Positions 1 through 64,000 of a DNA stretch of 64,000 nucleotides are shown one piece after another. The stretch's first letter is position 1. Each line of letters begins with the position of its first letter. The position numbers were made by a program, and so were the translations under genes. Source of the DNA: Gammaproteobacteria bacterium. Its GTDB lineage: Bacteria; Pseudomonadota; Gammaproteobacteria; Pseudomonadales; IMCC2047. The stretch is taken from contig JAJFKB010000005.1 of NCBI GenBank assembly GCA_021773395.1, positions 1-64,000 of the forward strand, written 5' to 3'. The notes beneath the pieces are model-generated. The model was not told the DNA's origin and ran no database searches. It saw nothing but the letters and a program-made list of their open reading frames with translations.

Positions 1-1
1 T

Positions 2-877
2 CCGTTTAAGGGTAAGGGTCCTTTGCCCCGCTTACAAACCTCCTGGGATTTACGGGCGGCCTGTAACTTTATGGGTGGCGGCACGGGCACCGGTCTGCTG
101 ATCGCCACGGCGATTCTGGTATTGACGGGCGCGCCTTATGCGACCGGGTTGGTGTTGGGTTTAGGTTTTGTGGCCTTTGGTTTATTGATGGTGTGGTTGG
201 AGATTGGTCGGCCATGGCGCTCGATGAATCTGTTTTTTCATCCTGAGACCTCCTGGATGACCCGTGAAGGGATCCTGGCGATTCCGTTATTTACCCTGGG
301 TGCGCTGGTGTTGTTTTATCCGCCGGCTGCGCAGGGCGCGCTGGTGACCAGTGTTATCGGAGTGATTGCGGCGGGTTACTTATACTGTCAGGCACAGATG
401 TTACGGGCGGCGAAGGGGATTCCCTCCTGGGCGAACCCGGCGTTAACGCCCTATATCCTGAGTACCGGATTGGTGGAAGGATTGGGTCTGGCGTTGTGTA
501 TACCGGCGCTGGTCAATGACGGGATGATGGCGGGTTTTGCCTTGTTGTTGGTAGTGCGTGTGCTCAGCTGGCTACGTTATAGCCAACAGTTGGTGCAGAG
601 CAAGGCACCGCAGGCGAGTTTGGCGGTGATACAGGGTTTACGGGGACCGTTAATGCTGATGGGTCATCTACTGCCGATCGTATTATTGGTGGTGGCGACC
701 TGGCAACCGGCCTTGAAGTTTCTGGTCATTCCGGCCGCGGGTATACTGGCCGCCGTTATGGGCTGGATCTCCAAGGCAGCGATCATTACCAAAGCCGCAC
801 AGACGCGGGGATTTGCCATTCCACGCACACCGGTGCGAGGTCAGGGCAATAGCCAACGGGCCAATCAGGGTTGGTAA
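2..877 (+). CDS. DmsC/PadD-like membrane anchor subunit of a molybdoenzyme (5' end open)
   Basis: The predicted protein is almost entirely hydrophobic, with about eight membrane segments. An N-terminal WDLRAACNF...GGGTGTGLL stretch is the kind of opening found in DmsC-type quinone-interacting anchors of DMSO-reductase-family enzymes. The frame stays open to the left window edge. A TTG at 23 is the only start codon ahead of the first in-frame ATG at 71, so the true start may lie outside the window. Such anchors pass electrons between quinone and an Fe-S subunit/Mo subunit pair, which would be encoded just to the left. Because a 2-oxoacid:acceptor oxidoreductase follows 65 bases downstream, the best-known parallel is PadD of the phenylacetyl-CoA:acceptor oxidoreductase PadBCD. 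The family is fairly clear; the substrate is inference. Confidence 0.7.
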   Translation, partial: PFKGKGPLPRLQTSWDLRAACNFMGGGTGTGLLIATAILVLTGAPYATGLVLGLGFVAFGLLMVWLEIGRPWRSMNLFFHPETSWMTREGILAIPLFTLGALVLFYPPAAQGALVTSVIGVIAAGYLYCQAQMLRAAKGIPSWANPALTPYILSTGLVEGLGLALCIPALVNDGMMAGFALLLVVRVLSWLRYSQQLVQSKAPQASLAVIQGLRGPLMLMGHLLPIVLLVVATWQPALKFLVIPAAGILAAVMGWISKAAIITKAAQTRGFAIPRTPVRGQGNSQRANQGW

Positions 878-942
878 TGGCAAAATTGAAGGAAAGAATA
901 ATAGTTTAAACCGTTCATAGAACTAACAGAGATTATTTGACT

Positions 943-1485
943 ATGCTGGAAATACTCATTCAGGGCCGAGGTGGGCAGGGTGCTCAAACAGCCGGCAACC
1001 TCCTGGCGCGTACTTTTTTTGCAGAAGGTAAGTATGTTCAATCCTTCGCTTCCTATGGTGGAGCCCGTCGCGGTACGCCAGTGAACTCCTTTCTTCGAGT
1101 GGATGACAAACCCATTCGGTTGCGCTGCAGTATTGAGCATCCTGCGGCGATACTTTGTTTTGATGACAGTCTGCTACAGGGGCAGTTGTTGCAATTTGCC
1201 AGCAAGGATACGGTAATTGTTGTTAACTCGCGGCGCGATGCAGAGCACTATGCGTCATTAGGGGATTACAACATTATCCCCATTGACGGCATTGGAATTG
1301 CCCAGAAAAACAACATGGGGAGGATTGTAAATTCAGCCTTATTGGGATCGTTCGCCGGAGTTTTGCATCAGCCTTCGATTGAGATGTTAAGTCAAGTGGT
1401 GGAAGAATCAGCACCGGTCAAAAAACAGGAAAATGTAGCTGCCTGTGAAGAGGCTTTCCATTTGACGCAGGGCGTGCACGCCTGA
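943..1485 (+). CDS. 2-oxoacid:acceptor oxidoreductase, gamma subunit
   Basis: This 180-residue protein opens with the GRGGQG motif (residues 8-13) followed by AQTAG. That is the hallmark of the gamma domain/subunit of pyruvate- and indolepyruvate-type ferredoxin oxidoreductases. YGGARRGTPVNSF further on matches the conserved YGxExRGG region of this family. I chose the ATG at 943; a TTG two codons earlier is less likely. It is the first gene of a compact gamma/flavoprotein/alpha/beta run with 15-base or smaller gaps. The gamma subunit packs against alpha and the thiamine subunit during CoA-dependent oxidative decarboxylation of a 2-oxo acid to an acyl-CoA. In the Pad system of denitrifiers the substrate is phenylglyoxylate; here the substrate is inferred only from the anchor gene next door. 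Confidence 0.85.
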   Translation: MLEILIQGRGGQGAQTAGNLLARTFFAEGKYVQSFASYGGARRGTPVNSFLRVDDKPIRLRCSIEHPAAILCFDDSLLQGQLLQFASKDTVIVVNSRRDAEHYASLGDYNIIPIDGIGIAQKNNMGRIVNSALLGSFAGVLHQPSIEMLSQVVEESAPVKKQENVAACEEAFHLTQGVHA

Positions 1486-1500
1486 ACCGAGGAAAAGAAC

Positions 1501-3144
1501 ATGAATGAAGTACCTTCTCCGCTGTGGACCAATAGTTCTACAGCAGTTAATAAAACAGGCACCTGGCGCAGCGCGTTACCTAATTACCAGGATTCGCCTT
1601 CGCCCTGTCATAATGCCTGTCCGGTTAATGGCGATATTGCGACCTGGATACAGGAGATCAAGGCAAAGGACTACTACGGTGCCTGGTTGACGCTTATGGA
1701 TAACAATCCATTTCCCGCGATAGCTGGTCGTATCTGTCACCACCCTTGTGAAAACCCCTGTAACCGCAAGTATCAGGACGAGTCGATTGCCATCTGCAGT
1801 CTCGAACACTTTGTCGGTGATATTGCGTTGGATAAAAAGTGGGAGATTCCAGCAGCGGATATTACTCATGAGGAAAAAATTGCAGTGATTGGCGCAGGTC
1901 CCTCTGGATTGTCTGCCGCTTATCAGTTGCGTCGTCGCGGCTATGCGGTCACTTTGATGGAAGCGGGCGATCAGCTCGGTGGGCTAATGCGTTACGGTAT
2001 ACCCTCTTACCGACTGGCTAAAGATGTGCTCGATGGAGAGGTTCAACGAATTGTCAATCTCGGCGTAGAGGTCAGAACAGGTGTAGAAATTGCCGACGCA
2101 ACAGCAGTCAAGGAGCTACGCGAGGAATTTGATGCGGTCTATCTGGCAATAGGAGCGAGTCGTTCAAAACGAGTGCCTAATCTGGACTATGAACAATCCT
2201 GGGTGATCGACAGTGCGAAATTTCTGGCGGCCACCAATCGTGGCGATGCGATGGAGTTTGGCGATAGTATCCTGGTTATTGGAGGCGGTAGTGCGGCGAT
2301 GGACGTTGCCCGAACAGCGCGCCGTCTGGGTAAAGATGTGACAGTGCTTTCCCTAGAGCCAGAAGAATTATTGCCAGCACAGCGCGAAGAGGTCGAGGAA
2401 GCCCAGGAAGAGTCGGTTCACTTTATTGGCGGAGCGATGCTGCAATCGGTAAACAGCAACGGTTCAAACGGGCTGGAGTTGAATTGTATCAAGGTCGAGT
2501 TCGAGCAGGGAGCGGCCAGGGGTCAGTTTACAATCAAGCCCGTTGAGGGCAGCGAATTTACGCTTAACGCGGATACGATAGTTCCTGCAATTGGACAGGA
2601 GGTCGAGTTGGATCGTTGGGGCGAGCTCTCTTCTGACAGTAGCCCCATTATCAATACCGACAGTTTGCACCATACCGCTATCGATGGCGTTTTCGCCGGT
2701 GGTGACTTTGCCAGCCTGGACCGATTCGTTACTCAAGCGGTTGGCATGGGTAAAAGAGCGGCTCAGGATATTATCGGATATCTTGACGCGGGACAGAAGA
2801 AGCAGGCAGAAAAAGGGCAGGAAGTACCCTTCAAATCAATAAATGTGCATTATCATTCAGAGGCAAAACGTCAGATACAGGATGTTGCGGAGCTTGATGA
2901 GCGGCTCAAAAGCTTTATGGAAGTGCAGCGCGGCTTGACTATCGAGCAGGCGTTGACAGAGGCAGATCGTTGTTTTAGCTGCGGGAACTGTATCTTCTGT
3001 GACAACTGTTTTTATTATTGTCCAGATATGGCGATTACCAAGCTGGAAAAAGGTTATCAGGTTAAGACGGATTATTGTAAGGGTTGTGGGCTTTGTGCAG
3101 CGGAGTGTCCGACCGGAACCATTATTATGCGGGAAGAGCTCTAA
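1501..3144 (+). CDS. GltD-like FAD/NAD(P) oxidoreductase with C-terminal 2x[4Fe-4S] ferredoxin domain
   Basis: The protein has 547 residues and three parts. The N-terminal cysteine-rich domain (CHNACP from residue 36, then CHHPCENPC) is that of the glutamate synthase small subunit and dihydropyrimidine dehydrogenase. The middle holds two dinucleotide folds, GAGPSG at 131-136 and GGGSAA at 261-266. The C-terminal part has two cluster-binding cysteine sets (from C491 and C526; CKGCGLCAAECP). A GAGGAAA ribosome-binding site precedes the ATG. It should carry electrons from the 2-oxoacid enzyme core to NAD(P)+, like the roughly 59-kDa flavoprotein subunit of phenylglyoxylate:NAD+ oxidoreductase. 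No separate small ferredoxin gene is present, so this tail may replace it. The stop codon overlaps the next start (TAATG), which indicates translational coupling. Confidence 0.85.
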   Translation: MNEVPSPLWTNSSTAVNKTGTWRSALPNYQDSPSPCHNACPVNGDIATWIQEIKAKDYYGAWLTLMDNNPFPAIAGRICHHPCENPCNRKYQDESIAICSLEHFVGDIALDKKWEIPAADITHEEKIAVIGAGPSGLSAAYQLRRRGYAVTLMEAGDQLGGLMRYGIPSYRLAKDVLDGEVQRIVNLGVEVRTGVEIADATAVKELREEFDAVYLAIGASRSKRVPNLDYEQSWVIDSAKFLAATNRGDAMEFGDSILVIGGGSAAMDVARTARRLGKDVTVLSLEPEELLPAQREEVEEAQEESVHFIGGAMLQSVNSNGSNGLELNCIKVEFEQGAARGQFTIKPVEGSEFTLNADTIVPAIGQEVELDRWGELSSDSSPIINTDSLHHTAIDGVFAGGDFASLDRFVTQAVGMGKRAAQDIIGYLDAGQKKQAEKGQEVPFKSINVHYHSEAKRQIQDVAELDERLKSFMEVQRGLTIEQALTEADRCFSCGNCIFCDNCFYYCPDMAITKLEKGYQVKTDYCKGCGLCAAECPTGTIIMREEL

Positions 3145-4301
3145 TGTCTGGTGAAAGTACACGCATGCTATTAAGTGGTAATCATGCCGTAGCCTGGGGC
3201 GCCAGGCTGGCAAGGCCGGATGTGATTCCTGTATATCCGATTACTCCGCAAACACCGATTCTGGAGAAAATTACCGATTTTCACGCGGCAGGAGAGGTGC
3301 AGGCGGAAATGCTGACGCCGGAATCTGAGCATTCCGCGATGTCTGCCTGTATCACCGCTTCTATTTCAGGTTCCAGAGTTTTTACGGCGACCTCCTCGCA
3401 GGGCCTGCTGCTGATGCATGAATTGCTTCATTATGCTGCTGGGGCGCGTGCGCCTATTGTGATGTTCAATGTGAACCGAACGGTCGCCTCTCCCTGGGCT
3501 TTCTGGCCGGATCAGACGGATAGTCTGGCGCAGCGCGATACCGGCTGGGTACAGTTCTATAGCGAATCGGCCCAGGAATCTATCGACTCGGTCATTCAGG
3601 CGTTTCATATTGCCGAAACTATCGGTTTGCCGGTGATGATCAGCCATGAAGCTTTTTATGTGTCTCATGCGATGGAGCCAGTAGAAGTGCCTTCACAGGC
3701 GCTGGTTGATGATTTCTTGCCAACCTACAAGGCGACCCATAAGCTGGATCCATTGATTGGACAATCATTCGGTAGCCCGGTTGATGCAGCTACCTATAAC
3801 CGTACTCGCCGTGAAATGGATGTGGCTATCAACAGTACCTATGAGGCATTTGAGGCCGCTAATAGCACTTGGCAGCAACTGACCGGTCGTGGGTATGGCA
3901 TTATCGAGCAATACCGAACCGACGGCGCGGACGTGGTTGTAGTAACCATGGGCAGCATGTGTGGAACGGCGCGTGATGCAGTCGATAATTTGCGAGACCA
4001 GGGGCAAGCAGTAGGGCTTTTGAAAGTTCGGTTGTTTCGTCCATTCCCTTATCGGCAACTGCGCGAGGCACTGTCAGGCGTACCCTGTGTGATTGTCCTG
4101 GATCGAAATTTCTCGCCTGGAATGGGCGGCATTTTGCATCAGGAATTAAAGGCCGCATTAAGTGGTATGGATGATATGCCAAAAATCCATGGCCTACTGG
4201 CCGGTGTTGGAGGCGTTAATGTGGTGCCGGAAAAAATTGAAGAATTAGTGAAGCAGTATACCGATGCTGAACCAAATATCGCTTCGCTCTGGGTGGAATG
4301 A
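3144..4301 (+). CDS. 2-oxoacid:acceptor oxidoreductase, alpha subunit
   Basis: The 385-residue protein begins MLLSGNHAVAWGARLA and PVYPITPQTP. This is the standard start of the alpha (POR N-terminal, pyrimidine-binding) subunit of pyruvate-type ferredoxin oxidoreductases. The frame could begin earlier, but the ATG that overlaps the preceding stop (TAATG) gives the expected N terminus. The C-terminal half (GIIEQYRTDGADVVVVTMGS...LKVRLFRPFP) matches the transketolase C-terminal-like domain II of the family. Together with the gamma and beta subunits it forms the catalytic core that converts a 2-oxo acid plus CoA to acyl-CoA and CO2. The substrate is not readable from the sequence; an aryl-glyoxylate is my working guess from the neighbourhood. 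Confidence 0.85.
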   Translation: MSGESTRMLLSGNHAVAWGARLARPDVIPVYPITPQTPILEKITDFHAAGEVQAEMLTPESEHSAMSACITASISGSRVFTATSSQGLLLMHELLHYAAGARAPIVMFNVNRTVASPWAFWPDQTDSLAQRDTGWVQFYSESAQESIDSVIQAFHIAETIGLPVMISHEAFYVSHAMEPVEVPSQALVDDFLPTYKATHKLDPLIGQSFGSPVDAATYNRTRREMDVAINSTYEAFEAANSTWQQLTGRGYGIIEQYRTDGADVVVVTMGSMCGTARDAVDNLRDQGQAVGLLKVRLFRPFPYRQLREALSGVPCVIVLDRNFSPGMGGILHQELKAALSGMDDMPKIHGLLAGVGGVNVVPEKIEELVKQYTDAEPNIASLWVE

Positions 4302-4305
4302 TGTT

Positions 4306-5205
4306 ATGAACTATATTGAATATAAAGATCTGGATTTGTTTAGTGCAGGACATGTCGCCTGCTCAGGCTGTATTGAGTCATTGTCGATACGGATTATTGT
4401 CAATACTATTGGTTCCGATGCGGTTGCCGTGGTGCCGCCCTCCTGCGGTGCGGTGATATGTGGTGGCTATCCGAACAGTTCAGTGAGTATTCCTGCGTTT
4501 CATACCACTCTGGAGTCAGCCGCCGCTTCAGCAAGCGGGGTCAAACGATCCCTGGTTGCTCAGGGCAAACCGGATACTACGGTGATTTGTCTGGCCGGTG
4601 ATGGTGGAACCTATGACATTGGTTTTCAGGCATTATCCTCTGCGGTAGAGCGCAATGAAGATATTCTGTATATCTGTTTTGATAACGAAGGCTACATGAA
4701 TACGGGCGGCCAAAAAAGTTCGTCGACGCCACTGCAGGCCGTAACCGGATCAACCCCGGCAGGAAAAATATCTCCTAAAAAGAACCTGGTGGAGATTTTG
4801 GCGGCCCACAATATTCCCTATGTGGCGACAGTCAGTGCTGCGCATTCGGAGGACTTCGTGGCAAAAGTGAAAAAGGCCAAAGAGATTCGTGGTACCAAAG
4901 TGATCGTGGTTCTCATTCCTTGCCTGGCTGGCTGGGGTGTGGCGGATAACGCAGGCATCAAGGTGTCGCGACTGGCAGTAGAGTCGGCTGTTTTTCCTCT
5001 TTATGAAGTTGAGGACGGTATCAAATACACGCTGAATCATACCGGGAAAACGCGCACAGTGGATGCTTATCTGGCGGAACAAAAACGTTACCGTCATCTC
5101 ACTGAGGAAACCGTTGCAGAGATACAGGCGGGTGTGGACAGGGAATGGAAGCGTTTGAAAATGAAAACCAGGATTTCCCAGGAACTGCAGGCCGCAGAAG
5201 ATTAA
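4306..5205 (+). CDS. 2-oxoacid:acceptor oxidoreductase, beta (thiamine diphosphate) subunit
   Basis: This 299-residue protein has the thiamine-diphosphate signature GDGG (residues 98-101) followed about 30 residues later by NEGYMNTGGQKS, the Mg2+/diphosphate-binding motif. Near the N terminus HVACSGC (C19, C22) supplies cysteines that in this family help bind a [4Fe-4S] cluster. The ATG lies four bases after the alpha-subunit stop; an upstream in-frame ATG inside alpha is less plausible. The C-terminal extension (KYTLNHTGKTRTVDAYLAEQKRYRHLT) is typical of bacterial PorB/PadI-like subunits. It performs decarboxylation and electron transfer in the core enzyme. The assignment to the family is firm; the substrate is not. 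Confidence 0.88.
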   Translation: MNYIEYKDLDLFSAGHVACSGCIESLSIRIIVNTIGSDAVAVVPPSCGAVICGGYPNSSVSIPAFHTTLESAAASASGVKRSLVAQGKPDTTVICLAGDGGTYDIGFQALSSAVERNEDILYICFDNEGYMNTGGQKSSSTPLQAVTGSTPAGKISPKKNLVEILAAHNIPYVATVSAAHSEDFVAKVKKAKEIRGTKVIVVLIPCLAGWGVADNAGIKVSRLAVESAVFPLYEVEDGIKYTLNHTGKTRTVDAYLAEQKRYRHLTEETVAEIQAGVDREWKRLKMKTRISQELQAAED

Positions 5206-5228
5206 TGGCGTAAAAATACTTATTGTCC

Positions 5229-6170
5229 ATGATAGATAAAGACTCAGTAATACATACATTGGTTCTGGGAGCGGGTGCCATGGGGTGTCTGTTTGGTGGT
5301 CAACTTAGCAGACTTGGGATTCCGGTTACGCTGGTAGATATTTGGCGTGAGCATAGAGATGCCATTAATAGTCGGGGTTTAAGGCTGCATACCAATTCCG
5401 GCAATTATTCTATTCCAGTTAAAGCAAGGGAAGCTTCGGAAATTGATGGTGCCGTAGATTTGCTGATTGTCTTTACCAAAACGCTTCACTCTACTCAAGC
5501 GCTGCAGTCGGTAGCGCATCTTATCACTGACCAGACTGTTGTCTTGACCTTGCAGAATGGTCTGGGAAATGTAGAAAAGATAGAGAAGTTTGTGCCACGA
5601 GAACGGATTTTGCTGGGGGTTACCAATTACCCCTGTGACCTGGAAGGGCCGGGGCATGTCTCATCTTTAGGCGCAGGAGTCGTACGTTTGTATTCGGCGG
5701 ATGGGCGCGTGGGGCCTATGCTAAGTTGGGTGGTAGAGCGGTTGAATCAGGCGGGCTTCAACTGCCAGCAGGATCCCGATATTGAACGTGCCATTTGGGA
5801 AAAAGTGGCACTTAATAGTGCGATCAATTCGGTAACCGCCGTATCCAGATTGCCGGTTGGCAATGTCGGAGATAGTGCAGAGGGGCGGGATTTGGTGTTG
5901 GATATTATCTCTGAAGTGTGTTCCGTAGCTCGAGCATCAGGTATCGGAATTGATGAACAGTCGATACGCGATACCATCCTTGAAGCTTTTGATGACCATC
6001 GCGATCACATGCCTTCGATGTTACAGGATTTAAATGCCGGGCGTGCTACAGAAGTGGGTGGCATCAATGGTGCAGTACTTGAAGCGGCACGAAAACTGGG
6101 AATGGAAATACCAGTTACCCAAACCCTGTATCGGCTAGTGAGAACCATTGAGCAGGCTGCAGTCCAGTAA
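5229..6170 (+). CDS. Ketopantoate reductase (PanE/ApbA) family oxidoreductase
   Basis: The N terminus carries a Rossmann GAGAMG (residues 14-19). The residues known to matter in E. coli ketopantoate reductase can be placed: N110 in LQNGLGN, K192 and N196 in WEKVALNS, and E275 in ATEVGG. At 313 residues it has the family's normal length. It is the last gene of the 2-oxoacid oxidoreductase run, 23 bases after the beta gene. It therefore probably reduces a 2-oxo acid or related carbonyl of the same pathway instead of making pantoate, though PanE activity cannot be excluded. The ATG at 5229 has no strong ribosome-binding site; an in-frame TTG lies two codons earlier. It converges with the IclR gene across 16 bases. 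Confidence 0.75.
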   Translation: MIDKDSVIHTLVLGAGAMGCLFGGQLSRLGIPVTLVDIWREHRDAINSRGLRLHTNSGNYSIPVKAREASEIDGAVDLLIVFTKTLHSTQALQSVAHLITDQTVVLTLQNGLGNVEKIEKFVPRERILLGVTNYPCDLEGPGHVSSLGAGVVRLYSADGRVGPMLSWVVERLNQAGFNCQQDPDIERAIWEKVALNSAINSVTAVSRLPVGNVGDSAEGRDLVLDIISEVCSVARASGIGIDEQSIRDTILEAFDDHRDHMPSMLQDLNAGRATEVGGINGAVLEAARKLGMEIPVTQTLYRLVRTIEQAAVQ

Positions 6171-6186
6171 AAGGCCTGAAAGGTCG

Positions 6187-6951
6187 CTAACCTTGCCCGC
6201 CGTAGAGGGTATTGACGACCTGTGAGGCACAATCTTTCAAATCATTCTTGGTTTTCATCAAGGTATTCATGGGCATGCGAGCAGTGGGCCCTGATACGGA
6301 TATAGCAGCTATGGTCCTGCCGCTAACGCTTTTAAGCGGTACCGCCACGCCACGCATACCTCTTTCACTTTCCTGGTCGTTGATCGCATAGCCCTGCGTT
6401 CTTACTTCCTTGAGGTGCTGTTTTAATTTTGCGGGGCTGGTAATGGTGTTCGAAGTTCTTCTCTCCAGGCCAAATTTCTCAAGATATTTATCAAGCGTGC
6501 CCTCGTCCATATCGGCAATAAGCACTTTGCCCAGAGAGGTGCAGTAAGCGGGCCAGCGTCGACCCACTCGAATACCTATGGTCAACGAGTGGCGAGACGG
6601 AATATGAGCAATACTGACAATATTGAAGTCCTCCAAAACCGCCGCCTGAACCGATTCATTCAAAGCCTCAGAGAGAGGTTCGAGATGCTGTATGACAGCT
6701 TCCGCCAAAACCCGATGAACCGCCACCTGGCTGCCTAAATCGGCCAGCGTCATTCCCAGGCTAAACTGCCCTCTGCCGACACGGGAAATCGCACCCACTT
6801 TCTCTAGCGTTAACAGAAATCTGTGCACGGTTTTATTGTTCATGCCTGTCTTTTTAGCGATTTCGGTTGTGGTAAGAACTGGACGTCGGCCATTAAAGGC
6901 AGAGAGTATCTCGAAAGCGCGAATAACAGAAAGAGTAAGTGGCGTTGACAT
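6187..6951 (-). CDS. IclR-family transcriptional regulator
   Basis: Residues 1-70 form a winged helix-turn-helix (LTTTEIAKKTGMNNKTVHRFLLTLEK). The rest is the GAF-like IclR effector domain, with the usual SIAHIPSRHSLTIGIRVGRR and RRTSNTIT...GYAINDQESERGMRGVAVP landmarks. At 254 residues the length is standard. IclR proteins commonly control catabolic operons for aromatic or organic acids. This one lies tail to tail with the 2-oxoacid oxidoreductase/reductase genes and is the obvious candidate regulator, with its effector probably a pathway intermediate. The candidate operator could be upstream of the left-hand operon, outside the window, or in its own 5' region at 6952-7005. The family call is firm; the regulon is inference. 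Confidence 0.9.
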   Translation of the reverse strand: MSTPLTLSVIRAFEILSAFNGRRPVLTTTEIAKKTGMNNKTVHRFLLTLEKVGAISRVGRGQFSLGMTLADLGSQVAVHRVLAEAVIQHLEPLSEALNESVQAAVLEDFNIVSIAHIPSRHSLTIGIRVGRRWPAYCTSLGKVLIADMDEGTLDKYLEKFGLERRTSNTITSPAKLKQHLKEVRTQGYAINDQESERGMRGVAVPLKSVSGRTIAAISVSGPTARMPMNTLMKTKNDLKDCASQVVNTLYGGQG

Positions 6952-7112
6952 TGTTCCCTTAGAGTCGATTTAAATTAGGTTTGAGCTTACTGAAATAAAT
7001 CTGGGTATCAGTCGAAACGCTGAAGTCCAGCTGCTTAAAGCGCAATATATATGATGAGTTGCCTGAAAGCCAGCGGGTAGATTAACAGGCAGAAGAATTT
7101 GCTGCGCATTAA

Positions 7113-7140
7113 AAAAGCCAACGCTAAAACGTTGGCTTTT
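7113..7140 (-). terminator. Intrinsic terminator of TonB receptor pseudogene
   Basis: A perfect 11-base-pair inverted repeat, AAAAGCCAACG / CGTTGGCTTTT, surrounds a six-base loop. The A/T ends make it usable on both strands; on the minus strand it ends in a T run downstream of the receptor. Confidence 0.85.
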
Positions 7141-7157
7141 ATTGGAAATATCTACAT

Positions 7158-7189
7158 CCGCTCAACCGCCCACCGGGGGGAGTGAGCGG
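7158..7189 (-). other. GC-rich 3' UTR hairpin after TonB receptor pseudogene
   Basis: CCGCTCA pairs with TGAGCGG, and the interior CCGCCC/GGGGGG can pair further. It sits between the receptor stop and the terminator, and is kept in the second receptor's 3' flank. A role in mRNA 3'-end stability is a guess. Confidence 0.6.
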
Positions 7190-7207
7190 AGAGAAGATAA
7201 GATGGTT

Positions 7208-9562
7208 TTAGTAGTTAAAAGTTACTGTTACACCAGAAGTACGAGGTGCACCAAAGGTTGCGAAGGCAATCGTACCACCACGTTGTGAATAAACGTGAGT
7301 GCGGTATTCTTCGTCACCGATGTTTTTAATCCAGCCAGCAACTTCCCACTTATCATCTGCTGAGTTCCATGCGACACGTCCGTCCCAGATTCGATACGCT
7401 GGAATACGGGTAATGTCGTTATTGTCAGGATCATAGAAGCTGTTATCCTGGTAACGATAGCTCAGCTTAGCGGACAGATTACCGTGCCCATCACCCAGTT
7501 CCATGATGTATTTACCATAGAGGTTGGCTGAGGTGCGAGGTGCCTGACGCAGCTGTTTACCACTGTAGTCAGGAATACATCCATCTGCCGGATCTGCACT
7601 GACTGCAGTGCTTTCTGGGCCACAAGGCAGTGTGCCATTGCCCGGTGCCAAATCCGCTACGTTTGGAGTAAAGTCGGTGAACTCCGAATCCAGATAGGCA
7701 TAACTGCCTCCCAGTTCCAAGTTTTCGGTTGCGCGCCAGGTAAATTCAATTTCAAGACCTGAAATTTCCGCTTCACCTGCATTGTTGGTGACAAACTCAC
7801 CGAATGAGTTGCCGGGATTATCCGCAGGGCGGAAGAATCGCGTGACCTGCAGGTCTTCATAGTCGGTGAAGAAGGCTGCAACGTTGAGACGCAGGCTGTC
7901 GTCAAACCACATAGATTTTAAGCCAATCTCGTAGGTGATTGCGGTTTCTTCATCAAAGGGTTCATCAGCCCGGTTTTCAGTTGATGCAGATCCACTAAAG
8001 CCACCACTCTTGAAGCCAGTGCCCACGCTTGCGTAGACTAATGCAGCATCGGTTGCTTGCCAGTCCAAAGCCAGTTTTCCGGAAACGTTGCCCCAATCGT
8101 CATCATTAGATACGGCAAAGTTTTCCTGTAGGAATACGCCGACAGGTGCAATACCTTGGTCAATAACTGCAGCAGCCTTCATGTCTTTTTCTTCATAAGA
8201 ATAACGTAAGCCGCCCGTCAGTGACAATGTGTCAGTGAACTGATAAGTTGCCTGGCCGTATACTGCCCAGCTGGTGCTTTCGTTTTCCTGTAGTGACGTA
8301 TTCACAATCAGTCGATCCGGGAGACGGGCGTAATTGACTGCACGGACATCTTCACCACAGTTGGGGATACAGAAGGTCTCTGCACGCTCAACGTCCTCCA
8401 GACTGTAGAATGCACCCACTACCCACTGCAGTCCATCGGAACCGTTTGAGGTTAATCGGAATTCCTGAGTTAGCTGTTCGGTGTCTTCAATGGCAGAGTC
8501 AGTCACATCATGGCGTTAACCTTCGTTTGCAGGGCCGATCCCTGTAGTACTCAGACCTGGCAGGCCTTCAGAATCTTCTGCCCAGTCAAATTCACTTTCA
8601 CGCCATGCCGTGATGGAGGTGAAGGTCATATCGCCCAAGTCCCAGTCCAGCTTCACGCTGAAACCGAATACTTCACGGTCGGTATGACTTCTTTCATCAT
8701 TCAGGGCGTCATGCGGGTCACCATTATCACCAAAGGCTGCGTTAACAGCTATCGGATCCCAGCTATCACCGTTTCCTGAAACACCGGTGCCACCGACAGG
8801 TTCGCGGTTGGTGTCGCCATTATCGTCATCAGCACCATCGGCACTAAACAATACGCTGACATTATCGCTGGCATTCCACAGCAACTGTGCTCTCCAGGCT
8901 AGGGTGTCGATTTCGCCTGCACGCTTGCCATCCAGCAGGTTGCGCAGGTGGCCGTCATAATCGCGTTTGCTGAACGAGACTTTGCCGAGCAGGTTGTCGG
9001 TCAAGCCGCCGCTGATCATGCCGCCGAAATCCTGGCGCCCGTAATTACCTACAGTAACACGTGCTCGTCCAGTCAGATCTTCAGTGGGTTTGCTGGTCAC
9101 AAAGTTAATTGAACCGCCAATTGAGTTTTTACCGTACAGTGTTCCCTGCGGACCACGCAGTACTTCAACACGCTCCAGGTCGAAAATATCAAAAACCTGT
9201 GCAGTACGTGCAGCGATGTATACGTCATCCACCGATACAACAGTCGAGTCACTCGCTGAAGCACCATCTTCTTTGGTGCCGATACCGCGGATTGCGATCT
9301 CAGGTTGACCACTGCTGAAGGATGCAAAGACCAGACCCGGTGTTCTGCTGCCTATATCTTCAAGTGAATTAATAGAGTCTTCACGCAATTGGTCGCCACT
9401 AAAAGCGGTTACCGCGAGCGGAATATCTTGCAGGCTTTCAGCCCTTTTTTGTGCTGTTACTACGACCTCTTCAATAGCAACTCCAGCTGCCATGGCTCCG
9501 CTCGCGATTGCGAAAGAGCCGATGGATGCGGCAATTGCCTTTTTAATAAAAGTAGGTTTCAT
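7208..9562 (-). pseudogene. TonB-dependent receptor, duplicated copy interrupted by one in-frame TAA
   Basis: The frame encodes a complete receptor of 784 codons. It has a signal peptide (MKPTFIKKAIAAS...AMAAG), a TonB box/plug start (IEEVVVTAQKRAESLQD), the plug motif VEVLRGPQGTLYGKNSIGG, and a beta-barrel ending RTSGVTVTFNY. A single ochre codon (8516-8518) falls in the barrel after about 348 codons. The reading frame is unchanged on the far side, where Arg-His-Asp-Val leads into TQEFRLTS, which aligns with the intact neighbour at 10100-12382. The gene is thus a recent nonsense pseudogene, or an assembly/base-call error. The N-terminal piece alone could not form a barrel. Its leader and 3' flank are near-copies of those of the intact receptor. 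Confidence 0.85.
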
Positions 9563-9696
9563 GTTGTACCCCCCTCTTCAAATGGGTGTTCATTTTTTTT
9601 TGGTGTGTCACATCCCCGTAAAATGGGGCTTAATTTTATGCCACATACCTATAACGATGGAAGAACTGAACCCCTCAATAGTTTTTAAATTGATTT
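9563..9696 (-). promoter_or_regulatory. Conserved receptor leader, copy 1
   Basis: About 95 bases upstream of the start are almost identical to those before the intact receptor, with one T-run length difference, and similarity weakens beyond that. The leader holds a GAGGGGGG ribosome-binding site and a CCCC-GTAAAAT-GGGG stem-loop at 9614-9628. This conservation exceeds what is needed for a Shine-Dalgarno and probably includes the promoter, although I cannot fix -35/-10 boxes with confidence. Confidence 0.6.
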
Positions 9697-9728
9697 AGGA
9701 CAATCAGGAGTTGTTAGCTATTTGTTAG

Positions 9729-9899
9729 CTAGAGGTGTCGCTAATTAACGGTAACGCCGTAGGTTCTTGGTGTGCCGAATAATGCATAATCATTTCCGCC
9801 CAGTACATATAGGTGGGCAATATACTCTTCATCCAGTAAATTTTTTGACCAGAGTGAGACTTCCCATTTGTTTTTGAACTGGTTGAAAACAACTTTGAG
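9729..9899 (-). pseudogene. Remnant of TonB-receptor 3' end (about 57 codons)
   Basis: Read on the minus strand, this stretch encodes NKWEVSLWSKNLLDEEYIAH, then LYVLGGNDYALFGTPRTYG and VTVN followed by a stop. The last 45 or so codons nearly repeat the C terminus of the STN receptor at 12538-15150, but the Trp before its final Arg-Gln-Leu has become TAG. Upstream of KNKWEV the sequence (KVVFNQF) no longer matches that receptor. There is no start, plug or barrel. It marks where a second copy of an STN-type receptor, or a close paralogue, was deleted. It ends exactly where the duplicated 3' flank of the other receptor begins. Confidence 0.85.
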
Positions 9900-10003
9900 A
9901 GTCAGTCGAAACGCTTAAGTTCAGTTGATTAAAGCGCAATATATATGATGAGTTCCCCGAAAGCCAGTAGGCAGCTTATCAGGCAATAAAGTTTGCGAGT
10001 AAT

Positions 10004-10034
10004 AAAAAAGCCAACGTTTTAGCGTTGGCTTTTT
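10004..10034 (-). terminator. Intrinsic terminator of intact TonB receptor
   Basis: AAAAAGCCAACG pairs with CGTTGGCTTTTT around a short loop. The stem is the same as in the copy at 7113-7140, but the loop differs (TTTTAG against CTAAAA). The stem is therefore conserved while the loop drifted, which supports function. Confidence 0.85.
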
Positions 10035-10049
10035 CGGGTATATCTGCAT

Positions 10050-10081
10050 CCGCTCATCCGCCCACCGGGGGGAGTGAGCGG
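10050..10081 (-). other. GC-rich 3' UTR hairpin after intact TonB receptor
   Basis: The CCGCTCA/TGAGCGG stem matches the copy at 7158-7189 apart from one loop-side base. It stands between the receptor stop codon and the terminator. Confidence 0.6.
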
Positions 10082-10099
10082 AGAGAAGATAACATGGCT

Positions 10100-12382
10100 T
10101 TAGTAGTTAAAAGTTACTGTTACACCTGAAGTGCGTGGTGCACCAAAGTTGGCAAAAGCGATACGACCCCCACGTTGGGAGTAAATATGGGTACGATATT
10201 CTTCATCCCCGATATTTTTAATCCAACCGGCTACCTCCCAATTTTTGTTGGGTGAATTCCAAGCTATACGTGCATCCCAAATACGGTATTGAGGAATAGT
10301 GATCTTGGGATTTTCGTCCGGATCATAGAAACTAAGATCCTGATAACGGTAATCTACTTTGGCAGAGATGCTGCCAATATCGTCTCCCAGGTCCATCGTA
10401 TATTTGGTATATAGATTGGCTGAATTACGTGGCGCCTGACGCAGCTGGTTGCCTGAGAAATCACTACCACCCACCGCTTCTGTTCCGGTGAAGTCTGTAT
10501 ATTCGGTATCTAGATAAGCGTAGCTACCACCTATCTCGATATTCTCGCTAACTAACCACATGAATTCGAGTTCAGCACCTTGTGCTTCAGCTTCACCTGC
10601 ATTCTCTGTAATGAACTCACCAAGTGAGGCGCCGGCGGGTTGAAAGAATCGTGTAACCTGCAAGTCTTCATACTCAGTAAAGAATATTGCCCCATTGAGT
10701 CTGAGCCTCTGGTCAAAGAGCATAGATTTGAATCCCAGCTCGTAGCTCAGCGCTGTTTCCTCATCAAATGGGATAGTTGCTTGGGCCAATGTAGATGCCG
10801 AGCCTGTAAAGCCACCACTTTTAAAACCGGTTGCAACGCTACCATAAAGCATCACATCATCGTTTATTTTCCAGTCAACAGAAACTTTACCATCGATGCT
10901 ATCCCAGTCTTCGGATGCATTGGTGAAAGGGAAAGGTTTTAACAGTAACCCAATAACACCGGATTCTAATGTTGCTCCCACCCCGATATCTTTCTCCTCA
11001 TAAGAGTAGCGTAGACCAGCGGTGACAGAAAGCGCTTCTGTTATATGGTAGCTACCCTGCCCGAATATGGCCCAACTATCAGAGTCGTTACGCTGCTTGG
11101 ATACTTGGTGCTCTAGCTCGCCACCGCCAGCCAATGAAGTAAATCTGAACTCTTCATTACGACTTAACTTTTCTTTACTATAAAACAGTCCGGCAACCCA
11201 TTCGATTGGTCCGTCGGTATCAGAGGTTAATCGAAACTCCTGTGTATACTGTCGATTTTTCTCCTGGGCAACATCATTGAGATCAAAAGCGAAGCCATCG
11301 CTGGCCGGGTTAGCAAAAAGAGCTCCGCCTCCGGCCGTTAAATCAACCAGATAGGATGTGGGGGGCAGCCCGGTCGAATCTTCCAGCCAATCAAAATCAT
11401 TTTCTCGGTAGGCTGTAATAGAGGTAAAGATGAAGTCTCCCAAATCCCAATTCACAGTTACGTTGTAACCTTCTACGTTACGTTTCATGAATCCTTCAAT
11501 TTCGTTTAGACTGCTCCAGGGATCGCCCGCACCCCCCAGCGCTTCGTTTACGGCTACAGGATCCAGAATGCATGTTCCACAATTATGTACAAATCCGTCC
11601 CCGGTTGTAGGGCCAATTGGTTCACGGTTGGTGTCGCCGTTGTCATCATCTGCACCATCTGCGCTGAAGGTGATTTCTAGGTTTTCGGTCGGCGTCCAGC
11701 GCAGCTGACCACGGAATGCCAAAGTATCGGTATCTCCTGTACGTTTGCCGCTCAGCAGGTTGCGCAGGTAACCATCGTGACTACGTTTGCTAAAAGAGAC
11801 TTTGCCGTAGAGACCTTCTGTTAATTCACCGCTAATCATTCCCCCTAAATCGCTTCGACCATAATTACCGGTAGTACCTCGGATACGTAGGGTAAAATCT
11901 TCGGTGGGTTTGCTGGTAATGAAATTGATTGACCCACCAATTGAGTTTTTACCGTACAGAGTGCCCTGAGGCCCACGCAGTACTTCGACCCGTTCCAGGT
12001 CAAAGATATCTAATACCTGTGCGGTTCGTGCTGCTATATAAACACCATCGATGGATACTACGGTCGCGTCACTGGCCGCCGCCCCATCTTCCTTGGTGCC
12101 AATACCACGAATAGCGATTTCTGGCTGGCCGCTACTGAACATCGAAAAGACCATGCCTGGTGTACGGTTGCCAATATCTTGTAGCGAGCTGATGTCATCT
12201 TCGCGCAAACTATCGCCACTAAATGCAGAGACTGATAACGCAACATCCTGCAGACTTTCAGCACGTTTTTGTGCGGTAACTACTATCTCTTCAATCGCAA
12301 TGCCGGCAGCCATTGCTCCGCTGGAAATTGCGAAAGAGCTGATGGATGCGGCAATTGCCTTTTTAATAAAAGTAGGTTTCAT
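10100..12382 (-). CDS. TonB-dependent outer-membrane receptor
   Basis: This intact 760-residue receptor has a signal peptide (MKPTFIKKAIAAS, cleavage near AMA-AG) and a TonB-box region (IEEIVVTAQKRAESLQD). The plug domain contains IRGIGTKEDG and VEVLRGPQGTLYGKNS, and a 22-strand-type barrel ends in a C-terminal Tyr (SGVTVTFNY). It imports an unknown substrate across the outer membrane with energy from TonB-ExbBD. It lacks an STN domain, so it should not signal. It is the parent, or sister, of the broken copy downstream, with which it shares leader, 3' hairpins and nearly the whole N terminus. It lies 155 bases downstream of the STN receptor and could be co-regulated with it. Substrate families cannot be read from sequence alone. 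Confidence 0.93.
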   Translation of the reverse strand: MKPTFIKKAIAASISSFAISSGAMAAGIAIEEIVVTAQKRAESLQDVALSVSAFSGDSLREDDISSLQDIGNRTPGMVFSMFSSGQPEIAIRGIGTKEDGAAASDATVVSIDGVYIAARTAQVLDIFDLERVEVLRGPQGTLYGKNSIGGSINFITSKPTEDFTLRIRGTTGNYGRSDLGGMISGELTEGLYGKVSFSKRSHDGYLRNLLSGKRTGDTDTLAFRGQLRWTPTENLEITFSADGADDDNGDTNREPIGPTTGDGFVHNCGTCILDPVAVNEALGGAGDPWSSLNEIEGFMKRNVEGYNVTVNWDLGDFIFTSITAYRENDFDWLEDSTGLPPTSYLVDLTAGGGALFANPASDGFAFDLNDVAQEKNRQYTQEFRLTSDTDGPIEWVAGLFYSKEKLSRNEEFRFTSLAGGGELEHQVSKQRNDSDSWAIFGQGSYHITEALSVTAGLRYSYEEKDIGVGATLESGVIGLLLKPFPFTNASEDWDSIDGKVSVDWKINDDVMLYGSVATGFKSGGFTGSASTLAQATIPFDEETALSYELGFKSMLFDQRLRLNGAIFFTEYEDLQVTRFFQPAGASLGEFITENAGEAEAQGAELEFMWLVSENIEIGGSYAYLDTEYTDFTGTEAVGGSDFSGNQLRQAPRNSANLYTKYTMDLGDDIGSISAKVDYRYQDLSFYDPDENPKITIPQYRIWDARIAWNSPNKNWEVAGWIKNIGDEEYRTHIYSQRGGRIAFANFGAPRTSGVTVTFNY

Positions 12383-12537
12383 GTTGTACCCCCCTCTTCA
12401 AATGGGTGTTCATTTTTTTTGGTGTGTCACATCCCCGTAAAATGGGGCTTAATTTTATGCCACATACCTATAACGAAGGAAGAGCATAACCCCTCAATAG
12501 TTTTTAATATTGATCTGAGACAATCGGCTGCTGTTAT
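12383..12537 (-). promoter_or_regulatory. Conserved receptor leader, copy 2
   Basis: This is the counterpart of 9563-9696, with the same GAGGGGGG ribosome-binding site and the CCCC-GTAAAAT-GGGG stem-loop at 12433-12447. The two leaders differ mostly far from the start codon. Confidence 0.6.
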
Positions 12538-15150
12538 TTAGAGCTGCCGCCAATTAACGGTAACGCCGTAGGTTCTTGGTGTGCCGAATAATGCATAATC
12601 ATTTCCGCCCAGTACATATAGGTGGGCAATATACTCTTCATCCAGTAAATTTTTTGACCAGAATGAGACTTCCCATTTATTGCTGCTGGAACGGTACCCC
12701 AGGCTGGCATCAAGTAAATCAAAAGCCGGTTGAACGGTGATGCTGTTGTCCGGCTCTCTAAAACTCTTGCCCTGGTAGCGGTAGTCCAGGTTGGCTATCG
12801 CATGGCCTTCAAATATGCGCCATTGGTAGTTTAAGCTCATATCAAAGGAGTGTTTGGGTGCTTGTCGCAGACGGTTGCCGTTAAAATCACGGCCAGTGGT
12901 ATCGTTAAAACTATCGTATGTGGCTCTCAGGTAGGCATAGGAGCCTGAAATCTCCAGACCTTCCATCGGATGAAAAACAAACTCGGTTTCTGCACCGTGC
13001 AGCGTGGCCGAGGCGGCATTGGCAGTTTCAAAAACCCCGAAATTGTCTACTGTTCTAAATTGTACCACCTGTAAATCGCGAAAATCTGTATAGAAGGTGG
13101 CAAGGTTGAGTCGAAGGCGGTTACGTAGCCACTCACTTTTAATGCCGAACTCGTAGTTCCAGGCCGTTTCCGGGTCGATACGGCGTTTGGCCAGCGCCAG
13201 GCTACCAGGAGCACCCTGAAAGCCTCCACTTTTGAAGCCTCTTGATACGCTGCCATAGATTAAAATATCTTCTTTGGCCTGGTAGGCGAGTGCTAATGAC
13301 GGTGAAAAATCGTCCCAGGAACCATGCTCGGTTAGCTGGAAATTTTCCAGAATAATGGCTGGCGCATCGCCATTTTCGGCAGATTGATTTAATCGCTTTT
13401 CGTCGTGGGTATATCGTGCACCAAAGGTAATGCTGTGACGTTCTGTTAGCGCGTAGTCAGCCTGTCCAAAAAGTGCGTAGCTATTGGTTTTATTTTTTTG
13501 GATGGTAATGGCTGTACCCGTTGCAAATGGAAACTGCTCCTGGCGCTCGGTGCGCTCATGTAAATAGTAGAGCCCAACAACGTAGCGTAACGTTTGATCT
13601 TCGTTAGAGGTCCAGCGAAATTCCTGAGAAAATTGACGATGTGTTTCGTCGACAGCTGTGCCAATTCGCTGATTGGTGATGGTTGGTGGAAGTCCCAAGG
13701 AGTCTTCCGCCCAGGTAAACTCAGAATCCCGGTAGCCAGTAATAGATGCAAACTCTCCCCAGTTGTTTTCCCAGGTGGCTCTCGCAGTGGTTCCCCATAT
13801 GGAGCGATCCGTGTATCCGCTCAGACCATTAGTTGCATGTTCGAAATCGCCGCCTAACGCTTTGAAAATGTCTGTCGGAAGTCTGCTTTCTAATAGCATG
13901 TTTCCGGAGCTGTCTTTAACCGTTTCTCCGGCACTGTTCACTATAGGGATAAGCTTCCCTTCAGCATCAAGAATAGGAATGGGCGTGCGTCCGGCGACTG
14001 GTATTCTGCCTGACGAGTTCAGGTTGTCCCAGGTATAGTCGGCACCCAGCTTCAATGAAAAGCGTTGGTTGGGTAAATAGGAAAGCTTGCTACGTACGCT
14101 CAGATTCTCTCGCCCGTGCTGGTCGTCTCCCAGGAAAATATTCTTTTGCCAGCCGTCAGTACGATTTCCCGCTAATGCCACTTTCGCCAGTAGTGTATCG
14201 CGTTTAATCGGTCCACTGGCAGCGACGCTAAGCGCGGCATGGTTATAATTCCCGACTGTCGCAGCTAGGCTGACTTCAGGCTCTCGCGTGGGTTGCTTGC
14301 TGATGACGTTTATCGCGCCGCCGATGGTATTTCTGCCATAGAGGGTTCCTTGCGGGCCACGCAACACTTCGACGCGTTCCACATCGGTCAGGCTAACATC
14401 TATTGAGCTAATGCGGCTGACAAAAATATCATCGAGGTAAACGATCACGGAATTGTCCAGTGCAGCGCCATCATCATTGGAGCCAATGCCGCGCATATGG
14501 ATGGTTGGCTGACCCAGACTGAAATAGGACACAGTAAGCCCTGGGACCTTTGGCCCTAATCCACCCAGATCATCAATTCTGGCGCGTTCAAGTTGCAGGC
14601 TGGAAAGAACGGATATTGCTTTAGGGATGCGCTGCAGATTTTCGCTTCTTCGTTGCGAGGTGACGATCACTTCTTCAATGGGGCTAATGCCATTAATATC
14701 TTCTGGATAAGGTGGAATGCCGGTATCTTCATCGGTTTCTGAGTTTAGTACGGGTTTCGGGTAATCTGGTGAAACTGAAACGGTGTTGCGATCGAGAAAG
14801 CGATAGCCCAAATCTGTATTTATTAGAAGTACATTGAGGGCCTCTATAACGGTCATTTTTCCGATGATAGGTTGTTTGGATAGGATGTTGCCGTATTGGC
14901 TGGGCATGACAATGGTGAGTCGAGCCGTTTGCCCGAGTTTAATAACAGCTTGTGATAATTCTTGCTTGGGGATATCGAATTGATAAGTTCGCTGATCAGT
15001 ATAGTCTGCGGAAAAGGCGATACTGGCATACAAAAACAGTAGGGCTGCCGCAATACGCAATAGTCGGTATTGCCATATTGTGCATCCCCCGTTTGTGTTA
15101 GCAATCGAAGAAAAGCTGCGCGACCGACGACCGAATTTCGGTCCTATCAA
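12538..15150 (-). CDS. TonB-dependent signal-transducing receptor with STN domain (FecA-type)
   Basis: After a hydrophobic signal segment (LRIAAALLFLYASIAFSA) comes an STN domain (YQFDIPKQELSQAVIKLGQ ... VIEALNVLL). Then follow a TonB box (IEEVIVTSQRRSENLQRIP), plug (VEVLRGPQGTLYGRNTIGG) and barrel ending VTVNWRQL. The STN domain lets a receptor signal loaded state to a FecR-type protein, and exactly such a gene lies upstream with an ECF sigma gene. I chose the TTG at 15150 because GGAGGAG stands seven bases before it. An earlier in-frame TTG at 15183 and a later TTG at 15060 (giving MRIAAALL...) are alternatives. The substrate is unknown. A C-terminal relic of a sibling gene lies at 9729-9899. 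Confidence 0.9.
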   Translation of the reverse strand: MIGPKFGRRSRSFSSIANTNGGCTIWQYRLLRIAAALLFLYASIAFSADYTDQRTYQFDIPKQELSQAVIKLGQTARLTIVMPSQYGNILSKQPIIGKMTVIEALNVLLINTDLGYRFLDRNTVSVSPDYPKPVLNSETDEDTGIPPYPEDINGISPIEEVIVTSQRRSENLQRIPKAISVLSSLQLERARIDDLGGLGPKVPGLTVSYFSLGQPTIHMRGIGSNDDGAALDNSVIVYLDDIFVSRISSIDVSLTDVERVEVLRGPQGTLYGRNTIGGAINVISKQPTREPEVSLAATVGNYNHAALSVAASGPIKRDTLLAKVALAGNRTDGWQKNIFLGDDQHGRENLSVRSKLSYLPNQRFSLKLGADYTWDNLNSSGRIPVAGRTPIPILDAEGKLIPIVNSAGETVKDSSGNMLLESRLPTDIFKALGGDFEHATNGLSGYTDRSIWGTTARATWENNWGEFASITGYRDSEFTWAEDSLGLPPTITNQRIGTAVDETHRQFSQEFRWTSNEDQTLRYVVGLYYLHERTERQEQFPFATGTAITIQKNKTNSYALFGQADYALTERHSITFGARYTHDEKRLNQSAENGDAPAIILENFQLTEHGSWDDFSPSLALAYQAKEDILIYGSVSRGFKSGGFQGAPGSLALAKRRIDPETAWNYEFGIKSEWLRNRLRLNLATFYTDFRDLQVVQFRTVDNFGVFETANAASATLHGAETEFVFHPMEGLEISGSYAYLRATYDSFNDTTGRDFNGNRLRQAPKHSFDMSLNYQWRIFEGHAIANLDYRYQGKSFREPDNSITVQPAFDLLDASLGYRSSSNKWEVSFWSKNLLDEEYIAHLYVLGGNDYALFGTPRTYGVTVNWRQL

Positions 15151-15431
15151 AACTATTCTCCTCCCCCCAGTTGTACTGGTCAAACTCTACTTTTTATGAT
15201 TATTTTGGTGAGCTTGCTGCCTGCCTATTTTACGTTGGCAGGGTAACAATTCTCCTGAGGCATCAGTTCAACATGACTGAAGAGCACTGATTTAACAGGT
15301 TTTCGTTTAGTTCCCGCTATCTTCCTACTCGCTACTACCGGGTTCCTCTATACAGCAGTTGCGTTACAAGTCAGATGCTGTAAACGGGGAATAATTATAT
15401 AGGAGTCTTGGGGGAATGGGGAGGTTTGCAA

Positions 15432-16442
15432 TTATTTTTTGGGGTAAAGCAGTGTAAGTTCCTTTGATGTTTCAACGGATGCCAGGTTAAAGGTTTCCTC
15501 AAGCACTTGCAGTGTGCTTTCTTTATCTTGTAACTGGAGTACAGCCACTACTTTCAAATTTTCCAGTACTGCGTCGCCGACTCTGATTTCCCCTTCAAAA
15601 TAGCGGCTTATATCCTGTAGTACCTGAACAAAAGATTCTCCGTTGTATATGAGTTTGCCTTCGCGCCAGGCGACCACTCTATCAGCATCGGCTATGTTTT
15701 GTATCTGGGCGACCTGGTCGCCTAAAATGGTGGTTTGTTGATCTTGAGACAACCTGGCTTCTGTTGCGAACTGCTGTTCTGCGACCTGTTTTACGTCCAA
15801 GTTGGAGGTGACGCCAACAGAGCCTTCCAATACGGTGACGGTGCTACCCTGTGGACCGCTCAAGACATTAAATCGCGTGCCCAGCACTCGCACGATACCG
15901 CTCTCGGTCTTCACCATAAAAGGGCGAGAACTATCTTTGGCGACATCAAAAAAGACTTCGCCTTTATTCAATACTATCAGACGACGTTTTTCGTCTATGT
16001 CTGCCCGCACAGACGAGTCAGTATTCAAATATAGATGTGACCCATCTTCCAGTACAAAATCCAGCTGATCGCCCACTGCGGTAGTATATTGGTTATTTTT
16101 ATAGTCCAGGAACATCAGGCTGAGTAGCCCGACCATAAAAAAGGCCAGGGAAGCGGCGAGCGCACGCGGCAGTATGCGTTTGCTCAGCGGTAAAGCGATC
16201 ACATTATTGTTGGTTGCTGAAATATTTTCAGCAGAGTCTGCTTTGCGCAGAGGTGTTTCCGAAACCTCAGCTCTTTGCCAAAGCCATTCTGCTTCGATAT
16301 AGGCTCGCTGGTGCGCTGAGCTTTTTTCCAGCCAGGCATAAAAAAGCTGTTCTTCGTTGGACGATAGCTCTTCGGATTGCAAGCGAACCAGCCACTCAAT
16401 GGCGGTATCTGAAACGCTGTTATTTGTATCTGTTGTGTTCAT
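15432..16442 (-). CDS. FecR-type anti-sigma factor / sigma regulator
   Basis: The 336-residue protein starts with a DUF4880-type anti-sigma helix bundle (AIEWLVRLQSEELSSNEEQLFYAWLEKS...HQRAYIEAEWLWQRAE). A single membrane span (LAASLAFFMVGLLSLMFLDY, roughly 95-115) leads to the periplasmic FecR domain (YTTAVGDQLDFVLEDGSHLYLNT, GEVFFDVAKD, RVLGTRFNV). A C-terminal DUF4974-like part is expected to touch the receptor's STN domain. It should hold the ECF sigma factor at the membrane and release it when the STN receptor upstream in the pathway binds substrate. The gene order is sigma, anti-sigma, receptor on one strand, which is the classic FecIRA arrangement. The gap to the receptor is about 280 bases and probably holds the sigma-dependent promoter. 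Confidence 0.93.
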   Translation of the reverse strand: MNTTDTNNSVSDTAIEWLVRLQSEELSSNEEQLFYAWLEKSSAHQRAYIEAEWLWQRAEVSETPLRKADSAENISATNNNVIALPLSKRILPRALAASLAFFMVGLLSLMFLDYKNNQYTTAVGDQLDFVLEDGSHLYLNTDSSVRADIDEKRRLIVLNKGEVFFDVAKDSSRPFMVKTESGIVRVLGTRFNVLSGPQGSTVTVLEGSVGVTSNLDVKQVAEQQFATEARLSQDQQTTILGDQVAQIQNIADADRVVAWREGKLIYNGESFVQVLQDISRYFEGEIRVGDAVLENLKVVAVLQLQDKESTLQVLEETFNLASVETSKELTLLYPKK

Positions 16443-16509
16443 TAAACTCTATTTGTTGAATCCCATGTTCTTCTACCAGTTAAACGAATGAATCCGGGAC
16501 TCCCTCAAT

Positions 16510-17046
16510 TTATTTCAAATTTTCTCGTAAGTGCTTCAAAGCACGGATGATATACTTTTCCACCATGCTTACTGACACCCCCAGAGTATTGCCTATTTCA
16601 CCGTAAGTCATCTGCTGGCCACGGTGCATGAGAAAAGCCTGTCGACACTTCTCCGGCAATTCGTCAATGGATTGATTTACGCGAGCCAACTCCTGTCTGG
16701 TAATGATAAGATTTTCCGGTGAAGGAGAACGAAGATCCTCTCTATCGGTCGACTCTTTCGCTAGTGAGCGTAAATGGCCGTCGCGCCTCTGTGATTTTCG
16801 AATGCGGTCAATTGCCAGGTTCATAGCCGTCTGGTAGAGATAGCTTTTGGCATTTTCCAGGCGCTCTGGTTCCGTAACGGCCAACATTTTTTGAAAAGCA
16901 GACTGCGCGACATCGGCTGCTTCGTCAGGACTAGATAGCTTGCGCGTGAGAAATTTCAGGAGTGCAGTGTTGTGCTCCCGGAATAAGTCTCTTATGAATT
17001 TCTGTGATTCCTGGTCTGTGCTCAATTTGTTTTCCCACGCATCCAT
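16510..17046 (-). CDS. FecI-type ECF sigma factor
   Basis: At 178 residues it has the size of an ECF sigma factor. Region 2 is visible (FREHNTALLKFLTRKLSSPDEAADVAQSAFQKML, then AKSYLYQTAMNLAIDRIRKSQRR). Region 4 follows (IDELPEKCRQAFLMHRGQQMTYGEIGNTLGVSVSMVEKYIIRALKHLRE), with the helix-turn-helix that reads the -35 box. The -VSMVEKYIIRALKHLR- ending is that of the iron-type FecI group. It is followed 67 bases later by its FecR partner. The target is most likely the STN receptor gene and perhaps the neighbouring receptor. The gene starts next to a long divergent intergenic region. Confidence 0.93.
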   Translation of the reverse strand: MDAWENKLSTDQESQKFIRDLFREHNTALLKFLTRKLSSPDEAADVAQSAFQKMLAVTEPERLENAKSYLYQTAMNLAIDRIRKSQRRDGHLRSLAKESTDREDLRSPSPENLIITRQELARVNQSIDELPEKCRQAFLMHRGQQMTYGEIGNTLGVSVSMVEKYIIRALKHLRENLK

Positions 17047-17460
17047 GCTTGTCGTTGTAGAGTTATTTACTCGGCCTTATGATCTCACACCTGCACGGTC
17101 TGCACTAGCACGGGATCTTTTGGTGGACTTGATTGATGGCGGGTCGAATCTGTTTGGTAAAGCAACCCTATAGGCTAGAGCCCAATCTAAAGGGAAGCAA
17201 TTAAATAACACAAAAATATTAAAAAACACACAATTATTGTGTCATAATGCGCGCGCTGTGGGATTAGGGTGCAGTTAAACCTGCAAATCCCTGACGATTA
17301 TTTGACGGCAAGGCTAAAAAGCTGGGAATACGATTCGTTTAACCCGGTCATTCCGATATAAAGTTTGAGATTGATTGCGTTATACGAAAGGCTGAGAGTG
17401 ATTCCAGCAGCTGTCCGGTGAGTAGAGATTTATAGACTTATAGACTCAGGAGTGAATATT
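17047..17460 (+). promoter_or_regulatory. Divergent intergenic region with palindrome
   Basis: This region of about 410 bases separates the sigma-factor gene from the thioesterase gene and must hold both promoters. The clearest element is the 15-base palindrome ACACAAT-T-ATTGTGT at 17228-17242, directly followed by CATAAT, a fair -10 box for the rightward gene. That position would suit an operator. I found no coding frame or RNA gene that I could support. Confidence 0.45.
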
Positions 17461-17868
17461 ATGAAAGATACTTTGACTGTAGGTGTCGAAAGAACAGAAA
17501 AACATACCATTGATAAAGAGCGAACCATCAGTTTTATGGGCGATGATTGCCGTGTATATGGCACACCCTTTTTATTGTTTGATATTGAAATGGCCTGCCG
17601 CGACTTGCTTAAAGAGCACATCGATGAAAACGAAGATTCGGTAGGTACGCGTATCGAGCTTGATCATATGGCGCCAACTCTGATGGATATGTGGGCTGAA
17701 ATTACGGTTAAAGTAACCGAAATTAATGGACGTGGTGTGAATTTTGAAATCACTGCGCGTGATGCGCTGGAACAGGTCGCCAAAGGTAAACATTCACGAT
17801 TTGTAGTGGATGTGGAAAGTACTGCCAAGCGTTTAAAAGGGAAGCTGGCTAAGGCGCAGGAAGGGTAG
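17461..17868 (+). CDS. Hotdog-fold acyl-CoA thioesterase, FlK-like
   Basis: The 135-residue protein matches the fluoroacetyl-CoA thioesterase (FlK) group. T35 (in YGTPF), E43 (in DIEMAC) and H69 (in LDHMAPT) keep the 8- and 26-residue spacing of the FlK catalytic residues Thr42, Glu50 and His76. SVGTRIELDHMAPT is the typical strand entering the active site. AGGAG stands eight bases before the ATG; an earlier in-frame GTG overlaps that AGGAG and was not chosen. Members of this group hydrolyse assorted short or aryl acyl-CoAs and may protect the CoA pool. The gene stands alone, so a link to the acyl-CoA-producing enzyme at the left end is only a possibility. Confidence 0.8.
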   Translation: MKDTLTVGVERTEKHTIDKERTISFMGDDCRVYGTPFLLFDIEMACRDLLKEHIDENEDSVGTRIELDHMAPTLMDMWAEITVKVTEINGRGVNFEITARDALEQVAKGKHSRFVVDVESTAKRLKGKLAKAQEG

Positions 17869-17890
17869 GTAGCTCAGAGCTTCAATATAG

Positions 17891-17922
17891 GATGGCCGGT
17901 TAATGGTGTTTATCTGGCCATC
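17891..17922 (+). terminator. Possible terminator hairpin after thioesterase gene
   Basis: GATGGCC pairs with GGCCATC around an 18-base loop, 23 bases after the stop. The following TTAATTCT is a poor T run, so this may be a weak terminator or only a processing hairpin. Confidence 0.35.
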
Positions 17923-18360
17923 TTAATTCTCGTTAAAATTTCTTCCAACTATGCTTCAGTTATGTTTCAACTATCCCATCCTATTTAATCGGAGCGGCTG
18001 GCCAGCATAGTTTTTATGTTAAGGCTAAATTAAGAGTAGCCTTTGATCTAGAAATAGATTTTCATTGGGTTTTCTTGAGTAAGATCAACTATTGGCTTGA
18101 GCTGCCAATTAAAGGCTGCGAACACACCCGTCGAATCTATATAATCTGGTCTAGAATTGAATAATGGGTAGGACGGCTCCTTTAAGCAACTGTTTAGAGA
18201 ATGAAAAGTCAGATACTCCGACGTTAAGCGGCCGTTGTTGGCCAATTAATTACACCCTAATTGGCAAGAAAGTTCATGTCAGGTTTATACGAGAGAGAAA
18301 ATTCCGATAACAGGTAATCACCTATCGGAGTTGCATTGATTGCTTTAAAGGAGATAAAAA
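17923..18360 (+). promoter_or_regulatory. Upstream region of the O-polysaccharide operon
   Basis: No credible gene is present. GCCAATTA and TAATTGGC (18241-18265) form a perfect eight-base inverted repeat with a nine-base spacer. Its right arm runs into TTGGCA (18261-18266), a good -35 box with TTTATA 17 bases later (18284-18289), so an operator over a promoter is plausible. A leader hairpin CCGATA...TATCGG with inner GGT/ACC pairing sits at 18304-18328, about 30 bases before manC, and AAAGGAGA is the ribosome-binding site. I did not find a JUMPstart/ops element. Confidence 0.4.
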
Positions 18361-19827
18361 ATGGATTTACCCACTCTCATACCAACCATTCTTTGTGGCG
18401 GTGCCGGTTCCAGATTATGGCCAGTTTCCCGTTCTTTACACCCCAAGCCTTTTTTGCAACTCCAGGACGGAGAAAGTCTACTGCAAAAAGCCTTCATCAG
18501 AGCGGCAGCGCTGCCTAATGTTGATGAAATTCTGACGGTGACAAACCGGGATTTGTTATTTAAAACCCGGGACGAGTACCAAACCTTAATCAGCGATGAC
18601 AAACAGCCGATTTTGCAGAAATACATCCTTGAACCTGTTGGCAGGAATACCGCTTCTGCAATAGCAATAGCCGCTGTCGAAACAGCTCGAGCGCATGGAG
18701 AGAACGCGCACATGCTGGTGCTTCCAGCAGATCAGCTTATTGAAGAGCATGGGGCGTTCCAGCAGGCTGTTGCCCAGGCAATCGAGTTGGCAAATACAGG
18801 GAAATTGGTGACCTTTGGTATAAGGCCACAATCTCCAGAAACAGGGTATGGGTATATTGAGGCCGCTGGTAGCGAAGTGATTCGTTTTGTTGAAAAGCCG
18901 GATTTTGAGAAAGCACTATCCTATATTCAGTCTGGAAATTTCTGTTGGAATTCAGGGATGTTCTGTTTTTCTGTTGGTGCAATGCTGAGGGAGTTTGACC
19001 GACTTTGCCCGGATTTATTGGCCAATGCCAGACGGTGTCTGGAGGAGGGGCGTTTAGCGCAGGGTGATGGATATTTGCAGCTCGAGCTTGGTAGCGCATT
19101 TGCCCAAATGCCTGATCTTTCCATCGACTACGCCGTAATGGAAAAAACTGATAATGCGGCGGTAGTTGCTTGCGATATTGGATGGAGTGATGTGGGGTGC
19201 TGGAAAGCCCTGGGTGAGTTAACGGCGGCTGATGATAACAATAATCGAGTGGAAGGAGAGGCGCTGCTGCACAATACAACCAACTGCACGATTAAAAGCT
19301 CAGGCCGATTTATCGGTACGGTAGGGATTGATAATCTGGTTATTGTTGATACACCGGATGCACTTCTGGTTGCTGATAAGCAGCATACGCAGGATGTGAA
19401 AAGTATATACGCAACACTCAAGGGTATGGATCATGAACTGCACAAGGAACACAGGACTGTTTGTCGCCCCTGGGGTAGCTATACCGTATTGCAGGAAAGT
19501 GATAACTACAAAATCAAGCGAATAGAAGTAAAACCAGGAGCGTCGCTAAGCTTGCAGTCTCACCGGCATCGTGCCGAACACTGGGTGGTGGTAAAAGGGC
19601 AGGCCAAAGCGCTAAACGATGACCGGGAACTGGTTCTCAACCTTAATGAGTCGACCTATATTCCGGCAGGTTGCAAACACAGATTGTCGAATGAAACTAA
19701 CGAAGCAGTTACTATAATCGAAGTGCAGAGTGGGAGTTATTTGGGGGAGGATGATATAGTTAGGTTTGATGATGACTATGGTAGACCAATATCCCATAGC
19801 CTTGAATGTAAATGTTTCTCTAAATAA
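18361..19827 (+). CDS. manC: Mannose-1-phosphate guanylyltransferase / mannose-6-phosphate isomerase
   Basis: The 488-residue protein has the size of the bifunctional type II enzymes (AlgA/ManC/WbpW). The nucleotidyltransferase part starts ILCGGAGSRLWPVSR (from residue 10) with PKPFLQL and later FVEKPDF. The C-terminal cupin/isomerase part reads RPWGSYTVLQ...IEVKPGASLSLQSHRHRAEHWVVV...YIPAGCKHRL. It makes GDP-D-mannose from mannose phosphates, the precursor for the dehydratase encoded at the end of the cluster. A strong AAAGGAGA ribosome-binding site lies before the ATG. It leads a plus-strand run of seven genes for a surface polysaccharide. Confidence 0.95.
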   Translation: MDLPTLIPTILCGGAGSRLWPVSRSLHPKPFLQLQDGESLLQKAFIRAAALPNVDEILTVTNRDLLFKTRDEYQTLISDDKQPILQKYILEPVGRNTASAIAIAAVETARAHGENAHMLVLPADQLIEEHGAFQQAVAQAIELANTGKLVTFGIRPQSPETGYGYIEAAGSEVIRFVEKPDFEKALSYIQSGNFCWNSGMFCFSVGAMLREFDRLCPDLLANARRCLEEGRLAQGDGYLQLELGSAFAQMPDLSIDYAVMEKTDNAAVVACDIGWSDVGCWKALGELTAADDNNNRVEGEALLHNTTNCTIKSSGRFIGTVGIDNLVIVDTPDALLVADKQHTQDVKSIYATLKGMDHELHKEHRTVCRPWGSYTVLQESDNYKIKRIEVKPGASLSLQSHRHRAEHWVVVKGQAKALNDDRELVLNLNESTYIPAGCKHRLSNETNEAVTIIEVQSGSYLGEDDIVRFDDDYGRPISHSLECKCFSK

Positions 19828-19875
19828 TTTATCTGTGGTGACTTGATGAGCCAACTAACAAAGAAGGTATGGTAG

Positions 19876-20670
19876 ATGCCTCTGATGTTTCATGCACTTT
19901 GGCGGTACCGATACTTCGTTTTAAGTTCCGTTCAAAATGAAATAAGGGCCCGGTTTGTCCGTAGTCGGCTAGGTGGACTTTGGATTATTCTTAATCCGCT
20001 TGCCCAGGTGGCCATATATGCAGTTATTCTATCTAATGTATTGGCCGCAAAGATTCAGGGCATCGATAACAAGTATTCTTTTGCTATTTACCTGACTGCC
20101 GGCATCATGGGTTGGAGTCTGTTTTCAGAGATAATCAATCGTTGCCTAAACCTTTTTATTGCCCACGGCAATCTGATGAAAAAAGTCATGTTTCCAAAGG
20201 TCGTGCTGCCCGCTGTTGTTGTAGGAACCAGCGTGTTTGATAATTTTATGCTCTTTCTGGCAGTTTTAGGAGTTTTTGCTTTTCTGGGACACTTGCCAAC
20301 CTGGGAGGTGCTATGGTTGCCCGTTATTATTGCTACGACAGTGATTTTGGGAATAGGTTTCGGGCTCATTTTAGGTGTTTTAAACGTCTTTGTCAGGGAT
20401 ATTAGTCAGGTAGTACCAATCGTTTTGCAAATAGCATTCTGGTTTACTCCCATTGTTTACCCCTTATCAGTTATCCCTGAATCTTATCGCTATCTGCTAC
20501 AGTTTAATCCGATGTATCCACTTGTTAAAGGATACCAAGATGTGCTCGTATACGGAGTCAAACCAGATATTCATAGCATTACCATGATTCTAATTGTTGG
20601 CACGCTTATGCTGGTTTTTAGTTTTTTCCTTTTCCGTCAAGCGAGCGAAGAAATGGCAGATGTGTTATGA
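19876..20670 (+). CDS. wzm: O-antigen ABC transporter permease
   Basis: This 264-residue protein has about six membrane spans and an ABC-2 type permease layout. Its amphipathic start FVLSSVQNEIRARFVRSRLGGLWIILNPLAQ is diagnostic for Wzm/KpsM-type polysaccharide exporters. NVFVRDISQVVPIVLQIAFWFTPIVYP is the conserved region before the last helices. It forms the channel that moves lipid-linked O-polysaccharide to the periplasmic face. The gene ends ATGA-overlapped with the ATPase gene, as is usual for wzm-wzt pairs. Confidence 0.95.
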   Translation: MPLMFHALWRYRYFVLSSVQNEIRARFVRSRLGGLWIILNPLAQVAIYAVILSNVLAAKIQGIDNKYSFAIYLTAGIMGWSLFSEIINRCLNLFIAHGNLMKKVMFPKVVLPAVVVGTSVFDNFMLFLAVLGVFAFLGHLPTWEVLWLPVIIATTVILGIGFGLILGVLNVFVRDISQVVPIVLQIAFWFTPIVYPLSVIPESYRYLLQFNPMYPLVKGYQDVLVYGVKPDIHSITMILIVGTLMLVFSFFLFRQASEEMADVL

Positions 20671-21887
20671 GCCTGATGTCGGTTCAAGCTTTAGGTAAAG
20701 CCTACAAATCGTACAAGTCTGAATGGCATAGAGTAGGCCGTTGGTTAGGACTTCCTATAAAGCCCAAAGAAGAGCATTGGGTTTTGCGGCATATAAGCTT
20801 TGATATCCGTAAAGGGGAGGCCATCGGCATCATTGGCCAGAACGGCGCGGGTAAAAGTACATTGCTAAAGTTAATCACTGGGACAGCGCAGCCAACTGAA
20901 GGGCGAGTGATAGTTAATGGTCGCATTGCTGCGATACTTGAGCTAGGCATGGGCTTTGATGCTGAGCTAACTGGTAGGCAGAATGTTTTTCATGCTGCGG
21001 GGCTGATGGGATTTAGTTACGACCAGATAGTGGATGTTATACCTCAAATCGAGGGATTTGCTGAGATAGCAGAGTACTTTGATGAATCAGTGCGAACCTA
21101 TTCTAGCGGTATGCAAGTGCGTCTGGCTTTTTCAGTGGCTACCGCCTGGCGACCTGAAATATTAATTATTGATGAGGCATTATCTGTCGGTGATGCTTAT
21201 TTTCAGCATAAAAGCTTCAGTCGGATCCGAGAGTTCCAGGAAGATGGAACTACCTTATTGATCGTCTCTCATGATCGAGCAGCTATCCAAAGCCTATGTG
21301 ACCGGGCTATTCTACTTGAAAAGGGGGTGGCTATTAAGGATGGTAATCCAGAAGAAATATTTGATTTTTATAATGCATTGATTGCAGAAAAGGAAAATAA
21401 GACGGTATCTCTGACACCAACTGATAATGGAAAGATGCAAACCAGTTCAGGCACAGGGGAAGCGAGGGTGGAGCGCATAGCTATCTATAACAGCCAGGCT
21501 GAAGAAGTTGATTTTGTGAATGTTGGTGAGCAAATTGAGCTTCAGGTAGAAGTAAAAATATATAAGAAGTTGGAGACTCTTGTATTTGGGTATGGCATCA
21601 AAGATCGGTTGGGGCAAGTTATGTATGGTACAAATACATGGCATACGAAGCAGGTAATTGAAGGTCCTCATGAGGGGGGTAAGTACCTTTTTAGAATTGC
21701 TTTTCCCGTCAATCTGGGTGTGGGGAGTTATTCAATTCAAACAGCTTTAACAGACCGTGATACCCACCTCATAGCAAATTACGAATGGAGAGATCTAGCG
21801 CTTGTGTTTAACGTAATCAACACAGATAAAACTTTTTTTGCAGGATGTTTGTGGAACCAGCCAGAGATAACGGTAGAAGAAGCCTAA
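20667..21887 (+). CDS. wzt: O-antigen ABC transporter ATPase with carbohydrate-binding C-terminal domain
   Basis: The first roughly 245 residues are an ABC ATPase with Walker A GQNGAGKST (57-65), signature YSSGMQ (S147) and Walker B EILIIDEAL. A linker then leads to a Wzt-type C-terminal beta domain (about residues 265-400). In the E. coli O9a system that extra domain recognises the non-reducing-end cap of the finished chain. Its presence predicts that this polysaccharide also carries a terminating modification, and a methyltransferase gene follows directly. The four-base overlap with wzm supports co-translation. Confidence 0.94.
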   Translation: MSLMSVQALGKAYKSYKSEWHRVGRWLGLPIKPKEEHWVLRHISFDIRKGEAIGIIGQNGAGKSTLLKLITGTAQPTEGRVIVNGRIAAILELGMGFDAELTGRQNVFHAAGLMGFSYDQIVDVIPQIEGFAEIAEYFDESVRTYSSGMQVRLAFSVATAWRPEILIIDEALSVGDAYFQHKSFSRIREFQEDGTTLLIVSHDRAAIQSLCDRAILLEKGVAIKDGNPEEIFDFYNALIAEKENKTVSLTPTDNGKMQTSSGTGEARVERIAIYNSQAEEVDFVNVGEQIELQVEVKIYKKLETLVFGYGIKDRLGQVMYGTNTWHTKQVIEGPHEGGKYLFRIAFPVNLGVGSYSIQTALTDRDTHLIANYEWRDLALVFNVINTDKTFFAGCLWNQPEITVEEA

Positions 21888-21889
21888 AT

Positions 21890-23572
21890 ATGACATTTAT
21901 ATCCTTCGCTCAGAATTATGAAGATGTGATGCTGTATCGTGCCTTAAAAAATGTCGATAAGGGTTTTTATATTGATGTAGGGGCAAATGATCCAGTTATT
22001 GATTCTGTTACAAAAGCTTTCTATGAAAGGGGTTGGCGTGGAATTAACATTGAACCTGTCGCCGGTTGGTATGCAAAACTAAAGCAGAAGAGGCCGGAAG
22101 ATAATAATATTCAGGGGGCAGTTGGTGCGCACAAGGGTGAGGTAGGTTTTTATGAAGTAGTGGATACCGGTCTTTCCACGATGGAGAAGGCTATTGCTGA
22201 GAGACATGCGAAAGAAGGTGGTTATGAGGTAAAGAGCTATCAGGTACCGTTGATTACTTTGACAGAAATATGCCTGCAACAAAAAACACAGGAAATTCAT
22301 TTTTTAAAGATTGATGTTGAAGGAGCTGAGCAGTCTGTCCTAGAAGGATTGGACTTAAAAAAAATAAGGCCATGGATAATTCTAGTTGAGTCTACCTTGC
22401 CTAATACACAGATTGATAGTTACCAGGGGTGGGAGGAGCTACTCACAGATAGGGAGTATCATTTTGTCTATTTTGATGGTTTAAACCGTTATTACATAGC
22501 TAATGAGCGTAAGGAGATTGATTCTGCTTTTAATGCCCCTCCAAACTTTTTCGATCATTTCAAAAGGTGCAACGAAGACTGGGCAGAAAAGCACAACCAG
22601 AAGCTCCAAAATGAATTAAACGAGATAAAAATTCTTGAGGGTGAAAGAAGTTTTTCTGGTGTGGACGAGCGTGTTGCAGAAGCTGAAAAAAGAGCAGTTG
22701 CGGCTGAGGTTCGGGCCAAGGAAGCAGAGATTCGAGCTGGGGAGACAGAAATCCTTAGCATTGAGGCAGAATCACAAAAGAACAGCTATAAATCTCAAAT
22801 TAGTGAACTAAATGCTATTGCAAAAGAGAAAGGTGCTCAATTAGAGCAGTTACAAGAAAAGATCGACGAGTTGCAATCTGAGCTCAGTGACGCAGAAGGA
22901 TTGGCCGGTGAGTTAAAGTCTCGAATCAAAGTACTAGAGGCCAGGGCAGTGGAGGCTGAAACTCGTGCCAAAGAAGCAGAATCTCGCGCAAACAGTTATA
23001 AGTCTAAAGTCAACGAAATAAACACCGTTGTAAAAGATCAAGAAATTCAACTAAAGCAAAGGCAAGAAGAGAACCAAGGTTTGAAAGCTGAGCTCGAGAC
23101 AGTGCATGCTTCGAACCATCATCACTGGAATCTTTCGGAATTACGAGAGACACATATAAACGCTATTTACAATAGTCTTTCCTGGCGCCTTACGGCGCCA
23201 CTTCGCTGGGTGGGTGCGCACTTAATTTCAGTATGCAATTTTTTTCGTTACAAAACAGTGCAAATGTTTGAAAGAGCAAAAAAATTATGCGTAGCTATGC
23301 TAATTAAACTTATACGGTTGGTGTTGCGGCACCAAGGTTTAAGTAATAAAGTTAACAATCGGCTATTAAGATTTCCAAGACTACATGCTTGGTTGATCAG
23401 GATAGTTTCCACCAGCCCTGAAAGCAGCGGACGATCCAGCGATCCATCTGAGGCAGAGTCCACATGCTCAGAACCTCCCTCCGATAGTGTTGAGAATCTA
23501 ACGGCAACGGCGCGCGCGGTTTATGAGAAACTCCAGGCTTCTCTTGCTTGTCGATTTCCAGACGAATCCTGA
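21890..23572 (+). CDS. FkbM-type methyltransferase fused to a long coiled coil (candidate chain-terminator/ruler)
   Basis: Residues 1 to about 205 form an FkbM-family SAM-dependent methyltransferase (YIDVGANDP, then FLKIDVEGAEQSVLEGL). Residues about 225-415 are a heptad-rich coiled coil. The C-terminal part has an IYNSLSWRLTAPLRWVG motif and basic hydrophobic helices likely to bind membrane. The coiled coil contains repeats: RAVAAEVRAKEAE (from 268) and RAVEAETRAKEAE (from 352) are 84 residues apart, and the two NSYKS copies are 70 apart, both multiples of seven. It follows wzt directly, as the terminator WbdD does in polymannan clusters, where methyl capping and coiled-coil length set chain length. 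The ATG at 21890 was preferred over an upstream one inside wzt. Confidence 0.85.
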   Translation: MTFISFAQNYEDVMLYRALKNVDKGFYIDVGANDPVIDSVTKAFYERGWRGINIEPVAGWYAKLKQKRPEDNNIQGAVGAHKGEVGFYEVVDTGLSTMEKAIAERHAKEGGYEVKSYQVPLITLTEICLQQKTQEIHFLKIDVEGAEQSVLEGLDLKKIRPWIILVESTLPNTQIDSYQGWEELLTDREYHFVYFDGLNRYYIANERKEIDSAFNAPPNFFDHFKRCNEDWAEKHNQKLQNELNEIKILEGERSFSGVDERVAEAEKRAVAAEVRAKEAEIRAGETEILSIEAESQKNSYKSQISELNAIAKEKGAQLEQLQEKIDELQSELSDAEGLAGELKSRIKVLEARAVEAETRAKEAESRANSYKSKVNEINTVVKDQEIQLKQRQEENQGLKAELETVHASNHHHWNLSELRETHINAIYNSLSWRLTAPLRWVGAHLISVCNFFRYKTVQMFERAKKLCVAMLIKLIRLVLRHQGLSNKVNNRLLRFPRLHAWLIRIVSTSPESSGRSSDPSEAESTCSEPPSDSVENLTATARAVYEKLQASLACRFPDES

Positions 23573-23588
23573 AAAAAGAGGATAATAA

Positions 23589-26500
23589 ATGCGGATCGTA
23601 ATTGATCTACAAGGCGCTCAGTCCAGCGGTTCTCGTGATAGAGGAATTGGCAGATATGTAAAGGCTATATCAAAAGCGCTAATTCGCAACAAAGGTAAAC
23701 ACGAGATTATGCTTGCTCTTAATGGAATGTTTCCAGAAACCATACAGAGCATTCGTGAGGAATTTGATGGGCTTATATCGCAGAAAAAGATATTAGTATG
23801 GGATGCCGTTAGGCCGGTAAACCATATAGATGGAGCGTTTAAATCGAATAGAAATACGGCGGAATTATTGCGTGAAGCTTTTATTGCAAGCTTAAATCCA
23901 GATGTTGTTTTAATTACCAGCCTATTTGAAGGTTTAGTTGATGACGCGGTAACAAGTATTGGCGCACTCACTAACAATGTCCTTACAGCTAGTATTGTTT
24001 ACGATCTGATTCCTTACCTAAACCGCGAAGTTTATTTGCAAAATCCGGTAACTGAAACCTTTTACGAGGAAAAAATTGGGCATCTGAGGCGTGCTGATCT
24101 TTTGCTCGCAATTTCTGAATCATCTCGGCAGGAGTGTCTGTCCTACCTGGGGTTTCCGAAAAATTTAGTGGTTAATATATCGACAGCTGCGGATTCTCAT
24201 TTTTTTCCTGAAGCGATTGCCGAAAAAGAAGAGTCAGAATTACGCTGTCGTTATATGCTCTATAAACCCTTCGTTATGTACACTGGTGGCATAGATTACC
24301 GTAAAAATATTGAAGCTTTGATCCGTGCTTATGCAAGTCTTGAGATAAGTCTTCGCAAACAGCACCAGCTAGCAATCATCTGTTCTGTGCAGCCTGAAGA
24401 AAAAAGACGGTTAGAGAATATAGCAAAAAGTAAGGGGTTAAAAAAGGGTGAGATAATATTAACTGGATTTGTCCCCGAGAAAGATTTGGTCTCGCTTTAT
24501 AACCTATGTAAGCTATTTGTTTTTCCTTCATTGCACGAAGGTTTTGGTTTGCCAGTACTGGAAGCGATGAAATGTGGAAAAGCTGTTATTGGATCGAATA
24601 CGTCGAGTATTCCAGAAGTGATCGGTCGGGATGACGCCCTTTTTGACCCTGCTAATGATGAAGCAATCGCTGCAAAACTGGGGCACGCCCTACTAGATGA
24701 TGTTTTTAGGGCTCAATTGGAAGAGCACGGAATTAACCAAGCAAAAAAGTTCACTTGGGAGCGCAGCGCTAGGAGAGCGATAAAGGCATTAGAAGAAATG
24801 TATGCCGAGCACGAAAAAGCCAAGACGTTTGTCTCATTTTCCCGTAGGCCGAAGATGGCTTATGTTTCACCGTTGCCGCCTGAACGCAGCGGTATAAGTT
24901 ATTACAGCGTTGAGCTTTTACCTGAGCTGTCGCGTTATTATGATATCGACGTTGTTGTAGATCAAAAATTAGTATCAGATCCCTGGGTTAGCGCTAACTG
25001 TAGAGTTCGAGATATTAATTGGTTTAGATCGAACGCTCGTAGCCATGAACGCGTACTCTATCATTTTGGTAACTCCACTTTTCATCAACACATGTTTGGG
25101 TTGCTGGAGGAAATACCGGGTGTTGTTGTTCTGCATGACTTTTTCTTGTCGGGTGTTGTGGCGCATATGGAGAATAGTGGGGTACAGCCCGCTAGTTGGT
25201 CGGAAGAGCTTTATTTTTCACATGGTTATAATGCTATGTGTGACAAATTTAGTACCCGAAATATTGTCGATGTAATCTGGAATTACCCGTGCAATAGAAG
25301 CGTCTTAGCCGGTGCGGATGGAATTATTGTCCACTCTGAAAATTCCAGACGTTTAACAGAACATTGGTATGGGGCGAGCGCAAGTAAAGCTTTAAACCTA
25401 ATTCCCTTATTGAGAGCGCCAGCTGTAACTGTGGATCGAGGTGGTGCGTGGCAATCTTTGAACTTAAAAGAAGGTGATTTTGTTGTTTGTAGTTTCGGTT
25501 TACTAGGAAACACAAAGCTAAATCACCGTTTAATAAATGCTTGGTTAGATTCCGATTTGGCCAAAGAAAAAAATTGTTTTCTGGTGTTTGTCGGTGAAAA
25601 TGATCCGGGTCAATATGGGCAACAAATTTTAAAGGTAGTTAAAGAAAATAAGTGTGCCACAAACATCTTGATAACTGGCTGGGCAGATAGTTCTACCTAT
25701 AGCCGCTATTTGGGTATTGCTAATATTGGTGTACAGCTTCGCAAATTGTCTCGTGGTGAAACTTCTGCAGCAGTTTTGGATTGCATGAATTATGGGGTGC
25801 CAACGATTGTTAATATGAATGGAAGTATGGCTGATCTACCGGATAAAGCAGTGCTAAAAATACCAGACGAATTTAGTGATGCACAATTAACGGAGGCATT
25901 GGAAAAGCTTTGGAGAGATGAGTGCTTGCGAGAAAAGCTGGCAAATAATGCGAAGAAGTATATATTTTCTAACCATTCTCCAAGGCAATGTGCCTATCAG
26001 TATTTCAATGCTATTGAGGGGTTTAGAGATAGAGCCGAGACAAGTGTTGGGTCGCTAACGGGAAAAATAGCTGAACTAGAACCTCTTATTACTGAGACTG
26101 ACCTGTTATTGAAATTATCGAATTGTATTGCTCATTCGATATTTCCCAAGTTCACGTTGCCACAAGTGCTTGTTGATGTAACTGAGTTGGTAAATGTTGA
26201 CCCCGAAAAAGGCGAGTATTCGGGGAAACAGGCTCTGCGGCAATTATTGATGAGAACGGCCCTTGGTTTTCGTGTGGAACCTGTGTATGTCATACCTAAC
26301 AAAGGGTACTATTATGCCCGTAATTTCACTTCAGAATTGTTAAATTTTCCGCGAAATATTCTAAAGGATGATCCAATAGAGTATAGAAATGGAGACATCT
26401 TTATAGGTCTCTCATTAAAGCCAGAGATTATTTTACCGCAGCGCCAGTTTTATCAATCTTTGATTCGGTATGGTGTGGTTGTAAAGTTTATCGTGGATGA

Positions 26501-27284
26501 TCTGATATTTCTCCAGGAATTAACTGTTGTTCAAAATGCACAAGGCAACAAAGATTGCTTGAAAGTAGTCGCGGAAAGCCACGGAGCAATTTGTTTTTCA
26601 AAGATCGTGACCGATGAGCTTATGGATTTCTTTTTAAATGAGAGTGGGCAACAAACTTTTTTTGGAATTGATTGGCTTCCTTTTGGTTTGGATTTTGATA
26701 AATTGAAGAAACAGAAGGTGCTATCAAAGGTGGTGACTGTAAAACCTCGATTTACCAAAGAACATCGTAGCTTTTTGATGGTTGGTAGTATAGAGGTCCA
26801 CACAGGCCATACTCAAACACTGGAGGCCTTTGAGCAGCTATGGCAAGAAGATTCAAAGGTGGATCTGGTTATTCTGGGTAAGCAAGGTTGGATGGTTGAA
26901 GAGTTTACAGAAAAGCTGCGTTCTCATAAAGAACTCAACAAGCGACTTTTTTGGTTTGAAGATATTCCTGAAGAGTATCTGATTCAGATATATAAAGATT
27001 CTACTTGCTTGCTTGTTGCTTCTGAGAGCGAGAGATTTGATCTTCCGCTAGTCGATGCGGCGTGTTATAAGCTACCTTTAGTTTTCAGAGAGACTCCGTT
27101 CTATAAAAACATTGCGGGCGAGCATGCATTTTACTTTAATAATGATGACTCACCCAATGCACTAGTGAGTGCCATTCGAGAATGGTTGATATTATATGAA
27201 TCCGATAATCACCCGAAACCCAAACTGATAACGAAGTTAACGCTACCGACTGTCGTTAAGCCTTTGCGCTGCGAGAGCTACTAA
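23589..27284 (+). CDS. Three-module GT4-type glycosyltransferase for the O-polysaccharide
   Basis: The 1231-residue protein holds three glycosyltransferase-B modules. Module 1 (1 to about 420) opens MRIVIDLQGAQS...RGIGRY, typical of polymannan mannosyltransferases such as WbdA/WbdB, and has the canonical EGFGLPVLE motif (E317/E325). Module 2 starts near residue 423 (MAYVSPLPPERSGISYYS), with GETSAAVLD at the matching site. Module 3 runs from about 858 (QVLVDVTELV), with ERFDLPLVD. The changed E-x7-E sites in modules 2 and 3 suggest altered or lost catalysis in one or both. It should polymerise the rhamnose or mannose backbone on undecaprenyl-diphosphate in the cytoplasm. A ribosome-binding site (AAAAGAGGA) precedes the ATG, 16 bases after the methyltransferase gene. 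Confidence 0.9.
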   Translation: MRIVIDLQGAQSSGSRDRGIGRYVKAISKALIRNKGKHEIMLALNGMFPETIQSIREEFDGLISQKKILVWDAVRPVNHIDGAFKSNRNTAELLREAFIASLNPDVVLITSLFEGLVDDAVTSIGALTNNVLTASIVYDLIPYLNREVYLQNPVTETFYEEKIGHLRRADLLLAISESSRQECLSYLGFPKNLVVNISTAADSHFFPEAIAEKEESELRCRYMLYKPFVMYTGGIDYRKNIEALIRAYASLEISLRKQHQLAIICSVQPEEKRRLENIAKSKGLKKGEIILTGFVPEKDLVSLYNLCKLFVFPSLHEGFGLPVLEAMKCGKAVIGSNTSSIPEVIGRDDALFDPANDEAIAAKLGHALLDDVFRAQLEEHGINQAKKFTWERSARRAIKALEEMYAEHEKAKTFVSFSRRPKMAYVSPLPPERSGISYYSVELLPELSRYYDIDVVVDQKLVSDPWVSANCRVRDINWFRSNARSHERVLYHFGNSTFHQHMFGLLEEIPGVVVLHDFFLSGVVAHMENSGVQPASWSEELYFSHGYNAMCDKFSTRNIVDVIWNYPCNRSVLAGADGIIVHSENSRRLTEHWYGASASKALNLIPLLRAPAVTVDRGGAWQSLNLKEGDFVVCSFGLLGNTKLNHRLINAWLDSDLAKEKNCFLVFVGENDPGQYGQQILKVVKENKCATNILITGWADSSTYSRYLGIANIGVQLRKLSRGETSAAVLDCMNYGVPTIVNMNGSMADLPDKAVLKIPDEFSDAQLTEALEKLWRDECLREKLANNAKKYIFSNHSPRQCAYQYFNAIEGFRDRAETSVGSLTGKIAELEPLITETDLLLKLSNCIAHSIFPKFTLPQVLVDVTELVNVDPEKGEYSGKQALRQLLMRTALGFRVEPVYVIPNKGYYYARNFTSELLNFPRNILKDDPIEYRNGDIFIGLSLKPEIILPQRQFYQSLIRYGVVVKFIVDDLIFLQELTVVQNAQGNKDCLKVVAESHGAICFSKIVTDELMDFFLNESGQQTFFGIDWLPFGLDFDKLKKQKVLSKVVTVKPRFTKEHRSFLMVGSIEVHTGHTQTLEAFEQLWQEDSKVDLVILGKQGWMVEEFTEKLRSHKELNKRLFWFEDIPEEYLIQIYKDSTCLLVASESERFDLPLVDAACYKLPLVFRETPFYKNIAGEHAFYFNNDDSPNALVSAIREWLILYESDNHPKPKLITKLTLPTVVKPLRCESY

Positions 27285-27307
27285 AGATTACAAAAGGCCA
27301 GCTTTGA

Positions 27308-28371
<1,064 letters not shown>

Positions 28372-28372
<1 letters not shown>

Positions 28373-29229
28373 TGAGGGTTCTCGTAACAGGGCTTTCTGG
28401 CTTTACCGGGCAATATGTGAAGAATGCGCTGGAAACTAAAGGTCATCAGGTAGTAGGTTTGAGTAGTGACCTGACAGTATCTAGAGATCTGCTGAAAGAA
28501 ATCGAACAAGTGCAGCCTCAGGCGGTGATTCATCTTGCTGCAATTGCATTTGTCGGTCATGGTAATGCTAATGCTTTTTACGAAGTCAATTTGATTGGTA
28601 GTCGCAACTTACTACATGCTTTGGCCAAGAAAGCACCTGATGTAAAAAGCATATTATTAGTAAGCAGTGCAAACGTATACGGCAATAGATTCGAAGGTGT
28701 TCTATCAGAAGAAGATACTCCAGATCCTGTAAATGATTATGCGGTCAGTAAGCTAGCTATGGAGCATATGGCCAGATTATGGCATGATCAGCTTCCTCTA
28801 TTTATAGTTAGGCCTTTTAACTATACTGGGGTCGGCCAAAGCGAGAACTTTCTCATTCCCAAAATCGTCGATCATTTTAGACATAAAAAACAAACTATTC
28901 AGTTGGGTAATCTTGATGTTTACCGGGATTTCAGTGATGTCCGGTCGGTGGCAGATGCTTACTGCGGTTTAATTGAATTCCCTCCCATTGGTAGAACTTT
29001 AAATATATGTTCGGGTGAAACCCACTCAATACGTGAGATCATCGATTTATGTATAGAAAACACTGGGCACGCAATAGAGGTACAGGTAGCCCCGTCTCTT
29101 GTGAGGAAGAATGAGGTTAAAGTGCTGAAGGGGGACAAAAGTCGATTAATGGAAGTACTTGGTAGTTGGGATAGCATAAACTTCCCAAAAACCTTGCAGT
29201 GGATGCTTCGCACAAACCGAGATTACTGA
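28372..29229 (+). CDS. rmd: GDP-4-keto-6-deoxy-D-mannose reductase (GDP-D-rhamnose synthesis)
   Basis: The 285-residue SDR has VTGLSGFTGQYV at the N terminus, SSANVYG, and the catalytic pair Y123/K127 in DYAVSK. It lacks the length and motifs of Fcl (GDP-fucose synthase) and looks like Rmd, which reduces the keto sugar to GDP-D-rhamnose. Coupled to gmd by a TAATG overlap, it makes D-rhamnose the most likely backbone or side sugar of this polysaccharide, as in the Pseudomonas A-band antigen. A related reductase giving a different 6-deoxyhexose (for example 6-deoxy-D-talose) cannot be excluded by eye. Its end overlaps the convergent membrane-protein gene by seven bases. Confidence 0.85.
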
Positions 29230-30383
29230 ATTTGTAACAGGTTGCCCGTTTTATTTTTATGAACCAATCTAATTCTTCGACTTTTACCGTTGGGTTGCAT
29301 TGATATTAGTTTGTTTTCATTAAAAACAAACGAACTGTTGATGTTCAAAATTAAGATGTATGCTCTTTCCCACAATTCATCCTTTCGCGGAAAACCAGAG
29401 CTCACATATGCACTGTGCGGCAGCAGATGATAACGCGCCTTTAACTCAAAATACTGACTGGAGTCGCTATCCGTCAACAGAAGTATTTTGCTGGGCGTAT
29501 CCGGCAAAACATTTTTTTTGAGATGTTCAATATAAGTCATTATTTCCCGGTCAATCCCCTGCTTTAATCGCTCTGTCGCGCTCATTCCTGCATAGCTGGA
29601 ATAGCTATGTTTTGCTTGTTCAAACGCATTGAGTAACCAGCGTCCGTCCAGTATCAGCCAGCCCGTAAGTACCAATGCCAATGGTGTGGCCAGGCTAAAG
29701 CGCCGTTTCTGAAATAGGGTTATCAGTCCATAAACAACAAATGCCAGCAAAAACCAGCCGATAATGACGGAGGGTAAATAGAGCAACTGTTCGCGGGCGC
29801 CGCCCGTGCTGTAGTTGACCGATCGCTGCTGCCAGGGTTCGAACTGTAACCAGCTGGAGATAAGCGATTGCCACTCGTTGCTCAAGGTGGCAGGCTCCAA
29901 TGAGAAGGCTTTAATTCGGTGGTCACCGTCCAGCCTGCTTCTTGCCAGGAAACCAATTTCACTGATGGTGCCTTGCCAGTCGGGATATTGTCGTAGATCC
30001 AGCAGTACGGCGGAGCCTGGCGCGAGGGGAATTCTAATAAACTGGCTTGGGTTGTGTTTGGGGCGTGCAAAAAAAACAATCTCTTCCAGCTTATCGAGAG
30101 AATCGATATCAATTTTTAGAATGGATAACTGCTCGGCGTGGAGTGTCAGGTTGCCTGAACTGATGATAGCCAAACCATTCGAAAATCGCTTAATGTCAAT
30201 CTGTTGGCTGCTGATGTTACCGCCGCCCATTGCGAACCGAAATGGCTGATTTTCCAGCGTGATCGGGGAGGGCGTGTTTCCTATTCTGTTGTCCAGGTAG
30301 AGGGTCAGGCCTGCAGCAACTAATCCGGCAGACAGAAGTGCAGCAATCAGATAGTCACGCAGTGGCGCATGGAGCTTATTCAT
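29223..30383 (-). CDS. Membrane protein of unknown function, glycan locus
   Basis: I do not recognise a named family. The 386-residue protein has an N-terminal membrane span (LIAALLSAGLVAAGLTLYL), a roughly 170-residue extracytoplasmic domain rich in beta strands, and two more membrane spans near residues 205-260 (LPSVIIGWFLLAFVVYGLI, then FSLATPLALVLTGWLILDG). A second soluble domain contains ILLLTDSDSSQYFELKARYHLLP. It overlaps the GT-C-like gene by eight bases and ends the four-gene minus-strand set. A helper of the membrane glycosyltransferase is plausible but unproven. Confidence 0.7.
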   Translation of the reverse strand: MNKLHAPLRDYLIAALLSAGLVAAGLTLYLDNRIGNTPSPITLENQPFRFAMGGGNISSQQIDIKRFSNGLAIISSGNLTLHAEQLSILKIDIDSLDKLEEIVFFARPKHNPSQFIRIPLAPGSAVLLDLRQYPDWQGTISEIGFLARSRLDGDHRIKAFSLEPATLSNEWQSLISSWLQFEPWQQRSVNYSTGGAREQLLYLPSVIIGWFLLAFVVYGLITLFQKRRFSLATPLALVLTGWLILDGRWLLNAFEQAKHSYSSYAGMSATERLKQGIDREIMTYIEHLKKNVLPDTPSKILLLTDSDSSQYFELKARYHLLPHSAYVSSGFPRKDELWERAYILILNINSSFVFNENKLISMQPNGKSRRIRLVHKNKTGNLLQIQ

Positions 30384-31830
30384 CTTCGCGGCCCTGGCTT
30401 TGTGGGGTGATCAGTTTACTTTTCCATATGATCACTAGAGTGAACACCAGTGCTGGGGTGAATTGCAGCGGTAGCCGATTAATCGACGTGAATTTTTCTG
30501 CCCATCGGCCCTGATCGGTCAGGAAGAAAATAACAAACTGGCTGGTGACAAACAAAAATAGAAAAAGCAATGCCGCTCCGTGTTCTCTTCTTGTGCGCGT
30601 TTCACCTTGAAAGAAAAAGCAGCCTAACACGCTCAATAGCAGCGCTGACCAGAGCAGATTCCAGCTGCCCAGCATAAAAAAGTTCTGAAGGTATGGTTCC
30701 CAGACGTTATGATATTGCAATTTAATCAGACCGATGCCGGGTAGGTAGAGATTACCTTCGCTCACCCCAACCAGACCGATTATTGGCAGTTCAATAAGTG
30801 TCAGGTTAAAAAGATATGCTCCCCCGGCAAGTGCGCTGGCCACTAACAATAGAAGGGTAGACCTTTTGAGGCCCATCCAGTGAAATGATAAAAAGGCGAG
30901 TGCCGTCAGGAACCACACGGCACCTTCAAATTTTACCAATGCCCCGAAACCGGTAAGCGCTAAACCCAGCATAATCGTAAATCGCTCACCTTTGGCAACG
31001 CCGCTGATTAACGCAACAAACCCCAATCCGGTGTAACCCGCCAGCCAGATGTCGGCATACCCCCCGAGTGACAGGTGTGTATTCACTAGCGGAATAGAAA
31101 AAAACAGGTAGCAGATCAACAGTGCCGGTAGTGTAGAAAGACCCTGGGCTCGGCTCTCCCCGTAAAGTGCCAGACCAATGGCGGTGCCGGCCAGAAAGGA
31201 GGGCAGGTTGATCAGCGTCTCACTCCAGCGGCCAAGGCTGGTTGCAGTCCAGAGTTGAACCAGCGATGAAAAAATCGGGTATTGATGAACATGGCTGGTG
31301 AATTGTGAGGCGTCTGGATTCCTGAGCCACTCTTCCGGTGGTATAAACTCAGAATAGCCCCCGTAAAACCAGGCTTTCGCGGCGTAGCTCCAGGTAGTGA
31401 ATGCGTCCCAGGGAAACAGCGGTCGCAGCAGGGTTTCCATGAGTGCGAATGCCCAGTGCAGGGCGATCATTAGCAATAGCGCGAATATTGCCCATTGTTG
31501 TAACCTGCTCGGGGAGCACGTTTGATGAAGGGATATGAGACCAGGGTTAGCCGCTTTTCGTTTTTGCGTGTTAAAGGCTAACCAGGCAGAAGGAAGCAGC
31601 AGTAGACAGAGTAAGCCTATAACCAGTCCATACTGTAGTTCACCGGAGATTGTCAGGTTGAATCTGATGAGCAGGTAGAGTAAAAAATAGCCGATAAAAA
31701 AACCGAAACCGAGATTCCTGCAATGGTTGCTTGATACTGAATTTGCCAGACTACTTTGACTGCCGCGGACAATCAGGTAACCCAAAAACCAGGGTAGAAG
31801 GAGAGAGCAAGCTAGCCGAAGTAGATCCAT
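30376..31830 (-). CDS. Polytopic membrane protein, GT-C glycosyltransferase-like
   Basis: The 484-residue protein has roughly 12 membrane spans. Between early helices it has an acidic loop motif PLFPWDAFTTWSYAAKAWFY followed by a long loop (EFIPPEEWLRNPDASQF), an arrangement typical of GT-C enzymes that use polyprenyl-phosphate sugars. KFEGAVWFLTALAFL also recurs in such proteins. The operon supplies a GT2 and a DUF2304 protein, the usual partners in sugar transfer from a lipid carrier. It likely decorates a glycan or protein on the periplasmic side. The sugar and acceptor are unknown. Its start lies 18 bases after the DUF2304 gene. Confidence 0.7.
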   Translation of the reverse strand: MDLLRLACSLLLPWFLGYLIVRGSQSSLANSVSSNHCRNLGFGFFIGYFLLYLLIRFNLTISGELQYGLVIGLLCLLLLPSAWLAFNTQKRKAANPGLISLHQTCSPSRLQQWAIFALLLMIALHWAFALMETLLRPLFPWDAFTTWSYAAKAWFYGGYSEFIPPEEWLRNPDASQFTSHVHQYPIFSSLVQLWTATSLGRWSETLINLPSFLAGTAIGLALYGESRAQGLSTLPALLICYLFFSIPLVNTHLSLGGYADIWLAGYTGLGFVALISGVAKGERFTIMLGLALTGFGALVKFEGAVWFLTALAFLSFHWMGLKRSTLLLLVASALAGGAYLFNLTLIELPIIGLVGVSEGNLYLPGIGLIKLQYHNVWEPYLQNFFMLGSWNLLWSALLLSVLGCFFFQGETRTRREHGAALLFLFLFVTSQFVIFFLTDQGRWAEKFTSINRLPLQFTPALVFTLVIIWKSKLITPQSQGREDE

Positions 31831-31848
31831 AATCCCTTGGTGAGCAGG

Positions 31849-32214
31849 TTAACGGTCCTGGGCCTGATCGGATTCCCGGTCAGCTTGCAGGCGGCCGATT
31901 TCGCCCTCCAGGATCGCAATTTTCTGGATCAATCGGTTAAGTTTTGTTTCGTTTCGCGAGCGCTCGATATCCATTAACAATATTTTAATAATTAATGAGA
32001 TCAAGCCGGCGAGCAGCGCGATAACCGGGCCATAATTGATGCCCAGTTTTGGCGCAATCCAATCAGTGATTTGCGGGAATAGCCCCAGTAACGCAATAAC
32101 AATGGCGACCGGAATCCACCATAACGCATAACGGGTGTGCAGATGGTCGCGTCGAATCAGGTAGAAAATCAAAAGCGCCGTTGCCAGGCCGGCAATACCA
32201 GAAGTCCAGTGCAT
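31849..32214 (-). CDS. DUF2304 small membrane protein
   Basis: This 121-residue protein has three membrane spans (LATALLIFYLIRRD, LWWIPVAIVIALLGLFP, VIALLAGLISLIIKILLMDIE) and a charged C-terminal coiled-coil tail (RNETKLNRLIQKIAILEGEIGRLQAD). It matches the DUF2304 layout. DUF2304 genes usually sit next to polyprenyl-phosphate glycosyltransferases, as here, twelve bases after a GT2 gene. A role as a membrane partner or flippase-like component is suspected in the literature but not shown. Confidence 0.8.
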   Translation of the reverse strand: MHWTSGIAGLATALLIFYLIRRDHLHTRYALWWIPVAIVIALLGLFPQITDWIAPKLGINYGPVIALLAGLISLIIKILLMDIERSRNETKLNRLIQKIAILEGEIGRLQADRESDQAQDR

Positions 32215-32226
32215 ATTTCAGATTCC

Positions 32227-33084
32227 TTACCCGGCTTCGTGAATTTTTTTCAGGTCGGACATTTGTTTGGCGGACCTGACCTTGATTGAACCGCTCATAC
32301 CTCTTTTGCTAAATCCCAGAATCAGGGTATGACTCATATAATAGGCGACCGCCAACCAGGAATTGAATATACGTGAACAGCCGTTTTTGCGTTTGGGCAT
32401 GTTGATCTGCAGCTCGGAAAAATTCATGCCATAGGCTCTGAGAAGCGCAAGCACTCCGACATCCTGGAACTCCAGCAGGCTGGCTTTTTTTGTGGTCAGT
32501 AGTGTCATCGCCGGACGATTGTAGGCTCGAAAGCCGGAGGTGACGTCCTCTAATGCCAGGCCCGATACCTTTTTCATTATCACCCAGGCGACTCTTCTCG
32601 GCAAAGAACCTCTTTTCAGACAGGCACCAATCGCCACATCGGTATTATCCTTGTGCAGCGTTTCAAGCAGTTCCGGAAGGTAGCAAGCCTCATGCTGACC
32701 ATCTGCGTCCATGGTCACCGCTACCTGGTAGCCTCTGGTGAGGGCGTAACGCAATCCAGTCTGAGTGGCTCCCCAGGCACCGAGCCTTACCGGCAACGGT
32801 ATCACATGTGCACCGGCGCGTTTTGCAACACGAATGGTGTCATCTTCGCTGGCGTCATCGATAACGATGACATCGAATGTGCACAACTCATGCACACTGT
32901 CGATTACCTCGGTAATACTCTGTTGTTCGTTACGGGCAGGTATCAGGATGCAGTAACTATTTTTGTTTGATGGGACTGCCTGCAAGAACATCTCAGACGC
33001 GCTGTTCTTAATCGAATCGGTTTTCGCGATGGCGGGAGTAGTACTAACCAGTTTGACGGTGGATACTTTGCTGTTTCCTTCCAT
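32227..33084 (-). CDS. Family 2 glycosyltransferase (polyprenyl-phosphate sugar synthase type)
   Basis: The 285-residue protein has the GT-A signature: ILIPARNEQQSI, then VIVIDDASEDDT and the DxD motif in VTMDADGQHE. GACLKRGSLPRRVAWVIMKK and DVTSGFRAYNRPAM resemble dolichyl-phosphate-mannose synthase-like proteins. It probably loads a sugar onto polyprenyl phosphate at the inner face of the membrane for the GT-C-like protein encoded two genes downstream. It begins the minus-strand set and is followed upstream by a gene-poor stretch with no obvious promoter boxes. The activity class is clear; the sugar is not. Confidence 0.85.
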   Translation of the reverse strand: MEGNSKVSTVKLVSTTPAIAKTDSIKNSASEMFLQAVPSNKNSYCILIPARNEQQSITEVIDSVHELCTFDVIVIDDASEDDTIRVAKRAGAHVIPLPVRLGAWGATQTGLRYALTRGYQVAVTMDADGQHEACYLPELLETLHKDNTDVAIGACLKRGSLPRRVAWVIMKKVSGLALEDVTSGFRAYNRPAMTLLTTKKASLLEFQDVGVLALLRAYGMNFSELQINMPKRKNGCSRIFNSWLAVAYYMSHTLILGFSKRGMSGSIKVRSAKQMSDLKKIHEAG

Positions 33085-33665
33085 TGAATAGTGTCCTGCC
33101 TTTTAGCTTTTTTCCAAGAAAAAATGTCGGGTTAATCTGTTTTTCTTAATAAGAACAACCATGATCAGGGTACACTGGTTAATTACCCTTGGGCGGCATT
33201 GTTTGACTTTGTCATCGCTCGCGTCGATTCTCTGGCATGCTAGGCAGCTTGTCAATGGTAAAACAGGAGCAATTCGATATAGATCAAGCGACTATTGTAT
33301 GATAATCACGGAGTGATCGCCAGATGAGTAGTTATGATGATTGGTTTAAGAGAGTGACTAAAGCGGCTATTCGATCACGGTGTGAGTTGTGAGGGTTTTT
33401 CTCGAGAGGCGCTATCGGTTTTAAGAGGGTTTTTGCGGCGTAAATGGGGTGAAGTAAGGTGGGCAAATAATTTGAAAGTAAATTGAAGATCTCGGAGTAA
33501 AAATACCAAAAGTAAAAGAGTTTGGTGATTTGCTTTCACGGTCTTCTGGCTGTTTTTGCGGTATCGTCTGCTTTGAGAGGTGTGTGTCAATTTTTTTTAC
33601 AATCATAAAGTGTGAAGAGGTTGACCTTCGTTTAAAAATAAGCGTTATCAATAGGTTGAGAATTA
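33085..33665. other. Gene-poor stretch between GT2 gene and PEP-CTERM gene
   Basis: About 580 bases hold no gene I can support. A 22-codon frame (33324-33392, starting Met-Ser-Ser-Tyr-Asp-Asp-Trp) has GGAG ten bases upstream and could be a small peptide, but there is nothing to corroborate it. The promoter of the minus-strand glycan genes must lie in the left part. Activator sites for the sigma-54 promoter just to the right may lie in the AT-rich 33580-33660 part. Confidence 0.4.
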
Positions 33666-33681
33666 TGGCGCATAGTTTGCT
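33666..33681 (+). promoter_or_regulatory. Sigma-54 promoter of the PEP-CTERM gene
   Basis: TGGCGCATAGTTTGCT fits the RpoN consensus TGGCACRNNNNTTGCW at every fixed position but one, with the required GG-N10-GC spacing. Transcription would start near 33693, giving a leader of about 100 bases. PEP-CTERM genes are often controlled by RpoN with the PrsK/PrsR system, which fits. Confidence 0.7.
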
Positions 33682-33791
33682 TATAAAAAGGTGCAAAGGT
33701 TTTTAGTGTTTCTCGGTGAAATAATACGATTTGTATAGATAGAGGTTTACTCTAACTGAAGTTGCAATGGATTAGCAAAGAGCTCAAATGT

Positions 33792-34409
33792 ATGAAGAAA
33801 AAATCAATGTTTGAAAATATTTTGATAAAACCAATCTTGAGAGTGGTTCTTGTGTGTTTCCTGTTGTTGGGTCCACAAATCATCAAAGCCAGCCCGATTT
33901 TGGATGTACCTATTCTTGGAGGTAACTTTTTTGTAGCCAGCGATGGAAAGGTGCAGGCTCGTTTTCTGGGAAGTGATACCGATTATGAAAGTACATTGTT
34001 TCTCGTTTCACCAGGAGATCTGGGAAATACAGGAATTTTCACTGTTACCAGCCAACCGGGCAGCGCATTTGATTTAGGCTACCATAGTGCAGGGACTGAG
34101 TTGGTGTTTAAATTGAGTGTTCACAATTCACAGCAAAACTATTTCTCTGGCGCAGCAAGCCGAAATCCCGATGGAATTGCTCATGCTATGGCAACCACTA
34201 GTCTGCTGGATAATGATCTATATGTAACAAGAGTTGGATTTGAGGATCTTTTTAATGGTGGTGACCGGGACTTTAATGATTTTACATTTGAATTGTTCAA
34301 TGTAATAGACCCTCCCGGTGCAGTCGCCGAGCCTTCTGTGTTTATGTTATTTTTCTGTGGAATATTCAGTATGGTGATATTTATTCGCCGTCGCCAAAAC
34401 GGATATTGA
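33792..34409 (+). CDS. PEP-CTERM-like exported protein with DUF4114 domain
   Basis: The protein has 205 residues counted from the ATG at 33792; an in-frame TTG ten codons earlier was not chosen. It has a signal peptide (ILRVVLVCFLLLGPQIIKA-SP) and a beta-rich domain with FEDLFNGGDRDFNDFTFEL, the DUF4114 calcium-binding-like motif. The C-terminal sorting signal is AEPSVFMLFFCGIFSMVIFIRRRQ: a degenerate EP motif, one hydrophobic span, then arginines. Such proteins are cut by an exosortase and released as part of the extracellular matrix. No exosortase is visible in this window. The position between two glycan gene sets and its own sigma-54 promoter suggest a link with exopolysaccharide or floc formation. 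Confidence 0.8.
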   Translation: MKKKSMFENILIKPILRVVLVCFLLLGPQIIKASPILDVPILGGNFFVASDGKVQARFLGSDTDYESTLFLVSPGDLGNTGIFTVTSQPGSAFDLGYHSAGTELVFKLSVHNSQQNYFSGAASRNPDGIAHAMATTSLLDNDLYVTRVGFEDLFNGGDRDFNDFTFELFNVIDPPGAVAEPSVFMLFFCGIFSMVIFIRRRQNGY

Positions 34410-34842
34410 CGTCTTTGTAGTTACTGGGTTTCCAGATCTAATAGTGAATTGGATAGAAGTTTATAAGATTACTGAAAGCTGGTGTTAAGGCCTCCCCTGA
34501 ATCTACTATCTTCTAGTATCAGATATGGATGCTTTTAGCTTAGTTTTCCTGTCAGTTAGTTTGACGCAGTAAAGGTAAATAATCGCCCAAAGCACAACAG
34601 CAACAGAGTTGGATGCCAGTTATGCTTTAGCACTGCGACATCTTATTGTTATAAGAGAGAATTTCCTGGTTACACACTAGAGTAGACGGAGTAGCAGTCT
34701 TGCTGCTTCGTGCTCTAGCACAGCACATATACCTTCCTCATTCATCGACTTGATATGTTTAGCTTATCCAGAGGGCAGGCTGAAACTCTTTAATAATTTG
34801 ATACTGCTACAGTCTGATATCCATTCGGTAGTTGCTTTAGTG
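34410..34842. other. Gene-poor stretch after PEP-CTERM gene
   Basis: No convincing gene or RNA is seen. The sequence includes short self-complementary pieces such as GTGCT-CT-AGCAC near 34710 and GCAG...CTGC beside it. It may hold the ends of both converging transcripts. It could be a relic of something older, but I cannot assign it. Confidence 0.4.
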
Positions 34843-35979
34843 TTAGTGTGAACTGCCCGAAGAGAGGTGTGTAAAAGCTCTGGAGGTTTCCCAGGCACAT
34901 TTCTCCCAGCTAAAATGCCCGGCGCGTTGTCGGCTGGCTTTACTCATTTGCTGATAGCGTTCATCTGATTCATAGATAGACTGAATGGCATCGGCAAGCT
35001 GTTGAATATCGTGCGGATCGCACAAAATGCCGGCGTTTCCGGCCACCTCTGGAAGGCTGGAAAGAGTAGAAGTAATCACCGGACAGCCACAGGCCATTGC
35101 TTCCAGTACCGGCAATCCAAATCCTTCATAAAAGCTGGGATAGACAAATGCTCTGGCGCCGCTATAGAGGGTGGCTAGCTCCTGGTCCGATAGGTACCCG
35201 GTATAACACACCCGCTTTTCAATTTCTTGGTTGACCGCCTTTTCCCAGCCTGACCAGCCGGTACAGACCAGCTTGATCTCATCTGGCAGGGGGGCAATCG
35301 CCTGAATGATACCGCTGATATTCTTTCGGGGGTCTGAGGTGCCGACAAATAACAGATATTTTTCCGGGAGCCCCAGTTTTAATCGTAGCGCATTGACCTC
35401 GGTGTCAGGGCGGGGATGGAAAATCTGCTGATCCACGCCGAGCAGTGTGGGCTTAATTTCAGCGCGTAAATATGGATAGAGCCGGTTGATTTCCGTTTTT
35501 GTAAAGCGGGAGGGAGTAACAATACCGTCAGCCAGCTCTAGTGAAAAGTCGAAATACTTTTTAAAAAACAGTATACGCTCCCTGGGGTGGTGCTCCGGGT
35601 AAACCCGCCAGGAAAGGTCATGTATGGTAAACAGCGTTTTCACACCGGGAGCGGCCGGAAAAGGGAAAAACCCGGCCTCGTGATAAATATCGAACCCCTT
35701 TGACAATTGCAGAAATCTTTTGGCTCTTCTCTGGTGCAGGATGGTACGTGCGAAATAGGTTAGTTTTGGCGGCACCGCCCAGGCTACTTTAACCAATAGT
35801 GACCAGGAACTGTTCTCGGAGGGGGGTGTGGGCATTTGCTCAAGTAGACGAGTGCCATCAAAGAACTTGATTTCGAATTCCGGGTGTACCCGGGCTATTT
35901 CGGTGTACAGCTCTTTCAGGTATCGCCCGATTCCGGTCGATATGTTTAGCAGTGGGATGGCGTTGACTAGAATTTTCAT
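34843..35979 (-). CDS. Family 4 glycosyltransferase
   Basis: This 378-residue GT-B enzyme begins MKILVNAIPLLNISTGIGRYLKEL. It has LLFVGTSDPRKNISGII at the domain junction and the catalytic-site EGFGLPVLE in its C-terminal half (YPSFYEGFGLPVLEAMACGCPVI). These features place it in GT4, close to mannosyl- and rhamnosyltransferases. It overlaps the preceding GT9 gene by four bases (ATGA). The pair may build part of the lipopolysaccharide core or an adaptor region for the O-polysaccharide made by the nearby cluster. The donor sugar cannot be told. Confidence 0.88.
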   Translation of the reverse strand: MKILVNAIPLLNISTGIGRYLKELYTEIARVHPEFEIKFFDGTRLLEQMPTPPSENSSWSLLVKVAWAVPPKLTYFARTILHQRRAKRFLQLSKGFDIYHEAGFFPFPAAPGVKTLFTIHDLSWRVYPEHHPRERILFFKKYFDFSLELADGIVTPSRFTKTEINRLYPYLRAEIKPTLLGVDQQIFHPRPDTEVNALRLKLGLPEKYLLFVGTSDPRKNISGIIQAIAPLPDEIKLVCTGWSGWEKAVNQEIEKRVCYTGYLSDQELATLYSGARAFVYPSFYEGFGLPVLEAMACGCPVITSTLSSLPEVAGNAGILCDPHDIQQLADAIQSIYESDERYQQMSKASRQRAGHFSWEKCAWETSRAFTHLSSGSSH

Positions 35980-37124
35980 TGGTTGTCTGAGTGCGCTACG
36001 GGGGTATGTATCTGCTGTACAGTTTTATCTAACAGTATTTTGCATACCTGCGAAAATACCATGTCCACCGTGATACGGTTGATAACATCCTTGTGTGGAT
36101 GTGATTTTGAACCGAATTCCGCCCTGTGAACATTAATAATGGGTTGGTAATCTTCAGGAGGGTTCCATAACGCGATATGCTGGTTGGGCGGGAAGGGGCC
36201 AAATCGCACGGGTGTTTCCGGGCCGAACAACCCGATCGTTTTGCAGCCCATGCTTGCGGCGACATGCATGGGGCCTGTATCTGAACTGACAAACAGATCG
36301 GTGCGGGTTAATAGTCCGGCAAACTCATGCAGGTTGCACTGCTTTGCCAGGTTTATCACGCGGTTGGTATCCAGCCGGGTAATCACCGATTCGTTGACCT
36401 CAGCTTCGCTATGGCTGCCGGACAAGAAAATCCTCGCTTGTGGATATTGGCTTAAAATATGTCGAATCAGAGATATGAAGTTATCCAGTTTCCATGCACG
36501 CCATTGGGCCGTTTCGGAAGTGCCCAAATGCACACCAATCAATGGCTGTCCTTGGGCACAAAAGTCATTAATCTTCGAATTGCTGATTACTTGTGTAACA
36601 ACAGGCACCAGCGAATTGACCTCGGGCTGGGAAAAAACATTTAGACGGGTCATCATCCGAACCATGTGGATCGAATCATCAAAGGATATCTTTTGATCAT
36701 AAAGCCGGCTTCTTATACGCGCTGTACTAAAGCCGACACAATAGCTAGAGCAGATTCGGGTAATAATGGCCGAGTGCCTAAAATAGGGCATGGCATCAAC
36801 TGCCAGATCAAACCTGCGTTGGCAGAGTAGTTTCAGCACATTGGGCAGGTTGAAGTCGATCAGTTCATCGATAAAACTCTGCTGCTCAAAAACCGGTTTT
36901 GAGGTCGCGCTTACCAATACGGTAATTTTAGCCGTAGGAAAACTATCCCGATAAGATCGGATCATGGGTAATGCCAGCAAACTTTCGCCTAGAGACCAGT
37001 CGCGAACTACCAGCAGTGACTCGACGTGCTCGGGTTTTTCCCGGTGCGTGGTGAGAATACCCAGAAGGAAGCAAATCAAGTTTCCTATGTGAATCTCAAT
37101 AAGCCGAGTAAGCGCAAGTTTCAT
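35976..37124 (-). CDS. Family 9 (heptosyltransferase-like) glycosyltransferase
   Basis: The 382-residue protein shows GT9 landmarks. LLVVRDWSLGESLLALPMIRSYRDSFPTAKITVL stands near the N terminus, GVHLGTSETAQWRAWKLDNF in the middle, and FVSSDTGPMHVAASMGCKTIGLFGPE towards the end. The last block is the ADP-heptose-binding type motif. The ATG at 37124 was preferred to an in-frame TTG 60 bases earlier. Unlike WaaC/WaaF, it has a hydrophobic N-terminal stretch (LIEIHIGNLICFLLGIL), so it may be a membrane-attached relative. A role in outer-core or O-polysaccharide adaptor assembly is likely. It is co-transcribed with the GT4 gene. Confidence 0.82.
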   Translation of the reverse strand: MKLALTRLIEIHIGNLICFLLGILTTHREKPEHVESLLVVRDWSLGESLLALPMIRSYRDSFPTAKITVLVSATSKPVFEQQSFIDELIDFNLPNVLKLLCQRRFDLAVDAMPYFRHSAIITRICSSYCVGFSTARIRSRLYDQKISFDDSIHMVRMMTRLNVFSQPEVNSLVPVVTQVISNSKINDFCAQGQPLIGVHLGTSETAQWRAWKLDNFISLIRHILSQYPQARIFLSGSHSEAEVNESVITRLDTNRVINLAKQCNLHEFAGLLTRTDLFVSSDTGPMHVAASMGCKTIGLFGPETPVRFGPFPPNQHIALWNPPEDYQPIINVHRAEFGSKSHPHKDVINRITVDMVFSQVCKILLDKTVQQIHTPVAHSDNQ

Positions 37125-37281
37125 CCAATGATTGTTCCCAAGGTATTCGGGCCGTATTGCAGCACAGCTGCCGTCGAATCTCAAAGTAATTTAGCCATTA
37201 ATTGGGGATTCTTGTCGTTATTCAGTTTACAGCTGAGGTAGCATCTGGAATAGCATTTTGCCTTTAACTGGCCTTGTCAGG

Positions 37282-37683
37282 TTAGATGACAGCGGTGGCT
37301 TCAATTTCAATTAGAAACTCCGGTAGTGCCAGGCATTGCACACCGATCCAGGTATTGGCGGCGGGTTCGACGTCGCCATAAAATTCACTAATAGCTTGTC
37401 CCACGGATTCAAGGTATTCGGGCTTATGGCCTACGACGTAGGTGCGCATTCTTACGATATTTGCCGCAGTTGCTCCTGCTTCAGCGAGCACCTTTTGCAA
37501 ATTAAGCAGCGCTTGTCTGGCCTGATCCACAATGTTATCGCCGCCAACCAGATCGCCGTCCCGATCCCAGGCGACCTGTCCGGCGCAGTGAATCATCTTT
37601 GCACCATGACTTTCGACTGCATGTGAAAAACCATATTTAGAGCTATCATACAGAGACGATGGGTTGATGGTTTTTCTGGTCAT
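37282..37683 (-). CDS. RidA-family protein lacking the catalytic arginine
   Basis: At 133 residues it has the Rid/YjgF fold signature: HCAGQVAWDRDGDLVGGDNIVDQARQALLNLQKVLAEAG, IVRMRTYVV and the ending EFLIEIEATAVI. In enamine-deaminating RidA the C-terminal motif is P-A-R-S/T. Here the matching site reads EPAANTWIGV, with Asn110 in place of the arginine that binds the substrate carboxylate. It therefore belongs to the non-RidA Rid groups and probably does not deaminate 2-aminoacrylate. Many such proteins sit with catabolic genes, but this one stands alone on the minus strand. Confidence 0.85.
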   Translation of the reverse strand: MTRKTINPSSLYDSSKYGFSHAVESHGAKMIHCAGQVAWDRDGDLVGGDNIVDQARQALLNLQKVLAEAGATAANIVRMRTYVVGHKPEYLESVGQAISEFYGDVEPAANTWIGVQCLALPEFLIEIEATAVI

Positions 37684-38072
37684 TTTAGTTTCCCCTGGGA
37701 GATCAATTTAATAATATCTGTCATAGAGACCTTTGCTCGAAAGCTATTTCGCTCCCATACTTCGTTAAAAACGTACTTAATCGGTCATTTATAACCTATA
37801 AACTCCCTCATTCCGTGTGCTTTTGCCTTGCCTGAACGCAAAATATTCTTTCGTGCGAAGGGCTCTCATTGTGTGAAAATTTTTCCAAGGCAACAGAAGT
37901 GCGAAGAAAAACCCCTTTTATGATTTTTTAATTCTCACTAAATCCACGCAATATAGCCATTAAAAACGGAAATCCTTCGTTCTGTATGTAGCTTGCGAGC
38001 TGAATTTACCTTACCAATGAGAGCTGTCCTGTGGTTGACCCTTTATCCGTTGGTGTCGTCCAAGCCTGATGG
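37684..38072. other. Intergenic region between kinase and RidA-like genes
   Basis: About 390 bases, both flanking genes on the minus strand. No gene, RNA or strong hairpin could be supported. It probably contains the promoter of the RidA-like gene near its left side and the 3' end of the kinase transcript. Confidence 0.4.
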
Positions 38073-39059
38073 TTAGCGCATAAAGGCTTCTATTTCTGCT
38101 CGGGTAAATTTGCGTTCCAGCCGTGCGCCCAGTTGAGACACAACTCTCGCGGCGGCATGCGATGCCAGGTGCCCCGCCTGCTTCCAGCTCATACCATTGG
38201 TAATGCCGTAGATCAAGCCGCCGGCATACATATCCCCGGCCCCGGTGGTATCGTTGGCGTCGGCGTCAACACCTTCAATGGGTAATAGATCCCCGTCATG
38301 CATAATAATGGAGCCTTTCGCTCCCAGGGTCAGAGCAACATTTTCCGTGTGCTTGTGTATCTCCTGTGCACACTGAATAATGTCATCTTTGCCAACCAGG
38401 CTTTTGGCTTCCTCTTTATTGCAGAAAAACAGATCGACCGGGCCTTCAATCAACTGCCAGATTTCATCACGAATCAGATTTACCAGAAAAGGGTCTGAGG
38501 CGGTCAGGGCAACCTTAACTCCGTGCTTTTGCGCTATTTCTATCGCTTTGTAGGCAGCGGCTTTCGAGGAGTCTCCTGTTAACAGATAGCCCTCAACATA
38601 GAGATAGCATGATTGGCGAAGTTTATCTTCCTCAACATCCTCTGGTGAGATGGTCACTGCGGCACCTAAATTGGTCAGCATGGTACGCTGAGCATCGGGT
38701 GTGATGAGTACGGCGCTGGTGCCGGTTTGCCCTTCGCCGCGGGGAGAAACGTTCATGGCGACGCCCAGATCCTGCAATTGTTTAAGAAAGAACTCGCCCA
38801 TATCATCCTGACTGACTTTACCGCAAAAAGCAGCGCTGCCGCCAAAGTCTGCGACGCCTACTACGGTGTTAGCGGCAGAGCCGCCAGCACAAAGGTTTCG
38901 GGGAAAACCATCGACTTTCTGTAAAATTTTCTCCTGTTGGACGTCATCGACCAGTGTCATGATGCCCTTGTCGAAACCAGTATGTGTGAGTGCTTCCTCC
39001 GTAACCCGGGTTTGCACGTCTACTAATGCGTTGCCAATGCCATAAATATCATATTTCAT
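38073..39059 (-). CDS. PfkB-family carbohydrate/adenosine kinase
   Basis: The 328-residue protein opens MKYDIYGIGNALVDVQ and has the PfkB N-terminal signature NLCAGGSAANTVVGVADFGG. The C-terminal anion-hole/catalytic motif is DTTGAGDMYAGGLIYGI. CNKEEAKSL in the middle is also typical. It resembles the bacterial group annotated as adenosine kinase, which phosphorylates adenosine or a related nucleoside/sugar with ATP; PfkB substrates are hard to tell by sequence. The gene appears to be its own transcription unit. Confidence 0.85.
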   Translation of the reverse strand: MKYDIYGIGNALVDVQTRVTEEALTHTGFDKGIMTLVDDVQQEKILQKVDGFPRNLCAGGSAANTVVGVADFGGSAAFCGKVSQDDMGEFFLKQLQDLGVAMNVSPRGEGQTGTSAVLITPDAQRTMLTNLGAAVTISPEDVEEDKLRQSCYLYVEGYLLTGDSSKAAAYKAIEIAQKHGVKVALTASDPFLVNLIRDEIWQLIEGPVDLFFCNKEEAKSLVGKDDIIQCAQEIHKHTENVALTLGAKGSIIMHDGDLLPIEGVDADANDTTGAGDMYAGGLIYGITNGMSWKQAGHLASHAAARVVSQLGARLERKFTRAEIEAFMR

Positions 39060-39404
39060 GATGAAGGTTTATTCCTTTGCCAATTATCGTTTGCTGAAGG
39101 AATACTACCGTATTGGTATCGAATCGGGAAGTTAGGAAAAAGAGATTGAGTAGTAGTGAGGGGAATTAACCCGATATGCCTAAAAATATACGATTTGTCG
39201 TCGTCACATAACTGCGTTGAATGGCGCTTTATTACTTTTGCTATGCGCTGAAAAGAGAGCGTTAAACTGTGCTGAAAGTCATCTGTATTTTTATCAGATA
39301 CACTCTGGATAGAGCGCTTTTAAAGTATCTTTACATCTAGCAAAATGGCATAGTAAATGACATAAATCTGATAATTAATATTGTGGTTTTGAAGGGCGGA
39401 TAAA
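39060..39404. other. Divergent intergenic region before the ion-transport operon
   Basis: About 345 bases between divergent genes, so both promoters lie here. It is AT-rich near the right end (ATCTGATAATTAATATTGTGG). I could not fix a promoter or operator with confidence and see no gene. Confidence 0.4.
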
Positions 39405-40571
39405 GTGCATAGTGCAGATTCGATAGAACTTCAGGTCAGCCTGCTGCTTTTTGTCGCGCTGGCAGGATATATGCTGGCGTCCCGGGTCAGACAGCCCGCC
39501 GTCGTTGGCCAGATTTTGTTGGGCATTGTGATTGGCCCGTCTCTCCTCGGTTGGGTTAGTTATACGCCTTTAGTCAGCAATCTCGCGCATATTGGTGCAA
39601 TCGTACTGCTTTTCGTGGTTGGGCTCGAGTTTCGCCTGAAAGATATCATGCGCTGGCAATTTGTGTTGATTGGACTGTTTGGCGTATTGGCGCCACTGCT
39701 CGGAGGTTACCTGGTCGCTATCGCTTTTGGGTTCGCTACGCATAAAGCGATGCTGCTGGGTATTTGTCTCACGGCAACCAGTATTGCCATAACGGCGGAT
39801 ACATTGCGTGAAATGGGGCAGCTGGGGTCGGTAACGGCAAAAGCTATAATCGGTGCGGCGGTGATCGATGATGTGCTCGCTTTAATGGCGTTGTCGGTTG
39901 GTAATCAGGTTATTGAAGGGAATCTACTGCTGATGGATAGCCTGTTATTGCTGGGCAAAGGGCTGCTGTTTTTTGTCGGTGGTGCCTATATCGGTCAAAA
40001 ATATGTGTGTCGGTTGATGATACTCATCGATAGTAGCAACCTGGCAAAAAAATACAGGGAGCTGGCGTTCATTTTTGCCATGATGATGGCCTTTTTGTTT
40101 GCTATTCTTGCTGAGCTTTTTGGGCTGTCTGCAATTGTGGGGGCCTTTGTTGCAGGGGTTGCGCTGGAGGGCGTCAAACTCCAGCACAGTAAAGATTTTA
40201 AAGAGGGTGCAGAGTATGTGCGTATCCTGTTTGCGGCAATGTTTTTTGTGTCGCTGGGAGTGTTGGTGGATCTGTCTGCATTGGATCGACAGCTACTTGG
40301 ATTTCTGTTCGTGATTACACTGGTTGCCCTACTCACTAAAGTAGTCGGCTGTGGCGTCCCCGCAAAATTGCTGGGCTACTCAAATAGAGATGCCCTGGTA
40401 ATTGGATTGGGAATGGCTCCACGGGGAGAGGTGGCGATGGTCATAGCACTGCTCGGTCTTAATCTTGGTTTGATAGAGCAACCGCTCTATGTCGTGTTAG
40501 TGCTAATGAGTGTACTTACCACATTGATGGTTCCTCCTGTATTAAGAATGTTATATCAGGGTGCAGAGTAA
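39405..40571 (+). CDS. Kef/CPA2-type cation:proton antiporter, membrane domain only
   Basis: The 388-residue protein has about twelve membrane spans and CPA2 landmarks: RQPAVVGQILLGIVIGPSLLGW, LLFVVGLEFRLKDI, CLTATSIAITADTLREMG, and AVIDDVLALMALS with the transport aspartates. MAPRGEVAMVIALLGL stands near the end. It lacks the RCK/TrkA nucleotide-binding domain of KefB/KefC. It would exchange K+ or Na+ for H+ at the inner membrane. The start is a GTG; no better ATG fits. It is the first of nine plus-strand genes, several overlapping, that combine ion channels, Mg2+ transport and ribosome modification. Confidence 0.88.
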   Translation: MHSADSIELQVSLLLFVALAGYMLASRVRQPAVVGQILLGIVIGPSLLGWVSYTPLVSNLAHIGAIVLLFVVGLEFRLKDIMRWQFVLIGLFGVLAPLLGGYLVAIAFGFATHKAMLLGICLTATSIAITADTLREMGQLGSVTAKAIIGAAVIDDVLALMALSVGNQVIEGNLLLMDSLLLLGKGLLFFVGGAYIGQKYVCRLMILIDSSNLAKKYRELAFIFAMMMAFLFAILAELFGLSAIVGAFVAGVALEGVKLQHSKDFKEGAEYVRILFAAMFFVSLGVLVDLSALDRQLLGFLFVITLVALLTKVVGCGVPAKLLGYSNRDALVIGLGMAPRGEVAMVIALLGLNLGLIEQPLYVVLVLMSVLTTLMVPPVLRMLYQGAE

Positions 40572-40582
40572 AGGTTTTGGGG

Positions 40583-41362
40583 ATGAAAAATAATGATAAT
40601 AATGGGTATAAATCACTCTGGTTGACTACCCATGAGATTCAAGACAAACCGTTTTATATTGCAATGGGTGACCTGGAACTGACCGTTAGCAGGCTAAGTA
40701 GAGAATGGCGGATTTCCTATAAATGGGTGAAACAAGGTAATGAGGGCCAGTTTTCAGGTCGGTTTATAGATCGCTACTGTGAGACTGAAGGTATTTCAGA
40801 AAGACTCGCACTGGAGTCAATGACGGCCTCAATCAGCCTGAAACCTAAACTTGCGGATCGTTCGGTAATAGTAAGACCTTACGCGCCACTGACGATTCCC
40901 GGTCAAAACATGATTCAGCTCTATATCAGTACACCGCTATGGCTGCATTTAGAATTTTCTGCATTTGCTGGCATTGAACTTCCTGTGCAGCAGCTTTCCG
41001 AAACCTGGATGGGGTCGCTCGCCGGTGACGGAGAGTTGTGCTACGGATCACATACTCATGCCAGATTGGAGAGAGCGCAATTGTTGCGTTTACCCTTTCG
41101 GGCGCTAACGCCTGCCACAATCCGCAATAAAGGTACTGAAAACTTTACTCTGGAGAGACTGAGTATCCCGACAACCTATCTATCGCTTTATGAGGGGGAG
41201 GAGCAACTGGTGACAGAATCTCTGACGTTTATTATGGAACCGGAAAATCACCTGGGTACCATGGAAATGGGGCCGGCAGAAAGTGTCGTACGTTTGGCGG
41301 AACCGCGCAAAAAAACAGATAAAGGCATTTTAGTGAACGCCTGGGAGAAACTTTTCGCATGA
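40583..41362 (+). CDS. DUF432 protein next to mechanosensitive channel genes
   Basis: This 259-residue soluble protein has no signal peptide or membrane span. WLTTHEIQDKPFYIAMGDLELTVSRLSREWRI and VRPYAPLTIPGQNMIQLYISTPLWLHLEF fit DUF432, a family with no known function that is repeatedly found beside MscS-type channels. The ATG at 40583 was preferred to a TTG two codons upstream. Lying between an antiporter and an MscS gene, it may be a cytoplasmic partner or regulator of the channel. The family call is by eye and moderately sure. Confidence 0.65.
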   Translation: MKNNDNNGYKSLWLTTHEIQDKPFYIAMGDLELTVSRLSREWRISYKWVKQGNEGQFSGRFIDRYCETEGISERLALESMTASISLKPKLADRSVIVRPYAPLTIPGQNMIQLYISTPLWLHLEFSAFAGIELPVQQLSETWMGSLAGDGELCYGSHTHARLERAQLLRLPFRALTPATIRNKGTENFTLERLSIPTTYLSLYEGEEQLVTESLTFIMEPENHLGTMEMGPAESVVRLAEPRKKTDKGILVNAWEKLFA

Positions 41363-41401
41363 CAGGTATTAACCCAAAAGCAAAGCACAGGATATCAGCA
41401 A

Positions 41402-42292
41402 ATGAGTGAATTGGCGGCAGAAGTAGCGGTCGGTGGAGCGATAACCTGGATTGCCGCCATCAAGGCTTTAGCGATTGTTCTGGCAGGATTGATTATAGGC
41501 AGGCTGGTTACACGTATATTCAAGCGGGTCGCAGCTATACGGCTGGGCATTCACCTGCTATCAATCTATAGCCGCTTGATTTTTTATTCGATATTTACGC
41601 TTTTTGCGGTGAGTGCCATTCACCAGCTCGGCTTTGAAATCTCTGTGCTGTTAGGGGCTGCAGGTATTTTGACTGTAGCGCTTGGCTTTGCCTCACAAAC
41701 ATCGGCCTCCAATCTGATCAGCGGATTATTTTTGTTGGGTGAGAAACCATTTCAGGTCGGTGATGTGTTGCGAGTGGAAGGAGATACCGGAGAAGTGATT
41801 AGCATTGATCTGCTTTCCGTGAAACTGCGTACTTTTGATAACCTATATGTGAGGATTCCCAACGAACTGTTGATCAAGAGTAAATTTGTGAATTTGACTA
41901 AATTTCCGATCAGGCGAATGGATCTGGTTGTGGGGGTTGCGTACCGAGAAAACCTGGACGAAGTGATTAAACTTTTGCTGGAGTTGGTTCATAACGATCC
42001 GCGCTGCCTGGAAGAGCCTCAGTCCTTTTGTTTAGTGACTGGATTCAACAGTTCTTCGGTTGATATTCAGTTATCGGTTTGGGCTCGTCGTGAAATAGTC
42101 AGGGATTTAAAAAGTGAGTTGATGATGCGAATAAAAGCCGCATTTGACCAGCAGGGTATTGAGATTCCGTTTCCCCACGTGTCGCTTTATAGCGGCTCAA
42201 AAACTGAGCCGATTCCTGTGCGACTGATGGTGGATGAACCTTTGGATAGGGGGTCGAACGCAGAAATCGAATCTGACTTGCGAGACCGTTAA
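41402..42292 (+). CDS. MscS-family small mechanosensitive channel
   Basis: The 296-residue protein has three N-terminal membrane helices. The pore-lining helix is LLGAAGILTVALGFASQTSASNLISGLFLL, followed by the beta domain start KPFQVGDVLRVEGDTGEVISIDLLSVKLRTFDNLYVRIPNE. Both are diagnostic for MscS. It opens on membrane tension to release ions during hypo-osmotic shock. AGGA precedes the ATG. A second channel-like gene follows after about 265 bases, the largest gap in this run. Confidence 0.94.
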   Translation: MSELAAEVAVGGAITWIAAIKALAIVLAGLIIGRLVTRIFKRVAAIRLGIHLLSIYSRLIFYSIFTLFAVSAIHQLGFEISVLLGAAGILTVALGFASQTSASNLISGLFLLGEKPFQVGDVLRVEGDTGEVISIDLLSVKLRTFDNLYVRIPNELLIKSKFVNLTKFPIRRMDLVVGVAYRENLDEVIKLLLELVHNDPRCLEEPQSFCLVTGFNSSSVDIQLSVWARREIVRDLKSELMMRIKAAFDQQGIEIPFPHVSLYSGSKTEPIPVRLMVDEPLDRGSNAEIESDLRDR

Positions 42293-42556
42293 ACAGCCCA
42301 ATGCAATGCTGCTAGCCACCAAAAACCGGTGGAAAGGAACATCAAATTATTGCTATACAGTTTCAGATTATTACGGTTAAACTATCTGTAAAATGCTGGC
42401 TTGCAAAATGGCGGGCTCGCGAAATGCCTGGTCTGCGGATTTGTTCGCGTGCCTGGGAACAGGTAAGCTGAAAAAAAACTTGGAGGAATCTGTTCTGGAT
42501 TCCTGTCGACCCGTTAAGTGCTGGCTTATATCAGGTTGAAAAATTGGAGTGGTGGG

Positions 42557-43396
42557 ATGCCATATTTAACTGATTTATCACATCAGGTGAAGGTTGCCCT
42601 TAGCGATACCCTGAATAGGCTGATTAGCCAGCTGCCAGATATTTTAGGTGCACTGATTTTGCTTTTGGTGGGCTGGTTGCTGGCAAGACTGGTGCGCACT
42701 GCCACCATTAAAGGACTTAAATTGCTCAATGGATTGCTCGAGCGGGTGCTGAGTGGCCGTTCTCGGGCAGTGGTTCGATTTTCCAGTGGTATTAACCGGC
42801 TGTTGGGCACCGTTTTATTCTGGATTACGCTCTTTATTTTCTCTACCTTTGCTCTGCGCATTGCCGGGCTGGAAGGAGTCGCTGCCTGGCTGGAAGGGAT
42901 AGTCGATTATTTACCCTCAATCTTGACCGGTGGCTTAATTATTCTGGCTGGGTATATTTTGAGTTCTCTGGTAAAGGAGGTCACGCTTGCCACGGCCTAT
43001 TCTGCAGAGATGGCGGAGGCAGAGTTAATCAGTCGTTTAGCGCAAGCGATTACCTTTATCACGGCATTGATAATTGGGATGGGGCAGGCCGGTGTTGATA
43101 CCAGCTTTATTACGATTATGTTAGGGGTATCAACAGCGACTCTGTTGGCAGGGTTTGCACTTGCATTTGGTTTTGGCGCCAAGACGCTAGTGAGTAATCT
43201 TGTTGCAGCACATTATCTGAAAGATTTGGTGGAACCGGGACAAAGAGTACGTATCGGCGATTGTGAGGGGCGCGTGCTCGATTTATCTGCAACCGTTGTA
43301 ATCCTCGAAACCGAAGAGGGAAGAACATCCATTCCGGCGAAATTGTTCCATGAGCAGGCAATGTCTGTGATATTGATGGATAGCAAAAATGAGTGA
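42557..43396 (+). CDS. MscS-like channel, divergent second copy
   Basis: From the ATG at 42557 (GGAG upstream) the protein has 279 residues and about five membrane helices, including a repeated conserved helix (DILGALILLLVGWLLARLVRTATIKGL and YLPSILTGGLIILAGYILSSLVKEV). It then has an MscS-like pore helix (LGVSTATLLAGFALAFGFGAKTLVSNLVAAHYL) and a short beta domain (VEPGQRVRIGDCEGRVLDLSATVVILET). It lacks the large C-terminal cage of MscS and stops soon after the beta domain. It may form a smaller channel or modify the first one. The end overlaps the next gene by eight bases. Confidence 0.85.
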   Translation: MPYLTDLSHQVKVALSDTLNRLISQLPDILGALILLLVGWLLARLVRTATIKGLKLLNGLLERVLSGRSRAVVRFSSGINRLLGTVLFWITLFIFSTFALRIAGLEGVAAWLEGIVDYLPSILTGGLIILAGYILSSLVKEVTLATAYSAEMAEAELISRLAQAITFITALIIGMGQAGVDTSFITIMLGVSTATLLAGFALAFGFGAKTLVSNLVAAHYLKDLVEPGQRVRIGDCEGRVLDLSATVVILETEEGRTSIPAKLFHEQAMSVILMDSKNE

Positions 43397-44264
43397 TTTG
43401 GATCTCATTAGCCTGACCTTTCTTAAGCGCCAGCCTAAGGCTGCGGCAGAGTTGCTTCGCGATTTTTCGCCGCAGCAGTGTGCCGATTATTTAATTGAGG
43501 TACCTGTCGAGCATCTGACACCGGTGATTCATCAAATGGCTAGTTGGCCAGCCGCACGAGTGGTATCACTACTGCCTGAACCTTTGATTGCAGAGATTCT
43601 ACGCGCACTGCCATATGCTGATTCCGAAACGCTGTTGCGCTTGATGACGCAGGAGTTACGTGACGCGGTACTTAAGGAGTTACCATCATCGTTGGCGAAA
43701 AGTATTAGCCGCAAACTGGTGTATCCCCTCAGCACAGTAGGTGCATGGATGGATGCTAATGTACCCTTTTTCACGCCAGATAATTCTGTGGATGATTGTC
43801 TTGAATTGGTCAAGAGCCAGCAAAGTCGGCTTGCCAGTGTCTTGGTCGTGGTGGATTACGCGCGTCATTTGGTGGGGCTGGTTGAGGTAGAAAAACTGCT
43901 TACAAGCGATGGCCAGCTATTGCTATCCGAATTGATCGACACAAAGGTTGAACCCTTAACGACAAGGGCGACCTTGTGGGAGGTGAAGGAAAACGATGGT
44001 TGGATCAGTTTTCCAACCTTGCCCGTTGTTGGACGCAATAATATCCTGTTGGGTGTGCTCTCGCACAGCGCGATGCAAAAAGGGTTGGCAAAACCTCAGG
44101 GCTCGTCGCATCAGAATTTGAAGTTCTCTATGGTTGCGCATATGGGAAGATCTTTTCTAGTCGTTTTGGTGGGGTTGTTGGAAGTTATATCAGGGGTTTC
44201 CGGCTATGATCTGGGCAAGCGCACAACCTTGGCGCCCGAACAGAAGGGTTTTGGCAATGACTAG
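43389..44264 (+). CDS. MgtE-like N-domain/CBS protein without the transport domain
   Basis: The 291-residue protein carries an MgtE-type N-terminal helical domain (FSPQQCADYLIEVPVEHLTPVIHQM...ARVVSLLPEPLIAEILRALP). A CBS pair follows (VDDCLELVKSQQSRLASVLVVVD...HLVGLVEVEKLL; LPVVGRNNILLGVL). One hydrophobic segment near the C terminus (FLVVLVGLLEVISGV) is all that remains where MgtE has five membrane helices. It overlaps the genes on both sides by eight bases, and a full MgtE follows. The pair look like sisters from a duplication in which the first lost its channel. A regulatory or dimer-partner role in Mg2+ sensing is likely. Confidence 0.75.
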   Translation: MSDLDLISLTFLKRQPKAAAELLRDFSPQQCADYLIEVPVEHLTPVIHQMASWPAARVVSLLPEPLIAEILRALPYADSETLLRLMTQELRDAVLKELPSSLAKSISRKLVYPLSTVGAWMDANVPFFTPDNSVDDCLELVKSQQSRLASVLVVVDYARHLVGLVEVEKLLTSDGQLLLSELIDTKVEPLTTRATLWEVKENDGWISFPTLPVVGRNNILLGVLSHSAMQKGLAKPQGSSHQNLKFSMVAHMGRSFLVVLVGLLEVISGVSGYDLGKRTTLAPEQKGFGND

Positions 44265-45564
44265 TACTTCGGTGGATATCAGTCAGGAGTTGAGCCGGCG
44301 ATTTCTACAGGATTTTCCTGTGGATGCGGCGTTACAGTTGGAGAGGATGTCCATCGAGAAAATCATCGCCCCACTGAGCGAGCAGCCCGCAGAAGTCCTG
44401 GCGTCGGTTTGGAGTTGTCTGGTGCCTCGTTTTGCTGCCGCGCTCACGTTGTCGTTACCGGTGGTGTTGGCCGATGAGCTGCTTACTCAAATAGCGCCAA
44501 ATACTGCGGTGAGAATACTATCGCAAATGACGGAATTGCAGAGCAAGCAAATCCTGGATCGACTTGATAGCGCCATCCAAAATGATTTGTCGCGCCTGAT
44601 GTCCTATCCGGAAGGGAGTGCAGGACGTTTAATGGATACCCGGGTCGCCACTTATCGTAGCTCCATGTGCGCACAAGAGGTGCTTGACTCGTTACGTGGC
44701 ACTACTATGAAAACGGCCCGTTCGCTCTATACAGTTGATGATGAGGGGCATGCGGCAGGCCGGGTATTATTGCAGGATGTAGCTCTGGCAGAGGCTCAGC
44801 AAACGTTACAGATGCTGGCGCGACCAATAAGAGCGACAGTGCAGGCCGTTGCCACTCAAGAGGAGGTGGCCGAGCTGTTTGCCAAACATGCTTTATTGGA
44901 TCTTCCGGTAGTGGACATCAATGGTGTGATCCTTGGTGTAATTGTGCATGCCAGTCTGCTGCAGACAGTTCAGGAAGATACTTCAGCAGACATACAGGCC
45001 ATGGTTGGTGCAAGTAGAGAGGAACGGGCGCTATCCAGTCCTTTATTTGCCGTTAAAAAGAGGATGCCCTGGTTGCAGGTAAACCTGTTGACCGCCTTTA
45101 TGGCGGCAGCAGTGGTTGGCCTTTTTGAGGAAACTATCGCTCAGGTAACAGCGTTAGCTATTTTGCTGCCCGTAGTTGCGGGGCAGTCTGGAAATGCAGG
45201 CGCACAGGCCCTGGCTGTGACTATGAGGGGGCTGGCGTTGAGAGAAATATCTATACGGCATTGGGTTATTGTGATGTTTAAGGAGGTTCGTGTCGGTCTG
45301 CTCAATGGCTTATGCGTTGCACTAACCTGTGGTTTAGGTGTCTACATCTGGAGTGGATCGCTCGGCTTGGTAGTGGTCATTGGTTTGTCGATGGTAATTG
45401 GCATGACGGCTGCAGGCTTTGCAGGTGCTCTGGTGCCGATCACGCTGGTGCGTTTGGGACAGGATCCTGCCCAGTCATCTTCGATTGTTTTGACTACTGT
45501 CACTGACGTAGCTGGTTTCTTTTCTTTTCTCGGTATTGCCACTTTGCTGATGAGTTATCTGTGA
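44257..45564 (+). CDS. mgtE: MgtE-family magnesium transporter
   Basis: The 435-residue protein has the N domain (residues about 10-130), the CBS pair (SYPEGSAGRLMDTRVATYRSSMCAQEVLD is the classic linker) and five membrane helices. The pore region has LLPVVAGQSGNAGAQALAV and QDPAQSSSIVLTTVTDVAGFF, the residues that bind and pass Mg2+. The ATG overlaps the previous stop by eight bases; a longer start inside that gene is less likely. It imports Mg2+ down the membrane potential, gated by internal Mg2+. Its stop overlaps the rimB-like start (GTGA). Confidence 0.93.
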   Translation: MTSTSVDISQELSRRFLQDFPVDAALQLERMSIEKIIAPLSEQPAEVLASVWSCLVPRFAAALTLSLPVVLADELLTQIAPNTAVRILSQMTELQSKQILDRLDSAIQNDLSRLMSYPEGSAGRLMDTRVATYRSSMCAQEVLDSLRGTTMKTARSLYTVDDEGHAAGRVLLQDVALAEAQQTLQMLARPIRATVQAVATQEEVAELFAKHALLDLPVVDINGVILGVIVHASLLQTVQEDTSADIQAMVGASREERALSSPLFAVKKRMPWLQVNLLTAFMAAAVVGLFEETIAQVTALAILLPVVAGQSGNAGAQALAVTMRGLALREISIRHWVIVMFKEVRVGLLNGLCVALTCGLGVYIWSGSLGLVVVIGLSMVIGMTAAGFAGALVPITLVRLGQDPAQSSSIVLTTVTDVAGFFSFLGIATLLMSYL

Positions 45565-46016
45565 ATATGGTGCCCGCGAAATTTAAATCGAAATCAATCA
45601 TCGGCTGGCGAGAGTGGTGCGTTTTTCCAGAATTAGGTTTACCGGAGGTGTTAGCGAAAATTGATACAGGTGCCAAAACATCCTCGTTACACGCTTTTAA
45701 AATAGCTGTTTTTGTACGTGATGGTCAGGATTGGGCACGCTTTAAAGTACACCCGGTACAGCGACATCGCTATCCGGAAATTAGTTGTGAGGCACCGATC
45801 ATTGATGAACGTGCGGTAACCAGCTCCAACGGAAAGGCCGAGAGTCGTTTAGTGGTACTGACCACTATGACGCTGGGTTTATCTTCTTTTAAAACAGAAT
45901 TAACACTGACAAATCGGGATGATATGGGCTTTCGTCTTTTAATAGGCAGGCAATCTTTGAATAAACGCTTTGTAGTTGATCCCTCTCTGTCCTTTACTCT
46001 GGGCGACAGGGATTAG
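45561..46016 (+). CDS. rimB: RimB-like retropepsin-type protease (putative zinc protease family)
   Basis: This 151-residue protein has the aspartic protease motif DTGAKTSSLHA (D35) after IGWREWCVFPELGLPEVLAKI. The C-terminal half has NRDDMGFRLLIGRQSLNKRFVVDPSLSF, all typical of the family annotated as ATP-dependent zinc protease. In Pseudomonas the homologue RimB works with RimK in controlling glutamate tails on ribosomal protein S6. The GTG start overlaps the mgtE stop by four bases; an ATG two codons later is an alternative. It lies 38 bases before rimK. Confidence 0.8.
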   Translation: MNMVPAKFKSKSIIGWREWCVFPELGLPEVLAKIDTGAKTSSLHAFKIAVFVRDGQDWARFKVHPVQRHRYPEISCEAPIIDERAVTSSNGKAESRLVVLTTMTLGLSSFKTELTLTNRDDMGFRLLIGRQSLNKRFVVDPSLSFTLGDRD

Positions 46017-46054
46017 CAAATTGATCCGCGTAAGCGGAAACTTGGGATAATTTT

Positions 46055-46966
46055 ATGAAAATCGCAATACTGTCACGAAAAAAATCACTTTACTCAACCC
46101 GCCGACTGGTGGAAGCCGCTGAAGCGAGGGGACACACTGTCAGAGTCCTGGATCACCTGCATTGTTTTATGGACATCACTTCTGACAAGCCCAGCATTCA
46201 CTTTAAAGATGAAGAGTTTGATCGCACAGATTTTGATGCGGTAATTCCGCGTATCGGTGCATCGGTCACTTTTTATGGAACGGCTGTGGTGCGTCAGTTT
46301 GAAATGATGAACGTCTATTCAGTGAACGAATCGGTGGCAATCAGCCGTGCCAGAGATAAGTTAAGGTCGTTACAACTGTTATCGCGCAAAAAAGTGGGTA
46401 TACCAGCCACGGCTTTTGCCCACTCACCGGATGATATAAATGGTTTAATTCGCGAAGTTGGTGGCGCTCCATGCGTGATTAAGTTGCTTGAAGGAACCCA
46501 GGGAATTGGTGTGGTACTCGCGGAAACGAAGAAGGCCGCAGAAAGTGTGATTCAGGCCTTTATGGGCCTCAAATCCAATATATTGGTCCAGGAGTTTATC
46601 AAAGAGTCCAAAGGTTCTGACCTGCGTTGCTTTGTGGTGGGTGGAAAAGTGATCGCGGCAATGCAGCGTACCGCACCGGAGGGCGAATTCCGCTCCAATA
46701 TTCACCGGGGAGGCACTGCAAAATTGGTCAAGTTGTCGGCAGCCGAAAGGCGCACAGCCGTGAACGCAGCAAAAGTAATGGGGCTCAATGTCTGCGGTGT
46801 CGACCTGCTTCGTTCTGCGCGTGGGCCTCTGGTAATGGAGGTTAATTCCTCTCCGGGTCTGGAGGGTATTGAAGGAGCCACTAAAAAAGATATTGCCGGG
46901 TTGATTATTGAATTTATTGAGAATAATGCCAGCCCCAATAAAACCAAAACCAGAGGTAAGGGATAG
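46055..46966 (+). CDS. rimK: Ribosomal protein S6 glutamate ligase
   Basis: The 303-residue ATP-grasp ligase begins [27 protein letters not shown]. It has [17 protein letters not shown] for nucleotide binding, [32 protein letters not shown] and the Mg2+ site [14 protein letters not shown], all matching RimK. It adds glutamates to the C terminus of S6 and so tunes ribosome composition; in pseudomonads its activity responds to c-di-GMP. Here it sits in the same gene row as osmotic and Mg2+ channels, which is a notable partnership. The next gene starts one base after its stop. Confidence 0.95.
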
Positions 46967-46967
46967 T

Positions 46968-48014
46968 ATGGCACGCGCGCCCTTCAGTATCTGCGGAGAA
47001 ACTATTCAACCAGGGCAGCGGGCAACTTTGGCGCTGGGGTTGCCCTCCCAGTCATCCTATACGCCACTATCGATGCCGGTACATGTCATTCACGGCAAGC
47101 GAGCAGGACCAGTGGTCTTCATTTCGGCGGCCATTCATGGTGATGAGATAAATGGGATTGAGATTATTCGACGAATTCGTCATACCAAGGCGGTTGAAAA
47201 GCTACGAGGAACCCTGATTTGTGTGCCAATTGTCAATGTTTACGGGTTTTTTAATCATACCCGTTATCTGCCCGATCGAAGAGACCTGAATCGATCTTTT
47301 CCCGGCAGTAAACATGGGTCATTGGCATCCCGGGTTGCGCGTATCTTTGCCGAGGAAGTGGTGGATAAGTCAACCCATGGTATAGACCTTCATACGGGCT
47401 CGAATCATCGCTCGAATTTACCTCATATCCGTGCCAACCTGGATAGCGAAGCGTGCGCACTTCTGGCCAGATCCTTTGGTGCGCCAGTCATTATCAACGC
47501 GAATCTCCGGGATGGATCTCTGCGTCAGTATGCAATGGATAAAGGTTTGTTGATGCTGTTGTACGAAGCAGGAGAGGGGTTAAGGTTTGATAATCTGTCT
47601 ATTAGGGCAGGTGTTCGTGGTGTTTTGAATGTACTGCGTACTTTGGGAATGTTACCCAAGCGTAAAGTCGTGAAGGAGGAAAGGGTCATTGAGGCTCGTT
47701 CTTCCCAGTGGGTGAGGGCATCTCAGGCAGGCTTGTTGAGAATCGAGGCGCCCCTGGGAGCACGGGTGATGTCCGGGCAAGTCATTGGGCGTATTGCAGA
47801 TAGTATCGGCGAGAATGAAGCCGACGTAATTTCACCGGTGACCGGCATTATCATTGGGCGGAATAATCTGCCGGTGGTGAATGAAGGTGATGCGCTGTTT
47901 CATATTGCTACATTTGATAACTCTGTCACGGCGGTTAAGGCGATCGAAAGCTTTCAGGGTACCCATATTGAGGGGCTTGATCAGGGCGATTATCCGGATC
48001 CAGCCGTGATATAA
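46968..48014 (+). CDS. AstE/aspartoacylase-family zinc hydrolase beside rimK
   Basis: The 348-residue protein has the M14-like zinc site of the succinylglutamate desuccinylase/aspartoacylase family: HGDE (H57, E60) in AAIHGDEINGIEIIRRI and H142 in DLHTGSNHRSN. RDLNRSFPG is the substrate-binding arginine block. The C-terminal 80 or so residues form a lipoyl-like beta domain (IEAPLGARVMSGQVIGRIAD). The ATG one base after the rimK stop was chosen over an earlier one inside rimK. Enzymes of this family cut amide bonds to acidic amino acids, so trimming of glutamate tails or of a related peptide is an attractive but untested role. It closes the nine-gene row. Confidence 0.82.
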   Translation: MARAPFSICGETIQPGQRATLALGLPSQSSYTPLSMPVHVIHGKRAGPVVFISAAIHGDEINGIEIIRRIRHTKAVEKLRGTLICVPIVNVYGFFNHTRYLPDRRDLNRSFPGSKHGSLASRVARIFAEEVVDKSTHGIDLHTGSNHRSNLPHIRANLDSEACALLARSFGAPVIINANLRDGSLRQYAMDKGLLMLLYEAGEGLRFDNLSIRAGVRGVLNVLRTLGMLPKRKVVKEERVIEARSSQWVRASQAGLLRIEAPLGARVMSGQVIGRIADSIGENEADVISPVTGIIIGRNNLPVVNEGDALFHIATFDNSVTAVKAIESFQGTHIEGLDQGDYPDPAVI

Positions 48015-48062
48015 TTCTTCTGCTACAGCATTGCCGGTAAACCCGTTTTAGGGAAGAGTGTA

Positions 48063-50729
48063 ATGATGACTACTACGCATAAGTTTGACACGTTTAAGCA
48101 ATTTAAGGTCAATAACCGCCATTATGGGTACTATGATTTACGTTCCAGCGAGTTACAGCGCTTGGGTGATGTTAATCGATTGCCTTTCTCCATCAAAATT
48201 CTACTAGAAAATCTGTTGCGCAATGCGCCCTCCAATCCTGATGCCGAGCAAGATATCAAGGCAATGATTGGCGGCGATGGCGGTCGGCCGAGCCGTGAAA
48301 TACAGTTCTACCCGGCGCGAGTGCTGATGCAGGATTTTACCGGGGTGCCAGCGGTTGTTGATCTGGCGGCGATGAGGAGGGCGATGGTAGACAGAGGTGA
48401 GAATCCGCAGAAAGTTAATCCAGTGACTCCGGTCGATTTAGTGATCGATCATTCAGTGAGTATTGATGCTTTCGCCTCGCCCTCGGCATTTGCTGAAAAT
48501 GTTAAAAAGGAGATGTCTAGGAATCTGGAACGCTATCAATTTTTAAAGTGGGGTCAAGCTTCTCTGGAAAATTTCAGAGTAGTGCCTCCCGGTACCGGTA
48601 TTTGTCACCAGGTAAATCTGGAATATTTAGCGAAAGTGGTATGGACAGCGGAGCAAAGCGATCTGCCGGTAGCCTATCCCGATACCCTGGTGGGTACTGA
48701 CAGCCACACTACCATGATCAATGGTCTAGGCGTGCTGGGTTGGGGGGTGGGTGGTATTGAAGCTGAAGCTGCGATGTTAGGGCAGCCGATATCCATGCTG
48801 ATTCCCAAAGTTGTCGGCTTTGAACTCAAAGGCCGGTTACGTGAGGGTGTTACGGCAACGGATTTGGTGCTGCGCGTGGTTGAGATTCTGCGCCAGCAGG
48901 GAGTGGTTGGAAAGTTTGTGGAGTTCCATGGTGAAGGCTTGTCTACGCTGACATTGGCGGATCGAGCAACGATTGCCAATATGGCACCCGAATACGGTGC
49001 AACCTGCGGAATATTCCCTGTAGATAGCCTGACACTTGAATACCTGGAACTGACCGGTCGCGACAAGGAACAGCTTGAGTTGGTGGAAAGCTATTGCAAG
49101 CTTCAGGGCCTTTGGCTGGATCAGCATAGCGCAGTGCCTATCTTTGATGAAGTGGTCGGTCTGGATCTTGATACGGTCACAGCCAGTCTCGCCGGGCCTA
49201 AACGCCCTCAGGATCGGGTAACGTTAGCTGGGCTGAAACCTGCTATGCAAAGTGTGCTGGAATTGCAGGGCAAACAAGGGCAGGAAAATCAGGCCTTTGA
49301 TCTGCAGGGTAGTGCAGAGCCAATGCACCAGGGTGATCTGGTTATTGCGGCCATTACATCCTGTACCAACACCTCCAATCCTGCGGTGATGCTGGCGGCA
49401 GGTTTGGTGGCTAAAAAAGCCGTTGCTTTCGGATTAAGTCGCAAACCCTGGGTCAAAACCTCGTTAGCCCCCGGCTCCAAGGTTGTCACCGACTATTTGG
49501 CAAAAGCAGGTTTGCAGGATGCTCTTGATCAGCTGGGATTTAATCTTGTGGGGTACGGTTGCACCACCTGTATCGGCAATTCCGGGCCTCTGCCTGATAA
49601 TGTGACCCGCTGTGTTAAGGAAAATGACCTGGTGGTCGCTGCTGTTTTGTCAGGCAACCGAAATTTTGAAGGTCGCATCCATCCGCTAGTGGAGGCTAAC
49701 TGGTTAGCGTCGCCGCCACTGGTGGTTATTTTTTCACTGGTTGGCACATGTTCTATAGATCTTGAAGTGGAACCGGTAGGGTTGGGGAAAAACGGGAAAG
49801 CGGTATATCTCAGAGATCTCTGGCCAACCAGTAAAGAGATTCAACAGGCGATGCTGAGTATTGATCAAGATATGTTCAAGCGACGTTATGGGCAGGTCTT
49901 TGCGGGTGATGAGAGCTGGCAGTCGATTGAAGTGGCGAGTGGTGAAACCTATGAGTTTAAGCCGCAATCCAGCTATATTCGGTTGCCACCATTTTTCGGT
50001 GAGCAATATACCGCAGCGAAGAATACCAACCTGATGGATTTAAGGATTCTTGCCCTATTTGGTGATTCAGTTACTACTGATCATATTTCACCCGCCGGAA
50101 CCATTCCTGCCGACAGTCCTGCTGCCGATTACTTGCGAAGTATGGGTGTTAAAGAGATAGATTTTAATTCCTACGGTTCCAGGCGGGGTAATCACGAGGT
50201 AATGATGCGCGGTACCTTTGGCAATATCAGGATACGCAATCTAATGGTACCGGATATCGAGGGCGGCTATACGCGTATTTCAGGCACATATGAGAGGCAG
50301 TTTATCTATGATGCCGCCATGCAGTATTTAGAGCGGGGGATATCAACGGTGATCTTCGCCGGGAAAGAATATGGAACCGGTTCGAGCCGCGACTGGGCAG
50401 CAAAGGGGACATTATTGCTAGGGGTCAAGGCGGTTGTCGCAGAAAGCTTTGAGCGCATTCATCGATCCAACCTGATTGGTATGGGCGTGTTGCCGTTGCA
50501 ATTTCCGTCTGGGTTGAGCTTGCAATCACTATCCTTAACCGGTGATGAGCAAATCGATATACTGGGGCTTGATAAAGCGCTGCAACCCGGGCAACAGATT
50601 CAACTGGTGATTAGACGTGACCAGCAGGTCATCAAGAAAATTGATGTGTTGTTGCGCCTAGATACCATCAGCGAAACAGATTACTTTCTAGCTGGAGGTA
50701 TTTTGCCCGATGTACTTAATCAGCTTTGA
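48063..50729 (+). CDS. acnA: Aconitate hydratase A
   Basis: The 888-residue protein is full length for the AcnA/IRP1 type. The cluster cysteines lie in ITSCTNTSNP and YGCTTCIGNSGPLP, and active-site stretches include LVGTDSHTTMINGLGVLGWGVGGIEAEAAM and EYGTGSSRDWAAKG. It interconverts citrate and isocitrate in the TCA cycle through a [4Fe-4S] cluster. GGGAAGAG precedes the first of two adjacent ATGs. FumC follows nine bases after its stop, so the two TCA enzymes are very likely one transcript. AcnA-type enzymes are the stress-resistant form in enterobacteria. Confidence 0.97.
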   Translation: MMTTTHKFDTFKQFKVNNRHYGYYDLRSSELQRLGDVNRLPFSIKILLENLLRNAPSNPDAEQDIKAMIGGDGGRPSREIQFYPARVLMQDFTGVPAVVDLAAMRRAMVDRGENPQKVNPVTPVDLVIDHSVSIDAFASPSAFAENVKKEMSRNLERYQFLKWGQASLENFRVVPPGTGICHQVNLEYLAKVVWTAEQSDLPVAYPDTLVGTDSHTTMINGLGVLGWGVGGIEAEAAMLGQPISMLIPKVVGFELKGRLREGVTATDLVLRVVEILRQQGVVGKFVEFHGEGLSTLTLADRATIANMAPEYGATCGIFPVDSLTLEYLELTGRDKEQLELVESYCKLQGLWLDQHSAVPIFDEVVGLDLDTVTASLAGPKRPQDRVTLAGLKPAMQSVLELQGKQGQENQAFDLQGSAEPMHQGDLVIAAITSCTNTSNPAVMLAAGLVAKKAVAFGLSRKPWVKTSLAPGSKVVTDYLAKAGLQDALDQLGFNLVGYGCTTCIGNSGPLPDNVTRCVKENDLVVAAVLSGNRNFEGRIHPLVEANWLASPPLVVIFSLVGTCSIDLEVEPVGLGKNGKAVYLRDLWPTSKEIQQAMLSIDQDMFKRRYGQVFAGDESWQSIEVASGETYEFKPQSSYIRLPPFFGEQYTAAKNTNLMDLRILALFGDSVTTDHISPAGTIPADSPAADYLRSMGVKEIDFNSYGSRRGNHEVMMRGTFGNIRIRNLMVPDIEGGYTRISGTYERQFIYDAAMQYLERGISTVIFAGKEYGTGSSRDWAAKGTLLLGVKAVVAESFERIHRSNLIGMGVLPLQFPSGLSLQSLSLTGDEQIDILGLDKALQPGQQIQLVIRRDQQVIKKIDVLLRLDTISETDYFLAGGILPDVLNQL

Positions 50730-50738
50730 GTTCGGTAC

Positions 50739-52100
50739 ATGAAATACAGGGTAGAGCAGGACAGCCTCGGCAAAATCGAAGTGCCAGAGGAAGCGCTTTA
50801 TGGCGCTCAGACACAACGGGCACTCGATAATTTTCCGGTAAGCGGGCTGCGTATGCCTCGACCCTTTATCAGGGCGCTGGGTTTGATCAAGGCCTGCGCG
50901 GCCATTACTAACGGCAAGCTAAATCAGCTGGATCCGGAAATCGCTGAGGTTATTAGTAAGATAGCTTTGCAAGTCTCGGCGGGTGAATATGATGATGCCT
51001 TCCCGGTGGATATCTTTCAAACCGGGTCGGGTACCAGCACTAATATGAACATCAACGAGGTAATTGCCACGCTGAGCAGCAAGCAGCTGTCGCGGCCGGT
51101 GCACCCGAATGACGAGGTAAATCGGGGGCAGAGTAGTAATGATGTAATTCCATCGGCGATTAATATCAGCCTGGTGTTGCAGTTGCAGGAAGGACTGCTG
51201 CCGGCAGTGCGGCATTTGCAGGAGAGTATCGACAAGCGGGCATCTGCTACGCAGGATGTGATAAAGATTGGGCGCACTCATTTGATGGACGGCATGCCGT
51301 TGACTCTGGCACAGGAATTGAGCGGATGGTCCAGTCAAATCGGTCATTGTTTTGAGTCTCTTACAGAGACATTACCTAGATTGTATCAGCTGGCGCAGGG
51401 GGGCACTGCGGTGGGTACGGGCGTCAACACTGACCCTGATTTTGCCCGTATTTTTGCGATCGAATTGTCTTCCCTGACAGGCTTTCCTTTCGAACCAACC
51501 CCCAGTTTTTTTGAAGCGCTCAGCTTTCAGGGAAGCAGTGTCGAACTATCGGGTAAATTAAAGCTGCTTGCCGTTGCGCTGATGAAAATCGCTAACGATT
51601 TGCGGTGGATGAACAGCGGGCCTTTAGCCGGATTGGCGGAAATTGAGCTGCAGGCATTACAACCGGGAAGTAGCATTATGCCTGGTAAGGTGAACCCGGT
51701 TATTGCTGAATCTGCGGCGATGGTTGCAGCCCAGGTTATCGGTAATGATACGGTTGTAACCGTTGCGGGGCAGTCAGGTAATTTTCAATTGAATGTGATG
51801 TTGCCGGTCATCGCATGGAATCTCCTGCAAAGCGTTGAATTGCTGACAAACACCTGCAATTTGCTGGCGGATAAAGCGATCTCTACCTTTAAGATTTGTG
51901 ATCAAAATATTGCTCGTCAGCTAAAGAGTAACCCGATACTGGCGACAGCGCTCGCACCGCTGCTGGGCTATGAAAAAGCCGCAGAAATTGCCAAGCGTGC
52001 TTACGCGGAACGTCGGCCAGTGGTTGATGTGGCCGAAGAATTGACGGACCTGTCTCGTCACGAGCTGGAAAAACTGCTCGATCCTCTAAAGCTTGTTTAA
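50739..52100 (+). CDS. fumC: Fumarate hydratase class II
   Basis: The 453-residue protein carries the superfamily signature GSSIMPGKVNPV and active-site pieces QTGSGTSTNMNINEV, HPNDEVNRGQSSNDVIPSA and KIGRTHLMDGMPLTL. This is the iron-free class II fumarase that hydrates fumarate to malate. Pairing with acnA suggests a TCA segment that can be set according to iron or oxidative stress. Its transcript converges on the psiE-like gene over a short region with two hairpins. Confidence 0.95.
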   Translation: MKYRVEQDSLGKIEVPEEALYGAQTQRALDNFPVSGLRMPRPFIRALGLIKACAAITNGKLNQLDPEIAEVISKIALQVSAGEYDDAFPVDIFQTGSGTSTNMNINEVIATLSSKQLSRPVHPNDEVNRGQSSNDVIPSAINISLVLQLQEGLLPAVRHLQESIDKRASATQDVIKIGRTHLMDGMPLTLAQELSGWSSQIGHCFESLTETLPRLYQLAQGGTAVGTGVNTDPDFARIFAIELSSLTGFPFEPTPSFFEALSFQGSSVELSGKLKLLAVALMKIANDLRWMNSGPLAGLAEIELQALQPGSSIMPGKVNPVIAESAAMVAAQVIGNDTVVTVAGQSGNFQLNVMLPVIAWNLLQSVELLTNTCNLLADKAISTFKICDQNIARQLKSNPILATALAPLLGYEKAAEIAKRAYAERRPVVDVAEELTDLSRHELEKLLDPLKLV

Positions 52101-52153
52101 CCCGAATATTTCGGCAGTACGCCTAAAATAGCTCTGAAGCCCCTATCCCTACA

Positions 52154-52211
52154 GCGCAGAATAACTGCGCTTGCGGTCGCGAGCACGCTTAATTCAACGC
52201 AGCCCTGCGTT
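52154..52211. terminator. Two hairpins between convergent genes
   Basis: GCGCAG-AATAA-CTGCGC (52154-52170) and AACGCAG-CC-CTGCGTT (52196-52211) are perfect inverted repeats between the converging fumC and psiE-like genes. Neither is followed by a proper T run, so they may slow or protect transcripts more than terminate them. Confidence 0.45.
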
Positions 52212-52221
52212 AAAATCCTGG

Positions 52222-52689
52222 TTAGCTGCCCTTCAACGATCGACGGTTTTTGGAACCGTCAATTGTGTTAAAAATTTGCTGCTCCCGATGGAACAGCAAT
52301 ACCGAACTGGTTCGCAATGCTCCCAAAACAAAAAGCAGCAAGGAAAATCCGTAAAAATAGTCGGGGGTAAACTCTTGCTTAAAGAGCAGTATGAGGATTT
52401 CGCGAATCACGAAGACAATGGCGGCATCAACAATAAAAGTGAGTCGCAGTCGGTGTGTTGAAAAATAGTCGATTAAAGAGCGTGACAGCTCCACCAGAAT
52501 GAACAGGGTGAGTACATCAGAAACGATATTGATATATTGGCCGGTCACACCTTTAAATTTTAAAAGATCCCACAGATTAAAGGTCAGTTGCACTGCGCCC
52601 AACGCCATACCCAGCACCAGAAAGGCGAGAATCAGCGCAAAGACCGCATTGACTGCGGTATCAAATATCTTTTTTAATTTTTCGGTCAT
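52222..52689 (-). CDS. PsiE-family membrane protein
   Basis: The 155-residue protein has four membrane spans (VNAVFALILAFLVLGMALGAV; IVSDVLTLFILVELSRSLIDYF; LTFIVDAAIVFVIREILILLF; FYGFSLLLFVLGALRTSSVLLF). It fits the PsiE (phosphate-starvation-inducible E) family, with the conserved VELSRSLIDYF and FVIREILILLF blocks. Its function is unknown. It stands alone, in the opposite direction to fumC. Confidence 0.85.
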   Translation of the reverse strand: MTEKLKKIFDTAVNAVFALILAFLVLGMALGAVQLTFNLWDLLKFKGVTGQYINIVSDVLTLFILVELSRSLIDYFSTHRLRLTFIVDAAIVFVIREILILLFKQEFTPDYFYGFSLLLFVLGALRTSSVLLFHREQQIFNTIDGSKNRRSLKGS

Positions 52690-52812
52690 CGTTGATGTTT
52701 CCTCTTAATCGTTGGAGAAGAAGAGTGCGCCTCATTTTTAGCAAATTGTGATTAGATGAATCTACCCGGAAATAGTACTCTTCGCTACCACTAATCTAGC
52801 AGCCAGACATTT

Positions 52813-55800
52813 TTATTTCACACGATAAATCAGGTCGATCGATTGACCCTCTCCGATTTCTGATTGCAGGAATAATTTCTCACTAATCTGATATTGAGTA
52901 AATAGCTTGTTGACCTTATCGACCACACCGATACCGTAGCGAACATAAAGGTTGGGTGTCAGGTGTTTTCCAAGGCTGAAGCCAAGCGTTTCAATGCCCT
53001 GTTCGGCCTCGATACCAAGTTCATCCAGTCCGGCCAGCTGAGCAATTTTTGTGCTAATCGAGGTGCTCTGGCCAATCGCATAGGAAAGCGCAGCGTTGGA
53101 AAATAAACTCTTATCGGCGCTGCTTGACTCGCTCAGTGGTTTACCTCTGATGATATAAGAGAGTGCTTCACTATCGGTTAGTGCAGGAGATGAAAATAAT
53201 CGCGATTGAAGGTTATCTATCGATCCTGTGACATGCAATCCTGCGGTGACATCCCCGGCAACACGCTGCGCTTTAATATCTAAAGTAGGCCTGACTATTG
53301 ACCCGCTAAACTGCAGCTTGCCCTTATCAATTTTCAAGTCTTGGCCGTAGGCTTTGTAGTAGCCATTGACCAGATCAAGTTCACCCTCCCCCAAGAGCGC
53401 GCTGCGCGCTTTTCGAAACAGTAGCATTTTCCCGGTCAGGTTAGTTTTTAGGCCGTAGGCTTCAATATGAACCCGGTCACCAAAAATCACCTCGGCTGAG
53501 GCTGAGACACTTAAGGCGGGCTGTTGAGCTGTGGCGTTCTCATCATGAATCCTTGCGTCTTCCGTGATGGCAAGCTTGCCGGAAGTGGGCTTGATGATTA
53601 ATCGGGCCTCTGGAATAACCATCTTACCATCAACTTGAATACCGTCCTGAGTGGCAACTACCTGTAAATCCGGATTGGCAATCAGCCTTCTATCAGGCTG
53701 ATCAATCAACAGTATATTGTCTCCTGATAAATTTAGTTTGGCGGCCCAATCCCTTGATGAACGTCCGGTCAGTTGTCCGTTCATTTGTAGTATCCCTTCA
53801 CCGGCGCGCAGTGACGCCGCAATCTCGGTTGAGCGATGTGGGTTGGTTTTGATTTTTACAACCACATCATGCCATTCAATGGCCAGCGGGTGAATCAGTA
53901 GGCCTGGAATATTCAGTTCCGTATCAGTACTGATTACCGGGTTTTTGCGAGTGCCACTTACAGTCAAGGATCCGCTCAGTTTTCCGGAAGTGAAACCAAG
54001 CGTCGGGCTAATATCTGTATAGGGAGTCAGGTCTGGAATATCGTAGTTAAACTCAGCATTGAGTGGTCCGTCAGGAGCAAGTAGATTGTCGATGTTCAGC
54101 TGACCATTCAGTGAACCACTAGTGTTTATAGTGGCGCTTAATTGGCCGGTTAACCGCTGTCCATCGATGGCAACCTCGGCTGCGACTGCATTTAGCGATA
54201 AAGGGGTTTTTGATGATGGGTCAATAAACAGCAACAACGGCTCTTTGAAAGAGCCCTGCGAAAGTTTGCTGTAGCCAGTCAAATGGCCATCAGTTTTTTC
54301 GATTAACGCGTCGATATCGAGCCGGCCTTCCAGAACAACGGGCAACGGCGCAACCATGTTCAGCAGTGAAAGGGGTAATTGAGTTCCCTTCAGGGTAAAT
54401 CCCAGGTGGTTGGTGTTAGCCGCTGCCTGAGTGCACAGGTGACTGGCTTGTTCAGTCAGACATAGATCGGTCAAAGACCAGCCCCGCGTTTGATGGTATT
54501 GAAAGGTGGCTGGATTATCGAGTTGCCAACGGCCGTAGTTGTCGATGATAAGCTGTAAATCTTTGATTGCTCCGGAAACCTGATTTGGACTAAATTGGGT
54601 GTCACTCACCATTACCAATGCGGCTTTGCTGTTTTGGGCATTAACCGATAATTGCGGCTGCTTCCAGTTCCCCTCAGCCATCAGGCTCGCCGAATCGAGC
54701 TGAATCGACTGATATTTCAAATCGTTAAAATCGATATGATTACCATCTGCTTTGAACAAGCCCTGATTTAAATTCAGCATGAACGAGAAGCCAGCCACCG
54801 ACAGTCCAGAAAAGGATAGATCTACGCCTTCGCCCTGGGCTTGCAGGTTGGGCAGCGTTGGAGTTCCGCTTAGCGTGCCATTTAGCCTTAGTGATCCGGT
54901 AGCTCCAGGCGACAGGAACCCGATGTTTGGCGCGTCCAGGCTAATAATCGCATCAAGTTTATCTGCTCCCGCGCTTCCGGAAAGGGAAAGCTGAGATTCC
55001 CCCACCGTTGCGTTCAGCTGTTCCAGGTAAAGCGTATTGTCCTGCCAGTGACCCGATAATGCGCTGTTAAAGGAGAATTCTCGAAACTGCCCACTCAGGC
55101 CTTGCGAACTAAATTCAAGCTGCAATTGATCAGATTGACTGCCCGTAATCTGCAATGCTCCATTGACCTTTTCCGGCAACAAGGGGTGAATTTGGTTAGC
55201 GGCAAAAGCCTCTGAAGTTGCTGTGCCACGCCAGCTAGTTTTACCCTCATCCCAACTCATAATGCCGTTAAAACTGGCTACGCCAGCATCAGTGTTGAGC
55301 GCTAGCTGACTGACTTTGATTTTTTGGCGATCGATAGTGCCCAGCAGATCGAATCCAATATCGGACAGGTTCTGAAAGCGGATGTTACCTTTCATCGAGG
55401 TCTCTAGCTTTTCGGTGGTGCCTTTGAATTTAAATTGGACATGGGATAGCTGTGTGGATGAAACCGATGGCAGATATAGAGAGTCCAGCTGACCTTTAAC
55501 ATCCAGTTTTGGTTGGGTAAAAAGGTCTACAACTTTGAGCTGAATAGTTGAGGCCACGTCCTCAGATGTTTGTTGGCTTACCAAGAGCTGGTTTTTGTTT
55601 CCTTGCAATTGCGTATTGCCTGAAATTATTTCTTCATTGGGCAAACGGACTGACCAGTCAACGTTGAGGTTTGTACGCAAAGCAGGGCCAAGATGAGCAA
55701 AGCCGTCTGCTTTTAGGTGGCCCCACGGGTGGTTAAGCTGAAGCGCCAGATGCTGAATGCCATGTTGATCGAATTGGCCTGTCAGGTTGAGGTTTTGCAG

Positions 55801-56268
55801 TGGGTATTCTTCTGACTGTGTTTTGACAAGTAACTGGTTAATCGTTAGCTGTCCCAACGACAGACGAACGGGAATGAGGGGCTGCTCTGAAAGCAGTAAC
55901 TTTTTGATATCGAAAACGTTTGGAGGCGAATCTTCGGGCTGAGGTTTAAGCAGAACTGAGAGTTCACTGCTCGCTAGTCGGTCGATGTGCAATTCCGCTT
56001 TAAGCAAATGGCTCAACGCTATGTCTGCGTCAATATTCCTAATGCTGATCCGGTTGCTGGTCGTTTCGATCACAAGGGACTCAATCTGCAACCCCTGCCC
56101 AATAGATCCACGGATGTTTTGGTAGGATAACAGCTCTCGTTCCTGCAATCTCGAGAATAGCCACTGCGCGCCGCTTTGCGTAAAAAGCAGGAAGCCGCCG
56201 GTGGCCGCTATAAGTAGCAGAGGAGTAGTAATCAAGGCGGCCAGAATGAGCAATAATTTACGGTTCAT
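52813..56268 (-). CDS. tamB: Translocation and assembly module, inner-membrane component TamB
   Basis: The 1151-residue protein has an N-terminal membrane anchor (LLLILAALITTPLLLIAATGGFLLF), a long run of beta-strand-rich AsmA/TamB-type repeats, and the C-terminal DUF490 domain (RIHDENAT..., LTGKMLLFRKARSALLGEGELDLVNGYYKAYGQDL; ending IDLIYRVK). Such proteins form a periplasm-spanning groove that moves phospholipid to, or assists protein insertion into, the outer membrane. It overlaps tamA by four bases (ATGA), the standard tamA-tamB coupling. Confidence 0.94.
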   Translation of the reverse strand: MNRKLLLILAALITTPLLLIAATGGFLLFTQSGAQWLFSRLQERELLSYQNIRGSIGQGLQIESLVIETTSNRISIRNIDADIALSHLLKAELHIDRLASSELSVLLKPQPEDSPPNVFDIKKLLLSEQPLIPVRLSLGQLTINQLLVKTQSEEYPLQNLNLTGQFDQHGIQHLALQLNHPWGHLKADGFAHLGPALRTNLNVDWSVRLPNEEIISGNTQLQGNKNQLLVSQQTSEDVASTIQLKVVDLFTQPKLDVKGQLDSLYLPSVSSTQLSHVQFKFKGTTEKLETSMKGNIRFQNLSDIGFDLLGTIDRQKIKVSQLALNTDAGVASFNGIMSWDEGKTSWRGTATSEAFAANQIHPLLPEKVNGALQITGSQSDQLQLEFSSQGLSGQFREFSFNSALSGHWQDNTLYLEQLNATVGESQLSLSGSAGADKLDAIISLDAPNIGFLSPGATGSLRLNGTLSGTPTLPNLQAQGEGVDLSFSGLSVAGFSFMLNLNQGLFKADGNHIDFNDLKYQSIQLDSASLMAEGNWKQPQLSVNAQNSKAALVMVSDTQFSPNQVSGAIKDLQLIIDNYGRWQLDNPATFQYHQTRGWSLTDLCLTEQASHLCTQAAANTNHLGFTLKGTQLPLSLLNMVAPLPVVLEGRLDIDALIEKTDGHLTGYSKLSQGSFKEPLLLFIDPSSKTPLSLNAVAAEVAIDGQRLTGQLSATINTSGSLNGQLNIDNLLAPDGPLNAEFNYDIPDLTPYTDISPTLGFTSGKLSGSLTVSGTRKNPVISTDTELNIPGLLIHPLAIEWHDVVVKIKTNPHRSTEIAASLRAGEGILQMNGQLTGRSSRDWAAKLNLSGDNILLIDQPDRRLIANPDLQVVATQDGIQVDGKMVIPEARLIIKPTSGKLAITEDARIHDENATAQQPALSVSASAEVIFGDRVHIEAYGLKTNLTGKMLLFRKARSALLGEGELDLVNGYYKAYGQDLKIDKGKLQFSGSIVRPTLDIKAQRVAGDVTAGLHVTGSIDNLQSRLFSSPALTDSEALSYIIRGKPLSESSSADKSLFSNAALSYAIGQSTSISTKIAQLAGLDELGIEAEQGIETLGFSLGKHLTPNLYVRYGIGVVDKVNKLFTQYQISEKLFLQSEIGEGQSIDLIYRVK

Positions 56269-58040
56269 AACTCAGGCCCCAGATTCAGATGGATGCGAAA
56301 GTCGCCTTTATCTTCCTTCATCGGAAAACCAATATCCAAACGAAACGGACCAATCGGTGAGCGCCAACGTAAACCCACACCAAGCGAATAGACCAGGTCA
56401 GGTGACGCCTCATCCCAGGCATTACCACCATCGGCAAAGACCGCAAGGGACCACTTTTTATAGATCTGGTGTTCCAGCTCAAAACTGCCGATGGCCAGGT
56501 GTCTGCCGCCGGTTACTTCGTTGCCAGATTTTGGCCCAAGGGACTGGTACTCGTAACCGCGAATGCTATTGTCGCCACCGGTAAAGAAACGTCTGGAGGC
56601 CGGCAGATCAGTGATGGAATCCACCAGAGTAGAGGCCAATTCAGTTCTCGCCACAAATCTGAGATTAAAAGGCAGCGGGCTGATATATTTTGCCGTGGTT
56701 TTAAACTGGAGAAAGCTGGAATCAGATAGCACACCTTCCAAACTACCAAGCAAAACGAATGACAGGCTATAGCCTTTTTCCGGGTAGATCGGGTTATCGG
56801 TGGAAATTTTGGATAGTCTGATTGCAGGTACCAAATGGAGGCTGTGATCGTTTTCGCTGGCGACCTCCGCGTTCTCAGAGCTGAGCGTAGCCGATAGAGA
56901 CTGGCGCCAGCCACTTGATTTTTTAACGTTACCGCTAATGGATGCTTCCCAGCGCTCACTGAAAAACGAGTCGTTGTCTTCCTCGATATAGGATAAGTCA
57001 CTTCTTAAACTATCGGTTTTCGGGTCGCGCCAGGGTACAACATAATTAAAATTTAAAGTTGTCATCACCTCTGAGAGTAAAAATTTAAGTTCGGTTTTGT
57101 GGCCCCGTATATTCACTCTCTGTCTTGTGTAGTCGCCACGGATACGTGCTCCGGTATCGGTTGAATACCCAATTCCAAGCTGGTAGGTGGCGGGGTTTGC
57201 TGCGGTTGCGAGCACTTCCACAGGAACGTATTGATCTTGCCTTTGTTCAGTTCTTGGTTTGATTTCAAGGGTTGCAAAGTAATTGGATTCACTGAGACGC
57301 TGCCGGTCGCTCTGAATCTTGCTCAAATCATAAAATTCGTCCGATTTAATCGACAGCAAATCCTGGAACAGCCCATTCTCCAGAACTGCCTGGTCAATTC
57401 GAACCTCACCTATGCGATAGCGCGGTCCAGAATCCCAGATGAGTGTTATGTCGACAGCATTAAGTGAAGGATAAATATCCACCTGCTGCTGGGTAAAGGC
57501 CGCATCAAGAAAGCCAAGGCGACGCCCTCTCGCCTGAATCTTCTCTTTTAGCTGGTCGTAAGCACTGCTATTGAAAGCTGTTCCCGGATTGAGTTTTGCT
57601 GCAAGAATCAATTTCTGAAAAGTTTGATCCTGGCTGGCCTCGCCCTGAATGTGTAACTCTGCTGTACGAACGGTTATGGGTGTACCCAGGTTTATGCTTA
57701 TGCTCAGCTTTTCACATTTTTTATGAGGTTCAAACTGCTTATTCCATTGTGCATGAAAGTATCCCAGCGCCTGTAACGCAGATTTTAACTCTTTGTCCAG
57801 TCGACGTTGAATCGCATAGTTTTCACTTAGCCCTTTGGCGCAGGGTAGCTCCAGAGTTTTTAAGTGATTTAAAATTTTGCTTTTTAGCTCTCCGTTTGCT
57901 CCGCTCACACTCATAAAGGTATCAGCTTTGATGGGTAGAGTGACGTTAGTGAGCAGTATGGCCAGCAATACGGGGATGGCGTTTTTGCCATGACAGTAGT
58001 CGATGCCCTTGATGAGACTAGCGATAACTTCCTTCAACAT
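56265..58040 (-). CDS. tamA: Translocation and assembly module, outer-membrane component TamA
   Basis: With the ATG at 58040 the protein has 591 residues; an in-frame TTG twelve codons earlier is less likely. A signal segment (AIPVLLAILLTNVTLPIKA) leads to three POTRA-type domains (about 45-290), then an Omp85 barrel. Barrel landmarks include RRFFTGGDNSIRGYEYQSLGPK and GVGLRWRSPIGPFRLDIGFPM, the latter part of the conserved end of Omp85 proteins. It pairs with TamB to place proteins or lipids into the outer membrane. Confidence 0.94.
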   Translation of the reverse strand: MLKEVIASLIKGIDYCHGKNAIPVLLAILLTNVTLPIKADTFMSVSGANGELKSKILNHLKTLELPCAKGLSENYAIQRRLDKELKSALQALGYFHAQWNKQFEPHKKCEKLSISINLGTPITVRTAELHIQGEASQDQTFQKLILAAKLNPGTAFNSSAYDQLKEKIQARGRRLGFLDAAFTQQQVDIYPSLNAVDITLIWDSGPRYRIGEVRIDQAVLENGLFQDLLSIKSDEFYDLSKIQSDRQRLSESNYFATLEIKPRTEQRQDQYVPVEVLATAANPATYQLGIGYSTDTGARIRGDYTRQRVNIRGHKTELKFLLSEVMTTLNFNYVVPWRDPKTDSLRSDLSYIEEDNDSFFSERWEASISGNVKKSSGWRQSLSATLSSENAEVASENDHSLHLVPAIRLSKISTDNPIYPEKGYSLSFVLLGSLEGVLSDSSFLQFKTTAKYISPLPFNLRFVARTELASTLVDSITDLPASRRFFTGGDNSIRGYEYQSLGPKSGNEVTGGRHLAIGSFELEHQIYKKWSLAVFADGGNAWDEASPDLVYSLGVGLRWRSPIGPFRLDIGFPMKEDKGDFRIHLNLGPEL

Positions 58041-58193
58041 TATTGGGTTTTCTTTAGTTCCTGATTTTGCGGCCAAAGATCGGATTTCAAAAGCGAGAGT
58101 GTAGATTTCAGCGCTCGATTATTAAAGGTTTTAGACTACAGTAATTTGCTTTTAATAGCAGAGTAGATCTAATTTTTATAGTTTCAGTTATTC

Positions 58194-58218
58194 GGCGGCC
58201 GACTGGTGGCCGGCCGCC
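58194..58218. other. Strong GC hairpin upstream of broken ornithine cyclodeaminase
   Basis: GGCGGCCG pairs with CGGCCGCC around a nine-base loop. It sits between the divergent tamA and the truncated gene. With no T run it is not a classic terminator; it could be a transcription blocker or a relic of rearrangement. Confidence 0.5.
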
Positions 58219-58313
58219 TTCCCTGGGAAATTGTATTTATTACCCGAATCCGCCATCTTTTAATTGGTTGGGGCGCCATCAATAATCAGAGTGTATCAGT
58301 TCCCGGAGACCCT

Positions 58314-58622
58314 ATGATGACTCGATTTATTGATGTTCCTACACTATCGGCAATTGTTAAAACAGTTGGTGTTAGCGAATTTTTGGCTCAGCTAACGGAG
58401 ATAGTAAAGGAGGACTTTAAACGCTGGCTGGATTTTGATAAATCGGCGCGCCTGGCTAGTCACAGTGCAGTTGGCGTTATTGAACTGATGCCAGCATCCG
58501 ACAGCAAGCTGTATAGTTTCAAGTATGTTAATGGGCATCCTGCTAATACGGGCAACAAAATGTGGGTGTCCAAAAAAAGGGTGTCCAGAAAAAGAAAACG
58601 CATCAAAGAAAAGTTGCTTTAA
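58314..58622 (+). pseudogene. Truncated ornithine cyclodeaminase family gene
   Basis: A GGAG ribosome-binding site leads to two adjacent ATGs and about 83 residues of a clear ornithine cyclodeaminase N terminus: RFIDVPTLSAIVKTVGVSEFL, then DFDKSARLASHSAVGVIELM and KYVNGHPANTGNK. Family members have around 330 residues and continue into the NAD-binding domain. Here the match ends at once and a basic tail (SKKRVSRKRKRIKEKLL) follows to a stop. The tail DNA contains a direct repeat of GGGTGTCCA separated by A-rich sequence, so the junction is probably a deletion or slipped end. No remnant of the rest of the gene is seen before amgK. The protein cannot be an active cyclodeaminase. Confidence 0.8.
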
Positions 58623-58776
58623 GTCGAAGCAAAACGTTTGTCAAAAACAGCTATTGACAACTTCCACTGTTATCGCAGGGATCGGTTGATACTTTGTCAG
58701 ACAAGATAGTACTTGTAGTGGTGACAACAATTGAGATAATAGCGCCTCCTTTTTAAAACCCTGTCGGGGGTGCTGT

Positions 58777-59829
58777 TTGGATCAAAGACAAAAGTCACTA
58801 GCGTCTTGGGCAACCATCCACCTAAAAGACCGCTTGCGGATAGATGCTGAAGTAACGCTACCATTCATCGCTGTTTCGGGGGATGCCAGCTTTAGGCGTT
58901 ATTTTCGTATAAGTGCCAATGGCCAAAGCTTTATCTGCATGGATGCCCCTCCTGAAAAGGAAGACAGTGCGCCCTTCGTGGCCATCGCAAGATCCTGGTA
59001 TCAATCCGGAGTGCCAGTGCCGGAAATTGTCGCCTGTGATTTAGAGCAAGGTTTTATGTTGCTGTCCGATATGGGAGATACTCTGTATTTAGATCAGCTG
59101 GATTCCGGGTCTGCGGATCTGCTCTATCTGCAGGCATTGCAAACCATGGTCAAAATTCAGCAGTGCTCGAAAGTCGAAGGCTATAGATTGCCCGCCTATG
59201 ATCAGGCACGGCTGATCACTGAGATGCGTTTGTGTCCCGAATGGTTTTTTACTCAATTATTAGGTCTGGAGTTAAGTGACACCGAGTACCGAACGCTGTC
59301 AGATGCGTATCAGATTTTAGTTGCAAGTGCATTGGAGCAGCCCCAGGTTTGTGTGCACCGGGATTATCATTCACGCAATCTCATGCTGCTGCCTGACCAA
59401 TCTATTGGTGTACTGGATTTTCAGGATGCGGTGCTGGGGCCGATCAGCTATGACCTGGTGTCTTTGATTCGCGATTGCTACATCAGTTGGCCACAGGACA
59501 AAGAAGAGCAATGGATCAAGGCTTATTTGCAGTTGGCACAGCAGGCGCAGTTAATTCAGGATATTGACTACCCGCAATTCAAACGCTGGTTTGATTGGAT
59601 GGGCATGCAGCGCCAGATTAAGTGTGTTGGTATTTTTTCCAGACTTTATCTGCGAGATGGTAAATCGGGTTATCTCAAGGATATCCCACGCACCTTCTCT
59701 TATCTCAAATCGGTTTGCGAATCTTATCCGGAGTTTTCCTTGTTAAACCAATGGCTTGATAAAAAAGTGGTTCCCGCGATGCAAAATTGCCACCTGTTGT
59801 TGGCTGCTGAGGCGGGAACTCAGTCATGA
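58777..59829 (+). CDS. amgK: N-acetylmuramate/N-acetylglucosamine kinase
   Basis: The 350-residue protein has the aminoglycoside-phosphotransferase fold. ASFRRYFRI and FICMDAPPEKED are typical of AmgK N termini. The catalytic loop VCVHRDYHSRNLMLLPDQSIGVLDFQDAVLGPISYDLVSLIRD holds the HxD and DFQ motifs. It phosphorylates MurNAc at the anomeric position in cell-wall recycling, bypassing de novo synthesis and giving fosfomycin tolerance in pseudomonads. The start is a TTG six bases after GGGGG. The stop overlaps the murU start (ATGA). Confidence 0.92.
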   Translation: MDQRQKSLASWATIHLKDRLRIDAEVTLPFIAVSGDASFRRYFRISANGQSFICMDAPPEKEDSAPFVAIARSWYQSGVPVPEIVACDLEQGFMLLSDMGDTLYLDQLDSGSADLLYLQALQTMVKIQQCSKVEGYRLPAYDQARLITEMRLCPEWFFTQLLGLELSDTEYRTLSDAYQILVASALEQPQVCVHRDYHSRNLMLLPDQSIGVLDFQDAVLGPISYDLVSLIRDCYISWPQDKEEQWIKAYLQLAQQAQLIQDIDYPQFKRWFDWMGMQRQIKCVGIFSRLYLRDGKSGYLKDIPRTFSYLKSVCESYPEFSLLNQWLDKKVVPAMQNCHLLLAAEAGTQS

Positions 59830-60497
59830 AGGCGATGATTTTGGCGGCAGGGCGGGGTGAACGTATGCGGCCATTGACCGACCAAGTGCCCAAAGCCATG
59901 ATCAAGGCAGACGGTAAACCATTGATTCAATACCACGTGAAAAATCTGGTGGCGGCGGGTATCGATCAGCTGGTAATCAATCATGCGCATCTAGGCTATC
60001 AGATAGTGGATTTTCTGGGTGATGGTTCTCAGTTCGGTGTCACAATTCAATACTCCCAGGAGCCTGAAGCACTGGAGACGGGCGGCGGTATTTTGAAGGC
60101 TTTGCCACTTTTAGGGGAAGAACCTTTTGTGGTGATAAATGCGGACGTCTGGAGCGATTATCCGTTGTCGAAGCTTTTGCAAAGAGACAGCCAAGATACA
60201 CATCTGGTATTAGTGGATAACCCGGCACACAATAGACTGGGCGATTTCAATCTGGCGCAAGGTGTCGTATCCAGGAAAGATAGCGGTGCGGCTGAAAGGC
60301 TTACGTTTTCCGGGATTAGCGTGCTTAATCCGGAACTTTTTGAGGATTCTCAGCCAGGGTTCTTTGCACTGTTACCTATTTTGCAGAGGGCAATCGAGCA
60401 AGGCAAGGTCAGTGGAGAGTATTATCAAGGCGCTTGGTTCGATGTGGGAACGAACCAGCGTCTAGCAGAATTAGAGGAGTTTTTGGGGAGATTATGA
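59826..60497 (+). CDS. murU: N-acetylmuramate alpha-1-phosphate uridylyltransferase
   Basis: The 223-residue nucleotidyltransferase begins MKAMILAAGRGERMRPLTD with the sugar-1-phosphate uridylyltransferase signature. It also has VPKAMIKADGKPLIQYHV, ETGGGILKALPLLG and INADVWSDYP. It turns MurNAc-1-phosphate, made by the AmgK encoded four bases upstream, into UDP-MurNAc. The overlap with amgK matches the arrangement in Pseudomonas. Confidence 0.95.
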   Translation: MKAMILAAGRGERMRPLTDQVPKAMIKADGKPLIQYHVKNLVAAGIDQLVINHAHLGYQIVDFLGDGSQFGVTIQYSQEPEALETGGGILKALPLLGEEPFVVINADVWSDYPLSKLLQRDSQDTHLVLVDNPAHNRLGDFNLAQGVVSRKDSGAAERLTFSGISVLNPELFEDSQPGFFALLPILQRAIEQGKVSGEYYQGAWFDVGTNQRLAELEEFLGRL

Positions 60498-60531
60498 CGA
60501 ATCTTATTTTCAGTAAAGCAGGCATCAGCGC

Positions 60532-61341
60532 ATGATTTTTGGAAAACTGCTGGGTGGCTTATTCGGTTATTCCTGGTTGGGGTTTCTTGGCGCGCTGATT
60601 GGCATTTATATCGGGCATATGTTTGATAAGGGGTTGGCAAAGAATTTTTCTGGCGCCGGCTATTCGTCACAGGCGGATACTCAAAAAGCGTTCTTTCGCA
60701 TGACTTTTCTGATGATGGGTCGCATGGCGAAAGCAGATGGCAGGGTGTCGCAAGATGAAATACGATGGGCTGAACATGTCATGAACCGCATGAACTTGAC
60801 AGTGGAAATGCGACGCCAGGCGATTGAGTTGTTTAGTCAGGGTAAAGATACCGATACTGATATTGAATCGGAGTTGAAAGATTTTCGCAGCAAGGCAGGG
60901 CGCCATGCCACTCTGATTCAGATGTTTCTGGAGATTCAGATTCAAGCCGGTTATGCGGATGGTGATTTGAATCAGCAGGAGTTATCTTTACTTCAGCAAG
61001 CCTGTTCTATTTTGGGTATTTCCAGTTTTCGTTTTCAAGTCATACATCAGCGCATCCTGGCTGAGCGCGCATTTGCAAGTGGGCAATATCAAGAGTATGG
61101 GGGTGCACAGCGGCAGTATTCAGCCCAGGATAAGCTTGCGGAGGCTTACAAGGTGTTGGGTGTAACCCCGGAAAACAGTGATGCGGAAATTAAAAAGGCT
61201 TATCGGCGACTCATGAGTCAGCATCACCCGGATAAATTGGTAGCCAAGGGTTTGCCAGAGGAGATGATGCGGATGGCAAAGGAAAAAACTCAGGAAATTC
61301 AAGCGGCTTACGAGATCATAAAAGAGACTCGTGGTTCCTAG
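60532..61341 (+). CDS. djlA: DjlA-type membrane-anchored co-chaperone
   Basis: The 269-residue protein has an N-terminal glycine-rich membrane span (GGLFGYSWLGFLGALIGIYIGHMFD) and a TerB-like helical domain (about 50-190, MGRMAKADGRVSQDEIRWAEHVM...IQAGYADGDLNQQELSLL). A C-terminal J domain carries the HPD motif (RRLMSQHHPDKLVAKGLP). It stimulates DnaK at the membrane and in enterobacteria influences envelope-stress and capsule pathways. It sits after amgK-murU in the same direction. Confidence 0.95.
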   Translation: MIFGKLLGGLFGYSWLGFLGALIGIYIGHMFDKGLAKNFSGAGYSSQADTQKAFFRMTFLMMGRMAKADGRVSQDEIRWAEHVMNRMNLTVEMRRQAIELFSQGKDTDTDIESELKDFRSKAGRHATLIQMFLEIQIQAGYADGDLNQQELSLLQQACSILGISSFRFQVIHQRILAERAFASGQYQEYGGAQRQYSAQDKLAEAYKVLGVTPENSDAEIKKAYRRLMSQHHPDKLVAKGLPEEMMRMAKEKTQEIQAAYEIIKETRGS

Positions 61342-61387
61342 AATTGTTGCGAGCCTGAGTCCAGCCAGATCAAGCTCCTTCGCGGGT

Positions 61388-61963
61388 TTAGTTTAAATCT
61401 GACGCCTTCCAGTATTTCGTGCCCTTGATTGTCGCCTGCAACGCCAGTCCACTTTCGGTTAACTGGTAGGCAGTAACATTGTCAAAGATCGCCTCTCCAC
61501 CGACAGCTGCGCCTTTGTCACCGGCTTTAGCTGCGGCATCCGCCTGTCCGCCAAAGGCCCAGCCATGTTCTGTAAACCTGTTCAGCGTTTCCGGTTGATG
61601 GAATACGAACACAATTCGAAAATCCTTTACGCCGGCACCCAGACCGATACCGACTTCACCCATATTCATGTAGGTTTGCTGGCCGCTACCGTTGTTAGTG
61701 ACTACGCCATAGCCGCCGCCGAAGCTGGCAAGAATGACATTGATATTAGCGTTGCTGAACACGGCATAGCCGGGAGCCGCAGCAATCTGGGCGCGTACGC
61801 TGGGCTTGATACGATACAAGTCCTCCAATACCTGGTCTTTCATTTTGAGCACAGCCTCGCGCTTTTGTGCGGGGCTGCTTTCGCCTGTGGTGGCGCAACC
61901 GTTGATAAAAATAACGGACAGCAGGATGAGCGCTGATAGTTTTGGCAAATTGGTAGTATTCAT
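61388..61963 (-). CDS. YSC84/SYLF-domain lipoprotein
   Basis: The 191-residue protein has a lipoprotein signal (LSALILLSVIFINGC, cysteine 23), then a SYLF/YSC84 domain with IKPSVRAQIAAAPGYAVFSNANINVILASFGGGYGVV and GWAFGGQADAAAKAGDKGAAVGG. Eukaryotic SYLF proteins bind phosphoinositides; the bacterial ones are mostly uncharacterised outer-membrane-associated proteins. It converges with djlA and follows norR on the same strand, with no sign that they act together. Confidence 0.88.
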   Translation of the reverse strand: MNTTNLPKLSALILLSVIFINGCATTGESSPAQKREAVLKMKDQVLEDLYRIKPSVRAQIAAAPGYAVFSNANINVILASFGGGYGVVTNNGSGQQTYMNMGEVGIGLGAGVKDFRIVFVFHQPETLNRFTEHGWAFGGQADAAAKAGDKGAAVGGEAIFDNVTAYQLTESGLALQATIKGTKYWKASDLN

Positions 61964-62028
61964 CTAAGGTCTCTATTTTAGTCTAGCGTTCGAATGAATG
62001 GGTGGAGCAAGTTGTGGTTAAACAGACG

Positions 62029-63576
62029 TTAGATTAACCCCAGTCGTTTTAGTAGTCGGTACAGGTTGCTTCGGTTAATGCCTAGTTCACGTGCTGCCGC
62101 AGCGATGTTGCCATGATTTTTCTCTAGTCGGTCTATGATGAGTTCTTTCTGAAATCGTTCCGTGGCATTTTTTAAAGATATTTGTTCTTTGTAGGCCTCA
62201 GGCACGATTTCGTTTGGTGAGCTCTCTTCGAAAAGCTCCTCCGGGCTGAGTCCCAGGTGTTTTTGTGAGATGAGAATTGAACGTGTATCACGCCCCTGTT
62301 CATTGATAGCCTTTAGTGCTGCACGGCTTAATACATGCTCCAGTTCTCTTACATTTCCTGGCCAGCTGTATTGCTTGATCAGCTGTTTGGCTTCAAGCGA
62401 TAGGCGCAGCCCCTGAACCCCGAAGCGTTTTTGGTTTTTTTCCAGAAAATAGCCAGCCAGCAATAGAGAATCATTATCTCGTTCGCGCAAAGGTGGTACT
62501 TTAACCGGGTAAACAGACAGGCGGTGATACAGGTCAGCCCGAAAACGTCCCTTGGCGACCTCTTGCTGCAGGTCCCGATTGGTCGCTGACACAATTCGCA
62601 CATCAACCTTCGTGAATTGGTCGCTGCCAACGCGCTGAATTTCTCCATTTTGCAGGGCGCGCAGTATTTTTGCCTGAATGGTTAGTGGCAATTCGCCGAT
62701 TTCATCGAGAAAAAGTGAGCCACCGTTGGCCACTTCAAATTTTCCAGGCCGGTCTGAGGTGGCACCGGTAAAGGAGCCTTTCACGTGGCCAAACAGCTCG
62801 CTTTCAGCAATGCTTTCTGGAAGTGCGGCACAGTTTACGTAAATCATTGCCTTATCCATACGTGTTGATAGCTCATGAATCTGGCGGGCCACTAATTCTT
62901 TGCCGACTCCGGTTTCACCGTGGATCAGTACCGTGAGATCCGACTGGGAAACAATAGAGATTTCATCTTTCAGGCGGTTTAGCGCCGCACTGATACCGAT
63001 CATCTCAGTGTGGCCGCCCCCTTCAATTAAGGCAACGGCCAGTTGTTGCTCCTGGATAACCTTGGCTTCCAGTGCGCCAATACGCTGTGCGGCTTTAACT
63101 GTCGCCTCGGTTAGTCCAATAAAAGTTCTCAGTTCGATAGGATCAATTTCATCAAAGGTGCCCGGTTGTATCGCGTCCAGCGTCAGTATGCCCCAGGGCT
63201 GGTCATCGATATAGAGGGATACTCCCATGCAGTCATGTACATGCAGATGCTGGTCTTCAGTTTCTACCAATCCGTCATAGGGGTCCGGCAGATCGGAGTC
63301 CGCTGCAAATCGCACAGGCTCGCGTGAGTGCAGCAGCCGTGCCAGTCGGGGGTGCTCCTCCACGGCAAATCGGCGTCCCATCGTATCACCGCTGAGCCCG
63401 TCGATTGCCAGGGGTAACAAGGTGCTGCCATCCAGCTCTAGCAGTGCAGCTGCGTCACAGGGGAAGATGCTTTGCATCGCATTGAGCAGGCGTTTATAGC
63501 GCATTTCATCCGGGATATCCCTGGATAAGTCGGCGACAATCGAGATCAGGTTTTGTGAGAATGCAAAAGTTGTCAT
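62029..63576 (-). CDS. norR: Nitric-oxide-sensing sigma-54 activator NorR
   Basis: The 515-residue protein has an N-terminal GAF domain, an AAA+ domain (GETGVGKE at 220-227; [16 protein letters not shown]-like [21 protein letters not shown] at 267-272) and a C-terminal Fis-type helix-turn-helix ([23 protein letters not shown]). The iron-ligand region of NorR is kept: [17 protein letters not shown], the cysteine in HVHDCMGV and the aspartate in LTLDAI. This supports NO sensing. The sigma-54 contact loop reads GSFTGA instead of the usual GAFTGA. It is transcribed away from norC and should activate it. Confidence 0.95.
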
Positions 63577-63577
63577 A

Positions 63578-63597
63578 TTAATAACTTATGTTGTTAA
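63578..63597. promoter_or_regulatory. Imperfect palindrome at the norR start
   Basis: TTAATAAC-TTAT-GTTGTTAA is an inverted repeat with one mismatch, starting one base upstream of the norR start codon. Its place suggests autoregulation of norR or part of its promoter. Confidence 0.4.
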
Positions 63598-63615
63598 AAA
63601 GATACTATTAAAAGA

Positions 63616-63628
63616 TGTCAATAAGACA
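63616..63628. promoter_or_regulatory. Candidate NorR enhancer site
   Basis: TGTCAATAAGACA fits the GT-N7-AC core of NorR sites, with TGTC/GACA arms, about 75 bases upstream of the predicted norC transcription start. That is a usual place for a bacterial enhancer-binding protein. E. coli uses three such sites; only this one is clear here. Confidence 0.5.
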
Positions 63629-63639
63629 CCTTTGTTTTA

Positions 63640-63657
63640 ATTGTTTTACAAAACAAT
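63640..63657. promoter_or_regulatory. Palindrome ATYGTTTWAC copy 1, upstream of norC promoter
   Basis: ATTGTTTT-AC-AAAACAAT is a perfect inverted repeat ending 11 bases before the -24 box. A near-identical palindrome is found at 63773-63794. It contains GT-N8-AC and so is off the NorR core by one base. Confidence 0.55.
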
Positions 63658-63668
63658 AACATAAAAAT

Positions 63669-63684
63669 TGGCATAACTGTTGCA
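63669..63684 (+). promoter_or_regulatory. Sigma-54 promoter of norC
   Basis: TGGCATAACTGTTGCA matches the RpoN consensus with TGGCA at -24 and TTGCA at -12, and correct GG-N10-GC spacing. Transcription should start near 63695, leaving a long leader of about 175 bases. It fits NorR as the activator. Confidence 0.85.
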
Positions 63685-63772
63685 ATAGGTAGTTTATACA
63701 GGATTTAAAGTTGAAATTAACTATTATATTAACACTAACTACCAATTTTTCTTGCTGTAAAAAGGCCCTCAT

Positions 63773-63794
63773 TAATCGTTTAACAAAACGATTA
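63773..63794. promoter_or_regulatory. Palindrome ATYGTTTWAC copy 2, in norC leader
   Basis: TAATCGTTT-AACA-AAACGATTA has perfect nine-base arms. Its 18-base core differs from the copy at 63640-63657 at only three positions. It lies downstream of the predicted transcription start, a position typical of a repressor site, or it could fold as an mRNA hairpin. Confidence 0.55.
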
Positions 63795-63871
63795 TGCCGA
63801 AGTGTATCAAAAACGAACGGTTTGTGCGCTTTTATAGAGGTTTATTGTTTTAATTTGTAAAGGAGATATCC

Positions 63872-64000
63872 ATGGCTGAACGATTTACCAAGGGCATGGC
63901 TAGAAACATCTACTACGGAGGAGGCGTATTTGTCTTTCTTCTGCTGGTAGGGCTTACATTCGACACCATGCTGAAAATGCCCGAGCGAGACCATCGTGTA
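63872..64000 (+). CDS. norC: Nitric oxide reductase cytochrome c subunit (3' end beyond window)
   Basis: The first 43 codons are seen. FTKGMARNIYYGGGVFVFLLLVGLTFDT is the NorC N-terminal membrane anchor with its typical FTKGMARNIY start. The CxxCH haem site lies beyond the window edge. AAAGGAGA precedes the ATG. NorC passes electrons to NorB, which reduces NO to N2O in denitrification or NO detoxification. Divergent from norR and behind a sigma-54 promoter, it should be NO-induced. Confidence 0.9.
   Translation, partial: MAERFTKGMARNIYYGGGVFVFLLLVGLTFDTMLKMPERDHRV

Follow-up and report, generated by a model that had tools for sequence, protein, structure and literature searches.

The gene at positions 21,890 to 23,572 of the DNA analyzed here (the window, the whole stretch of 64,000 nucleotides) encodes a protein of 560 amino acids that, judged from its architecture, its locus and its relatives, probably terminates the chains of an ABC transporter-dependent D-rhamnan and acts as the ruler of their length. 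It joins an FkbM methyltransferase head to a long coiled coil and to a C-terminal tail of the type found in WbdD. Coiled-coil terminators of ABC transporter-dependent glycans are an established class (PMC11231755, PMC5082667, PMC13168486). Using the definition given in PMC11231755, the protein belongs to this class by architecture and locus, as its candidate terminating enzyme sits at the distal end of a long coil and its gene accompanies those of a Wzm-Wzt exporter. We found no literature that joins FkbM enzymes with Wzt or with O-antigen coils, which is a weak absence, as most subscription journals lay outside the search. We therefore describe the protein as a variant within a known class, with a WbdD-like chassis and an FkbM head.

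RESULTS

Operon and methyltransferase head. The genes are arranged in the order manC-wzm-wzt (with the Wzt_C domain), the gene for the 560-amino-acid protein, a three-domain GT4 polymerase, gmd and an rmd-like reductase (Table 1). The start codon (ATG) at 21,890 lies 2 bp past the wzt stop codon (21,887), and a start at an alternative ATG (21,845) would lengthen the protein by 15 residues. Over residues 1 to 404, the polymerase shares 40% identity with E. coli O9 WbdA. In its operon with manC and wzm, the gene thus follows wzt and precedes a WbdA-like polymerase, which is the slot that WbdD occupies in E. coli O9/O9a and K. pneumoniae O3. Wzt carries a C-terminal carbohydrate-binding domain, as in cap-dependent Wzm-Wzt exporters. 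Based on the sugar-nucleotide genes of the operon, the product polymer is probably a D-rhamnan exported by Wzm-Wzt.

Residues 29 to 191 match PF05050 (E value, 1.5e-30; 107 bits against a cut-off of 22.7; profile positions 1 to 172 of 173), and TIGR01444 also matches (1.3e-20; 74.3 bits against a cut-off of 37.7). The head is a member of the FkbM methyltransferase family, for which SAM-dependent O-methylation is predicted. A sequence-only reading of the window had named this domain and given the coordinates of the gene and its position directly after wzt; all of this was correct, with both FkbM models above their curated cut-offs. Unlike WbdD, the protein has no kinase match in Pfam or NCBIfam, and both place the FkbM domain in its head. 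A sequence search of the PDB with the 560-amino-acid protein did not return WbdD at an E value of ≤1, and a PDB search with an alignment of FkbM heads returned nothing at ≤0.1.

Table 1. Positions of the operon genes and of the domains and repeats discussed in the text
Feature	Residues	Positions in window	Strand	Evidence
manC-like mannose-1-phosphate guanylyltransferase/mannose-6-phosphate isomerase		18361..19827	+	PF00483 1.7e-46, PF01050 1.2e-45
wzm, ABC-2 permease of the polysaccharide exporter		19876..20670	+	PF01061 2.9e-20
wzt, exporter ATPase with C-terminal carbohydrate-binding domain		20667..21887	+	PF00005 1.9e-21, PF14524 1.5e-34
Wzt_C, candidate cap-reading domain of wzt	259-396	21441..21854	+	PF14524
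FkbM methyltransferase domain, catalytic head	29-191	21974..22462	+	PF05050 1.5e-30
Coiled coil, candidate ruler	247-431	22628..23182	+	Heptad Viterbi, z 7.9
First copy of internal coil repeat	258-332	22661..22885	+	Lag-70 self-match
Second copy of internal coil repeat (5-residue overlap with first)	328-402	22871..23095	+	Lag-70 self-match
SWRLTAPLR tail domain, WbdD-type C terminus (putative membrane and polymerase docking)		23150..23569	+	Tail and WbdD-tail HMMs
Polymerase with three GT4-type domains		23589..27284	+	PF00534, three stretches, 1.6e-63
gmd, GDP-mannose 4,6-dehydratase		27335..28372	+	PF16363 4.2e-139
rmd-like reductase (putative GDP-D-rhamnose synthesis)		28372..29229	+	PF16363 4.5e-39, PF01370 8.3e-38

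Coil and internal repeats. The coil keeps one unbroken heptad register over 185 residues when a home-made heptad Viterbi score is compared with 300 shuffles, in good agreement with the roughly 190 residues of coil estimated previously. Two internal repeats had also been reported, at lags of 84 and 70 residues, and both are present at these lags. The coil matches itself best at lag 70 (score, 133), and this match beats 300 of 300 shuffles that preserve heptad position (P = 1/301), but the lag-84 motif does not go beyond heptad composition in the same comparison (P = 0.87), and we rejected it as evidence for duplication. Of the 12 best lags (lags of ≥21), 11 are multiples of seven, which any heptad coil would give. 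The 14-residue insert that had been proposed to separate the two repeats is insecure, as it hangs on the alignment within low-complexity heptads. Of the 30 residues that the lag-70 copies share, 17 have the same synonymous codon, against an expected fraction of 0.46, which suggests that this duplication is old.

The tail and its homology to WbdD. The tail, which opens with SWRLTAPLR, is basic (16 K+R against 5 D+E in 92 residues), as had been noted from the sequence, with an amphipathic segment near residues 460 to 477. An HMM built from 26 tails of FkbM-coil proteins (alignment A4) matches positions 23150 to 23401 (E value, 2.5e-23), and this is its sole match in the window genome at ≤0.01. 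Of 392 genomes from the family of Pantoea agglomerans (L074; taken as Enterobacteriaceae), 49 were matched. The proteins of about 700 amino acids among these enterobacterial matches are WbdD (L207 against PDB entry 4azs, 5.7e-172; L203 against 4uw0, 4.4e-121), and the HMM also matches the named E. coli O9 WbdD, the gene between the annotated wzt (O9 family) and wbdA, at residues 584 to 650 (6.5e-11). Conversely, an HMM built from 12 WbdD-type tails matches 104 of 154 FkbM-family proteins at ≤1e-3 (94 of 139 distinct proteins), each time across the W of the SWR motif. It matches the window protein at residues 421 to 549 (1.3e-7) and none of the remaining frames among the 150 in the window at ≤0.01. 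By profile comparison in both directions, the window protein and E. coli O9 WbdD have homologous C-terminal tails. The proposal that the protein is an independent build of the WbdD device is contradicted by this homology and was rejected, as the tail is common to both; the catalytic head differs.

Heads on the common tail and the Wzt reader domain. Of the 30 enterobacterial tail loci fetched, we examined 20 at about 16 kb. In 18 of these, wzm-wzt lies ahead of the tail protein. The heads are WbdD (nine loci), Methyltransf_11 type (four), FkbM (four) and GT99 (one), and two proteins are headless. A single operon slot in the enterobacterial relatives thus takes at least four head types on the SWR tail. 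Both gmd and rmd were seen in 10 of the 20 loci, with each of the four heads represented (WbdD, L237 to L239; Methyltransf_11 type, L231 and L233; FkbM, L235 and L248; GT99, L244).

The C-terminal domain of Wzt varies with the head. When the domain of the window Wzt was compared with that of the neighboring Wzt at ≤1e-8, it matched in eight of eight FkbM or Methyltransf_11-type loci and in none of 10 WbdD or GT99 loci. Loci L231, L233, L242 and L243, all of the Methyltransf_11 type and candidates for an O8-type WbdD, therefore have the same Wzt C class as the FkbM loci. Normalized bits for this domain were 0.42 between FkbM and Methyltransf_11-type loci, 0.08 between FkbM and WbdD loci and 0.10 between FkbM and GT99 loci. 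In the same order, the controls gave 0.65, 0.53 and 0.46 for the ATPase domain, 0.46, 0.46 and 0.48 for Wzm, 0.56, 0.57 and 0.58 for ManC, and 0.37, 0.25 and 0.35 for the polymerase. This comparison covers 17 of the 18 loci, with L235 left out for its split reading frame and L229 and L230 having no assigned head. With the window and seven further FkbM loci added, 44 of 44 FkbM-Methyltransf_11 pairs of Wzt C domains match at ≤1e-3, with a mean of 143 bits, against 71 of 99 FkbM-WbdD pairs with a mean of 38 bits, which indicates that the latter domains are distantly related. In these loci, the cap-reading domain of Wzt follows the head, and the FkbM class is the methyl-only class and not the methyl-phosphate class. 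WbdD of O9a adds a methyl phosphate, whereas the O8 enzyme is a simple methyltransferase (PMC3482155). As FkbM and methyl-only heads have this Wzt C domain in common, the FkbM head probably adds a plain O-methyl cap to the D-rhamnan. The wzt C domain and the head are adjacent in the DNA, and their co-transfer could explain part of the covariation.

The closest solved Wzt is that of A. aeolicus (8dku), which is homologous over nearly the whole length of the window Wzt (residues 10 to 397; E value, 9e-80), including the cap-binding domain. The rhamnose-mannose O antigen of A. aeolicus is capped by a methylated rhamnose or mannose (PMC9445017). The numbering of that paper fits 8dku with an offset of one, and we took positions from the alignment by eye. 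Four of the nine cap-contact side chains compared are identical, namely, N323, A360, H367 and W374 of the window, which correspond to Asn313, Ala348, His355 and Trp362; the other five (Leu300, Thr346, His350, Tyr233 and Val380) are not kept. The four window residues are kept in 52, 44, 50 and 49, respectively, of 53 Wzt rows with the C domain. We found no capping enzyme named for A. aeolicus in PMC9445017, and the word methyltransferase is absent from its main text.

Relatives of the protein. Head-only patterns on genome contigs gave at least 554 confirmed relatives, of which the best 80 form the family set. The upstream context was read in the 76 of these 80 loci with at least 1,400 bp upstream. 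A Wzt with a C domain lies directly upstream in 39 of the 76, with overlapping stop and start codons in 30 of the 39. The rest comprise one Wzt without a C domain, 16 loci with a Wzt elsewhere on the same strand and 20 with none in the fetched DNA. Coils of 45 residues or more, identified by a crude rule, occur in 52 of 54 loci with Wzt against 13 of 19 without (Fisher P = 0.003; three truncated loci left out), again among the best 80 of at least 554. PF14524 was found in 53 of 58 Wzt proteins scanned, and 87 of 114 family proteins have a heptad Viterbi z above 3 (20 shuffles each).

A wider sample of FkbM proteins was drawn from 57 related genomes, in which 41 of 43 PF05050 matches were used, the window itself and one truncated match being left out. 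Only one of the 41 (L159) has the tail motif, and it adjoins a Wzt with a C domain. A second protein, L179, lacks the tail motif but is beside a Wzt with a C domain and, by the crude rule, has a coil. Of the 41 fetched stretches, 5 contain a Wzt-like frame. This indicates that ordinary FkbM proteins mostly have neither the tail nor the setting. In 7 of the best 80 (of at least 554) loci, the head and glycosyltransferase matches lie in a single reading frame. The fusion in L044 comprises head, coil, tail motif and three polymerase domains, the latter 58, 58 and 42% identical to those of the window. Such fusions support a working complex of the head protein and the polymerase in the window.

Evolution of coil length. 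Coil spacing was taken as the distance between two anchors, the D of PPNxFD where the head ends and the W of SWR, and was measured in 110 of 139 distinct proteins; the other 29 are at contig ends or without an anchor pattern, some of them with clear coils. The shortest spacing in the family is 44 residues and the longest is 511. The first set (window and relatives; n = 62 after 22 of 84 proteins were dropped) has 7, 3, 28, 6, 5, 3 and 10 proteins in classes 0 to 6 modulo 7. The second set (n = 48) was collected by searching separately within the families of L029 and L030 and within the genus of L063 (read as Rhodanobacteraceae, Xanthomonadaceae and a Massilia-like genus), with first-set proteins removed, and has 3, 2, 24, 7, 2, 4 and 6. 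The excess in class 2 has a P value of about 5e-9 in each set. These counts use strict anchors; a looser anchor gave 54 of 114 in class 2, and the pair, TRF and Viterbi scans used this looser set of 114. With one protein per 70% head identity, class 2 holds 25 of 57 proteins of the whole set (P = 7e-8), and at 80% it holds 34 of 78. The second-set part shrinks to 4 of 12 at 70% and 6 of 19 at 80%, which is too small alone to confirm the bias and indicates that this set leans on related species. The next most common classes, 6, 3 and 0, are those reached by repeated addition of four residues, i.e., stutters. With a spacing of 210, the window is in class 0, outside the main class. In the Massilia-like genus, 17 of 28 proteins are in class 2, at 86, 93, 100, 107, 114, 121, 135, 142 and 149 residues. 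Among cultured Massilia-type soil species, spacings extend from 86 to 178 residues.

The DNA of the coils points the same way. TRF found tandem arrays in 31 of 114 loci, all in frame. The period is a multiple of 21 bp in 23 of 29 arrays (P = 7e-15 against 1 in 7), the 29 being those left of 30 with at least 80% match once close relatives were removed. Among 34 disjoint close pairs, the coil length differs in 25, by multiples of seven in 9 (P = 0.006) and by other amounts in 16; 8 of the 25 differences are 3 or 4 modulo 7, a stutter in either direction. Tail lengths served as a control, with 1 of 16 differences in close pairs a multiple of seven. Tail lengths, too, are spread unevenly over the classes modulo 7 (P = 0.0007; 98 proteins), probably from shared ancestry, so raw P values on related sequences are too small. 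The coefficient of variation is 0.24 for the tail and 0.47 for the coil (95 proteins).

The sequence-only reading expected relatives to differ in length by sevens and saw heptad duplication as an easy route to such changes. The modulo-7 bias, the nine heptad differences among the 25 and the 21-bp periods agree with this, but the 16 other differences and the off-class window do not, and coil evolution strictly by heptads was rejected. The lengths fit a continuous rod whose ends keep their register and which changes often by heptads and less often by stutters or otherwise. Such quantization is evidence of a continuous rod but does not by itself make that rod a ruler. Within E. coli O9, we saw no variation in the coil of WbdD, which has 708 amino acids in the four of four records inspected (278 genomes have a partial match).

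DISCUSSION

Among the known systems, the WbdD proteins of O9, O9a and O3 resemble the window protein in the order of head, coil and tail and in the homologous tail. They differ in the head, which is FkbM without a kinase in the window, in the class of the Wzt C domain, in the polymer, probably a D-rhamnan in the window and a mannan for WbdD, and in size (560 amino acids with the motif W at 432, against 708 with the tail match from 584). The methyltransferase-only WbdD of the E. coli O8 type (PMC3482155) likewise has a lone methyltransferase head, coil and tail, but its head belongs to a different Pfam methyltransferase family. The E. coli O101/O162 protein (PMC13168486) also has an N-terminal methyltransferase and a C-terminal coil, on a different polymer; its loss abolishes O-methylation and alters chain length. 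In WbbB of K. pneumoniae O12 and ORF6 of O7, head, coil and polymerase are fused, as in L044 (PMC11231755), whereas the polymerase of the window is a separate gene. The GT99 head on the SWR tail in L244 (the locus of L217) can be likened to these two proteins. The cap added by WbbB in K. pneumoniae O12 is Kdo. That of ORF6 in O7 is a methyl phosphate (PMC11231755).

We propose the following mechanism. ManC, Gmd and Rmd would supply GDP-D-rhamnose, and the three-domain GT4 polymerase, docked on the SWR tail, would extend the lipid-linked chain at the inner membrane. The coil, presumably oligomeric, would keep the FkbM head off the membrane by about 1 nm per heptad, or some 26 nm in the window. 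A chain long enough to reach the head would receive an O-methyl group on its non-reducing terminal rhamnose, and growth would stop. The C-terminal domain of Wzt would then bind the methyl cap, and Wzm-Wzt would export the chain. For WbdD, insertions in the coil raise and truncations lower the chain length (PMC5082667). The ruler proposed from the sequence holds up in its terminator-plus-ruler architecture, the locus, the cap-binding domain of Wzt and the heptad bias, though not as an independent build.

Two alternatives concern the function of the protein. The coil and tail may merely tether or oligomerize a capping methyltransferase, with the kinetics of polymerase versus terminator, not the coil, setting the chain length. 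The tenfold variation in spacing would fit this, as would the coils in the 13 of 19 usable loci without a nearby wzt (among the best 80 of at least 554) and the modulo-7 quantization, which is expected of any rod with fixed end registers. We nevertheless consider a simple tether unlikely, given the homology of the tail with that of WbdD, in which chain length is set by the length of the coil (PMC5082667), and given that close relatives often alter the coil strongly and the tail little, in line with the coefficients of variation in the 95 proteins. Alternatively, the enzyme may be a decorating one that methylates a side group or sugars inside the repeat unit and terminates nothing. FkbM enzymes elsewhere methylate non-terminal groups, and most of those in the related genomes have neither the tail motif (1 of 41 has it) nor a wzt neighbor (5 of 41). 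In 39 of 76 loci (of the best 80 of at least 554), however, the gene of this subfamily immediately follows a wzt that encodes a cap-reading domain, and loci with other methyl-only heads share that domain, which makes decoration quite improbable.

A further alternative concerns the coil, whose internal repeats and modulo-7 pattern could be mere low-complexity heptad composition without any evolution of length. Both the lag-84 result (P = 0.87) and the 11 multiples of seven among the 12 best lags are what composition would give. The lag-70 repeat, however, beats a null that preserves heptad position, the coil DNA has periods in multiples of 21 bp in 23 of the 29 deduplicated loci with arrays of at least 80% match, and the spacing is biased in both sets although its anchors lie outside the coil. 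For the family, this explanation is already contradicted, and we regard it as highly improbable.

The reading as terminator and ruler can be extended to a cartridge system, in which one coil-tail chassis would take exchangeable capping heads, swapped together with the matching Wzt reader, and the coil would evolve by in-frame heptad duplications that tune polymer length in 1-nm steps. We give this extension an even chance. If it is true, the ladder of 86 to 149 residues in the Massilia-like genus is a natural version of the insertion experiment on WbdD. Relatives that differ mainly in coil length, often by sevens, offer an engineering-free test of the molecular-ruler model. The reading as terminator and ruler would also tie a widespread group of "FkbM family methyltransferases" to one job, the capping and length control of exported polysaccharides, and the chemistry of the cap could be predicted once it is seen which head is paired with which Wzt reader. 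If heads are exchangeable, terminators could be recognized by their tail even when they carry an enzyme of an unknown kind.

Regarding the distribution of the head itself, searches of E. coli with FkbM-coil DNA from Pantoea or from L248 gave no match. The FkbM head was found at 40 to 55% identity in 16 plasmid records.

Coils, tails and exporters in the relatives

Very long coils were seen at four of the relatives' loci (L064, L080, L081, and L057), where the spacing from the D of PPNxFD at the end of the head to the W of the SWR motif is approximately 366 to 511 residues. A 270-bp repeat is present in L064, and the Wzt near the long-coil genes of L064 and L081 is short (approximately 265 amino acids), with no match to the C domain. 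The coil DNA of another relative, L082, contains a repeat of 33 bp (11 residues), which is a hendecad and not a heptad unit. A His/Trp-rich stretch (for example, HHWW) approximately 20 residues ahead of the SWR motif recurs in several relatives.

At L229 and L230, the tail is also found in stand-alone frames that have a coil but no head. These are flanked by manC and polymerase genes, and no match to wzm-wzt was found around them in the 16 to 18 kb of DNA per locus. L229 has an additional FkbM-and-tail frame.

In a genome from the window's genus (L007 and L198), a large protein combines a coil, an SWKVSSPIRW motif, and additional domains, and it is possible that this protein is another user of the tail. 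Frames resembling wzm and wzt (24% and 40%, respectively) are located close to it.

Two enterobacterial FkbM loci have split reading frames, in wzt and the sugar genes (L235) or in the FkbM gene (L245); these were treated as separate frames.

Other genes of the window

Near the tandem, similar frames that we take to be TonB-dependent-receptor-like, there is presumably a further frame of this kind, together with FecR-like and sigma-factor-like frames. The first tandem stretch lies in two frames.

Positions of features in the window and the relatives
Locus	Position	Feature
Window	7208-9562	Presumed TonB-dependent-receptor-like, first of tandem (frames 7208-8506 and 8516-9562)
Window	10100-12382	Presumed TonB-dependent-receptor-like, second of tandem
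Window	12538-15183	Presumed further TonB-dependent-receptor-like frame
Window	15432-17046	Presumed FecR-like and sigma-factor-like frames
Window	33762-34409	Frame with putative PEP-CTERM-like sorting signal at C terminus
Window	residues 409-413	His/Trp-rich stretch (NHHHW)
L009, L010, L030, L074		His/Trp-rich stretch
L229	7405-8004	Headless coil and SWR tail, 200 aa
L229	15300-16349	FkbM and tail, 350 aa
L230	8295-8894	Headless coil and SWR tail, 200 aa
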